From Akkermansiaceae bacterium (lineage in GTDB: Bacteria > Verrucomicrobiota > Verrucomicrobiia > Verrucomicrobiales > Akkermansiaceae): a DNA stretch of 41,692 nucleotides. The stretch lies in the NCBI GenBank assembly GCA_029252325.1, contig JAQXBQ010000209.1:1-41692 (forward strand), written 5' to 3'. Shown piece after piece: positions 1 through 41,692 of this stretch. The notes below the pieces were generated by a model. The model was not told where the DNA came from. It did not search any database and saw nothing but the letters and a program-made list of their open reading frames with translations. Both the position numbers and the translations under genes were made by a program. Numbering within the stretch: position 1 is the first letter of the stretch; each line of letters begins with the position of its first letter.

Positions 1-141
1 CAAACCGCATCTATGAACATCACCAAAACCGGTGCTGTGAAAAGGCCAGCCGCCACGGCCGAAATGGGAAAGAAAGAGCTCACCTACTATGGTAATGATG
101 ATCTTCAGCGCATACTCGACCTACTGGGTATTCAACTCTAG
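1..141 (+). CDS. C-terminal fragment of an unidentified protein
   Basis: An open frame enters from the left edge and ends at TAG 139-141, giving 46 residues that finish with DLQRILDLLGIQL. It has no stop before that point and reads as a mixed charged/hydrophobic C-terminus with a Lys/Arg/Ala-rich stretch (KRPAATAEMGKK). I do not recognise the family and nothing in the window identifies it. The start lies outside the window. A short gene starting at the internal ATG at position 13 is also possible. Confidence 0.45.
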   Translation, partial: QTASMNITKTGAVKRPAATAEMGKKELTYYGNDDLQRILDLLGIQL

Positions 142-237
142 TGACCTGCCCCTGCGGCACCAAGCAAGCACCCGGTAGCCAACCTAGATCACTGGATTCT
201 GTTCGCTATTGGCCCTGACAGTATTCCTCCACAGAAC

Positions 238-1173
238 GTGAAAATAAAAATCCCGCTTCCGCTCGTTCTCATTCTTGTTGCCGTCGGGGGCATACTCACG
301 TTCAAGCAGATCAGCAACCCGGTAGATCGCCATGGCAAGGCAGCTTATGCTCATACCGAGGGCATTCTTGCCTGCGGACCTCGCCCAGCTGATTCTGAGG
401 GGCTAAAGAAAGCTCAACAATACATCTCAAAACAACTCGCCCAACACGGCTGGAGCACCATGAGCCAGGCAGTGGTCAGAAACACCCCGCTTGGCGAGAA
501 AACATTCGTCAACTTAATCGCGCGCTACAATGTCGATAAGCTTGAAACACTTGATGACCTCAAGACTATCAATACCACGGGCATTCTCAGCGCCCATCTC
601 GATTCCAAGCTCATCCCTGGCATCCCTAACTTCTTGGGCGCTGATGATGCCGCCTCTGCATGCGCCCTTATCATTGAGCTGGCTGCTGAACTCGGCAAAA
701 ATCACCCCGAGCTCGCCAAACAACTAGAAATTGTATTCTTCGATGGCGAGGAGGCATTCGGCGAAAACATCACTCCATCTGACGGTCTCTATGGCAGCAG
801 GGCCTACGCCCTGTCACTTTACGATCGTCAACCAAAACCGAGATTCGGCATCGTTCTCGATATGATAGGTCACAAGAACTTAAAAATCGCCGTGCCAGCA
901 GACACCGATCGCACACTCTACAAAGCACTCCTTGATGCAGCATCCTCAAAGGGATACGAAAAGCACTATGGCATAGCCCAAGGCAGCATCATTGATGACC
1001 ACCTTTATCTCAACAAGGCTGGCGTGCCGACCATTGACATCATCGGTGCAGACTTCAATCACACTCATTGGTGGCACCAGTCAGGTGATGATCTTGATCT
1101 CATCTCTGCTGAAAGCCTGACGATTTCATACCACACGACGATGGCCATGTTGATCGAACTACTCAGTAAATAG
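238..1173 (+). CDS. glutaminyl-peptide cyclotransferase-like M28 family metalloenzyme, membrane-anchored or secreted
   Basis: The 311-residue protein has an N-terminal hydrophobic segment (residues 5-22), so it is probably exported or anchored. The rest resembles M28-fold glutaminyl cyclases, which convert N-terminal Gln to pyroglutamate using one zinc. Visible hallmarks are SAHLDSK (118-124), FLGADDAAS (132-140, likely zinc ligand Asp136), FFDGEEAF (167-174, likely ligand Glu172), the GLYGSR segment typical of cyclases, and HWWHQSGDDLD (277-287, likely ligand His280). The FFDGEEAF plus YGSR pairing favours a cyclase over an M28 aminopeptidase, but a peptidase role cannot be excluded. It starts with GTG and no strong ribosome site is visible. 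It converges on the thioesterase gene and looks monocistronic. Confidence 0.8.
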   Translation: MKIKIPLPLVLILVAVGGILTFKQISNPVDRHGKAAYAHTEGILACGPRPADSEGLKKAQQYISKQLAQHGWSTMSQAVVRNTPLGEKTFVNLIARYNVDKLETLDDLKTINTTGILSAHLDSKLIPGIPNFLGADDAASACALIIELAAELGKNHPELAKQLEIVFFDGEEAFGENITPSDGLYGSRAYALSLYDRQPKPRFGIVLDMIGHKNLKIAVPADTDRTLYKALLDAASSKGYEKHYGIAQGSIIDDHLYLNKAGVPTIDIIGADFNHTHWWHQSGDDLDLISAESLTISYHTTMAMLIELLSK

Positions 1174-1203
1174 CCGCGACACTTGGCAATGCTGTCTGGT
1201 TAT

Positions 1204-1581
1204 CTAGCTACCGAGCGCTTCGCGCCAACTCTCTTTCAGCTGACTTGGCTTACCCGCCGCATCGACTCTTACGGTTTTCATTTCACCGTTGGCAATCTCG
1301 TTACCTTTACAATTCATTGAGAACCTCCATACGATAGAGCTGGTTCCTAATTGGCTCGGCGATATCGCAACATGAACAACGTCCCCCGCTTGCACAGGCT
1401 TTGTATATTCGCAACTCAGCTTAACCCGTGGCCAACCACCATCTGCTAACAATGGAATATCCAGCTTGGCTAATAAATCGTGTTCAGCCTCCTCTGCATA
1501 ACACAGGATTTTCGCAAAGTGCACAACACCTGCCGCATCGGTATCGGCAAACTGAGCGCAACGCTGGTAGATGTGTTCCAT
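1204..1581 (-). CDS. acyl-CoA/acyl-ACP thioesterase, hotdog fold (4HBT/YbgC-like)
   Basis: This 125-residue single-domain hotdog protein carries the 4HBT-type motif DTDAAGVVHF at 13-22, with the catalytic-type Asp near residue 15, followed by an amphipathic helix (YAEEAEHDLL). Family members hydrolyse acyl-CoA or acyl-ACP thioesters. Its ATG overlaps the fabF stop codon by one base, so the two are probably translationally coupled, and an acyl-ACP substrate is plausible. The close match to 1,4-dihydroxy-2-naphthoyl-CoA hydrolases and YbgC proteins does not fix the substrate. Confidence 0.8.
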   Translation of the reverse strand: MEHIYQRCAQFADTDAAGVVHFAKILCYAEEAEHDLLAKLDIPLLADGGWPRVKLSCEYTKPVQAGDVVHVAISPSQLGTSSIVWRFSMNCKGNEIANGEMKTVRVDAAGKPSQLKESWREALGS

Positions 1582-2828
1582 TAATCAAGCTCGCGCACTA
1601 GCAATGACGCATTGTGACCACCAAAGCCAAAGGAATTACTCAAAGCACTTTTCACCTCGACTTCACGCGCAACGTTCGGGGTGTAATCCAGATCACATTC
1701 TGGATCTTGGTCTTCGAGATTGATTGTTGGCGGAATGATATTCTCCTTCATCGCCATCAGGCAGGCTGCTAGCTCGACACCACCAGCAGCACCTAGCAAG
1801 TGCCCAGTCATGGATTTTGTCGAGCTGACAATGAGCCCGTCTTTGGCATGGTTGCCGAAGCTCTTCTTGATCGCCTTCGACTCACAAATATCTCCCATTG
1901 GCGTTGATGTGCCGTGAGCATTCACGTAGGTCACTTCGTCAGCGTTCATCTTAGCGTGACCCAGAGCCATGTCCATACAGCGTGCCGCGCCAAGACCTTC
2001 AGGATGTGGCGAAGTCATGTGGTAGGCATCTCCACTGACGCCGTAACCAGCCAGCTCAGCATAGATCGTCGCTCCACGTTTCTTAGCGTGCTCATACTCT
2101 TCGATCACGACTACTCCAGCCCCCTCACCCATGACAAATCCGTCTCGGCCTGTGTCAAATGGACGTGAAGCGCGCTCTGGCTCATCGTTGCGTGTACTCA
2201 GCGCCTTCATGTTACTAAAACCTGACAGACCCATCGGTAGAATGGTTGCTTCAGCACCACCACAAACAAAGGCATCAGCATCACCAAACTTAATCATTCT
2301 CCATGCCTCGCCGATATTGTGATTTGAGGTAGCGCACGCGGTTACTATCACCATATTAGGTCCACCAAAACCGTATTCCATAGAGAGAATGCCGCTACCG
2401 ATGTTTGAAATCATCATAGGGATGACAAAAGGTGATACGCGAGATGCTCCACGGTTGAGCAGCTTGGTGTGCTCATTCTCCAAAGTTCCCAAGCCTCCGA
2501 TACCACTGCCGACCATCACACCAACACGGTTGCGGTCGACACCTTCATCATCAATTCCAGAATCGTTGATCGCCATCTTAGACGCCGCGATAGCAAACTG
2601 CGCATAGCGGTCACAACGTCTGGCGTCTTTAGGGTTATTAAACCATGGTGCGGCATCGAAACCTTTGACCTCGCCCGCTATTTTGCAAGGATAGGGCTCT
2701 GGGTCAGTCAGTGTAACTGGGCCGATACCACTCTTGCCAGCCTTGAGGCCCTCCCACGTGTTTTGTAAATCATTCCCCAATGGACTGAGCACTCCAATTC
2801 CGGTGATAACAACTCTGCGATCGTTCAT
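1581..2828 (-). CDS. fabF: beta-ketoacyl-ACP synthase II
   Basis: The 415-residue protein is the full KAS II length. The catalytic triad is visible: Cys165 in TACATSNHNIGEA, His305 in NAHGTSTPMGD and His343 in KSMTGHLLGAAGG, with Lys338. FabF condenses malonyl-ACP with acyl-ACP in fatty acid elongation in the cytoplasm. The residues after the active-site Cys (SNHN) differ from the commoner GAHA but keep the Cys context. It is the first gene of a two-gene unit with the thioesterase. A second, more divergent synthase-like gene lies at 36766-37941. Confidence 0.95.
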   Translation of the reverse strand: MNDRRVVITGIGVLSPLGNDLQNTWEGLKAGKSGIGPVTLTDPEPYPCKIAGEVKGFDAAPWFNNPKDARRCDRYAQFAIAASKMAINDSGIDDEGVDRNRVGVMVGSGIGGLGTLENEHTKLLNRGASRVSPFVIPMMISNIGSGILSMEYGFGGPNMVIVTACATSNHNIGEAWRMIKFGDADAFVCGGAEATILPMGLSGFSNMKALSTRNDEPERASRPFDTGRDGFVMGEGAGVVVIEEYEHAKKRGATIYAELAGYGVSGDAYHMTSPHPEGLGAARCMDMALGHAKMNADEVTYVNAHGTSTPMGDICESKAIKKSFGNHAKDGLIVSSTKSMTGHLLGAAGGVELAACLMAMKENIIPPTINLEDQDPECDLDYTPNVAREVEVKSALSNSFGFGGHNASLLVRELD

Positions 2829-2912
2829 ATAATTGTAATGTGTATTAACAAGCGTAACTGACTATAATGATAGGCGACGGTGACTTCGCCAAAAAATCGT
2901 TACGATGACGCT

Positions 2913-2940
2913 ATTATTGTATAGATCTCTTAGAGTGCAA
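2913..2940 (-). promoter_or_regulatory. candidate sigma70-type promoter of fabF
   Basis: On the minus strand TTGCAC (2935-2940) is followed, after 16 bases, by AATAAT (2913-2918), about 85 bases before the fabF ATG. Both hexamers are fair but imperfect matches. An 8-bp inverted repeat lies immediately upstream (2945-2963). This is inferred from sequence only. Confidence 0.35.
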
Positions 2941-2944
2941 GCAC

Positions 2945-2963
2945 TGATAATGGAGCATTATCA
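2945..2963. repeat. perfect 8-bp inverted repeat at the end of the zinc-ribbon gene
   Basis: TGATAATG (2945-2952) and CATTATCA (2956-2963) are exact inverted repeats separated by three bases, and they include the TGA of the upstream gene. No T-run follows on the minus strand, so it is not a canonical intrinsic terminator. It sits just upstream of the candidate fabF -35 and could be a weak terminator, an mRNA-end hairpin or an operator. Confidence 0.5.
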
Positions 2964-3203
2964 ACCCAGACGGCGAGGCTCGCCCCGATCATTAGCACGA
3001 CCACACTCAGGGCATAAAGGATGCACCTCCTTCGACTTATCTTTGTAGATATGGCCGCACACCCTGCAAGTCAAAATCTCTCTCTTGCGGAGGCGAATTC
3101 GTCCACGCCGATTGAGGTGAGCTAGAAATACGGCGAAGCCAATGCCCAAAAGCGGAACCCCCAGAAGCCAAAGGGCTAATTCCTCCAAAGTAAGTTCAAT
3201 CAT
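2961..3203 (-). CDS. small membrane protein with C-terminal zinc ribbon
   Basis: The 80-residue protein has one hydrophobic helix (about residues 8-28), a basic stretch (NRRGRIRLRKR) and then a four-cysteine zinc-ribbon pattern, CRVCGHIY at 46-53 and CPECGR at 64-69. No family function is known to me. Its ATG overlaps the stop of the TonB-like gene by four bases, so it belongs to the ExbBD operon. A structural or assembly role for that complex is a guess from position. Confidence 0.65.
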   Translation of the reverse strand: MIELTLEELALWLLGVPLLGIGFAVFLAHLNRRGRIRLRKREILTCRVCGHIYKDKSKEVHPLCPECGRANDRGEPRRLG

Positions 3204-4021
3204 CGGGCGAACGCTTCAATTTGTAGTTCCAATTGTCCGACCACCATCTCTGCGGCGTCCTTGCCGCCATCACTAAAACGCTGTGCTCGCAGCCAAGCAG
3301 CCAGATTTCTTTGCCTGTCTGTGATCTTCACCGAGTCGACTGTGCCGCCAGGGAGCGGCGTACAATTACTAACAAAACCAGCTGCATCAAGTGCGATTTG
3401 AAAACGAAATATTTGCCCATACCCCTCATCGATAACCAATTTGTTAGGCAACTCCAACTCGTTGCCCGTAATTCTTGATTTGAGCTGTTGACTCGCCACT
3501 ACCCTGACTTGAATTACCGGAGGCTCACGGAGCACAAAACCCTCTTTCGGGACAGACTCTTGCCAATGGTCTGGCATGACATCAAAAAGCTCGCTAGCCG
3601 ATTGAGTAATGGAGATCAAACTCGGCGAACGATCTATGGTAGGTAACGGCTGTAGTTGCATTTGATAACGCCACAGGGATCCATCAAGTTCATCTCTCGA
3701 GGAAGAGATCCGATGAGTCACTTCCTCATCCATAGCTGGGTCCCATCTCGATGGAAATGGAGACTTGTCTTCCACTTGGAGTAATAAATTTCGCACTGCA
3801 GGGTCGTCGAGACACAGCATAACCACGCTTCCTTCCCGCTTCGACTGCAAGGGCGAGCGCATCGTTTCCACCTTCACCGCATATACCGAAATAGCAAAAA
3901 AAGCGCACGCCAATAGCAGCCCAATCAATTTCCCCGAATGATGACTTCTAAAACCGCGCCAATGGAAGATAAGCCCAGCATCCTGGTCTCGCTTATGCCT
4001 CTTCTTGCGGATGAAATACAT
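3200..4021 (-). CDS. membrane-anchored periplasmic protein, possible TonB-like partner of ExbBD
   Basis: The 273-residue protein starts with a basic cytoplasmic N-terminus (MYFIRKKRHKRDQDAG), has one membrane helix at about 33-50 and a periplasmic remainder. That is the topology of TonB and TolA. Near the C-terminus, residues about 200-250 contain FRFQIALDAAGFVSNCTPL followed later by LAAWLRAQRF, reminiscent of the beta-strand/helix pattern of a TonB C-terminal domain, but I cannot confirm homology by eye. No proline-rich linker is seen. It follows exbD by 47 bases and overlaps the zinc-ribbon gene by four bases. A position-conserved but uncharacterised protein is the safe reading. Confidence 0.55.
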   Translation of the reverse strand: MYFIRKKRHKRDQDAGLIFHWRGFRSHHSGKLIGLLLACAFFAISVYAVKVETMRSPLQSKREGSVVMLCLDDPAVRNLLLQVEDKSPFPSRWDPAMDEEVTHRISSSRDELDGSLWRYQMQLQPLPTIDRSPSLISITQSASELFDVMPDHWQESVPKEGFVLREPPVIQVRVVASQQLKSRITGNELELPNKLVIDEGYGQIFRFQIALDAAGFVSNCTPLPGGTVDSVKITDRQRNLAAWLRAQRFSDGGKDAAEMVVGQLELQIEAFAR

Positions 4022-4068
4022 CTTTGTTTAATTTAGCTTACTGTTCAAAAAACTAACCCCATCGATGA

Positions 4069-4503
4069 TTACCGGCTCTTCCCCACTGGCTTACCAACGA
4101 GTCCGCACCTGAGACCAAGCTTAATCACTCGATTCACCACTTCTTTCTCTATGCCACTGGGCACAGAAACATCTGATCGTATCACTACTGTCGTGATTGT
4201 ATCACCACCATCTTCAGATCGGAGAGCTTCAATCGCGGTCTCGAGCCCAGCCAAGGATATCTCATTCTTATTTACCCATACAGGAACCACCCGGTCACCC
4301 ACCGCAGCACCCAGGGTGACAACGATAGGGTTATCCATCTGCTCATAGCGCCAGGGTGACTCGTGCACCTGCACATCAATACCCGTCTGCTGGACGAACG
4401 AAGGCCCCAACAAAGGAAACATCAGAATCAAGGCAATGATATCCAGCCCCGGAAGCATGTGAAGAAATCCGGGTCTCGCCGGCAATGTCATCTCAAGCTT
4501 CAT
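4069..4503 (-). CDS. exbD: ExbD/TolR-family biopolymer transport protein
   Basis: The 144-residue protein has the ExbD/TolR layout: a short N-terminus, one membrane helix (about 15-35) with a single acidic residue in LPGLDIIALILMF (Asp near residue 20, the proton-path position), and a periplasmic domain ending in a TVVIRSDVSVP strand. ExbD pairs with ExbB to convert the proton gradient into mechanical work on TonB-type partners. Its start overlaps the exbB stop by four bases. The membrane helix is more divergent than in Proteobacteria. Confidence 0.8.
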   Translation of the reverse strand: MKLEMTLPARPGFLHMLPGLDIIALILMFPLLGPSFVQQTGIDVQVHESPWRYEQMDNPIVVTLGAAVGDRVVPVWVNKNEISLAGLETAIEALRSEDGGDTITTVVIRSDVSVPSGIEKEVVNRVIKLGLRCGLVGKPVGKSR

Positions 4504-5183
4504 TGATCGCTTTTCTTTTTCTTTTTACCAGAAATCTCCTTTGCCTCCTTGCGGAAAGAAACAATCTCAGCCTGCTCGCGCGCATCACAAATGATGTTGA
4601 CCATCTCAACACCCGTTCGCTCAATGCGATGAACCATCCGCTTAACGCGACCATAGAAAAACAGGTAAAAAAGATACACAGGAATCGCGATTGAAAGACC
4701 AAGTGCAGTCGTGACCAGACTCTCATACACACCACCTGACATCTCAGCAGCAGAGGCAAACCCCTTCTCCTTATTCATTTCCATAAACGTCTTGGCCAGA
4801 CCGCTTACTGTTCCCAGCATACCCACCAAGGGAGTGATCAGAGCGATGCCATAAAGCGCCCTCAGATTACGCTCCATTCGCGGCACCTCCAGCTGCCCCG
4901 CCTCCTTCGCCACATCGCGTAAATCACGGCGAGGAAGATTTTTACGCATAAGAATGGCGTGTGCTACGCGTGCCGTTGGCCCTGGCGCTCTAGCCGCCTC
5001 ATGAAGAGCCTCAGCAAACGCCCCTTTTCGGACGTGATTTGCCAAGCCTAGTAGCAAGTCACCAACACTTATCTTAACTCGCTGAAAAAAGAATATCCGC
5101 TCAAAAATAAGCAACAAACTCACAAACGCCAATAACGCTAACGCATAAGCAAAAGGGCCTCCTTGTCCAATAAACTGTAACAT
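4500..5183 (-). CDS. exbB: MotA/TolQ/ExbB-family proton channel
   Basis: The 227-residue protein has three hydrophobic helices (about 9-30, 112-135 and 155-178) and the family signature around YGIALITPLVGMLGTVSGL and the following ETGVYESLVTTALGLSIAIP-type segment. The cytoplasmic tail is Lys-rich (GKKKKKSDQ). It forms the inner-membrane channel with ExbD. First gene of a four-gene unit (exbB, exbD, TonB-like, zinc-ribbon) with three tight junctions. The unit could energise the BtuB receptor encoded at 31 kb, but that is not shown by the sequence. Confidence 0.88.
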   Translation of the reverse strand: MLQFIGQGGPFAYALALLAFVSLLLIFERIFFFQRVKISVGDLLLGLANHVRKGAFAEALHEAARAPGPTARVAHAILMRKNLPRRDLRDVAKEAGQLEVPRMERNLRALYGIALITPLVGMLGTVSGLAKTFMEMNKEKGFASAAEMSGGVYESLVTTALGLSIAIPVYLFYLFFYGRVKRMVHRIERTGVEMVNIICDAREQAEIVSFRKEAKEISGKKKKKSDQ

Positions 5184-5271
5184 TGATAAGGAACTTACTA
5201 CGGCTCGAGCAGAAATCCAATTTCCAATTTTTAATTTTCAAAAGGGCCCCCGATTAATTAAAAGCATTAGC

Positions 5272-7053
5272 TTAAAACGGCCAAATCATCGGAATAAGCC
5301 AACAAGCAATCACTCCGATAAGCACATTGAGTGGCAAACCAAAGTACACAAAATCCTTGTAGTTGTATCCCCCAGGACCATAAACCAGCAGATTTGTTTG
5401 ATAACCCATCGGTGTCGCCATTGCCGTCGAGGCCGCAAAGGCCACAGCCATAATGAAAGGCTTACCATCAACTCCCAACTGCGTTGCCAACAAAATGCCC
5501 AAGGGTGTGCACAATACGGCGGCCGGCTTGTTGAGTATCAGCAAGCTCAGTGCCGCCGTCATAAAGTAGAAAATCCACAAAGTCACATGCGGCCCCAACT
5601 GACCCACCGTTCCGATTAATCCTGCTGCGGCTATGTCAAGCGCTCCAGTTTTGCCCATTGCATTTCCGAGTGCAATCATACCAGCGATAAGAATCAGCAC
5701 CGGCCAATCGATCGACCGGTAGGCATCGCGTGGCGTTAGGATCTTCATCATCACCATGAGTGCAGCACCAGTTAGAGCTAAGACACTGATCGGAAAAACA
5801 CCGAATGCAGCCAGCCCTACGATGGCCAATATCGTGCCCATAGCAAGTGGCGCTTTGTGACGTTCAATGACCTGATCGTGCACCCCTTCGAGGAGAATAA
5901 ACTCACGATAGCTTCGCAGCTTGGCGAGAGCCTCCATCGTGCCCCGCACCAAAAGAATATCCCCCATGCGCAATTCTAAATCGGTAATATCGCGCTGGTG
6001 ATGACGTCCACGCCGCTGCAGAGCAAACACCGACACGCCATAATCTTCACGAAAACGAATATCTTGAGCCGTCCTACCAATCAAGGGCGAATCAGGAGCG
6101 ACCATCAATTCAAAAACCGTCATCTCCACCCTCTTCACCTCAGCATCCCGTGCGTCCCCCGCATCAGCATCGGTTGATATCCTAATGTCATGCTCACGTT
6201 CTAGCTCAAGAATCTTATTAAGATCTCCGCGGATGAGTAAGATATCCCCCTCCTCCAATTCATTATCTTTTTCCATGCGCTGAATGCGCTCACCACGGAT
6301 TAGCTCAGCCACCCGCACACCGGCATTAGCTAAGGGGGTCTCTTGGAACTTCTTACCTACCAGATGCGAGTCCGCCCCGATTTTCACCTGCGTGATGTAT
6401 TCTTTGACATCATCGGCAGAGAGTGTCGATGCGATCGTAGTGCGCGCAGGAAGCAGGCGTTGTGAGAACAAAATCAAATAAAGCATCCCAACTACCACAA
6501 TCACCCCACCCAATACGGTAAATTCAAACATACCAATCTCCCCATAACCAGCCTCAGCAGATAAGGATGAGACCAGAATATTAGACGAGGTTCCGATCAA
6601 AGTAGCACTACCCCCCAGCATCGAGGCGAAAGATATCGGCATCAGAAACTTTGAAGGGCTCTGCCCAAGCCGGCTACAGACCGTTAACACTGCTGGGATG
6701 AAGACCACCACAACCGGAGTGTTATTAATAAATGCCGACATGAAACACACAGCAAACAAGGAAAGTGCCAAGAACCTTAGTGGGCTACCTTTTGATAAAT
6801 CCGTCAACTTGCCCCCAAGAGCCGCCACCAAGCCACTGCGCATCAAGGCAGCACTCAGCACAAACATTGCCGCAATGGTCACCAAGGCCTGATTGCTGAA
6901 GCCCTGCAGTAGCTCTTTAGGTTCAAGGATACCGAGCAAACCAAGAATCGAAATAATCAGCATGCCGACGATATCCGTTCGCACACGATCAGTCACAAAC
7001 AGAACCACTGCCGCGATTAGAATAACATAAACAACTATTACCTCCCAAGTCAT
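5272..7053 (-). CDS. SLC13/DASS-type anion transporter with two RCK_C (TrkA-C) domains
   Basis: The 593-residue inner-membrane protein begins with helices to about residue 200, has a cytoplasmic insert with two RCK_C domains (about 216-290 and 305-385), then resumes membrane helices to the end. The conserved transport motifs FINNTPVVV (108-116) and GTSSNILV (154-161) mark the first repeat, and STAMATPMGYQTN the second. Relatives carry sulfate, dicarboxylates or similar anions with sodium or protons. RCK_C domains usually bind small ligands. The substrate cannot be read from sequence. It is divergent from the Sel1 gene and lies 88 bases upstream of exbB on the same strand. Confidence 0.88.
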   Translation of the reverse strand: MTWEVIVVYVILIAAVVLFVTDRVRTDIVGMLIISILGLLGILEPKELLQGFSNQALVTIAAMFVLSAALMRSGLVAALGGKLTDLSKGSPLRFLALSLFAVCFMSAFINNTPVVVVFIPAVLTVCSRLGQSPSKFLMPISFASMLGGSATLIGTSSNILVSSLSAEAGYGEIGMFEFTVLGGVIVVVGMLYLILFSQRLLPARTTIASTLSADDVKEYITQVKIGADSHLVGKKFQETPLANAGVRVAELIRGERIQRMEKDNELEEGDILLIRGDLNKILELEREHDIRISTDADAGDARDAEVKRVEMTVFELMVAPDSPLIGRTAQDIRFREDYGVSVFALQRRGRHHQRDITDLELRMGDILLVRGTMEALAKLRSYREFILLEGVHDQVIERHKAPLAMGTILAIVGLAAFGVFPISVLALTGAALMVMMKILTPRDAYRSIDWPVLILIAGMIALGNAMGKTGALDIAAAGLIGTVGQLGPHVTLWIFYFMTAALSLLILNKPAAVLCTPLGILLATQLGVDGKPFIMAVAFAASTAMATPMGYQTNLLVYGPGGYNYKDFVYFGLPLNVLIGVIACWLIPMIWPF

Positions 7054-7194
7054 CGTAAAGTCGCAGTTTCACCACCGCTTCAAATCACTGTCAACCATGA
7101 ATTGTTTGCTAGATGACGCCCAACGATCGACTTTGCTGCTGTAGAAGCACCCTTGACATCAAAACTACATGTTCTTAAACGTTAAGGGCAATAA

Positions 7195-8385
7195 TTGCTT
7201 CTCTCTCACGTGGTTACAGGAAAAAGAACAGGCTGGATTTACATCCTCTGCAATGAGTCAGACACTGACCATGTCAAAGTCCTTGCCAGTTCAGATCACC
7301 CAGATACTCGGGACCCCGAATCAGCACAAGCAGAGACAGATACTCGTTTTGAGATCGCGGCAGCATTTCTCTTTGCCGACAACATCTCCAAGATTGAGCA
7401 ACGAGCACGTGAGCTTCTGAAGCCTCAACAGGATCATACTGACCATGAGCTCTACACACTTAAGCTACCAGACGCTGAAAACTACATCATGCGTGCTGGC
7501 CAACAATTTAAACAAAAGCCTGCGACCATCCATCGGGTTTTTAAATATGACTACACAATCGATTCAGAAGAAGCTCACGAGTGCGCCCTCAAAAGTGCTA
7601 AAATTGCAGCCAGACATGGTGACCCTGAGGCTCAGTTTTATATCGCCGCATGCTATGCCGATGGCGCTGGGGTAACCACGGATCACAAGGAAGCTGTGCG
7701 ATGGTATATCAAGGCCGCTGAGAGAGGTCACGCCGACGCACAAGACAGCCTCGGCGTGTGCTTTGACCACGGCAAAGGTGTCGACCAAAACCATATCGAG
7801 GCAGCACGGTGGTTTAAAAAAGCCGCCAAGCAAGGGCTCGCCAGTGCCCAAATGAACCTCGGTCACTGCTACTTCGAAGGTCGAGGCGTTGAAAAAAACA
7901 ACAAAGAATCAGTCAAACTGTGGCACCAAGCTGCAACGCAAGGCTACCCCAATGCTCAGTATAACCTTGGACTCTGTTACACAGAGGGACGCGGCATGAA
8001 TATTGATCAGCAGCAAGCCTACGGCTGGTATCTTAAAGCCGCTGAGCAAAACCTCAGCAAAGCACAGGCCACCCTTGCCACTTGCTACCATGATGGTAGC
8101 GGCACAGACAAAGATCCATCAGCAGCCAAACATTGGCTCGAGAAGGCAATTAAACAAGGGCATGAGGACAGCGAAAACCTCCTCGATAAAATCATCGAAC
8201 AGCGCGCCTCTGATTTCCAACTCATCGCCGCCGAATCAGACAGGCTCAGTCAAAAACCCTCCGTACCTGAGATCAACGCCATCACTAAAGCCCTCGATAA
8301 GGCCTACCCCGATTGGCACAAAAAAGACAGCGCCCACTACCAGCTCATCGAGAATCTCTACGACAACTTCGAGCACTTGAGGTAG
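7195..8385 (+). CDS. Sel1-repeat protein with degenerate GIY-YIG/T5orf172-like N-terminus
   Basis: The 396-residue protein has two parts. Residues 13-95 start with GWIYILCNES and include KVLASSDHPDTR, aligning with the start of T5orf172/MUG113-type GIY-YIG domains, but the usual KIGYT-like segment and clear nuclease residues are not kept. From about 145 to 325 there are five Sel1 repeats of 36 residues (for example AQMNLGHCYFEGRGVEKNNK), which build a helical protein-binding solenoid. A TTG start at 7195 is preceded at six bases by AAGGG (7184-7188); a GTG at 7210 is the alternative. No signal peptide is seen, so it is probably cytoplasmic. Function unknown; a scaffold is likely. Confidence 0.8.
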   Translation: MLLSHVVTGKRTGWIYILCNESDTDHVKVLASSDHPDTRDPESAQAETDTRFEIAAAFLFADNISKIEQRARELLKPQQDHTDHELYTLKLPDAENYIMRAGQQFKQKPATIHRVFKYDYTIDSEEAHECALKSAKIAARHGDPEAQFYIAACYADGAGVTTDHKEAVRWYIKAAERGHADAQDSLGVCFDHGKGVDQNHIEAARWFKKAAKQGLASAQMNLGHCYFEGRGVEKNNKESVKLWHQAATQGYPNAQYNLGLCYTEGRGMNIDQQQAYGWYLKAAEQNLSKAQATLATCYHDGSGTDKDPSAAKHWLEKAIKQGHEDSENLLDKIIEQRASDFQLIAAESDRLSQKPSVPEINAITKALDKAYPDWHKKDSAHYQLIENLYDNFEHLR

Positions 8386-8402
8386 AGCCATAAACAAGCA
8401 CA

Positions 8403-9458
8403 TCACTCCGCCTCTCGCCGTGCGATTCCACGCAGTAGGCGACCGAAGATATCAGCACCTGTGACGATGCGTTTCTGCTCATCACTCCAGAAAATAACAA
8501 CATCACGGTCTACCACGTGGTCGTTCTTGTCATTGGCTTCAACGACGAATTCACCGAGCACATCATCCAGCGTCGTCTTGCTGTCAAAAACAATGATCGG
8601 GCGGTGACAAAACTCATAAATATCAAGCCCTGCAAGTGCGCCATCATCATCTTCTTGTTCTGCAGCGTAGAGCGTGCTCAGATACTCAGTCGTATTGATG
8701 ATGAGCTGTGGCTTACCGTCGTCCTCATCAAGAATCACCGCGCGTAGATTAGGGTGCTTGTTAAGCATATTGATGAACTCACGACCTTGCTCGGTATTCG
8801 GCGCCGGTAAAGTAGGCAAATCCAAGTTTGAAGGCATTGTGTAAATCGTATCTGCCTTGATCGAGTTACCCTCATCAATAATGAAACGGTCATCCAAATC
8901 GAGGAAGTTAAGCGCCCCCCTACCCTCATTAGCACTGATCTCTGAGGTCTGCTCACTGATATGTTTCTCGAGTATAATCTCGATGTCACGCTCACGATAA
9001 AAGGTGGGACCCTCTGGCCCAATCCATCCATCAAGAATCACCGCACACGGCTTAGCGACAGGAAAAAGCACCGCTTGGTAAAAACGAATGAGCGGAGCCA
9101 GTTTAGCCCCAACATGCATTGCATGTCGCGAGAAATAGGCCTGCGGGATAATTTCGCCAAAGAAAGTAATACCCACCGTTGAGAACACAAAACCTCCTAC
9201 GCCCGCCATGATCGACTCACTCAGCAAAGCAAGCAACACGTTCACACTTACATTACCCCAGAGGATGGTACATAGCAGTAAGTTCGAATCCTTGCGCAGT
9301 GCAAGTACCCGACCTGCCGCAGAGCTGCCTTTCTCCACTTCTGCCTCGAGGCGCATACGACCCAAGGAGAAGAAAGCGAGGTTAGAGCCGGAGAACATTG
9401 CCGACTGCGAAAGACAAGCGGCTATACCTAGCCAAGTCAGTAAATCCATTGATGACAT
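8403..9458 (-). CDS. DUF21 (CNNM/CorC-type) membrane protein
   Basis: The 351-residue protein has an N-terminal DUF21 domain with three to four hydrophobic helices (residues 5-155; FFGEIIPQAYFSRHA is a characteristic segment) and a cytoplasmic region where CBS-pair-like sequence is expected (about 200-345). Family members are linked to magnesium/cobalt efflux. The CBS half is weakly conserved and rich in Asp/Glu. It converges on the Sel1 gene with a 17-base gap. No partner gene is visible. Confidence 0.8.
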   Translation of the reverse strand: MSSMDLLTWLGIAACLSQSAMFSGSNLAFFSLGRMRLEAEVEKGSSAAGRVLALRKDSNLLLCTILWGNVSVNVLLALLSESIMAGVGGFVFSTVGITFFGEIIPQAYFSRHAMHVGAKLAPLIRFYQAVLFPVAKPCAVILDGWIGPEGPTFYRERDIEIILEKHISEQTSEISANEGRGALNFLDLDDRFIIDEGNSIKADTIYTMPSNLDLPTLPAPNTEQGREFINMLNKHPNLRAVILDEDDGKPQLIINTTEYLSTLYAAEQEDDDGALAGLDIYEFCHRPIIVFDSKTTLDDVLGEFVVEANDKNDHVVDRDVVIFWSDEQKRIVTGADIFGRLLRGIARREAE

Positions 9459-9652
9459 TAAATAGTAGTAAGTGATAACTATCTCAGTGTCCTAGTAAAG
9501 GTTACTCGGCCGACACCGGCAATCCTGAGAAAGCACGGAGAAATAGCAAATTACGGCATGAGAATACATAAATATACAGATATGTAAAATTGTACGTGAA
9601 AATTCTGCATCAATGCCACACAAGCAATCTACTTCACTGCCAGAAGCCACAC

Positions 9653-9680
9653 GGATCGACGACATCATGCCAGGATCGAC
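9653..9680 (+). repeat. direct repeat GGATCGAC upstream of thiH
   Basis: GGATCGAC occurs at 9653-9660 and again at 9673-9680, exactly 20 bases apart, in the 267-base region between the DUF21 gene and thiH. The spacing is about two helical turns, which would suit a dimeric regulator, but chance is possible. I looked for a TPP riboswitch in this region and found none of its conserved core. Confidence 0.35.
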
Positions 9681-9725
9681 TGATTTCGCGTTTGTGCTTT
9701 TGAATTTCTATCCTAGTCTCCCGAC

Positions 9726-10883
9726 GTGAGCTTTGTGGACACCTTCAATCGTGGCGAGACAACACCGCTACTGCGCAAATTCGAACAACTCATAGCGCCA
9801 AAATCGCGTGAAGAGATCGAGTCAATGGCTGTCAACAGCCGTGCTGTCACGCGCAGGCACTTCGGCAAAACCATGCGCCTTTTTGCACCACTCTACGTCT
9901 CCAACGAGTGCGTTAACAACTGCAGCTACTGCGGCTTCTCCCGCGATAATGCTATCCTGCGGACCACGCTCACTATCGAGCAAGTTGTCACCGAGGCACG
10001 ACACCTGCACGCGCTCGGCTTCCGCAACATCCTACTCGTTGCCGGTGAGCACCCCAAGTTTGTTAGCGAAGGCTACTTGCAAGACTGCATCGATGCGATC
10101 AAAGGCTTCATCCCCACCATCGGCATCGAGGTTGGCCCAATGGAAGACCACCAGTATAGCGAGCTCGTCAGCCACGGCGCTGAGGGGCTTGTAGTTTATC
10201 AAGAAACTTACGATCGTGAGACATACTCCCGCCTGCATACAGCAGGGCCCAAGAAAAACTTCGACTGGCGCCTTGAATGTCCCGAACGTGCCTATGCCGG
10301 AGGTTTCCGAAGAATTGGCATTGGTGCCCTATTTGGCCTTGCAGACTGGAGGCATGAAGCTAAAGCCCTAGCCTCCCATCTCGAATATCTCTACAAGCAC
10401 TGCTGGAAGGCCTCATTTACCGTTTCCTTTCCTCGAATGCGGCCTTATGCCGGCAACTACCAGTATGAGCCCAACCCCGAGCTCTTCCTCAACGACCGCC
10501 ACTTTGTCCAGCTCGTCTGCGCATTCCGCAGCTGTTTCCCTCACCTTGGAATCGTGGTAAGCACCCGTGAACCAGCCAGCTTGCGAGACGCCCTTGTGCC
10601 GCTCGGTGTCACCCATATGTCGGCTGAATCTCAAACTGACCCTGGCGGCTACACCGGAGCTGGCACCGACGATCTGCATATGACCCTGAAGGGCAAACGT
10701 GTCGAAGTCACTGAAAAATCATCCTGCAGCCGCGCCACCGAGCAGTTTACCATCGATGACAAGCGCGGCATCAAGGAAATCACCGGCATGCTTCACACCA
10801 AGGGATACGAATCCGTCTGGAAAGACTGGGATGAGGCCATCCTCAACAATATTGAGTCACCAGCAACAGCGCAGACAACATGA
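9726..10883 (+). CDS. thiH: 2-iminoacetate synthase (tyrosine lyase), radical SAM
   Basis: The 385-residue protein carries the radical SAM cluster motif CVNNCSYCGF (Cys62, Cys66, Cys69) and the ThiH family layout, including LFAPLYVSNEC, NILLVAGEHPK and the C-terminal DKRGIKEI segment. ThiH cleaves tyrosine to dehydroglycine and p-cresol, supplying the glycine imine for the thiazole of thiamine under low oxygen. It starts with GTG (9726). Its stop overlaps the thiS ATG (ATGA), so the two are coupled. No thiG or thiF lies nearby. Confidence 0.95.
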   Translation: MSFVDTFNRGETTPLLRKFEQLIAPKSREEIESMAVNSRAVTRRHFGKTMRLFAPLYVSNECVNNCSYCGFSRDNAILRTTLTIEQVVTEARHLHALGFRNILLVAGEHPKFVSEGYLQDCIDAIKGFIPTIGIEVGPMEDHQYSELVSHGAEGLVVYQETYDRETYSRLHTAGPKKNFDWRLECPERAYAGGFRRIGIGALFGLADWRHEAKALASHLEYLYKHCWKASFTVSFPRMRPYAGNYQYEPNPELFLNDRHFVQLVCAFRSCFPHLGIVVSTREPASLRDALVPLGVTHMSAESQTDPGGYTGAGTDDLHMTLKGKRVEVTEKSSCSRATEQFTIDDKRGIKEITGMLHTKGYESVWKDWDEAILNNIESPATAQTT

Positions 10884-11080
10884 AGGTCAAACTTAATGGC
10901 AAGGACCACCCACTTGATCAAGCCATCAATGTGGAATTGCTACTCGACTCTATCGGCCTTGCCGGCAAGCCCGTGATCGTAGAGCTCAATAAAAAGGCCC
11001 TCTTTCCGCGTGAATATGTTCACACTATGCTAGATGATGGGGACCAGCTTGAGATAATCACCATTGCTGCAGGCGGTTAA
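10880..11080 (+). CDS. thiS: thiamine sulfur-carrier protein ThiS
   Basis: The 66-residue beta-grasp protein ends in AAGG, the diglycine that is adenylated and thiocarboxylated to carry sulfur for thiazole synthesis. The segment PVIVELNKKALFPREY is typical. It overlaps thiH by four bases. It would need ThiF-type activation and ThiG, which must be encoded elsewhere. Confidence 0.92.
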   Translation: MKVKLNGKDHPLDQAINVELLLDSIGLAGKPVIVELNKKALFPREYVHTMLDDGDQLEIITIAAGG

Positions 11081-11185
11081 TATCAGCGGGGCTTCCAACA
11101 ACCGCAGAGCAATACGAGCCGCTACAAGGCTAACGACCAACGCTCACTCCAGCTCTGGACACATGAAGATCAATGCTCGAAACCT

Positions 11186-11932
11186 TCACAAGATGGGTTC
11201 TTTTTCGCCCAGATGCATCGGCTGTTTTTTTGTGATATTGATATCTAACCACATTTTTACTCTGGCGAGCACCTCACGATCTTCTATTTTACGAGCTGCG
11301 TATCCTTCGACATCACGAGCGTTATAACCATAAACTTTGATGCCGTATGCTTTAGCTATGTAAGCCGCCCGTTCGTTCTGAAACTTCTGACTTACCAGTG
11401 TCAGTTCACTAAGGCCAAAAATCTTATTAGCTCTCAGAACCGAGTCTAGCGTGCGCAGACCTGCATAATCACAAACGATATTATCAAAAGGAACTCCGGC
11501 TTTCATCAAGGCTTTTCTCATAGTTACTGGCTCATTATAGTATTTTTCGCGGTTATCACCCGATACTATTAGCAACTCCACTTTGCCCGCATGCCACAGC
11601 TCTGCAGCTGCTTGGATACGATACTTAAAGTAGAGGTTGTCGCGCTTTCCTAGCTTGTGGGAGCAACCAAAAACAAGTCCAGCGCGCTGCACAGGCACAT
11701 CATTGACATCATCAAACAAAACCCCTTTGCCTGCTCTTGTTGCCGCGTAATTAGCATACCAGACAAAACTAACAAAAAGGACAACCCCTAAAAAGCCAGT
11801 TAGCAACAGCCTTCTCAACCATATCACAAGACACGAGTATTTGCCGGTTCCGCCTCGCTTCACACTATCATCTTCTTGATCAGCTGGCGACGATGGCTCG
11901 GCCTGATGATTCACCGTATTGGCATCACTCAT
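11186..11932 (-). CDS. sanA: SanA/YdcF-family (DUF218) membrane protein
   Basis: The 248-residue protein has a hydrophilic N-terminus, one membrane helix (about 38-62) and a periplasmic DUF218 domain. The SanA-type motifs are clear: VFGCSHKL, LLIVSGDNREKYYNEP, RTLDSVLRANKIFG and LVSQKFQNERA. E. coli SanA affects envelope integrity and vancomycin resistance; the biochemical activity is not firmly known. It overlaps the upstream lipid-kinase-like gene by four bases, hinting at a shared envelope role. Confidence 0.82.
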   Translation of the reverse strand: MSDANTVNHQAEPSSPADQEDDSVKRGGTGKYSCLVIWLRRLLLTGFLGVVLFVSFVWYANYAATRAGKGVLFDDVNDVPVQRAGLVFGCSHKLGKRDNLYFKYRIQAAAELWHAGKVELLIVSGDNREKYYNEPVTMRKALMKAGVPFDNIVCDYAGLRTLDSVLRANKIFGLSELTLVSQKFQNERAAYIAKAYGIKVYGYNARDVEGYAARKIEDREVLARVKMWLDINITKKQPMHLGEKEPIL

Positions 11933-12900
11933 GGTTGATCGGGCTTGTCGTCTTGTGATGCTTCATCCCCTCGTCGTGGAATATTGACTAAGGTCTTAAC
12001 TACAGTAGTAAATATTCCATCTTTTGGATGCTCGGGGGCAACAACTCTTAGCTTTCTCTGAGCCGGAGCGAGGCAAATATTCTCAACCCTGCCTACATAC
12101 TCGCCATCTACTTCCATGGGAACTTCACGATCACAATGGATTTCATAGCTTTTGGACTGAAGGTATTTGACTGAAGAGTTACCCGCGTCAATCGCCCCTG
12201 TGGCGAGTCCTTTGACCGAGTCGCGGATCAGCTTGTAACCAGCCTCTGTGAACACCAGCATATCAAGCATTTCATCCGCATGGTCGGCCTTACGAAATAA
12301 TTTTACCTGACCACCATAGAGCGATCCATTACCAGCCAATGCACAAAAGCCCTCCTCTATCTGACCATCATCACAAATGATGCGAAGCTTTGGGGGCTTA
12401 TCGGCAAGCACTTTCAGTGCGGTCATGATGTAGGCCATCGGGCCGAGAATCTTTTTTTGCTCCCATGTCGTCTCCTCGATGACTTGGGCGTCAAAACCAA
12501 TACCCGCCATCTGCATGAAGGGGTTACCATTTGCCTCAAAGAGATCGACTTCTTTAATGTACCCGGCTTCAAGAACTTCTAGTGATTTTTTGAGGTTGTT
12601 GTGAGGCAATCCAAGTTCACGGGCAAAGACATTCATCGTCCCAGCCGGCAAAACACCCAGTGCCGTGTTGGTGCCAGTTAACCCTTGGACAACAGCATTG
12701 AGGGTGCCATCGCCACCAGCTGCCACCACGATCGGCTCGCCATCAGCCGCAAGCTTAGTGGCCAACTCTTTAGCATCCTCAGCACTGCGGCTGGCATAAA
12801 GCACAAAGGACTGAGCATGAGTCATCAAGAAACGCAAAGTCCTACGCCCCCGCTGGCTGCGAGCACTTGGATTAAAGATCAGCGGGTATCGGCGTCTCAT
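11929..12900 (-). CDS. diacylglycerol/lipid kinase family protein (DagK/YegS type)
   Basis: The 323-residue soluble protein has the catalytic GGDGT motif at 62-66 inside VVAAGGDGTLNAVVQG, the following LPAGTMNVFAREL motif, and the C-terminal beta-sandwich domain of the family. Members phosphorylate diacylglycerol or related lipids; substrate not determinable here. Its stop overlaps the sanA ATG by four bases. The region 12901-13024 upstream separates it from the divergent M20 gene, and I see no convincing promoter in it. Confidence 0.85.
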   Translation of the reverse strand: MRRRYPLIFNPSARSQRGRRTLRFLMTHAQSFVLYASRSAEDAKELATKLAADGEPIVVAAGGDGTLNAVVQGLTGTNTALGVLPAGTMNVFARELGLPHNNLKKSLEVLEAGYIKEVDLFEANGNPFMQMAGIGFDAQVIEETTWEQKKILGPMAYIMTALKVLADKPPKLRIICDDGQIEEGFCALAGNGSLYGGQVKLFRKADHADEMLDMLVFTEAGYKLIRDSVKGLATGAIDAGNSSVKYLQSKSYEIHCDREVPMEVDGEYVGRVENICLAPAQRKLRVVAPEHPKDGIFTTVVKTLVNIPRRGDEASQDDKPDQP

Positions 12901-13024
12901 TGAAGCTGATATTGCACGTAATTGGAGACTTTTAAAACCACCAAGTTATGAATCTTTCTTTGGCTGGATCATGATTTCCATTTGATGCTTGCCCCCTCGA
13001 CACCCTGAGTTCAAAACATAAGCC

Positions 13025-14356
13025 ATGACCAAGCAGCTTGAAGATTTGCTCTCCTTTTTACGTTTTGCCAGTGTCTCCACCGACTCCGACCATACCAGCG
13101 ATGTTCGCGACTGTGCGGAGTGGCTGATCAAAAAACTCGAGCATATGGGACTGGATACAGAGCTTCACGAAACGCCCCAACATCCGATCGTGGTAGCACG
13201 TAACAAGCACGTAGCCGGCAAAAAGACCTGCCTCATCTATGGCCACTATGACGTTCAGCCAGTCGACCCCGTCGAGCTCTGGGACTCACCACCATTCGAG
13301 CCTGAGATACGTGACGGCAGAATTTGGGGACGAGGTTCCACCGACAACAAAGGGCAGATGTTAGCCCACGTGCTCGGCGTAGAGCAGACCCTAGAAGAAG
13401 AAGGCGAGTTACCTGTGAACTTGATCTTTTTGTTTGAAGGAGAGGAGGAAATTGGCAGCCCAAATCTAGTTCCCTTTATTGAAAAACATAAGGCCGAGCT
13501 TCAGTGCGATGTGATTGCCGTCTCAGATACCGGAATGGTATCGAAAGGCGTCCCAACCCTAGGGTATGGTCTGCGAGGCATTGCTTGTTGCGAAGTCACT
13601 GTGAAAGGCCCAGCGGGAGATCTCCACTCCGGTGTCTACGGTGGCGCCGTTGCCAATCCAGCCACTGCTGTTGCGAGGTTGGTGGCATCACTACATGACT
13701 CCGAGGGTAATGTTGCCATTGAGGGTTTTTATGATGAAGTCCGACCACTTGAGGATTGGGAACGCAACATGTGGGCTGAAGTTCCCGGTATGAGTGAACA
13801 GGATATGCTCGCGGTCACAGGATCTCCCGCCCTTTTTGGTGAGCCTGGCTACAGCTCTGCTGAGAGACTCTGGGCTCGCCCCACGGCTGAGGTCAACGGC
13901 ATTGGTAGTGGCTACCAAGGAGAGGGATCAAAAACGGTATTGCCCGCAGAGGCCATGGCTAAATTTTCATTCCGCCTTGTCCCCGATCAAGACCCAAAGG
14001 ACATCATGAAAAAAGTGCAAGCACACCTCGAGAAGCATTGCCCTGAGGGCGTCACTGTGGAAGTCGAGGTTGGCCACGATGGCAAGCCTTTCTATGCCGA
14101 TCCTCATTCTAAAAATGGCAAAGCAGGGCAAGAAGCTCTGAGGCAGGCTTTCGGTAAAGAACCCGTCCTGATCCGCGAGGGCGGCTCCATTCCTATCATT
14201 CAAGACATGAAGGAAATCTTCGGAGTCGAGGCCCTGATGTTAGGTCTCGCCCTCCCCGATTGCCAAATCCATGCACCAAACGAGAATTACTATGTTGAGA
14301 ACTTTGAGGCCGGCATCCGACTTAATCGAGCCCTACTCAAAGAGCTAGCGAAGTAA
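13025..14356 (+). CDS. M20 family dipeptidase (CNDP-like)
   Basis: The 443-residue metallopeptidase has the metal-site motifs YGHYDVQP (His74), GRGSTDNKGQ (Asp107) and EGEEEIGS (138-145; base Glu141, metal Glu142), a lid domain with GDLHSGVYGG, and the C-terminal HAPNENY motif. This is the arrangement of cytosolic non-specific dipeptidases and carnosinases. No signal peptide, so it likely works in cytoplasmic peptide recycling. It stands alone: the gene downstream is convergent. Confidence 0.92.
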   Translation: MTKQLEDLLSFLRFASVSTDSDHTSDVRDCAEWLIKKLEHMGLDTELHETPQHPIVVARNKHVAGKKTCLIYGHYDVQPVDPVELWDSPPFEPEIRDGRIWGRGSTDNKGQMLAHVLGVEQTLEEEGELPVNLIFLFEGEEEIGSPNLVPFIEKHKAELQCDVIAVSDTGMVSKGVPTLGYGLRGIACCEVTVKGPAGDLHSGVYGGAVANPATAVARLVASLHDSEGNVAIEGFYDEVRPLEDWERNMWAEVPGMSEQDMLAVTGSPALFGEPGYSSAERLWARPTAEVNGIGSGYQGEGSKTVLPAEAMAKFSFRLVPDQDPKDIMKKVQAHLEKHCPEGVTVEVEVGHDGKPFYADPHSKNGKAGQEALRQAFGKEPVLIREGGSIPIIQDMKEIFGVEALMLGLALPDCQIHAPNENYYVENFEAGIRLNRALLKELAK

Positions 14357-14393
14357 AAACGTCGATCCAGCACTGCGTTGATTGAGTCTATCT

Positions 14394-15269
14394 TCAGTCA
14401 CTTTCTGTATCGGGCTCATCTATCGCATCCATCTCATTGAGCTTGGCCAAGTATGCATTGCGTGGCACTGGCTTGAGAGGGCGCTCTTGCTCATGCATCA
14501 TCGCTTGCACCTGTTCTCCACTACCAGTGATGAGTTCTTCGATGATTTCTGCCTCGGGTAGGTTTTTCCAATATTTCTTGGGCATCTCCGTCTGCATCAT
14601 TTTGATCTTCAGCCGCGCGGGATTGAAGATACTACGGTAATAGCCTAGCCAAAGCTCTTCGAGCTCATCGCTATCTGGAGCGACTGATTTCTCTACACCG
14701 TCAGTGTAGGTGATACGACTACCGTCCCAATGCACACACTCGTCAGGAGTAAGAATCGACCAGTTCATACCAGCAAAGCGTTTACGAAAAAACGGTGTAT
14801 TGATGCGCACGATTAGATGATCTGGCTCAAACCACGCTACGAAGTTTTCCTTATCACTCTGCTCAGTCTTGACCTCTCGAAATCGGACAAAGGCACGCAT
14901 CTTATGAATATCGCGACTCACGGTGGCTCGCATGCGCTCTAGAGTGCGTAATCTGCTATCGGTTTGGTTACTAAGGATACGACGATCGTTGCCGCAGCTC
15001 ATTTCCCAAAGTATTTGGTAAAGCAATGCCCACTGCTTACCTGAGCGATGTGCCGCTACAGTCTCAGCAAGTCGCACAAAGGTCTTGGGCACTTTCAGAC
15101 GTGGCGCGTCTGGGGGTAGCACAGGCAGCTCATCGGCAAACAATAGCCCATCACCTTCATCATTCTTAGCACTCCATAGAACATCGGACGGGTGGCACTG
15201 CTCTGCTAGCAATGCACGTGCGGCATTACGCCATGCTTGAAAATGAGGCTCTATGGATATGGTTTTCAT
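14394..15269 (-). CDS. TIGR03915/DUF4130-type putative DNA metabolism protein
   Basis: The 291-residue protein matches the family that accompanies the TIGR03916 radical SAM protein. Typical segments are FQAWRNAARALL near the start, DIHKMRAFVRFREV in the middle and the C-terminal MPKKYWKNLPEAEII. In some bacteria this domain is fused to a uracil-DNA-glycosylase domain; here it ends soon after the DUF4130 part with an acidic tail, so there is no glycosylase. Function is unknown; a nucleic-acid role is assumed from partners. It follows the radical SAM gene by 17 bases in the same direction. Confidence 0.88.
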   Translation of the reverse strand: MKTISIEPHFQAWRNAARALLAEQCHPSDVLWSAKNDEGDGLLFADELPVLPPDAPRLKVPKTFVRLAETVAAHRSGKQWALLYQILWEMSCGNDRRILSNQTDSRLRTLERMRATVSRDIHKMRAFVRFREVKTEQSDKENFVAWFEPDHLIVRINTPFFRKRFAGMNWSILTPDECVHWDGSRITYTDGVEKSVAPDSDELEELWLGYYRSIFNPARLKIKMMQTEMPKKYWKNLPEAEIIEELITGSGEQVQAMMHEQERPLKPVPRNAYLAKLNEMDAIDEPDTESD

Positions 15270-15286
15270 CGCAGTTTGCTAATGAC

Positions 15287-16609
15287 CTAGAATTCCCCAT
15301 GCAAGGCTTCTACCCCCGCTTGCTTAACCATGTTTTTTTCTACAGTGGTAGTAACTGGCTGCGCAGTAAAATCCATCTCGAGCTGTGTCGGCGGTGGAGC
15401 GAACTTGGCTCGCAACTCACTGCTTGATAGCTCAAGACGTGCTGGATGGTGATTGGTGCAGATCATAAACGGCATGGTTTTTTTCAAATTCACCCGGAGC
15501 TTAATCAAATCCTCGAGAGTGACAGCATGGTGACGCCGTAAGCGAACAATCCTCTTCGCATTCCTCACTCCCAGACCGGGTATGCGATAAAGCATTTCCA
15601 GTGGGGAGCGGTTGACATCGATAGGAAAGGTGTGCCGATTACGCAGCGCCCACGACAGCTTCGGGTCGATGTCTAAATCTAGGTTAGGAGATTCGGCACT
15701 GGTCAGCTCATCAACACCATAGTGATAAAAACGCATCAACCAGTCAGCTTGATAAAGTCGATGCTCTCGAACCAGTGGGGGTGACTTAAGCGGCAGTATC
15801 ACCGAAGGTTCTGGAATGGGGCTGAATGCCGAATAATAAACACGCCTGAGTTTGAAATTACCATACAGGTCACCTGCCCGAGCGAGAAAGTCACTATCAT
15901 AAGAACCGTCAGCGCCGACGATCATTTGAGTGCTTTGTCCTGTCGCAAAGGTCGGCTTTTTGGCCTTGGATTTTCTTTTTCTGAGCTCTTTACGATCAGC
16001 AATGGTCTCAGTGATGCGAGCATTGATGGTGCTCATGGCTTCACGAGTGCGGTGAACGTTTTTCTCAGGGGCTAGTTTCTTGAGGCTTTCTTGCTTCGGC
16101 AGCTCAACATTGATGCTCAGGCGGTCAGCGTATTTGCCAGCCTCTGCGATCAATTCTGGTGAAGCCTCAGGAATCGTTTTCAAATGAATGTAACCTCGGA
16201 AGTGGTGCTTTTCGCGCAAGAGCTTAGCCACCCTGATGACGAGCTCCATGGTATAATCAGCGCTACGCACAATGCCGGAGCTCAAGAATAGCCCTTCGAT
16301 ATAGTTTCTTTTGTAGAACGATAAAGTCAGCTCAACCACCTCCTCAGGAGTGAACCTCGCTCTCTGAACATTACTGGAGCGTCGGTTGATGCAGTAGTGG
16401 CAATCGTAAAGGCAGACGTTGGTCAGTAGCACCTTCAGTAAGGAAATGCAGCGGCCATCAGGAGCGTATGAGTGACAAATGCCAGCGCCCCCTGTCGAAC
16501 CAACGCCTTTGCCCGCTGTTGAGTCTTTCCTTGCCCCACCTGAGCTTGCGCAGGAGGCATCGTATTTAGCTGCATCAGCCAGTATTTCGAGCTTCTCAAG
16601 AGTATTCAT
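15287..16609 (-). CDS. putative DNA modification/repair radical SAM protein (TIGR03916)
   Basis: From the ATG at 16609 the protein is 440 residues. I chose this start because the family begins with MNTLEKLEILADAAKYDASC; an upstream in-frame ATG at 16660 would add 17 residues that do not fit. The radical SAM motif is CLYDCHYC (Cys66, Cys70, Cys73), with further Cys at 20, 45 and 54 in the conserved N-terminus. A helix-hairpin-helix with IPGLGVRNAKRI lies at about 340-372 and suggests DNA binding. The reaction is not known. It forms an operon with the TIGR03915 gene and has a strong extended -10 promoter in the divergent region. Confidence 0.9.
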   Translation of the reverse strand: MNTLEKLEILADAAKYDASCASSGGARKDSTAGKGVGSTGGAGICHSYAPDGRCISLLKVLLTNVCLYDCHYCINRRSSNVQRARFTPEEVVELTLSFYKRNYIEGLFLSSGIVRSADYTMELVIRVAKLLREKHHFRGYIHLKTIPEASPELIAEAGKYADRLSINVELPKQESLKKLAPEKNVHRTREAMSTINARITETIADRKELRKRKSKAKKPTFATGQSTQMIVGADGSYDSDFLARAGDLYGNFKLRRVYYSAFSPIPEPSVILPLKSPPLVREHRLYQADWLMRFYHYGVDELTSAESPNLDLDIDPKLSWALRNRHTFPIDVNRSPLEMLYRIPGLGVRNAKRIVRLRRHHAVTLEDLIKLRVNLKKTMPFMICTNHHPARLELSSSELRAKFAPPPTQLEMDFTAQPVTTTVEKNMVKQAGVEALHGEF

Positions 16610-16615
16610 GCGAAC

Positions 16616-16667
16616 ATGGTAATCTAATGAACACTTCAGGCAAGGCAAATTATAACACAATTACCAT
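16616..16667. repeat. separated 8-bp inverted repeat flanking the radical SAM promoter
   Basis: ATGGTAAT (16616-16623) and ATTACCAT (16660-16667) are exact inverted repeats with centres 44 bases apart, about four helical turns. They flank the extended -10 element, one arm upstream and one in the untranslated leader. They could be paired operator sites, possibly for the divergently encoded TetR-like protein. The match may still be accidental. Confidence 0.4.
16649..16657 (-). promoter_or_regulatory. extended -10 promoter of the radical SAM operon
   Basis: On the minus strand TGTTATAAT (16649-16657) is a perfect TATAAT with the extended TG motif, about 40 bases before the ATG at 16609. No good -35 is seen, as is usual for extended -10 promoters. 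One arm of an inverted repeat lies just upstream of it (16660-16667). Confidence 0.6.
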
Positions 16668-16704
16668 TTGACTGGCTATGCCACGGGTTCTAAATAGGTA
16701 TGTA

Positions 16705-17358
16705 ATGGCTAAATCGACTTCAAAAAAGAACTCCAAGCACGAGCTAGAAAAGCAATATTGGCACGTGTTACTCACTCAAGGAAAAAGGCCCACTAGCGTA
16801 TACTCCTTTGCCCAAGAGATAGGCATGGAGGAGGCCGAGTTCTATAAACATGCTGCCAGCTTCGATGCCCTCGAGTCGGGCTACTGGGATGGCCTCATAG
16901 AAGAGACAATAAAGGTACTCCATGAGGATGACGATTACTCAGACTACCCAGGAGATCAGAAAATACTCGCATTCTTCTTCACTTTCTTCGCCCATGCCCA
17001 GAAAAACAGGTCACGTCTGGTCGAGTTCTTTCCGCGCCCCGGGTGCAGTAAAACCCTAAAGCCCATGAGGCACCGCTTCATTGAGTTTGCCCAAGTGATC
17101 ATCAACCAGGGAATTGAAGACGGGTCCGTTGCTGACCGCAAAAAGGTAAGCGAAAAATACCCTGAGCTACTTTTCGAACAGTTTCGCAGTATCATTGAAT
17201 TTCACCGCAAGGATCAGTCCCCCGATTTTCAAGACACTGATGCCTTGATCGAAAAGAGTGTCAGATTCAGCGCCGACGTTGCTCGCTCAGGCACTCTAGA
17301 TTCAGCATTTGACCTTGGTAGATTTTTGCTGCGTCGCTTCACCCTCTCGGGCTCATAG
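16705..17358 (+). CDS. TetR-fold protein paired with an ABC1 kinase
   Basis: From the ATG at 16705 the protein is 217 residues. This start has AGG at 16696-16698, six bases upstream; an in-frame ATG at 16678 adds nine residues without a ribosome site. Residues about 25-65 (SVYSFAQEIGMEEAEFYKHA) match a TetR helix-turn-helix, and the rest is helical like a TetR C-terminal ligand domain. The gene is five bases from the ABC1 kinase gene. It could be a transcription regulator, or, like mitochondrial COQ9 which has the TetR fold, a lipid-binding partner of the kinase. Confidence 0.7.
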   Translation: MAKSTSKKNSKHELEKQYWHVLLTQGKRPTSVYSFAQEIGMEEAEFYKHAASFDALESGYWDGLIEETIKVLHEDDDYSDYPGDQKILAFFFTFFAHAQKNRSRLVEFFPRPGCSKTLKPMRHRFIEFAQVIINQGIEDGSVADRKKVSEKYPELLFEQFRSIIEFHRKDQSPDFQDTDALIEKSVRFSADVARSGTLDSAFDLGRFLLRRFTLSGS

Positions 17359-17363
17359 GCTCT

Positions 17364-18680
17364 ATGAAAGAGCAGACCAAAATTCCAAAAAATAAGATCA
17401 GTCGTGCCAGCAAGCTTGCCCAAACGGGTATTAAGGTTGGTGTCAGCTATCTCAAATACAAGGCCCAGAAAACAATCACCGGCAAGGATGACAAGACGGC
17501 ATTTCATGAGGTTACGGCGCGTCAAACCTACGAAACGTTCAGCAAGCTCAAGGGTGGCCCACTGAAGCTCGCGCAGATGCTCAGCATGGATCGCAACATG
17601 GTGCCCGACCAATACGCTGATCAATTTTCCCAAGCTCAATACAACGCTCCTCCCCTCACCTACCCTCTAGTAGTGAACACATTCATGAAAGAGCTGGGCA
17701 AGCGACCTAATGAGGTCTTCGAGTCCTTCACGACCAAGGCCGCATCTGGAGCCTCTATTGGCCAAGTACATAAGGCTGAGATCAAAGGGGATAAATATGC
17801 AGTCAAAATTCAATATCCAGGGGTGGCTGACAGTCTCAAATCTGATTTGGCCATCGTCAAGCCCATCGCCACAAGACTCTTTCAAATTGATTCAAAGGCG
17901 ATCGAGCCTTACATGAAAGAAGTAGAGGAACGTCTACTTGAGGAGACCGACTACCATCTTGAACTGGAGCGATCCCAAGACCTCGCTGCCAAGTCGAAGC
18001 ACCTACCCTATACTCGCTTTCCTGAGTATTTCCCTGAGCTCAGCAGCAAACGCATCCTAACGATGGAGTGGATTCATGGTGTGCAGCTCGACACCTTCGC
18101 TGAGTCTGATGCACCCCAGGAGCTGAAGCAAAAACTTGCCCAAGCCTTGTGGGATTTCTATCACCACCAAATTCATGAGCTCCGTTTGTTTCATGCTGAC
18201 CCGCATCCAGGTAATTTCAAAGTTCACGATGATGAATTATGGGTATTAGACTTCGGCTGTACGAAGTCTCTAGAGGATAACTTCTACAGGGACTACTTCG
18301 CTCTGATGGACCCCAAGGTGCTGGACGATGACGCCACATTCCGAAGTGCCCTAACTAAGATTGGCCTGCTTCTCGACACCGACAAACCTCACGAGAAAGA
18401 TACACTTGCAGCTCTATTCAGGGAGTCTGTCGAGCTCCTCTCTCGCCCCTTCAAGCACGGCACTTTCGACTTTGGTGATCAGGATTATTTCGATGAGCTT
18501 GCGAAGTTCGGCGAAGATGCTCGCCTCGACAAGGAACTAAGCAAGCTAAGCACGTCACGCGGTAATGCCCACGCCCTCTACCTAAACCGGACCTACTTCG
18601 GCTTGTATCACCTCGTCGGCAGCCTGAACGCGACGATCACGACTACCTTGCCTGATTACGCAGCAGCAGATCAAGCCTGA
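17364..18680 (+). CDS. ABC1/AarF/UbiB-family atypical kinase
   Basis: The 438-residue protein has the family's motifs in order: the KxGQ-like KLKGGPLKLAQ (61-71), the Ala-rich loop ASGASIGQVHKA (127-138), the nucleotide-binding lysine in YAVKIQYPG (145-153), EETDYHLELE (193-202), the catalytic loop HADPHPGNF (277-285) and metal-binding LDFGCTK (295-301). Relatives (UbiB, COQ8) are ATPases or kinases supporting isoprenoid-quinone synthesis at the membrane. The strict KxGQ sequence is altered here. It follows the TetR-fold gene by five bases and is followed after 47 bases by an SDR gene. Confidence 0.9.
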   Translation: MKEQTKIPKNKISRASKLAQTGIKVGVSYLKYKAQKTITGKDDKTAFHEVTARQTYETFSKLKGGPLKLAQMLSMDRNMVPDQYADQFSQAQYNAPPLTYPLVVNTFMKELGKRPNEVFESFTTKAASGASIGQVHKAEIKGDKYAVKIQYPGVADSLKSDLAIVKPIATRLFQIDSKAIEPYMKEVEERLLEETDYHLELERSQDLAAKSKHLPYTRFPEYFPELSSKRILTMEWIHGVQLDTFAESDAPQELKQKLAQALWDFYHHQIHELRLFHADPHPGNFKVHDDELWVLDFGCTKSLEDNFYRDYFALMDPKVLDDDATFRSALTKIGLLLDTDKPHEKDTLAALFRESVELLSRPFKHGTFDFGDQDYFDELAKFGEDARLDKELSKLSTSRGNAHALYLNRTYFGLYHLVGSLNATITTTLPDYAAADQA

Positions 18681-18727
18681 GCCAAACCTCAACTAGTAAA
18701 TACAACTCACGACACTCACTCAATTTC

Positions 18728-19417
18728 ATGAAAACAATTCTCATCATCGGCGGATCACATGGCATTTCCCAATGCCTTGCCAACAGACTTCAGAGCAGCG
18801 GCATTCAAACACTCACTGCCAGCCGCACTGGCAGCGCCCATTGTAATGGTGCTCAACACCAGATCTTCGACGCTGCAAACCCAACGGCACTCAACATCCC
18901 TGAACAGCTTGATGGCATCGTTTACGCGCCAGGCTCTATCACACTAAAACCTTTCCATCGTCTGAGTGAGGAAGACATCTTGACGGAGTTTAAGCTAAAT
19001 GCCCTCGGTGCCGCTCAAGTCATTCAGCAATGCCTGCCCGCACTCAAAAAATCTCCACGTGCGTCGGTAGTACTTTTTTCAACCGTAGCGGTGCAAACTG
19101 GCCTACCATTCCACGCGTCCATTGCCATGGCCAAGGGAGCCATTGAGGGTCTCACCCGTTCACTGGCAGCGGAGTTGTCTCCCGGCATACGAGTCAATGC
19201 GATTGCCCCATCCCTCACTGACACCCCCCTTGCAGAAAACCTCATCAACAGTGAAGCAAAGCGCCAAGCATCCGCTGATCGCCACCCGTTGAAGGCCATC
19301 GGGGAAGCTGATGACATCGCAGCATTGGCCGAGTTTCTTGTATCCGATGAATCCAAATTCATCACAGGACAGATCATCCAAGCCGATGGAGGCATGGGCA
19401 GTGTGCGCACTTTCTAA
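18728..19417 (+). CDS. short-chain dehydrogenase/reductase-like protein lacking the catalytic Tyr
   Basis: The 229-residue Rossmann-fold protein has an N-terminal GGSHGIS (8-14), Asn91 in KLNALGA, Ser118 in LFSTVAV and Lys136. The usual YxxxK tyrosine is Ile132 in the segment HASIAMAKGA, so the canonical proton donor is absent. The C-terminal IAPSLTDTPLA and ITGQIIQADGG segments are typical SDR. Some SDR subfamilies I recall share the HASIA-type segment, so it is probably a distinct clade rather than damage. Role unknown. It is downstream of the ABC1 kinase and converges on the CIA30 gene with only 13 bases between them. Confidence 0.85.
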   Translation: MKTILIIGGSHGISQCLANRLQSSGIQTLTASRTGSAHCNGAQHQIFDAANPTALNIPEQLDGIVYAPGSITLKPFHRLSEEDILTEFKLNALGAAQVIQQCLPALKKSPRASVVLFSTVAVQTGLPFHASIAMAKGAIEGLTRSLAAELSPGIRVNAIAPSLTDTPLAENLINSEAKRQASADRHPLKAIGEADDIAALAEFLVSDESKFITGQIIQADGGMGSVRTF

Positions 19418-19430
19418 ACAAGGGCACCCT

Positions 19431-20048
19431 CTACTTCCAGGCAGAAATAGATTTGATCTCTAGGGCAAATTCTCCAGCCTTTTTGTCTGCTAGAATGATA
19501 CCGAGCCCCTTGATTTCGGCAGGATTAAAGTTCCGATTCAACTTCCTACCTCTCCAACTCGCCTTCATTGAAGAGAAAGGTATTTGCAACTTCACCCACT
19601 TGTCTTTCGTTGTCTCAAAATCAGCAGTGAAAGATACCGAGGAGCGTAGGAACTTCTCATCCGTAGTCGCCCGCAACCCATAAACCCTCCCGTCTCCTCT
19701 CACGTGGATTTCAATCCCCTTCCAATCACGCAGATCCCAGCGCTGACCACTGATTCTAAACGAGGAGAATCCACCGTTATTTCTAAGCGATAGAAGCCCT
19801 TTAAAAAGCAAGGTGTTGTCTTGAGTCAGCTTGATATTCCCTTGAGAAAGCCCACCCATCACGCCGTCATTGACAACACTCACGGAGTGATTTTCATCTT
19901 TGTTTGCGAAGTCAATTAGCATAGTGGTTTTTGTTTCTTTCCCCTGTGGCTGGTCGCCTTGCTGAGCCATCAGCACCGTTGCGGAAACTAACCCCAGAAT
20001 CACAGCGGCTGAGAATTGTTTTATCTGCTTATACTTTCTCGTATTCAT
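19431..20048 (-). CDS. CIA30-domain protein, exported
   Basis: The 205-residue protein begins with a signal peptide (hydrophobic 13-26, AQ after VLMAQ) followed by a CIA30 (complex I intermediate-associated protein 30) jelly-roll domain, with VNDGVMGGLSQG, GGFSSFRI and LRDWKGIEIHVRGDGR as hallmarks. In mitochondria CIA30 helps complex I assembly, but bacterial versions are uncharacterised and here the protein is periplasmic. It overlaps the cryptochrome-like gene by four bases, so the two are translationally linked. Confidence 0.9.
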   Translation of the reverse strand: MNTRKYKQIKQFSAAVILGLVSATVLMAQQGDQPQGKETKTTMLIDFANKDENHSVSVVNDGVMGGLSQGNIKLTQDNTLLFKGLLSLRNNGGFSSFRISGQRWDLRDWKGIEIHVRGDGRVYGLRATTDEKFLRSSVSFTADFETTKDKWVKLQIPFSSMKASWRGRKLNRNFNPAEIKGLGIILADKKAGEFALEIKSISAWK

Positions 20049-21580
20049 AGAGGTAATTCAATGGATTTGTCCTCCGTCTCGCACTGCCACCCCGAGTGGA
20101 CCTTATCGCGGTACGCAGCTGCATTATCTCTATGAGACTGGAGCTTTTCAGGAGCCATTTTATCCAACTGCCTAGTCATCATACCTAACCTCGGTTGCTT
20201 TTGATAAAACTCACGGTTGGAGTCAATAAAGTCCCAGAATAAACCATCCCAAATATCACACCAGTCACCCTTGGGGTAATCCGACATCTTACGAATATAA
20301 TTTGACCCACAGACATAAGGCTTGGTGACAAACTTACCACCGTCAGCAAACTGGCTCATGCCATAGACGTTGGGCACCATCACCCAATCGTATGCATCGA
20401 CAAACATCTCCATGAACCAGCGGTAGACCGCAGTGGGCTTGACGTGGCAAAGTTGGAAAATAACACCCAGCACCATGAGCCTGTCAATGTGATGACAATA
20501 GCCCGTTTTGAGTAACTCACTGATGGCACGGTCCACGGGCGGCAAGCCACTTCGACCTGTGTAGAAACACTTCGGCAGCTGATGGCTGAAGCCCCAGAAG
20601 TTCGACACTCGCATCTCGCGTCCGTGCAGCTCATACATACAGCGCATAAACTCACGCCAGCCGATAATCTGCCGAACAAAACCCTCAAGTGAGTTGAGCG
20701 GAACATCATGATTTTTTGCGTAGTCGATAGCTCGCCGCACCACATCACTGGGATTGAGTAATCCTATGTTCATCATCGGCGTAAGTAACGAATGCTGCTG
20801 AGTCGCATAACGTGTCGATATCGCATCCTCATAGTCACCAAAAAGCTCAAAGCGCTCCTTAAGAAATACATCCAACCAAGCCTCTGCCTCGGCATGGGTT
20901 CTGGGTAATCCGATACTGCACTCACCCCATGCATTCGGAAAATGCTCTTCCACCCAAGCATTGGTATCAGCACTGAAGGGCTCGAGCTTAGGTAGCACAG
21001 GCTCGACATACTTCTTGGGTAGCTTTTTACGATTGAGCTCATCGTAGCTCCAAGCGCCACCTTCAGGCTTACCATCATCATCCATCAAGATACCCATACG
21101 CTTTCTCTGCGCTTGGTAGAAATGCGCCATAAAAGGTTTCTTCTTGCCCTCCAGGTATCCTCGCCACCAATCCTCAGGCGTGATAAAATTGGGAGTTTCG
21201 TACCAGATGACTTGAATACCATTCCCCTCACACCATTGCTGCAGACGGCGGCTGATCAAATCATCCACCACCTTGGCCAGATGAATCACCTTGAGCTTAC
21301 TTGGCAGCTTGCCTGCAAGTTGATCGAGCATGTCACAGCTATGTGTTTGCCCACCAGCAAGCTCGACAACATCAGCCTTGAATCCAGCCGCCAGCAAACC
21401 ATTAATGTAGTGCGTGCCAGCCTCCTTGAGCAAGGCCTGCCTGCGAGCATGATGCTCAAGTGGCCACTTGGTGTCACAGCCGTATAGCAATGGCTCCTCC
21501 ATTAAGAATACCGGGCGCTTTTGGTCGAGGGCTGGGTGCTCCTTGTAGAGCTGATGTGGGTAGACTAGCGAAATTTCCAT
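20045..21580 (-). CDS. cryptochrome/photolyase-related protein (DPRP/FeS-BCP class, cluster ligands reduced)
   Basis: The 511-residue protein has the N-terminal antenna-type Rossmann domain (about 1-170) and the FAD-binding helical domain with RQIIGWREFMR (303-313), GYCHHIDRLMVLG (360-372), DAYDWVMVPNVYGMSQFADGG (395-415) and NYIRKMSDY (427-435). These are features of the bacterial 6-4 photolyase/cryptochrome class that carries FAD and, normally, a [4Fe-4S] cluster. The loop after KMSDY lacks the usual paired cysteines and reads PKGDWCDIWD, leaving one clear Cys (441). It may therefore lack the cluster and be a photoreceptor rather than a repair enzyme. It lies between SOUL and CIA30 genes. 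Confidence 0.85.
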   Translation of the reverse strand: MEISLVYPHQLYKEHPALDQKRPVFLMEEPLLYGCDTKWPLEHHARRQALLKEAGTHYINGLLAAGFKADVVELAGGQTHSCDMLDQLAGKLPSKLKVIHLAKVVDDLISRRLQQWCEGNGIQVIWYETPNFITPEDWWRGYLEGKKKPFMAHFYQAQRKRMGILMDDDGKPEGGAWSYDELNRKKLPKKYVEPVLPKLEPFSADTNAWVEEHFPNAWGECSIGLPRTHAEAEAWLDVFLKERFELFGDYEDAISTRYATQQHSLLTPMMNIGLLNPSDVVRRAIDYAKNHDVPLNSLEGFVRQIIGWREFMRCMYELHGREMRVSNFWGFSHQLPKCFYTGRSGLPPVDRAISELLKTGYCHHIDRLMVLGVIFQLCHVKPTAVYRWFMEMFVDAYDWVMVPNVYGMSQFADGGKFVTKPYVCGSNYIRKMSDYPKGDWCDIWDGLFWDFIDSNREFYQKQPRLGMMTRQLDKMAPEKLQSHRDNAAAYRDKVHSGWQCETEDKSIELPL

Positions 21581-21624
21581 TATAAGATAAGTCTTGAGAT
21601 TGAAGGACAGCTTGAGATCATTAA

Positions 21625-22287
21625 TCAGGGATTCGGCACGGCTAGTTTGGGGGCCAGATCAGGTTTCACCTTAGCCGGCAACACCAATAACATTTCCCAG
21701 GTTTTCTTGGCATCTGCTACCCCCGGACCGTTATAGCCCATCACCCGATAATCGTTACTCTTCAGCCCTTTTTCTTGCTTGGCTTTATCGATTGCCACTT
21801 TCGCCTTCTTCATTGTCACCTTGTTTCTATCACCCTGCCAGGTGTAGCTCAGTGCCCGCATGTTTGGCACACTTCTTACTTCGATTTTCTTACCATCATT
21901 GCCAAGTTTTCCAACTTCATCATTTTGATAGAGAAACCCCATCGACTTCATCCCAAGCTTATCCCCCCCCTTTTGCTTCATACCCATTTCAACAGGTGAA
22001 GTCATGGGTATGTCTTGCCGCTTAATGTGGCGAAATAAACGCCAAAAAGCAAAACCACTGCTGAAAGAATCAGTATAAGCAGCGCGGTAGGCTGGAAACT
22101 CTTTCAGGGTAACCTTGTTATACGGCCCTGGTCTTGGCCAACCCTTAGGCAACGGGGCCTCAGCCACATACTCGGGCTTAGCTTCAAGATCAGGTGATCC
22201 ATGAGCATCGTCAGCTTGAGAAAAATAGAGTGCCAAAACAACAAGTGGCGGCACGCTTATACATAGAAATTTCATCCTGCGGGTCAT
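21625..22287 (-). CDS. SOUL-family haem-binding protein, exported
   Basis: The 220-residue protein has an N-terminal hydrophobic segment (about 6-23, signal or anchor) and a SOUL domain marked by FPAYRAAYTDSFSSGFAFWRLFRHI, DIPMTSPVEM and FLYQ. SOUL proteins bind haem or tetrapyrroles and are implicated in haem handling. An ATG four codons later (22275) is a possible start. It is 44 bases upstream of the cryptochrome-like gene and probably heads that operon. Confidence 0.88.
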   Translation of the reverse strand: MTRRMKFLCISVPPLVVLALYFSQADDAHGSPDLEAKPEYVAEAPLPKGWPRPGPYNKVTLKEFPAYRAAYTDSFSSGFAFWRLFRHIKRQDIPMTSPVEMGMKQKGGDKLGMKSMGFLYQNDEVGKLGNDGKKIEVRSVPNMRALSYTWQGDRNKVTMKKAKVAIDKAKQEKGLKSNDYRVMGYNGPGVADAKKTWEMLLVLPAKVKPDLAPKLAVPNP

Positions 22288-22432
22288 TCAATAATACTTA
22301 CAACCTTCGCGTGTAAGCACAATCCGTCAATGCCTATTTCTCTCAGGCAGGGCACAACGTTGCTAGCTAGGACTCGCCAAACTGTCGCATCGCCAGCACT
22401 GGTCTTTGATGCGCCAAGATTTTTGCCTATAA

Positions 22433-23977
22433 CTAGTGCTTGAAATGACGATGGCCAGTGAAGACCATAGCAATACCAGCTTCATCAGCCGCAGCGATGA
22501 CTTCTTCATCACGAATAGAGCCCCCAGGTTGAATGCAGGCCGTGGCCCCCGCCTCAATAGCAGCGTTCAATCCGTCCGCAAATGGCAACATCGCATCGGA
22601 TGCCATGATGCTTCCCTTCAGTGATAATCCAGCTTCATTCGCTTTCCAAACGGCAATACGAGAGGAATCAACACGGCTCATTTGCCCTGCACCAATTCCT
22701 AGCGTGCGGTCCATGCCTGAGTAAACAATGGCATTCGACTTCACATGTTTGACCACTCTCCAGCCAAAACGCATTGCTCTGATTTCGTCCTGTGTTGGTG
22801 GGCGCTTGGTGACAACGCGCTCTTCGATATTATCGAGCCCCAATGCCGTGTGATCACGCCCCATAACCATTAAACCGCCTGGAGCAGAACGAATTACGGG
22901 ATCCTTTCTTACAGCCTCCCATGCCTCGTTGTTGAGCTTAATCAGACGAAGGTTCTTTTTCTTCTGGAGAATAGCACGTGCTTCAGGCTCAAAATCAGGA
23001 GCGATAATAACATCAGTAAAGATCGAGGAAATAATACGAGCGAGGCCTTCTGTGATGGCACGATTGACAACGATCACGCCGCCAAAGGGTGCCTGCGTGT
23101 CTGTTTCGTAGGCAAGTTGCCAAGCCTTTCGCAAGTCATCATCATGCTGACCTAGACCACAGGGGTTGGTGTGCTTGAGAATTCCCACTGTTGGGCGAAC
23201 GAAATCAGTGATCAGTTCTGATGCAGCCTCAATATCAATGACATTGGTGTAGCTGAGCTCCTTGCCTTGCAGCTGAGTGAAGACATCACTGAAGTCACCG
23301 TAGAGAGCCGTTGGCTGATGCGGATTGTCTCCATAGCGAAGTTCCTGATTGAGAGGCAGACTGATAACAAATTGAGATCGTGTACCCTCGCCTGCTTGTG
23401 AGAGGTAATTGGTGATCGCAGTATCGTAGGTAGAGGTGCGCAAAAAAACTTTGAGGGCTAACTCTTCACGCAGCTTGTGTGAGGTATCACCGTCATGTTC
23501 ATCCATCTCAGCAAGCACCCTGTCATAATCTTTAGGATCTGTTACCACAGTCACTGACTTGTAGTTTTTGGCAGCACTGCGCAGCATCGATGGCCCACCA
23601 ATATCAATGTTCTCAATGGCTTCTTCAAGCGTGACATCCTCTTTTGCTACGGTCTCTTCAAAAGGATACAAATTAACAACCACTAGATCGATGGGTGGGA
23701 TATCATTATCAGCCGCCTGCTTGAGATGATCTTCGTCATCACGCTTGTGTAACAGACCACCGTGCACTTTAGGGTGCAATGTCTTCACGCGTCCTTCAAA
23801 GAGCTCAGGCGCATCTGTGAAATCAGAAACGTCAATCACTGTGAGGCCTGCCTCACGAAGTGCCTTTGATGTGCCGCCAGTAGAGAGGAGTTCGATTCCG
23901 TGTTTATCGAGCCCTTTAGCGAAGTCGATCAGGCCGGACTTATCTGAAACAGAGAGTAATGCGCGTTGAATAGCCAT
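22433..23977 (-). CDS. purH: bifunctional AICAR transformylase/IMP cyclohydrolase
   Basis: The 514-residue protein is full length. The N-terminal cyclohydrolase (MGS-like) domain shows LSTGGTSKAL (31-40), EGRVKTLHPKVHGG (61-74) and NIDIGGPSMLR (123-133). The transformylase domain starts near 200 and has the catalytic KHTNPCG (268-274) and C-terminal QPGGSIRDEEVI. It performs the last two steps of IMP synthesis. It follows the metal-transporter operon by 84 bases in the same direction; whether it has its own promoter is not clear. Confidence 0.97.
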   Translation of the reverse strand: MAIQRALLSVSDKSGLIDFAKGLDKHGIELLSTGGTSKALREAGLTVIDVSDFTDAPELFEGRVKTLHPKVHGGLLHKRDDEDHLKQAADNDIPPIDLVVVNLYPFEETVAKEDVTLEEAIENIDIGGPSMLRSAAKNYKSVTVVTDPKDYDRVLAEMDEHDGDTSHKLREELALKVFLRTSTYDTAITNYLSQAGEGTRSQFVISLPLNQELRYGDNPHQPTALYGDFSDVFTQLQGKELSYTNVIDIEAASELITDFVRPTVGILKHTNPCGLGQHDDDLRKAWQLAYETDTQAPFGGVIVVNRAITEGLARIISSIFTDVIIAPDFEPEARAILQKKKNLRLIKLNNEAWEAVRKDPVIRSAPGGLMVMGRDHTALGLDNIEERVVTKRPPTQDEIRAMRFGWRVVKHVKSNAIVYSGMDRTLGIGAGQMSRVDSSRIAVWKANEAGLSLKGSIMASDAMLPFADGLNAAIEAGATACIQPGGSIRDEEVIAAADEAGIAMVFTGHRHFKH

Positions 23978-24061
23978 GGTGTATTGTTGGTAATATCCCT
24001 TGAATGCGGGGTCACTGAACTACCCCCAGCGGCTATGGTGAGCAAGCCGAATGTGCCAAGA

Positions 24062-25015
24062 TCATCTATTTCCAACTTTATCAGACGATTCTTCAAGGGC
24101 TGGGGGCTCATCTTTGAACCATTTCCATACCACACCATCAACCGGGCCAAGCAGCCAAGCCAGCAGAAACAGCACCCCACCGCAGACCACCACAGAGGCT
24201 GCCATATTTGAATTAAACCACACGTGCAAATACAAGCCCCCCACCGCCGAAATGAGAGCATGCAATGCGGCAATCGCCAACATGACCTTGAGTCGGTAAG
24301 TGCATAAGTAGGCCGCAGCCCCCGGAAGGATAAGCAAAGCAATCACTAAGATGGCGCCTACCGCCTGAAATGCGGCAACGACAATAAACGAAACCACAAA
24401 CATCATTCCGTAATGAATCACTGCCGGTCGATAACCATACGATGCCGCTAAATCAGCATCGAATGAGCTCAGCATCATCACCCGGAAGAACAGGCCCAGT
24501 AGCAACATCGTAAAAACAGCCACTCCAGCCATAACTAAGACTGGCATCGGCACCAGTGAGCCGAAGAGTAATACTCGATCTTCCTCAAGCAGCAAGCCTA
24601 GGCGACCATGCAAAACACACTCCAGATCAAGATCAACATTCTTACCCAGTAATAGCTCCATCAACACAACACCGAGTGCAAAGAGAGCCGTAAATGAAAT
24701 ACCAGTGGCAGCATCCTGCTTCACCCTCGTCCACTTGTGAATCAACTCAATGATCACAGTGGATGCCAAGCCTGCCAGACCTGCACCGACGATCAGCCAA
24801 GGTGAGGCCAAATCTCCAGTAATAAAAAAAGCAATAACGACACCAGGAAATACGCTGTGACTGATCGCATCGCCCGTCAGAGCCATCCGTCGCAGGATCA
24901 AGAACGAGCCCATTTGAGAGCAAGGTAGCGCAACAAAAAAAGCCATCAAAATCAACCATAGTGCTCCCAATCCAAGCACATCCCATGGCAGGGTTATGTA
25001 TTCCAGAGTCTTCAT
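24062..25015 (-). CDS. manganese/zinc-type ABC transporter permease (second permease)
   Basis: The 317-residue integral membrane protein of the ZnuB/MntB/TroD family has eight or so helices. Family segments include RRMALTGDAISHSVFPGVV (about 42-60), VKQDAATGISFTALFALGVVL and AFQAVGAILVIALLILPGAAA. It probably forms a heterodimeric channel with the other permease (25012-26349), whose stop overlaps its start by four bases. Metal cannot be fixed from the permease alone. Confidence 0.88.
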   Translation of the reverse strand: MKTLEYITLPWDVLGLGALWLILMAFFVALPCSQMGSFLILRRMALTGDAISHSVFPGVVIAFFITGDLASPWLIVGAGLAGLASTVIIELIHKWTRVKQDAATGISFTALFALGVVLMELLLGKNVDLDLECVLHGRLGLLLEEDRVLLFGSLVPMPVLVMAGVAVFTMLLLGLFFRVMMLSSFDADLAASYGYRPAVIHYGMMFVVSFIVVAAFQAVGAILVIALLILPGAAAYLCTYRLKVMLAIAALHALISAVGGLYLHVWFNSNMAASVVVCGGVLFLLAWLLGPVDGVVWKWFKDEPPALEESSDKVGNR

Positions 25016-26349
25016 GATGGCACAACGGAGGACTGAGTAACTAAGTGAGCTGGTTGAGGGATAGGTTTACCGTGAGGGTCAAGCTCGGGAAAATCAAGAT
25101 GCTGCTCTAGTTGACGAACAATGCCTGGTTCGAGGATATGTTCTATTTTTTCAGCATCCTCGTGCACATGATCTTCCGCATAATCAGCTTCGTTAGTCAG
25201 ATACAGCTCCCATAGGCGGTGATTTCGGACTATTTCCATCGCTCGCTTCCAGCCTAATCTGCTGAGGTGCAGCGAAACACCGTCCTCTGCCATTTCAATA
25301 AACCCACGACTCAAAAGCGCCTTACAATCTTTGTTTACTTTTTCTTCTGTTTGTCCCCGCTTGCGAGCCAGCATTAAGACACTCACCTCTTCATGGGCAA
25401 AGCCCTCTCCCTCGTGTATCTGGTAGATAGCTTTGAGCGTATTTTCTCTTCTGACACGCATCCCACGCCGGAGGGTGCGTGCTACCTTGGACAACACACC
25501 ATGGCGCGGAGCGAGGAGATAGATAATCCCAAAGAGCAGCGTGGCCGAGAGAGCTATAACAGGCCCTGTCGGCAAGCCATTGACCTCCGCCGAGACCAGG
25601 CCGCCCGAAATACCAGAAGCAACTCCGAACACCACTGATAAAATCAGCATGCGTTCAAATCGATCTGTCAAAAGATAAGCAGCAGCCGCAGGAGTGATCA
25701 ACATGGCTGACACCAGAACCACCCCGACCGCTTGCAAAGCCACCACAACAGAGAACGTCAACAGGAAGTAAAAGACGCCATTGAGTATTTTAACGGGATA
25801 ACCAAGCCCTCGTGAAAAGCCCTCATCAAAACTCATCATCAACAAAGGACGCCTGAGAAAAAACATCGTCACCACAAGAATCAAAGTCGTGACCAACATC
25901 ATTCGCAAATCACTCGCATCAATCGAACCAATATTACCGAAAAGAAAATTCATCACCCCGACCGTATCTTGTTGGTTTCTCGACTGCCACATGATGCCAA
26001 AGGCGAAGAATGTTGCCAAGACAATGCCCAGTGCTGCGTCGGACTTTAAGCGTGTGCTAAACATCATCAGACGCACCAGGCAAGCTCCTAACAAACCCGC
26101 GGCAGCAGCAAATAAAAAGATAACCCCCGGGCTACGTTCAGCGCTGTAAATCAAACCCGCTACAACACCAGGCAGCACTGCATGTGAGACAGCATCCCCC
26201 ATCAAGGCCACTCGTCGCAGCACAACAAAGCACCCCAGCAAACCACAACTAGCACCCAGCAATACTGCCGCCATGATGGCCTTACCACTACCACTACCGG
26301 GTATGAGCAAATCAATCATAGATGCTAAAAATGACACATCTTCAAACAT
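25012..26349 (-). CDS. manganese-type ABC permease fused to a DtxR/MntR-like metalloregulator domain
   Basis: Residues 1-280 are a ZnuB/MntB-type permease (LRRVALMGDAVSHAVLPGVV at 44-63). Residues 300-431 resemble a DtxR/MntR regulator: an HTH at 301-370, then RNHRLWELYL (His377), DAEKIEHIL (Glu400, Glu403, His404) and the family-typical ELDPHGKPIP (422-431). By memory alignment to B. subtilis MntR, the His77, Glu99, Glu102 and His103 ligands are kept, while Asp8 and Glu11 appear as Asn and Lys. Such fusions occur in some bacteria; whether the domain binds DNA or gates transport is unknown. It starts eight bases after the ATPase stop. Confidence 0.9.
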   Translation of the reverse strand: MFEDVSFLASMIDLLIPGSGSGKAIMAAVLLGASCGLLGCFVVLRRVALMGDAVSHAVLPGVVAGLIYSAERSPGVIFLFAAAAGLLGACLVRLMMFSTRLKSDAALGIVLATFFAFGIMWQSRNQQDTVGVMNFLFGNIGSIDASDLRMMLVTTLILVVTMFFLRRPLLMMSFDEGFSRGLGYPVKILNGVFYFLLTFSVVVALQAVGVVLVSAMLITPAAAAYLLTDRFERMLILSVVFGVASGISGGLVSAEVNGLPTGPVIALSATLLFGIIYLLAPRHGVLSKVARTLRRGMRVRRENTLKAIYQIHEGEGFAHEEVSVLMLARKRGQTEEKVNKDCKALLSRGFIEMAEDGVSLHLSRLGWKRAMEIVRNHRLWELYLTNEADYAEDHVHEDAEKIEHILEPGIVRQLEQHLDFPELDPHGKPIPQPAHLVTQSSVVPS

Positions 26350-26357
26350 ACTTACCT

Positions 26358-27122
26358 TTATAATTTCGCGGCTTGATCTGCCACCTCACTGAGAATCGTC
26401 AAACGCCCACCATAAGTTTTTTGGAGTAACTCAGGAGTATAAACATCCTTAACTGCGCCAAAAGCAACAAGACGCATGTTAAGCAGAAGCAAATGATCGA
26501 AATACTCGCCCGCAGACTGCAAGTCGTGATGTACTACCATTACTGTTTTTCCACGCTCACGCATTTCACGCAGCAGTGTTACGATTGCCGCCTCGGTGGC
26601 AGCATCCACCCCAACAAACGGTTCATCCATCAAATAAAGATCACTATCTTGTGCCAGAGCACGAGCCAGAAATACCCGTTGCTGTTGACCCCCACTCAAA
26701 TTACCAATCTGCCGGTTTGAATAAGGCAGCATGCCAACTTTCTCAAGTGCCTCGGATGCACGCCGCTTCTCGACCTTACCTGGTCTACGTAATAAACCCA
26801 GTCCTCCATATGTCCCCATCAGAGCCACATCCATTACGGTCACTGGAAAATCCCAGTCCACGCTCTCTCGCTGTGGCACGTAGCCCACACGCGGCAAATT
26901 TTCGCGCATTGGCTTGCCAAATACTTTGACCCAACCGCCGGACGAAGGCACTACCCCCATCACCGATTTGATGAATGTCGATTTCCCCGCGCCATTCGGC
27001 CCCACAATACCGACAAGGCTGCCTGATGGCACCGCCACATCAATTCCATACAGCACGGGGCGCTTGTGATAGGTAACCGTGAGGTCGTGCGTTTCCAAAG
27101 CAATTTCGTCAGCAGGCTTCAT
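26358..27122 (-). CDS. manganese/zinc-type ABC transporter ATPase
   Basis: The 254-residue ATPase has Walker A GPNGAGKS (41-48), Q-loop in YVPQRESVDWDFPVTV, signature LSGGQQQR (142-149), Walker B LYLMDEP (162-168) and H-loop VVHHD (196-200). The Q-loop sequence is characteristic of the Mn/Zn/Fe chelate class. It powers the two permeases downstream. A palindromic operator candidate lies 128 bases upstream of its start. Confidence 0.93.
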   Translation of the reverse strand: MKPADEIALETHDLTVTYHKRPVLYGIDVAVPSGSLVGIVGPNGAGKSTFIKSVMGVVPSSGGWVKVFGKPMRENLPRVGYVPQRESVDWDFPVTVMDVALMGTYGGLGLLRRPGKVEKRRASEALEKVGMLPYSNRQIGNLSGGQQQRVFLARALAQDSDLYLMDEPFVGVDAATEAAIVTLLREMRERGKTVMVVHHDLQSAGEYFDHLLLLNMRLVAFGAVKDVYTPELLQKTYGGRLTILSEVADQAAKL

Positions 27123-27250
27123 AAGTTTAAAATTTGTTACCAGACAGCTTCTCTAGTGGGTAAGTTAAAAAGCTCAACCCAATCTGAAAATACCCCGCGT
27201 CTGGCATGCGAGGACTTTCCGTGGCTTTAGGGCGATTGGATTTAAACTCC

Positions 27251-27268
27251 TTAACACAATTGTCTTAA
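27251..27268. promoter_or_regulatory. near-perfect palindrome between binding-protein and ATPase genes
   Basis: TTAACACAATTGTCTTAA is symmetrical at 16 of 18 positions around AATT. It lies 20 bases after the binding-protein stop and upstream of the ATPase gene, in the 165-base gap that breaks the operon. The size fits an operator of a dimeric metalloregulator (DtxR, MntR or Fur class), but no regulator is assigned. Confidence 0.45.
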
Positions 27269-27287
27269 ATGTTGATTTTGCCGATAC

Positions 27288-28256
27288 TTATTTCAGACCA
27301 TCGACTACCGTATTCACATTATGTTTGATCATACCAATATATGATCCCTTATCATAGCTTTCCCCGTGTAATTGAACAATCTCACCAGGATCACCCATTG
27401 CATCAGAGAAAAGCTCATGCTCGCTGACTTTCACACCCGCTTCAGCCGCAACAGCCTTGATCCCCTTCGCATTGACACTCGACTCAGGAAAAATGGTCTT
27501 AAGTTGACGTCGCTTGATAAAAGCAACCAGCTCGGCTCGGTCTTTCAAACCCGACTCAGAATTTGTAGAAATACCCTGTAACCCTTTCACCTGAATACCG
27601 TAAGCCTGACCTAGGTAGTGGAAAGCATCGTGACTTGTCACCAATACACGCTGTGAGACCGGAATCTCAGCAATCCTCGTTTGAACCCATTGATCGAGAG
27701 CAAGAAGCTCCTTATGGTAATCCTCAGCCCGTTGCTGATAATCTTCCGCCCCACTTGGATCAGCCTGCGATAATGCATTTACAACCACCTTGATACACTC
27801 CGCCCAAAGCTTTGGATCACCCCAGACATGTGGATCATAATACCCTTGAAACTCCTCCTCTGGCATCAACAAACTAGTTTGAACAATGCCATCCGTCACT
27901 GCAAATACACCACCATGCTTCTTGGCTCTCTTCTCCAAAACCTCCTGCATCTTACCCTCCAAATGATGACCGCTGTAGAAAATAAGATCTGCACCTCGTA
28001 ATGCTGCGGTATCTCTGAACGTAACTTGATAGCTATGCGGATCCACCCCTGGCCCCATCAAACCACTCACCGAAATACGCTCACCTCCGACCATTTTGAC
28101 CATATCAGTCACCATGGTCGTTGTCGTCACCACACCGAGCTTTTTCTTCGCCCCTGCCGACTCATCAATTAACTGATCTTCTCTGGATAATAGCCATACG
28201 AGTGATCCAATCAGAATCCCAACGACCACCAAAACACCCAAAATCTTTTTCGCCAT
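27288..28256 (-). CDS. manganese-type (TroA/PsaA/MntC family) substrate-binding protein
   Basis: The 322-residue protein has an N-terminal membrane segment (5-23, anchor or signal; no lipobox) and a cluster A-I metal-binding fold. The four expected ligands are visible: His74 in VDPHSYQ, His143 in DPHVWGDP, Glu258 in FPESSVN and Asp285 in LFSDAMG. A Glu in the third position matches Mn-binding PsaA/MntC rather than ZnuA, which has His, although Zn or Fe cannot be excluded. There is no His-rich loop. It feeds the ATPase and permeases encoded downstream on the same strand. Confidence 0.92.
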   Translation of the reverse strand: MAKKILGVLVVVGILIGSLVWLLSREDQLIDESAGAKKKLGVVTTTTMVTDMVKMVGGERISVSGLMGPGVDPHSYQVTFRDTAALRGADLIFYSGHHLEGKMQEVLEKRAKKHGGVFAVTDGIVQTSLLMPEEEFQGYYDPHVWGDPKLWAECIKVVVNALSQADPSGAEDYQQRAEDYHKELLALDQWVQTRIAEIPVSQRVLVTSHDAFHYLGQAYGIQVKGLQGISTNSESGLKDRAELVAFIKRRQLKTIFPESSVNAKGIKAVAAEAGVKVSEHELFSDAMGDPGEIVQLHGESYDKGSYIGMIKHNVNTVVDGLK

Positions 28257-28296
28257 ACCTTTACTTAAACCACAGCATTAAATAGGTCAACCATAT

Positions 28297-28312
28297 ATTA
28301 GGCGCGGCTAAT
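28297..28312. promoter_or_regulatory. palindromic operator candidate in the divergent region of the metal transporter
   Basis: ATTAGGCGCGGCTAAT is symmetrical except for the G/G pair flanking the central CGCG. On the minus strand it abuts and overlaps a TAATAT that could serve as the -10 of the binding-protein gene. The TTAGG...CTAA ends recall DtxR/IdeR-type operators. Regulator not identified. Confidence 0.45.
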
Positions 28313-28315
28313 TTT

Positions 28316-28331
28316 CTTTTCTTAGGAAAAG
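28316..28331. promoter_or_regulatory. inverted repeat CTTTTC/GAAAAG
   Basis: Perfect 6-bp arms (28316-28321 and 28326-28331) around TTAG. The repeat lies just upstream of TACAAT (28343-28348), a candidate -10 of the plus-strand cytochrome gene, so it may cover its -35 region. Function is inferred from position only. Confidence 0.35.
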
Positions 28332-28410
28332 TAATTAAAGACTACAATTGCTCAATAATATGTGTATTTTCACGCAAGAATTTCAACAAAACACACGTAA
28401 GCAAATCATC

Positions 28411-30195
28411 ATGGATAGTAGCACAGACAAGAAAGCTCAAAAAACCGATAAGAATAGAAGCTCCGATACTGTCAAAGCTGACCAGGAGGCAAGTGCATCG
28501 CGCTCGAATCATTGCGAATGCAGCGCCCAGAAAAAGTTCTTCATTCCAGTGCTTGTTCTCAGCATCCTAGCTATCGCCTTAGTAGCCATCATGCCTACGC
28601 TGGGGGAAATCGGCATGGCTAGCGAAAGTGCAACCACAGCTATCGGCAAATGGATTGGTTTTCTCGGAGAGTTCCACCCACTCTTTCTTCACCTCCCTAT
28701 TGGCGCCGTAATGCTGGTATTATTGATGGAAGTCCTGCGCTTGATTAGCTTTGGTAAATACAAACCAAACACCACACTCGGGCTCTTTTTTGCGTCCGCC
28801 ACAGGAGTCTTTGCCGTTGCTTTCGGATACTGTCTCTACCTGACCGGAGACTTCTCAGGTGAGCTCATCGAAGAACATAAACGTGATGGAATCATCTTCA
28901 CCATTCTTCTCATCGCCACTTTTCTGGTAAAGTACAGTTCCGACATTGGCTTCCTCGGTAAATTTGCCACGCCCACCTACATCGTAGGACTATTCGTAAC
29001 CACTGCCACCATGATGAGTGCAGGCCATCACGGTGGTCAAATCACACACGGAGACCCTCTCGACAAAGCTCCATGGAAGGTCGATGAACAAGCCACCGCA
29101 GAAGTCGTGGTTGATCCAATCCTCTACACCAACATCATTCATCCCATCTTGGAGCAAAAGTGTATCACCTGCCACGGTGAGACTAAGCAAAAAAGTGGAC
29201 TCCGCATGGACAGCTACGCCGCACTCATCGATGGCGGTGAAGAAACCGACTGCCTGATACCAGGAGACACCGATAACAGCGCCATGGTCAGCTACATGCA
29301 TCTACCCATGGAAGATGATCTTCACATGCCACCAGAAGGCAAAAAGCAGCTCACCCAAGAAGAAATTCAAATCATAGAGTGGTGGGTGAAAATTGGAGCG
29401 CCTGAATCAGACACGCTCAGCCTTATAGAAGTGCCAGAAGAGATCACCACAGCGCTCAACACACTGAAAACACCTGAACAAATTGCGCGTGAAAAAGCAG
29501 CCAAAGAAAAAGCTGAAAATGAGCGCATTGCCAACATGAAAGCGAAGCGTGCTCGACTCGCTGCCTCGCTACAGTCAGTCAATGAAAAGTATGCTGGCTC
29601 GCTCAACTACATATCTAAAGACAGCACCAACCTCTCCTTCTCAGCGGTAAGCTACCGCAAAGACTTCAACGATGACAGCCTCGCCATCCTGAAGGATGCG
29701 GCCAACGACATTACCGAGCTCGACCTAAGTGCCACTGCCATCACCGATGAATCTGCAATAACGCTTACGGAATTTATTAGCCTCAAGTCACTCAAGCTCA
29801 ACCAAACCAGCATCACGGATTCGGCACTTCCTGAAATCCAAAAATTAAATCAGCTCGAGATCTTAAACCTTCACAGCACAGCTGTTACTGACACTGGCAT
29901 CAAAAACTTGGAGCCTATGAGTTCACTCAAAAAAGTATATCTGTGGAACACCAAAGTAACCGAATCAGCGGCCCAATCTCTTGAGCAAACACTCACTGCA
30001 AAGCACCAAGAGGCACAGCAAGGACTCGACGAGGCAGACCAAGATACCGTGACTCCAAAAGTTCTTGTCGGCACATCTTCCAAAAAAGCGGCTACCAAAC
30101 CTGTATCTACTGAGCCTGACGCACCCAAGCCTGCAGAGAAATCTGCTGCCAAACCTGCTGCCAAACCTGTTGCCAAACCTGCAGAGAAAAAATAG
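28411..30195 (+). CDS. membrane-bound planctomycete-type cytochrome c with leucine-rich repeats
   Basis: From the ATG at 28411 the protein is 594 residues; an upstream frame opens at TTG 28348 (ATG 28360), but a candidate -10 at 28343-28348 favours the later start. Order: hydrophilic tail with CEC (35-37), a DUF2231-like membrane region (43-205, WIGFLGEFHPLFLHLPIGAV), then a PSCyt1-type cytochrome domain with haem motif CITCH (251-255) and likely axial Met306 in LHMPPEG, a charged helix (370-400), leucine-rich repeats (about 440-545) and a Lys/Ala/Pro tail. It probably transfers electrons at the periplasmic face. Substrate and partners unknown; it is divergent from the metal-binding-protein gene. 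Confidence 0.85.
   Translation: MDSSTDKKAQKTDKNRSSDTVKADQEASASRSNHCECSAQKKFFIPVLVLSILAIALVAIMPTLGEIGMASESATTAIGKWIGFLGEFHPLFLHLPIGAVMLVLLMEVLRLISFGKYKPNTTLGLFFASATGVFAVAFGYCLYLTGDFSGELIEEHKRDGIIFTILLIATFLVKYSSDIGFLGKFATPTYIVGLFVTTATMMSAGHHGGQITHGDPLDKAPWKVDEQATAEVVVDPILYTNIIHPILEQKCITCHGETKQKSGLRMDSYAALIDGGEETDCLIPGDTDNSAMVSYMHLPMEDDLHMPPEGKKQLTQEEIQIIEWWVKIGAPESDTLSLIEVPEEITTALNTLKTPEQIAREKAAKEKAENERIANMKAKRARLAASLQSVNEKYAGSLNYISKDSTNLSFSAVSYRKDFNDDSLAILKDAANDITELDLSATAITDESAITLTEFISLKSLKLNQTSITDSALPEIQKLNQLEILNLHSTAVTDTGIKNLEPMSSLKKVYLWNTKVTESAAQSLEQTLTAKHQEAQQGLDEADQDTVTPKVLVGTSSKKAATKPVSTEPDAPKPAEKSAAKPAAKPVAKPAEKK
30145..30180 (+). repeat. three 12-bp tandem repeats encoding a KP-rich tail
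   Basis: GCTGCCAAACCT occurs at 30145-30156 and 30157-30168, and with one change at 30169-30180. The array is flanked by two copies of CCTGCAGAGAAA (30130-30141 and 30178-30189). It encodes AAKP/VAKP units at the end of the cytochrome protein and is likely variable in length between strains. Confidence 0.8.
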
Positions 30196-30353
30196 GCGAG
30201 CACAACAGTGCTATCCCGGCCTCACACATCGGCACTTTGATCACTTTCACTAGTCAACTTTAGGACATCAGGAACAAGCACAGCGTGAGCTCGTCAGACC
30301 TGGTTAGCCCAATTAGTCATTACTGTGTCACCAACCTAAGCAGGCATGTCACA

Positions 30354-30701
30354 CTAACCAGATTGCTCCTTGATTGTCTGACACGCAATACATAATGAGA
30401 CCGAGGGCTTCGCTTTAAGGCGTTCAATATTGATCTCTTTTTGGCACTCATCACAAATGCCGTAGGTTCCTTGATCGAGTTGAGCTAGAGCATATTCAAT
30501 TTTTTCCAGCAGCTTACTTTCAGAAAAACCAAGCTGATGCTCTACCATATTTTCGGCGATAATATCAGCTCTCTCTGTCTCGTCCGCGATTGCTCCGGCA
30601 CCTGCACCTGTCTTGACACCGTGCCGACTGACATCGGCTAAGACATTTTTGCGTTGCCCTAGGAGCGCTTCTCTCAGTTCTTGTTTCTCATCATCATTCA
30701 T
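30354..30701 (-). CDS. DksA/TraR-family zinc-finger protein
   Basis: From the ATG at 30701 the protein is 115 residues; an upstream in-frame start would add 14 residues that do not fit the family. It has an N-terminal helical hairpin region and the C4 zinc finger CDEC (83-86) and CIAC (104-107), with YGICDECQKEI and LKAKPSVSLC typical of the family. DksA-like proteins enter the RNA polymerase secondary channel and modulate rRNA and stress promoters, often with ppGpp. The coiled-coil tip residues (ADETERAD near 39-46) differ from E. coli DksA, so activity cannot be assumed. Confidence 0.88.
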   Translation of the reverse strand: MNDDEKQELREALLGQRKNVLADVSRHGVKTGAGAGAIADETERADIIAENMVEHQLGFSESKLLEKIEYALAQLDQGTYGICDECQKEINIERLKAKPSVSLCIACQTIKEQSG

Positions 30702-30841
30702 CTTAAACTTATTTATGGTGGTTTTGTTAGAAAAAATCAACAATACGAGTAGTAAACTAGATGGATTTATCTATCAATCATATACTGATAATATTTTCTA
30801 AATATGTTGCCATTGATGCGATATTAATATTAAACGCACCC

Positions 30842-30864
30842 ATCACATCTCCACAGGATGTGAT
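30842..30864 (+). repeat. 8-bp perfect stem-loop just upstream of the cobalamin riboswitch
   Basis: ATCACATC (30842-30849) and GATGTGAT (30857-30864) pair perfectly with a seven-base loop. It ends six bases before the riboswitch P1 stem. There is no U-run, so it is not a terminator. It may be a leader hairpin or an operator. The remaining part of the 356-base gap between the dksA-like gene and btuB (30702-30841) is AT-rich and probably holds the promoters of both genes, but no convincing -35/-10 pair stands out. Confidence 0.5.
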
Positions 30865-30869
30865 CACTT

Positions 30870-31011
30870 CATGGAGGCCTGCTAACGACAGGCAGGAAAT
30901 AGATGGGAAATCCAGTGACGCTTTCGTTCACAACGCGAGCTATTCTGGAGCGGTTACGCCACTGTGAGTCAGGACAATAAAAAGTCATGACAAGTCAGAA
31001 TGCCAGCCATG
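30870..31011 (+). promoter_or_regulatory. cobalamin riboswitch
   Basis: The leader contains the conserved cobalamin-aptamer landmarks in order: a CATGG/CCATG closing stem (30870-30874 and 31007-31011), a CCTGC/GCAGG stem (30879-30895), GGGAAATCCAGTG (30905-30917) pairing with CTGGA (30945-30949), the ACGCCACTGTGAG core (30956-30968) and the B12 box AAGTCAGAATGCCAGCC (30992-31008). The segment between the core and the B12 box is a single short hairpin (GTCAGGAC/GTCATGAC), so the aptamer belongs to the short, Cbl-II-like type without the long peripheral arms. It controls btuB directly downstream and would shut expression when cobalamin is plentiful. Confidence 0.88.
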
Positions 31012-31026
31012 AAGATTAGAGCTAAC

Positions 31027-31043
31027 TCCTGCGTAAAACAGGA
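31027..31043 (+). promoter_or_regulatory. ribosome-site hairpin, likely expression platform of the riboswitch
   Basis: TCCTG (31027-31031) pairs with CAGGA (31039-31043), a small hairpin that hides the only AGGA-type ribosome site before the btuB ATG at 31058. This suggests translational control. The spacing from AGGA to ATG is long (14 bases), which lowers certainty. Confidence 0.45.
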
Positions 31044-31057
31044 AACACTCAATACCC

Positions 31058-32917
31058 ATGACAAATAAAACATTCGCGCTCCTTGAGGGTGCTACAAAGT
31101 CGGCCCTGTCTCCTTTTACGACAGGTTCTCTCGCCATCTTATCACTTGGCCTCGCCTCTAATCTCAGCGCAGAGCAAGATCTCGGATCTCTTCCGGATAC
31201 CACCGTCATTGCCAACCGGACTGCGACATCACTCGACAAAGTCGGGAGCTCTGTTTCCATACTTGATATCGAGGACCTGCAAAAACAAGGCATTCTACAT
31301 CTCGACGAGGCACTGAAACACGCCCCAGGTGTCGTCTCGCCATCCACTTCTGGTCAGCGCGGCTCCTCTTCTAACATTTTTCTACGAGGCACAACGACTG
31401 CTTACACGCATTTCCGTGTCGATGGCATTCGTGTCAGCGACACCAACATTCAACTAGGTAATTTCCTCGGCGGCAACAACCTTCTAGGGCTATCAAGAAT
31501 CGAGATTCTCAGAGGACCACAGAGCGCCCTCTATGGCGGCGACGCTATTGGTGGCGTTATCGGTCTTTATTCACAAAAAGGCAGCGGTGAGCCAAGTGGT
31601 CGATTCAGCGTTCAGGCTGGGTCATTCGATACCATCAACACTTCACTCTCCCTTCAAGGTCAGCTTGACAAGCTATCCTACTCATTAGGTCTTGGATACG
31701 AAACTTCGGACAACGATCTACCTAACAACTCATACGACACCACAAGCTACACTTTGCGACTCGACTATGAGCTCAGTGACGCAATAAGCCTCGGCCTTAC
31801 TCTTCGTGGTTTCGACTCGGAATATAACCGCCCAATTTACAATGATCCAGCGTTTCCTCTCCAGGCAATTGATAACACTCAAAGCACTCTCGGCTCGATT
31901 TTCGCCGAGTTCAAAGCCAATGAGATATGGACATCCAAGCTGACTCTGGGCATCTACGATGAGTCGTATAAATCTCAGGATACGATTAATGGAAATAGCG
32001 TAACAGACGCATCCAAAGTCGTAGCATACTGGGATAACACACTGAGCTGGAATGACAGTCACACTACCACCACTGGCATAGTCCACGAACACACGACATA
32101 CGATGCATTTTTAACATCTAACTATGATGACTTGTATGGTATCTACCTCAACCATAATTGGGAAGTTACCAATGCGCTCACCCTCAATGGAGGATTACGT
32201 TGGGAGGATTATGATTCCTACGGGAACGAGACAACCTGGCGACTGGCTTCTGCTTATAATATCAGCGATACCAACACCAAATTGAGAGCCAGCGTTGGTT
32301 CAGGATTCCGCCCACCTAATTTCCTTCAACGATATGGTGGAGCCTTTGGTTACCAACCAAACCCAGACATCGAAGCCGAACAATCAATCGGCTGGGATGT
32401 GGGTGTTGATCAGATCTTCTGTGATGGACAGTATAAAGTAAGTGCCACCTACTTTAGCAATGAGATCACCGACATGATTGAAGGCTATCCTCTGGCCGCG
32501 AATACAGCGGGAACCACGGACACTGAGGGTGTCGAGTTTGCTGCATCCGCTCACTGGCTTGAAGATAGGCTCCATGCGACACTCTCCTACACTTACTTGA
32601 GTGAATCCATTGCCGGCCAGCCCGATCATTCGGCGAGCCTGCTGCTTAACGCCGACATCACCGAGCAGTTGAATGCTGGAATTAGCATCAACTACCTCGA
32701 CACTCGCACATTCAATAACAACAAGCTCGATGCTTACGCGACCGTTGATTTGAACGCCCGTTACAAGGTAAACGACAGTATTAGCCTGACAGCGCGAATA
32801 GCAAACTTGTTCGACGAAGACTACGAGCACTATAACTTCAGTAACTTCATGGCACCCAACTCTACGTTCCCAGGACGTGGACGCGGCGTCTTCGGGGGTA
32901 TCACCATTGAGTGGTAG
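31058..32917 (+). CDS. btuB: TonB-dependent cobalamin receptor, BtuB-like
   Basis: The 619-residue outer-membrane protein has a signal peptide (to about residue 38), a TonB-box-like DTTVIANRTA segment (47-56), a plug domain with VFLRG-type NIFLRGTTT, HFRVDGIRVSD and IEILRGPQSALYGGDAIGG, and a 22-strand barrel finishing with NLFDEDYEHYNFSN and a terminal Trp. Such receptors import large nutrients with energy from TonB-ExbBD. Cobalamin is assigned from the riboswitch immediately upstream and the btuFDC genes downstream. Confidence 0.9.
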   Translation: MTNKTFALLEGATKSALSPFTTGSLAILSLGLASNLSAEQDLGSLPDTTVIANRTATSLDKVGSSVSILDIEDLQKQGILHLDEALKHAPGVVSPSTSGQRGSSSNIFLRGTTTAYTHFRVDGIRVSDTNIQLGNFLGGNNLLGLSRIEILRGPQSALYGGDAIGGVIGLYSQKGSGEPSGRFSVQAGSFDTINTSLSLQGQLDKLSYSLGLGYETSDNDLPNNSYDTTSYTLRLDYELSDAISLGLTLRGFDSEYNRPIYNDPAFPLQAIDNTQSTLGSIFAEFKANEIWTSKLTLGIYDESYKSQDTINGNSVTDASKVVAYWDNTLSWNDSHTTTTGIVHEHTTYDAFLTSNYDDLYGIYLNHNWEVTNALTLNGGLRWEDYDSYGNETTWRLASAYNISDTNTKLRASVGSGFRPPNFLQRYGGAFGYQPNPDIEAEQSIGWDVGVDQIFCDGQYKVSATYFSNEITDMIEGYPLAANTAGTTDTEGVEFAASAHWLEDRLHATLSYTYLSESIAGQPDHSASLLLNADITEQLNAGISINYLDTRTFNNNKLDAYATVDLNARYKVNDSISLTARIANLFDEDYEHYNFSNFMAPNSTFPGRGRGVFGGITIEW

Positions 32918-32973
32918 TATATCCTTAGCTGGATCTTTTAGTGGAATTGACTACGATATCCGAAATGACAGGA

Positions 32974-33003
32974 CCGCTCAGCCATGCGTATTTGGCTGGG
33001 CGG
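32974..33003 (+). terminator. strong hairpin between btuB and btuF, possible terminator or attenuator
   Basis: CCGCTCAGCC (32974-32983) pairs with GGCTGGGCGG (32994-33003) over ten base pairs including one G-U, with a ten-base loop. Only CTTTCTC follows, a weak U-tract. An in-frame ATG of btuF lies in the loop (32984), so the hairpin either terminates some btuB transcripts or masks that start. Confidence 0.45.
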
Positions 33004-33025
33004 CTTTCTCACGCATCATCAACCC

Positions 33026-33961
33026 ATGAGCGCAGCACGGACAATATCGGGAAAATTATCAAAGGCTATTCTGCTGTTGGTGCTGATCTTACTTAGCTTC
33101 GTTGGTTCCCACTGTGCTCGATTGTGGCTAGAGCCCGAGTCAAGCAAGACAAAGAATGATATCGCGAAAGCTCATACTCGCCAGCGCATCGTCGCCCTCT
33201 CTCCAAGCATTGTAGAAATCATTTACCTGCTTGGCCTTGATGACCAACTAGTCGGCGTTCCTCGTTATTCTAACTACCCTCTTGAAGCAAAAGAAAAGCC
33301 CAGTGTAGGGGGCTACATTGACCTTCACTATGAGAAGCTGATATCGCTCCAGCCCGACTGCATCATCCTACTCAAGGAGCAAGGCTCTCTTGCCATAAAA
33401 TTAAAACAGCTGGGTATCCACACTATCAGCGTCAACCACGACGATACCGAGGGCATCACCGAATCGATCAACATCATCGGCAACGAGCTAGGCAGACAAG
33501 AAGAAGCCAATAAAATCGTCTTGGGCATCAACTCTGCGGTGTACAAACAGGCATCAAGGTATAAGAATATGCCGAACCAGCCCCGCGTACTCATTAGCAT
33601 TAGTCGAGATACCACCGCAGACTACCCTGCACAGCTCATCATTGCCGGCAGCGCAGGATTCCACCGTGAACTCGTTCACATGGTTGGTGCACGCAATGCT
33701 TATCAAGGGCCTATTTCTTTCCCCATGTTATCGCGTGAAAAATTGATCCAGCTAGACCCAGACATCATCATCGATCTTGTGAATACGGAAACATGGAACA
33801 AACTCGGCAAGCAACGACTACTCAATCAGTGGAATAGCTACCAAGAGCTTCAGGCAGTCAAAAATCAACGCGTAATCATCATTCATGGAGATCAGCACTT
33901 GATTCCGGGGCCGCGTTTCCCCCAAACTCTTGAGCGTTTCGCAAATGCTATCCACCCTTAA
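33026..33961 (+). CDS. btuF: cobalamin-type ABC substrate-binding protein, BtuF-like
   Basis: From the ATG at 33026 the protein is 311 residues. An upstream in-frame ATG (32984) adds 14 residues; it has AGGA before it but lies in the loop of a strong hairpin, so the start is uncertain. A hydrophobic segment (about 14-28) exports or anchors it. The class III binding fold is shown by RIVALSPSIVEIIYLLGLDDQLVGV, DLHYEKLISLQPDCIIL and the later SREKLIQLDPDIIIDL. It delivers corrinoid to the BtuCD importer encoded next; haem or siderophore ligands are less likely given the riboswitch. Confidence 0.88.
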   Translation: MSAARTISGKLSKAILLLVLILLSFVGSHCARLWLEPESSKTKNDIAKAHTRQRIVALSPSIVEIIYLLGLDDQLVGVPRYSNYPLEAKEKPSVGGYIDLHYEKLISLQPDCIILLKEQGSLAIKLKQLGIHTISVNHDDTEGITESINIIGNELGRQEEANKIVLGINSAVYKQASRYKNMPNQPRVLISISRDTTADYPAQLIIAGSAGFHRELVHMVGARNAYQGPISFPMLSREKLIQLDPDIIIDLVNTETWNKLGKQRLLNQWNSYQELQAVKNQRVIIIHGDQHLIPGPRFPQTLERFANAIHP

Positions 33962-33967
33962 GTTAAA

Positions 33968-34801
33968 ATGAGCAGCCACTCCAATAGCATCATTCAGGCA
34001 TCAGGCATCAGCCTGAGCATGGGTGGCACCCAGCTGCTTGCGAATGCATCGCTATCGGTCAACATGGGTGAACGTCTCGCCATCGTCGGATCTAATGGCG
34101 CAGGAAAAACCACCTTAATCCGATGCTTACTTGGCTTAGCAGATCCAGATAGTGGCAGCATCGAGCTCAACGGCCACCCCCTCTCCGAAACCAGCCGCAC
34201 AGAACTAGCTCAGCAAATCGCCTACGTGCCTCAGCAGCTCGCTGAGCGAATCTCATTCACCGCGACCGAGTTCATCAACATGAGCCGCTATGCGCACACT
34301 GGTGGTGCCAGCATGAATCAATTTGACCATCAAGGTACGGAGGCTGTAGAGGAGGCAATCGAGCAAACCAACATCAGCCACCTGAGGCACCAAAGCCTCT
34401 CTACCATGAGTGGCGGCGAGCGACAAAGAGTCAATATTGCAGCCGCCCTAGCCCAGAAAACACCTATTCTCATTCTTGATGAGCCCACCGCCCACCTCGA
34501 CCCGAAGCAACGTGGCCTTATACATAAACTACTGGCTAACATCACCAAGAATCGAGAAATCACTTTGGTGGTAATCACCCATGACCTCAACTGGGCCTCC
34601 TCCGATTTTGACCGGATCATTGGTATCAGAGACGGCCATATTGAGATCGATGCCAGAGCAGATACATTCATGAAGAAAGAGGTCCTTATGAAGGTTTTCG
34701 ATACTGAGTTATTACTGCACCCGCATCCCGACTCTGGACGGGCCATGATACTCCCCCACTCATCCTGCAGCTCACCTTCAACCTCCTCGCCCAAGTCATG
34801 A
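33968..34801 (+). CDS. btuD: cobalamin-type ABC importer ATPase, BtuD/FecE-like
   Basis: The 277-residue ATPase has Walker A GSNGAGKT (41-48), Q-loop YVPQQLAERISFTATEF, signature MSGGERQR (147-154), Walker B ILILDEP (167-173) and H-loop ITHDLNW. These are features of the iron/B12 importer class. It starts six bases after btuF and overlaps the permease gene by four bases. The C-terminus ends in a Ser/Pro-rich tail that is probably a by-product of the overlap. Confidence 0.9.
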   Translation: MSSHSNSIIQASGISLSMGGTQLLANASLSVNMGERLAIVGSNGAGKTTLIRCLLGLADPDSGSIELNGHPLSETSRTELAQQIAYVPQQLAERISFTATEFINMSRYAHTGGASMNQFDHQGTEAVEEAIEQTNISHLRHQSLSTMSGGERQRVNIAAALAQKTPILILDEPTAHLDPKQRGLIHKLLANITKNREITLVVITHDLNWASSDFDRIIGIRDGHIEIDARADTFMKKEVLMKVFDTELLLHPHPDSGRAMILPHSSCSSPSTSSPKS

Positions 34802-35796
34802 CAGACCGAGCCAAGTCCAAAGTATTGGTCACCATGGTTGGGTTCACTCTCTTGTGTATACTCACAACACCTTGGCTCGGCCAACAGCTCACCAGCTGGG
34901 ATGTTCTCTTTAGCCCCAAGGCTGATAAGGTCGACGCCATCATTTTCTGGCAAATCCGTGTGCCCCGTGTCGTGCTCGCGCTGCTCGCCGGTGCCGGCCT
35001 CTCACTCGGCGGCGTGGTCTTCCAGGCTTTATTCCGCAACCCACTGGCCACCCCCTTCACCTTGGGCGTAGCAAGCGGAGCATCCCTTGGTGTTACTATC
35101 GCTATGGTGACTGGTATTCACTTCACCCTTGTGGGTCTCTCCGCCACCTCCTTAGCTTCCCTGCTGGGCGCAATCCTCTCCATCGCTCTCGTTTATGGAG
35201 TTGCCCGCGCCTCGGGAAAGACTTCTCCGAGCACCATGCTGCTGGGAGGCGTTGCCATCAGCTTTTTCTTTTCGAGCCTTATATTGTTACTTCAGTATCT
35301 CAGTGACGCAGGCAGCTCATTTCGTATCCTGCACTGGCTAATGGGCGACCTCAGCCGAGCAAGCATGGACTCGGTGCTTCAGCTTGCGCCTTTTGTCATC
35401 AGCGGCATTGTGATTGTCTCTATTTTTCACAAAGAACTCAACTTACTATCCATCACAGATGACATTGCTGCCAGTCGCGGGGTAGATGTTCACCGCACAC
35501 AGAAGCTTCTCTTTTTTGCAGTCTCACTGATGGTCGCCGGTATTATTACTGTTTGTGGCCCGATTGGCTTTGTCGGCATCATGGCTCCCCATATCTGTCG
35601 AATATTGATTGGTGCAAACCATCGCTTTCTCATTCCGGCATCCATTCTCTTTGGTGCCAGCTTCCTAACACTCTGCGATACCCTTGCGCGTAACATCACT
35701 TCGACTGCAGAAGTGCCCGTGGGTATTGTCACTGCAATCCTCGGGGGGCCCTTTTTCCTGTGGCTTTTATTCAGCAAAAAAAATTCACCTGTTTAG
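34798..35796 (+). CDS. btuC: cobalamin-type ABC importer permease, BtuC/FecCD family
   Basis: The 332-residue protein has about ten membrane helices and the family signatures FWQIRVPRVVLALLAGAGLS and LGGVVFQALFRNPLATPFTLG near the N-terminus, DDIAASRGVDV as the coupling helix, and the C-terminal TICGPIGFVGIMAPHICR-type segment. It forms the BtuC dimer with BtuD. Its start overlaps the ATPase stop (ATGA). Confidence 0.92.
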   Translation: MTDRAKSKVLVTMVGFTLLCILTTPWLGQQLTSWDVLFSPKADKVDAIIFWQIRVPRVVLALLAGAGLSLGGVVFQALFRNPLATPFTLGVASGASLGVTIAMVTGIHFTLVGLSATSLASLLGAILSIALVYGVARASGKTSPSTMLLGGVAISFFFSSLILLLQYLSDAGSSFRILHWLMGDLSRASMDSVLQLAPFVISGIVIVSIFHKELNLLSITDDIAASRGVDVHRTQKLLFFAVSLMVAGIITVCGPIGFVGIMAPHICRILIGANHRFLIPASILFGASFLTLCDTLARNITSTAEVPVGIVTAILGGPFFLWLLFSKKNSPV

Positions 35797-35816
35797 CCGA
35801 AAACCATATCTCATTC

Positions 35817-36311
35817 ATGGCCCAAAAAAAATTCAGTGTTCTCTTCGTCTGCCTCGGTAACATCTGCCGCTCACCCGCTGCTGAGAACATTTTCCGGCAT
35901 CAGGTAAAAGAAGCAAACCTTGATAATTTCATCCATATCGATTCAGCCGGCACCCATGACTATCACCCAGGTAAGTCACCTGATAGCCGCATGAGTAAGA
36001 CGCTAAACGATCGCGCCATACCTAGTAACGGGGCCGCTAGGCAATTCAAAAAAAGCGACTACTCCAAGTTTGATCTGATTGTTACTATGGATAACGAGAA
36101 CCACGCTGGAGTAAGATCATTAGCCAGCACTAACGCAGATACTGAGAAGGTTATCATGTTCACCCACTTCTGTGAGCATCCCGATCACCAAATAGCCGAG
36201 GTTCCTGATCCCTACTACGGTGAGGACGATGGCTTTGAACTTGTTGCAAACATACTAGAAGACGGCTGTCAGCAGCTGCTTGATCATCTCCGCAAACAAC
36301 TTGATCACTGA
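35817..36311 (+). CDS. low-molecular-weight protein tyrosine phosphatase
   Basis: From the ATG at 35817 the protein is 164 residues; an in-frame upstream ATG inside btuC (35760) would add 19 residues that precede the conserved fold. The phosphate loop CLGNICRS (Cys12, Arg18) and the general-acid VPDPYYG loop are intact, so it should be active. Family members dephosphorylate tyrosine or arginine residues. It starts 20 bases after btuC and may be co-transcribed with the B12 genes, an unusual partner. Confidence 0.92.
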   Translation: MAQKKFSVLFVCLGNICRSPAAENIFRHQVKEANLDNFIHIDSAGTHDYHPGKSPDSRMSKTLNDRAIPSNGAARQFKKSDYSKFDLIVTMDNENHAGVRSLASTNADTEKVIMFTHFCEHPDHQIAEVPDPYYGEDDGFELVANILEDGCQQLLDHLRKQLDH

Positions 36312-36319
36312 GCGATCAA
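36301..36319. repeat. palindrome covering two convergent stop codons
   Basis: TTGATCACTGAGCGATCAA is symmetrical at eight of nine base pairs around a central G, and includes the phosphatase TGA (36309-36311) and, on the other strand, the transpeptidase TGA (36316-36318). There is no U-run, but it is the only structure separating the convergent genes and could end transcripts from both sides. Confidence 0.5.
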
Positions 36320-36762
36320 TAAGCGATCACCAGGGGCACTCCAACATCAATGCGGTCATAAAGATCGATAACATCTGTATTAGCCATGCGGATACAACCA
36401 CAGCTAGCCGGCTCGCCCAGCATCGCTTCTTGGTTGGTTCCATGAATATAAATATAGCGATCCATGCTATTGGCATTTTCCGCATCTAACCCATGCAAAC
36501 GAAGAATACGCGATAAGATCATATCATCATTATTTATGCTTCCGTCCCATATTCCAACTGGCTTACGAGATTTGAAAATTGTTCTTAATGGCTCGCCTCC
36601 CCCAATTTTTTCGCTCACTTCAAAACGCCCTGTTGGTGTGCAGTAACTACCTTCGTCAAAACCAATTCCATTCGCTGAAGTTGAGATGATATACTCCGCA
36701 TCCAATGTCTCTCCCTCTAAGACACGCAACTTCTGTTCACCGATAGATATGTAGATGTGCAT
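36316..36762 (-). CDS. L,D-transpeptidase (YkuD fold) without signal peptide
   Basis: The 148-residue protein is almost only the YkuD domain. The catalytic motif is HGTN (107-110) with SCGCIRM (120-126; catalytic Cys123), and the substrate-side TPTGRF (42-47) is present. Such enzymes cross-link peptidoglycan or attach proteins to it. No hydrophobic signal precedes it at this start, so it either stays in the cytoplasm, is exported another way, or has another role. It starts three bases after the ketoacyl-synthase-like gene. Confidence 0.85.
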   Translation of the reverse strand: MHIYISIGEQKLRVLEGETLDAEYIISTSANGIGFDEGSYCTPTGRFEVSEKIGGGEPLRTIFKSRKPVGIWDGSINNDDMILSRILRLHGLDAENANSMDRYIYIHGTNQEAMLGEPASCGCIRMANTDVIDLYDRIDVGVPLVIAY

Positions 36763-36765
36763 TGT

Positions 36766-37941
36766 CTATACTGATGGTGAGCGCAGCGAAACAATCGAGT
36801 TATGACCGCCCATGCCCACTGCTATTTTCAAAACTGTCGCGCCTTGCTTTGATAGAGGGCTGGCTTCGAGCGTAAACGGCGGCCCCGGGCAGCTAATACC
36901 AGTAAGATTGGGCGGCAGCTCTCGGTCTCGCAAATAACTTGTCAAAATCGCGCAATCTAAAACCCCGTTAGCACCTACAGAGTGCCCTGTATAAGGCTTG
37001 AGAGGGTGCAGAGAAATAGTCTGATCACCAGGAAGAACAGCCTTCAATGCGGCCAACTCAGCCTTCGCATGCAAGAGCGTTCCGCTTGCGTGCGGGCAAA
37101 TAGCCGCAATGGCCGGCTCAGCACTCAACTCGGCAAGTGCCTGCTCGAGACAATCCCGCAGGCCAGAGCCGTCACTGGGCATACCTATAGGTGAATCAGC
37201 GTCTGAATTACACCAATAGCCCGTCATTTGGGGCTGTGACTTGAGCCTCTCTGCGGTTTGATCAGTTACAGCCTCCAATACCAGCGCTGCACCAGCCTCT
37301 GCGGGAAATAGGCCGCTCGTATCCGATGAGTATGGATCATTCAGCACACTCGATGCCAGCACCCCGGTATCAGCATACGCTTGTAAAACCTCTGGTATGA
37401 GTGGCAGCTCAACGCCAATGACAATGGCTCGCTTTACCATACCCTGTTGAATCATCATCGACGCCATGCCCATGGCATCCAGACTAGCAGCGCATCCACT
37501 CGAGACAACTTGCCACGGCCCACGTATACCCAACTCGATACTGACCACTGATGCCAGCTCCCCGTGCATAGAATTACTTGCAGCCATTAGCTTGAATGGT
37601 CGCCTTAACGGCCATTCAGATACCCAACCTGCGGCATTTCCGCGGCTACTCCCAACAATCACCGCTGCATCTGTTAGGTCTTGACGACTCAAGCCTGCAT
37701 CAGCCACTGCCTGCTTAGCTACATGAAGTGAGAGCATTGAGGTTGGCGCCCACTTACGAGATAACATGATCTTTCGATCCTTGATCCACGCCGCACTGAC
37801 ACCAGCATAAGGTGAATCTTCACCGAGAAGTTCTGCCAGTGGCTGCAGGGCATGCTCCCCTGCCGAAATTTTTTGCCGATGTGCTTGAACCCCATCACCT
37901 AGACCACTGGCTAGGCCGATACCCGTGATCGCTACATTCAT
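36766..37941 (-). CDS. ketoacyl-ACP-synthase-like thiolase-fold protein
   Basis: The 391-residue protein has the KAS I/II fold with the catalytic residues kept: Cys150 in VSSGCAASLDAMGMA, His284 in ICPHASGTLLHAKAE and His320 in KPYTGHSVGANG (Lys315). It is clearly more divergent than the true FabF at 1581-2828. It lies 66 bases downstream of bioB on the same strand and three bases upstream of the transpeptidase gene. It may make a special acyl chain (for example a pimelate precursor, a polyene or a lipid), but no acyl carrier protein is seen nearby. Confidence 0.85.
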   Translation of the reverse strand: MNVAITGIGLASGLGDGVQAHRQKISAGEHALQPLAELLGEDSPYAGVSAAWIKDRKIMLSRKWAPTSMLSLHVAKQAVADAGLSRQDLTDAAVIVGSSRGNAAGWVSEWPLRRPFKLMAASNSMHGELASVVSIELGIRGPWQVVSSGCAASLDAMGMASMMIQQGMVKRAIVIGVELPLIPEVLQAYADTGVLASSVLNDPYSSDTSGLFPAEAGAALVLEAVTDQTAERLKSQPQMTGYWCNSDADSPIGMPSDGSGLRDCLEQALAELSAEPAIAAICPHASGTLLHAKAELAALKAVLPGDQTISLHPLKPYTGHSVGANGVLDCAILTSYLRDRELPPNLTGISCPGPPFTLEASPLSKQGATVLKIAVGMGGHNSIVSLRSPSV

Positions 37942-38007
37942 GATTTTACAGAAAGGTCGCTACAGATCCCTGGAGATCATTGTGCTGGCTGGCACACGAC
38001 CTTGACC

Positions 38008-39003
38008 TTACTTGCAGCAAGGTGAGAGTTCTTTATCACATTCACTTCCAGGTGCCTCCATTGCTGGGTTCGGCTTGAGCGGGTTAATACCCAGCTTCTC
38101 AATGAGCTTCAAATCCTTTTGGATCGCAGGGTTTACCGTGGTCAGAAGCTTCTCCCCATAAAAAATCGAGTTGGCACCTGCGTAGAAACACATCGTCTGA
38201 CCTTCTTCTGTCATATTGCTGCGGCCAGCAGAAAGCCTCACCTTCGCGTTCGGGCAGGCAATACGAGTAACCGCGATCATACGTACTACATCAAAAATAT
38301 CCACTGAGCTTGATTCCGCCAATGGAGTCCCCGGCATAGGCATCAGTGAGTTGATGGGCACACTTTCGGGCTGCGGGTTGAACTCAGAAATAACCTCGAT
38401 CATTTTCAGACGATCATCGGGAGTTTCACCAAGGCCAAGAATACCACCACAACAAACACTCATACCAGCATCCTGTGCATGGCGGATTGTGTTAAGCCGA
38501 TCATCATAAGTATGGCTGGTGACAATGTTCGGGTAATGCTCACGTGAAGTATCTAAATTATGATTATATGCAGTCACTCCTGCTTCCTTGAGTTGCTTGG
38601 CCTCCTCGGCACCGAGCTCACCGAGCGTGGTGCATACTTCCATGCCTAAGCCTGCGACGTTGCGAACAATCTCTAACACATCATCAAATTGCTTCGTGCC
38701 TTTACGCACACCTTTCCATGCCGCGCCCATACAGAAACGAGTCGATCCATTATCACGCGCAGCAGTTGCACTCTCCATTACTGCGTCCAAGCCCATTAGC
38801 GGCTCACGCTCGATTTCAGTGTTGTAACGTGCAGACTGTGAGCAATACGAACAGTCCTCAGAACACCCGCCAGTCTTGATAGAAAGCAAAGTGCAGAGCT
38901 GAATTTCTTTTTCAGGCCAATGAGAAACATGCACTTCATGGGCTTTATGAATCAGTTCAAAAAACGGAAGTTCGTAGATTTCTTTGAGTTGTTCGAATTT
39001 CAT
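38008..39003 (-). CDS. bioB: biotin synthase
   Basis: From the ATG at 39003 the protein is 331 residues; the longer frame to 39180 adds 59 residues unlike the family. The radical SAM motif is CSEDCSYC (Cys47, Cys51, Cys54), and AYNHNLDTS, VCCGGILGLGE and VRLSAGRSNM are BioB hallmarks, including the Arg ligand of the [2Fe-2S] cluster. BioB inserts sulfur into dethiobiotin. It carries a Cys-rich C-terminal end (CDKELSPCCK). No other bio gene lies in the window. Confidence 0.95.
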   Translation of the reverse strand: MKFEQLKEIYELPFFELIHKAHEVHVSHWPEKEIQLCTLLSIKTGGCSEDCSYCSQSARYNTEIEREPLMGLDAVMESATAARDNGSTRFCMGAAWKGVRKGTKQFDDVLEIVRNVAGLGMEVCTTLGELGAEEAKQLKEAGVTAYNHNLDTSREHYPNIVTSHTYDDRLNTIRHAQDAGMSVCCGGILGLGETPDDRLKMIEVISEFNPQPESVPINSLMPMPGTPLAESSSVDIFDVVRMIAVTRIACPNAKVRLSAGRSNMTEEGQTMCFYAGANSIFYGEKLLTTVNPAIQKDLKLIEKLGINPLKPNPAMEAPGSECDKELSPCCK

Positions 39004-39064
39004 GGATTTGTGGTAATAAAATTTAGCTAGAAAGGAAAGGATTGTTGTCGGTGAAATAAAGATA

Positions 39065-39793
39065 TTATCGAACCCATTTACCAGAGACCGAGGGCATTTC
39101 CCCAAGTCCCACCGGCTCATAGTCAGTTTTGCCACGTGCCCCCAGCATTGGCTGGCCTGTAGCTTGCCTCCAGTATGCACTCATACTTTCCCCCGTATGG
39201 CATCCCCAGCTCTGACATTGAGCATTGCTGGCAAAAATTCTGCGGCTAATACGCCCCAGGTCTTTTTCATGCACCCATGCCTTACTGGCGGCCATAATGA
39301 TGGCACTATAATCGAGCAAGAAACAGTGTTTGTTGGAGTGCCCGAAGAAATCAAAGGTCACCACAGAGCCTGATTGATGCTTATTGATGGCGCTAATTGC
39401 GCCATTACCACTACTAATCCACACCAGCTTGACCCCTCGCTTTGCAGCCTGCTGGGTAATCCACTTCGTGTAAGGCTTACCATCTTCACGCCCGCGAGCA
39501 GCGTAGCCTGGGCGGTAAACAATCCAGCTCACTTTGGCATTCTCCCCGTATGCACGCCTAATTTCATCGATTCGTATCGTTGATGCTCGTATGAAGTTTG
39601 CCCACCAGCGATCGTGCTGGTCTCGCTCCACCCTGAGGTCTTCCCACTTCCTAAGTGCTGGCCCGCCACACAATATAACATGGCGCTGAGATACCTGCAC
39701 CTGACTGGCAGGCAAAGCTGCAGATGCCTGTGGAGCTAATTCAAAAGCCCCAGAGCAAACCAAAAACAGAAGGCTAAACCACAAACCACGCAT
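39065..39793 (-). CDS. secreted protein with caspase/CHAT-like His and Cys motifs
   Basis: The 242-residue protein has a signal peptide (hydrophobic 4-17, ASA-A near 23-26). I do not recognise a named family. Residues 146-160 read TFDFFGHSNKHCFLL and residues 193-203 CQSWGCHTGES, recalling the catalytic GH and strand-end Cys of clan CD (caspase, CHAT, gingipain) peptidases. Between them lies a helix. If so, His152 and Cys198 (or Cys193) would be the dyad. The gene sits 61 bases upstream of bioB on the same strand. Confidence 0.7.
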   Translation of the reverse strand: MRGLWFSLLFLVCSGAFELAPQASAALPASQVQVSQRHVILCGGPALRKWEDLRVERDQHDRWWANFIRASTIRIDEIRRAYGENAKVSWIVYRPGYAARGREDGKPYTKWITQQAAKRGVKLVWISSGNGAISAINKHQSGSVVTFDFFGHSNKHCFLLDYSAIIMAASKAWVHEKDLGRISRRIFASNAQCQSWGCHTGESMSAYWRQATGQPMLGARGKTDYEPVGLGEMPSVSGKWVR

Positions 39794-39937
39794 CAGTTGT
39801 TCACGCTAGGCATCGTCTCAAATGATGTCTAGGACAAAGTCCAAAGGGGCATCGCAAGCTCGCCACCGCAACGACGCCCTCCCAAGATCATTCCCAAGCT
39901 CATTCCTGAGTCACCTCGGCGTCATTATACTTGCTGA

Positions 39938-41692
39938 TTAGACTCGCCTCTTTCGCCATGCAGTCATTGCCTCGATCACCATCCACGCCTCTAGCAATAG
40001 AGCCGATGATCCGATCCCGACCAGCAACCATCTCTCCTGATCGATCCAACTTTGGGTAGATCCAATCGCTTGGCCAAAAATTTGATACCCCATCGCCCAT
40101 GCGGGCAAAACCAGCATGAAAAAAGCAGGCAAGAGAATAAACCACACCGGCATTCGCTGCCGATGCATCCAAAAGATAATCACCAGAAAAGCCAAGCCTC
40201 CTAGCAACTGATTGATCGCTCCAAATAAAGGCCACAAGATCAGCCCACCCGTGCCGGGTGCTTGTCCCTCAGCTGATGGCAGTGAAGCCATCCACCACGC
40301 AATTGCTACCGCAAACAAAGTCGCCCCATGCTTATTGACTAACCATGTCAATGGATTTGCACTGAGCAAAATTGGCCGTGGTAGATCCGACAGCTTATTA
40401 TCAGCATCGTTTTTTGTCGGTCTTATCAAACATGATGCCAACTCTTGAACTACATAGCGCTGCAACCTACAGGCAGTATCAAGAGTAGTTGCGGCAAAAG
40501 ATGCTACAAAAACACCCATCAATGCAGTGGAGAAAGCGGCTGAAATACCGAGAGCCTTGAGGAAATTAGCGGCGCCATCAACAAAGGCTCCAACCTTCGC
40601 TCCCAAACCGCTCATCGTCGCCCAGCCTTCATAACGAGTATTCCAAGCATCCACCCCAAGCAGGGTTCCACCCGAGCCGTCGGAGACCCCGAGCCCAAGC
40701 CCCGCGACACAAGCCAGAATAACCAATACCGCCAAAAACCCCTCGGTTAGCATCGAACCATATCCAACAAAGCGGGCATCCGTCTCGCTGCGAAGCTGCT
40801 TAGATGAAGTGCCCGATGAGACAAGGCAATGAAAACCAGAAACAGCACCACAGGCAATGGTGATGAAGAGAAAAGGAAAAATCAAAGGTAGATCCTTGAG
40901 CTTGATCGATGATTCTACCATGGGCGCTGCTATCTCCAGCGCCGGCCTCACCCCGTCAACAGGCGCTCCATTAAATAGCCCTGCAAAAACAAGACCCACC
41001 ACGATAAGCCCCAAAGCACTGAGCAACTGCAGTGAATTGATATAATCACGAGGTTGCAGTAAAGACCACACCGGCAACACCGAAGCAATATATGAATAGA
41101 TCAAGAGCACGCTCACCCATTCCATCAAGGCGAGACTTTTTAGATACTCGTTCATCTGACCTAACCAACCAACATCACCGAAGAGCACAGATAAATACAT
41201 CAACGCCAAGGCACCAAAGGAAGCTATCATGATATTTCCTCCCTTGCGGTGAATGAATAGGCCGATCAAAACCGCAAGTGGTATTTGTATCAAACAAGGT
41301 GCAATTGACTGTGGGTATGTTTTAAAGACAGAGGCAATCACCAGACCAAAAATGGCTAAGACGATAGTCAGTGCCATGAACAGAATTAACAAAAAAAGAA
41401 TCCTTACCCTGGGTGAAATGACACGACCAGCAATGTCACCAACCGTCTGCCCTTTGTTACGCATTGATACTACCAAAGCACCAAAATCATGCACCGCACC
41501 GACAAAAACAGACCCAATAAGCACCCACAATAAAGCAGGCAACCATCCCCAAATCACAGCTAAGGCGGGCCCGACAATCGGCCCTGTGCCTGCAATTGAG
41601 GTGAAGTGATGACCAAAAACCACCCCTTTAGAAGTAGGCACAAAGTCATTCCCATCCTCGAGTTCGACCGCAGGTACTACCGCCTTTGCACT
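39938..41692 (-). CDS. cstA: carbon starvation protein A (CstA), 5' end outside the window
   Basis: The open frame ends at 39938 and runs past the right edge, giving at least 584 residues; a GTG at 41641 is an internal valine because EDGNDFVPTSK continues upstream in frame. CstA hallmarks are VVFGHHFTSIAGTGPIVGPA, WVLIGSVFVGAVHDFGALV and the later FHCLVSSGTSSKQL. CstA-family proteins import peptides or pyruvate in nutrient-limited cells and have about 16 to 18 membrane helices. The C-terminus ends in a basic sequence (MTAWRKRRV). The 144 bases upstream of the next gene (39794-39937) show no other feature. Confidence 0.93.
   Translation of the reverse strand, partial: SAKAVVPAVELEDGNDFVPTSKGVVFGHHFTSIAGTGPIVGPALAVIWGWLPALLWVLIGSVFVGAVHDFGALVVSMRNKGQTVGDIAGRVISPRVRILFLLILFMALTIVLAIFGLVIASVFKTYPQSIAPCLIQIPLAVLIGLFIHRKGGNIMIASFGALALMYLSVLFGDVGWLGQMNEYLKSLALMEWVSVLLIYSYIASVLPVWSLLQPRDYINSLQLLSALGLIVVGLVFAGLFNGAPVDGVRPALEIAAPMVESSIKLKDLPLIFPFLFITIACGAVSGFHCLVSSGTSSKQLRSETDARFVGYGSMLTEGFLAVLVILACVAGLGLGVSDGSGGTLLGVDAWNTRYEGWATMSGLGAKVGAFVDGAANFLKALGISAAFSTALMGVFVASFAATTLDTACRLQRYVVQELASCLIRPTKNDADNKLSDLPRPILLSANPLTWLVNKHGATLFAVAIAWWMASLPSAEGQAPGTGGLILWPLFGAINQLLGGLAFLVIIFWMHRQRMPVWFILLPAFFMLVLPAWAMGYQIFGQAIGSTQSWIDQERWLLVGIGSSALLLEAWMVIEAMTAWRKRRV

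Follow-up and report, generated by a model that had tools for sequence, protein, structure and literature searches.

A SOUL-photolyase-CIA30 operon of Akkermansiaceae as a probable member of a CarH/LitR-type light regulon whose switch appears to have been lost

The closest described systems to the locus analyzed here are the CarH/LitR light regulons. Their regulators, including CarH of Myxococcus and Thermus and class II LitR of Pseudomonas, are of the MerR-B12 type; relatives of the bacterium studied here likewise have MerR and B12-binding regulators, which mostly carry the Wx9EH motif, and 11-bp direct repeats. The published CarH operator is nAnnTnnACAn (PMC8156234), and the LitR region of Pseudomonas also holds photolyase and SDR genes (PMC8156234, PMC9758184). 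For the photolyase of the locus, the closest group is that of the FeS-BCP (6-4) photolyases PhrB, CryB and CryPro, and the Fe-S cysteines of PhrB are C350, C438, C441 and C454 (PMC3204975).

The window, i.e. the whole stretch of 41,692 nucleotides that was analyzed, comes from a marine bacterium of the Akkermansiaceae type and contains genes for a SOUL protein, a photolyase homologue and a CIA30 protein. To our knowledge, what SOUL and CIA30 proteins do in bacteria has not been settled. The ORF check reproduced the stated coordinates exactly and confirmed, in agreement with a sequence-only reading of the window, that the three genes are co-directional, that the last two overlap by 4 bp (20045-20048), and that an SDR gene converges on them, at a distance of 13 bp from CIA30 (Table 1). 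The gap between SOUL and the photolyase gene was 44 bp, and that between SOUL and purH was 145 bp. The Pfam matches of all three products exceeded the curated cut-offs. A sigma-70-type scan of the upstream region detected no site on the operon strand, and no short-spaced palindrome common to two window promoters was found, only widely spaced arms near SOUL.

Table 1. Coordinates of the operon and the neighboring island in the window
Feature	Position	Strand	Remarks
SOUL/HEBP-family protein	21625..22287	-	220 aa; N-terminal hydrophobic segment; first operon gene
PhrB-like photolyase (DPRP + FAD_binding_7)	20045..21580	-	511 aa; all four Fe-S cysteines missing
CIA30 domain protein, exported-looking	19431..20048	-	205 aa; Pfam PF08547
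Operon upstream region	22288..22432	-	without CarH-type 11-bp direct repeat, unlike sister species G097 and G081
SDR oxidoreductase	18728..19417	+	converges on operon
ABC1/AarF-family atypical kinase	17364..18680	+	Pfam PF03109, 177 bits
TetR-type regulator (TetR_C_23)	16678..17358	+	profile match
Radical-SAM (rSAM)-TetR gap, 68 bp	16610..16677	.	empty in window
Radical-SAM putative DNA-modification/repair protein TIGR03916	15287..16660	-	NCBIfam 565 bits
TIGR03915 putative DNA-repair protein (DUF4130)	14394..15269	-	NCBIfam 207 bits; adjoins radical-SAM gene

The SOUL protein gave a weak Pfam match (PF04832, 31.3 bits against a cut-off of 27), and its profile matched HEBP2/SOUL in the PDB with an E value of 4.6e-5. 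An AlphaFold2 model (mean pLDDT of 75) matched HEBP2 and HEBP1; in the Foldseek search, HEBP2 was retrieved with an E value of 2.8e-6 but a TM score of only about 0.5, and folds of the BmrR/CtaZ type scored alike. By sequence and modeled fold, the protein can be assigned to the SOUL/HEBP family, which makes haem binding plausible, as the earlier reading had claimed. Its N-terminus is hydrophobic, as is that of the CIA30 protein; the term exported for both reflects inspection of these N-termini rather than a signal-peptide predictor.

The photolyase homologue contained both domains above the cut-offs (DPRP, 143 bits; FAD_binding_7, 36 bits). The nearest solved chains were PhrB, CryB and CryPro, which aligned over the full length with E values from 7e-72 to 4.6e-62, and repair is therefore a likelier function than sensing, as against the flavin photoreceptor proposed earlier. 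In common with the FeS-BCP photolyases, the window protein has both of these Pfam domains as well as HHxxRL, but it has P, gap, gap and D in the columns of the four PhrB cysteines and a loop about 10 residues shorter. Since all four cysteines are missing, it is not a bona fide FeS-BCP. Within 62 aligned rows (61 genes, G027 being included twice; a non-random sample), all four cysteines were present in 13 and none in 48, and one row was truncated; because the top Pfam scorers supplied 12 of the 13, this share is not an estimate for the family. The shorter loop, cysteine loss included, was common to the 48 rows, and the HHxxRL motif was kept in 60.

SOUL and the photolyase gene were found side by side in six of 14 genomes from the window's genus, with the full triad in four of them and contig ends in the other two, and in no other genus among 195 Akkermansiaceae genomes. 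Judging by these six genomes, and by the presence of CIA30 wherever the contig is long enough to show it, the arrangement exceeds chance. The sequence-only reading had held that a neighborhood confined to close relatives would refute it; the exact gene order is so confined, but the gene set is not. A scan of viral contigs with the photolyase query returned one locus. Literature searches found no paper on SOUL, photolyase and CIA30 together or on similar gene sets.

The 195 family genomes were also scanned for CarH-like B12-photoreceptor genes (E<=1e-20), and 21 places were found in 20 genomes. A divergent gene lay within 1.2 kb of CarH in 12 places, CIA30 in eight and SOUL in four. Three of the four SOUL cases ran on into a different, canonical photolyase: CarH faces fasciclin-SOUL-photolyase in L103 and L104, with a CIA30-fasciclin fusion nearby, and SOUL-photolyase in L105, and the photolyases of all three loci carry PF00875 and PF03441. 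The window-type SOUL shares about 22% identity with the CarH-adjacent SOULs and belongs to a different subfamily. CIA30 was commoner in CarH-bearing genomes (15/20 vs 52/175; Fisher p = 1.1e-4, uncorrected for relatedness), but SOUL (12/20 vs 78/175; p = 0.24) and DPRP (13/20 vs 103/175; p = 0.64) were not enriched. Outside the family, CIA30 was near CarH in none of the nine CarH genomes among 288 phylum genomes. A wide scan with a query built from CarH-adjacent SOULs gave 80 loci, only seven of which had a detected CarH or photolyase alongside. Among the plasmid records of SOUL (nine) and CIA30 (six), six of the 15 regions were inspected, one of them unannotated, and showed no CarH or photolyase by annotation or profiles. 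The Wx9EH motif was present in 26 of 27 CarH-like regulators; when two from the SOUL scan were added, Wx9EH with strict B12-motif spacing was seen in 24 of 29, mostly with Q for E at the first position of the B12 motif. Literature searches, made in a partial open-access library and without pairing CIA30 with CarH, turned up no publication that connects either SOUL or CIA30 with CarH.

The de novo search of 15 CarH intergenic regions revealed GTCTA/TGTCT repeats with an 11-bp period, and the dyad search returned only direct repeats above the threshold. These tandem repeats resemble the published CarH operator, and binding by CarH is predicted. A repeat scan (11/12 matches; background, 4 in 485 kb) located the repeat in sister species G097 and G081, where it precedes the SOUL-photolyase-CIA30 operon by about 60 bp and CarH is encoded on another contig; as the two are close relatives, their repeats count about once. 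The repeat was also found upstream of CIA30 in G014, with CarH again on another contig. Matches were present at 19 of 27 CarH loci, and six of the eight loci lacking the repeat were from outside the family. It was found neither upstream of the second CIA30 gene of G097 and G081 nor upstream of the DPRP gene in the other CarH-bearing genomes checked (G025, G012, and G009). The exact pattern, in which A or T was allowed at one place after an earlier scan had shown that variant there, gave 14 matches, against seven for the reversed control.

In the window genome (96% complete draft), CarH was not found at E<=1e-20, and the single B12-binding_2 place lies inside a 1278-aa frame, which by its size is probably MetH. 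Neither CarH nor the repeat was found in the window and three close relatives, the four drafts (84-96% complete) agreeing on the lack of CarH, and no CarH-type repeat was present upstream of the operon in the window or of its orthologues in G060 and G089. Locus L094 of same-genus G025 has the window's island with CarH present (rSAM<>CarH-TetR-ABC1-SDR), and the slot between rSAM and TetR, which holds the CarH-like gene there, holds CIA30-fasciclin-CarH in G012 (L045); TetR-ABC1 follows the CarH-like gene in L045, L094 and L101. In the window this slot is empty, its length being 68 bp if the radical-SAM gene uses the ATG that ends at 16609 as its start and 17 bp with the listed TTG start. An ECF sigma factor was considered as a replacement for CarH and rejected; when 14 genomes from the window's genus were searched with the sigma protein of G121, the best match reached about 31% identity, and none was a close counterpart.

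The locus might instead be an ordinary DNA-repair neighborhood, with a conserved core of photolyase, SDR, flavin-reductase-like and radical-SAM/TIGR03915 genes, in which SOUL and CIA30 are passengers of unrelated function, inserted in one subclade. Among 50 photolyase-bearing stretches, neighbors within 6 kb were an SDR (at least 45% identity) in 22, a flavin-reductase-like gene in 15, and radical-SAM and TIGR03915 genes in nine each, compared with SOUL in six and CIA30 in five, and the SOUL-photolyase-CIA30 order was seen in a single subclade. However, SOUL and CIA30 each lie beside CarH elsewhere, SOUL accompanies a different photolyase in other genera, and the CarH-type repeat precedes the operon in two sister species, so that we regard this explanation as unlikely. 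The same putative repair and redox neighbors, together with the widely conserved HHxxRL motif and the existence in relatives of a dedicated regulator, CarH, speak against a light-sensing cryptochrome controlling SOUL and CIA30. Such a sensor is favored by the cryptochrome name of the relative CryB and by the loss of the Fe-S cysteines in this clade, which could mark an altered function; overall, it is very improbable.

An envelope function in handling haem or in assembling complex I, independent of light, is suggested by the family names, by the porphyrin binding of SOUL proteins in animals (PMC4067076), and by the match of the CIA30 profile to solved CIA30-domain structures whose names refer to complex I (E value of 2.6e-17). 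However, the CIA30 protein (145 bits to its Pfam family) looks exported, two kinds of its relatives are fused to fasciclin domains, its profile also matches an endoglucanase H domain, and the CarH linkage also speaks against such a role; this explanation is hardly credible. Among the domain matches, fusions and gene neighborhoods analyzed, nothing supports the respiratory-complex role proposed in the sequence-only reading. A literature search on bacterial CIA30 and light, judged by titles or the start of abstracts, found no paper on bacterial CIA30.

In summary, the operon appears to be a photoprotection operon of a CarH/LitR-type light regulon whose switch was lost in the window's lineage, a reading to which we give a probability of roughly 60%. 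In the dark, CarH of the ancestor and of present-day sister species would occupy the tandem 11-bp repeats in front of SOUL and keep the operon repressed, and light would release CarH so that SOUL, photolyase and CIA30 are produced together. The PhrB-like photolyase would act on UV lesions, the envelope SOUL would most likely bind haem or porphyrins, which are photosensitizers, and the envelope CIA30 would be a third component with no assigned ligand. With CarH and its repeat seemingly lost from the window's subclade, the operon there is presumably under other control, perhaps by the neighboring TetR regulator, or constitutive. The light link proposed earlier thus gains indirect support from the divergent SOUL and CIA30 genes beside CarH and the repeat at the orthologous operon, but searches of the window genome did not reveal the switch. 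More tentatively, and with rather low confidence, SOUL and CIA30/fasciclin proteins could form an envelope system against photosensitization, in which SOUL captures free porphyrins that would otherwise be daylight sources of singlet oxygen and CIA30/fasciclin proteins guard the surface; the system would be switched by the B12 photoreceptor in Verrucomicrobiota and by other regulators in alphaproteobacteria and the algal singlet-oxygen response, and be decoupled from light sensing in the window's lineage.

A link to a B12-photoreceptor regulon whose operator can be tested offers a concrete physiological hypothesis for both SOUL and CIA30, and the window's subclade provides a naturally occurring example of an operon under light control that seems to have lost its sensor as well as its binding site. 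Among plant plastoglobule core proteins (ABC1K, SOUL4, and a flavin reductase-related protein), the ABC1 kinase and SOUL families also occur together in a light-stress setting (PMC12587418), although there is no gene cluster and the functional likeness is an analogy only. In Chlamydomonas, SOUL1, SOUL2 and the fasciclin-like FAS2 are among the SAK1-dependent genes strongly induced by singlet oxygen (PMC4067076); that system is eukaryotic and has another regulator, and no link to photolyase or CIA30 was found in the available part of the source. Compared with the described CarH/LitR regulons, the window has neither the regulator nor the repeat by our searches, and the neighbors of CarH in its relatives are SOUL, CIA30 and fasciclin proteins.

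The SOUL, photolyase and CIA30 genes were found on one strand at the positions that the sequence-only reading had assigned to them; photolyase shares 4 bp with CIA30 and is separated from SOUL by 44 bp, and a convergent SDR gene is 13 bp from CIA30. The Pfam matches of the window genes were all above their cut-offs, that of SOUL narrowly (31.3 against 27). The putative DNA-repair pair TIGR03915/TIGR03916 recurs in the family near photolyase, SDR or CarH genes, CarH being a photoreceptor regulator with MerR and B12-binding domains. An ABC-3 (Zn/Mn-type) permease in the window is C-terminally fused to Fe_dep_repr_C, a domain that serves metal binding and dimerisation in DtxR-type repressors; it is encoded next to a ZnuA-like protein and another ABC-3 permease.

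Coordinates of window genes, with the island from TIGR03915 to purH in order, and of features at other loci
Feature	Locus	Position	Strand
TIGR03915 protein	window	14394-15269	-
Radical-SAM protein (TIGR03916)	window	15287-16660	-
TetR	window		+
ABC1 kinase	window		+
SDR	window		+
CIA30	window	19431-20048	-
Photolyase	window	20045-21580	-
SOUL	window	21625-22287	-
purH	window		-
ABC-3 permease/Fe_dep_repr_C fusion	window	25012-26349	-
CarH-like protein	L094 (G025)	8816-9784	
Exact repeat and ECF sigma-factor gene	L104 (G121)	12596-13236	
Exact repeat and sigma-70 gene	L221 (G073)	6007-6914	
CIA30 cluster	L137 (Rhodobacteraceae plasmid)	4618-7480	

Aligned with PhrB, the window photolyase has none of the four Fe-S cysteines and lacks a loop of about 10 residues, which was kept in all seven solved sequences with inspected alignments, of eight matched. 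In a sample that was not random, 48 of 62 aligned photolyase rows had none of these cysteines, 13 had all four and one was truncated. Together with 47 other rows, the window protein forms a PhrB-like photolyase group that is free of the four Fe-S cysteines and often encoded near SDR and flavin-reductase-like genes. A photolyase 41% identical to that of the window is encoded on a 5990-bp contig of a viral collection (L032). The predicted SOUL structure (mean pLDDT 75) matches HEBP proteins and the BmrR/CtaZ-type ligand-binding fold equally, and the CIA30 profile matched solved CIA30 proteins and, weakly, an endoglucanase H domain, which we take to be a carbohydrate-binding module.

Among 195 genomes of the window's family, DPRP occurred in 116, CIA30 in 67 and SOUL in 90, the SOUL counts being underestimates, as the search missed the window's own SOUL and may have missed weak ones elsewhere. 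The gene order proposed for checking was seen in part of the window's genus: when places were compared by eye, SOUL adjoined photolyase in 6 of the 14 genomes that represent this genus (G000, G060, G075 and G089 of the window's subclade, and the sister species G081 and G097), with CIA30 next in G000, G060, G075 and G097 and a contig end at that point in G089 and G081. The triad was not seen in other genera of the 195 genomes. A convergent, adjoining pair of CIA30 and Fe-S-type DPRP was present in G027, of another genus. Within 6 kb of the photolyase, in the 50 photolyase-bearing stretches among 61 clustered, the neighbours were SDR (22), flavin-reductase-like protein (15), the radical-SAM protein (9), TIGR03915 (9), an FAD_binding_7-only protein (8), ADP-ribosylglycohydrolase (7), SOUL (6) and CIA30 (5). 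Neighbour clustering also placed a MerR and B12-binding protein beside CIA30 at loci L045-L048.

Using one such protein as the query, CarH-like genes were detected at 21 places in 20 of the 195 genomes. Coordinate comparison revealed a divergent CIA30 gene less than 1.2 kb from the CarH-like gene in eight genomes (G052, G035, G104, G012, G073, G032, G151 and G187) and a divergent SOUL gene in four (G163, G121, G049 and G037). Opposite CarH lie fasciclin-SOUL-photolyase in G163 and G121 and SOUL-photolyase in G049; a fusion of CIA30 and fasciclin comes directly after in G163, and after a 703-aa ORF in G121. All three photolyases contain PF00875 and PF03441 and are thus of a different kind from that of the window; therefore, the similar gene set at CarH is built from non-orthologous parts. 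The CarH-adjacent SOULs share only about 22% identity with the window SOUL. CarH is defined by Wx9EH and a B12 motif in the accessible part of a review (PMC8156234). Wx9EH was present in 26 of 27 CarH-like proteins, and Wx9EH with strict B12-motif spacing in 24 of 29 (two being added from a SOUL scan), 21 of these 24 having Q for E at the first position of the B12 motif.

In a de novo repeat search over 15 CarH intergenic regions, GTCTA/TGTCT ranked highest, as direct repeats recurring every 11 bp and present in 7 and 6 of the regions. The known operator, nAnnTnnACAn in tandem 11-bp repeats according to the same part of the review (PMC8156234), has a reverse complement compatible with TGTCTAnnT. 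A relaxed scan, accepting 11 of 12 positions or 15 of 18 and counting overlaps separately, yielded 37 matches for the 409 kb covered by CarH loci and 13 for 1.02 Mb from other loci, with a match at 19 of 27 CarH loci; at 11 of 12, a background of 485 kb gave 4. Among the 13 are two that precede SOUL by about 60 bp, in G097 and G081, species whose CarH is on another contig. The exact pattern TGTCWAN5TGTCTA gave 14 matches in 9 of 22 chosen genomes and 7 for the reversed control; W was set after the relaxed scan showed TGTCAA in G097 and G081, so the matches there are not independent. Eleven of the 14 are at CarH, SOUL or CIA30 promoters, and the others at genes for an ECF sigma factor (G121), a sigma-70 factor (G073) and an exported-looking protein (G014). 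Seven fall outside the 15 discovery regions: those in G097, G081 and G073, two in G014 (one of which precedes CIA30, CarH being on another contig), one at CarH (G037:C56) and that at the G121 sigma gene. The G121 repeat, directly upstream of an ECF gene that belongs to the same cluster and adjoins DUF2867 and the CIA30-fasciclin fusion, hints at a CarH-to-sigma cascade. In G073, about 40 bp separate the repeat from the downstream sigma-70 gene, whose product has regions 1.2, 2, 3 and 4.

In a phylum sample, 9 of 288 genomes encoded a CarH-like protein, and CIA30 was near CarH in none of the nine. The SOUL scan of a species-level collection retained 80 of 106 loci. Profiles placed CarH adjacent or nearly so at L140, L145, L150, L152, L206 and L217 and photolyase at L140, L145, L150 and L214, giving 7 of 80 loci with either or both; L179, with a weak 51-bit regulator match, was left out, and L140, L145, L150 and L152 are family genomes counted already. 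Three repeat matches separate CarH and SOUL at L206 (Verrucomicrobiia). Of two alphaproteobacterial loci, L217 encodes a MerR and B12-binding protein with Wx9EH, its gene overlapping SOUL, and the CarH-type repeat is absent there; L214 has a photolyase 3 bp before SOUL. The SOUL-light link recurs, yet it is missing at most SOUL genes of the scan (n=80). On the Rhodobacteraceae plasmid, CIA30 stands beside glutathione peroxidase, DUF393, tryptophan-rich sensory protein and SDR genes, possibly another photo-oxidative setting.

No CarH match at E<=1e-20 was detected in the window's subclade (G000, G060, G075 and G089); the exact repeat was not found there, nor the relaxed repeat at the promoters scanned. 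The window genome has a single B12-binding_2 place, inside a frame whose 1278 aa correspond to MetH in length. The gene order is TIGR03915-rSAM<>CarH-TetR-ABC1-SDR in G025, of the same genus, and TIGR03915-rSAM-CIA30<>fasciclin-CarH-TetR-ABC1-DUF2867-SDR in G012; the slot between rSAM (the radical-SAM gene) and TetR in the window is at most 68 bp. The simplest reading is that CarH was lost in the window's subclade, since G097 and G081 branch apart from it in quick unrooted trees and other genus members have CarH. In the CarH-like protein of G025, Wx9EH is retained but the B12-ligand histidine motif seen in its relatives is missing, suggesting that the weakening may extend more widely.

The sequence-only reading had offered a light-controlled haem or respiratory-complex function. 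Photoprotection is favoured over the respiratory alternative because CarH lies beside SOUL and CIA30 in relatives; the same association indirectly supports control by light, but neither CarH nor the repeat was found in the window's subclade. We consider it somewhat probable (roughly 0.6) that the operon is a photoprotection unit of a CarH-type light regulon whose switch has been lost here, a level that takes account of the partial fitting of the exact repeat pattern and of the non-random sampling behind the cysteine counts. Binding, induction and enzyme activity are predicted properties. Among known systems, a Dinoroseobacter SOUL protein is linked to iron regulation in the available part of one report (PMC8007024), which counts against a simple light reading. 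In Chlamydomonas, as described in a portion of another (PMC4067076), singlet oxygen strongly induces SOUL1, SOUL2 and a fasciclin-like protein via SAK1, and its authors proposed porphyrin binding as worth testing.
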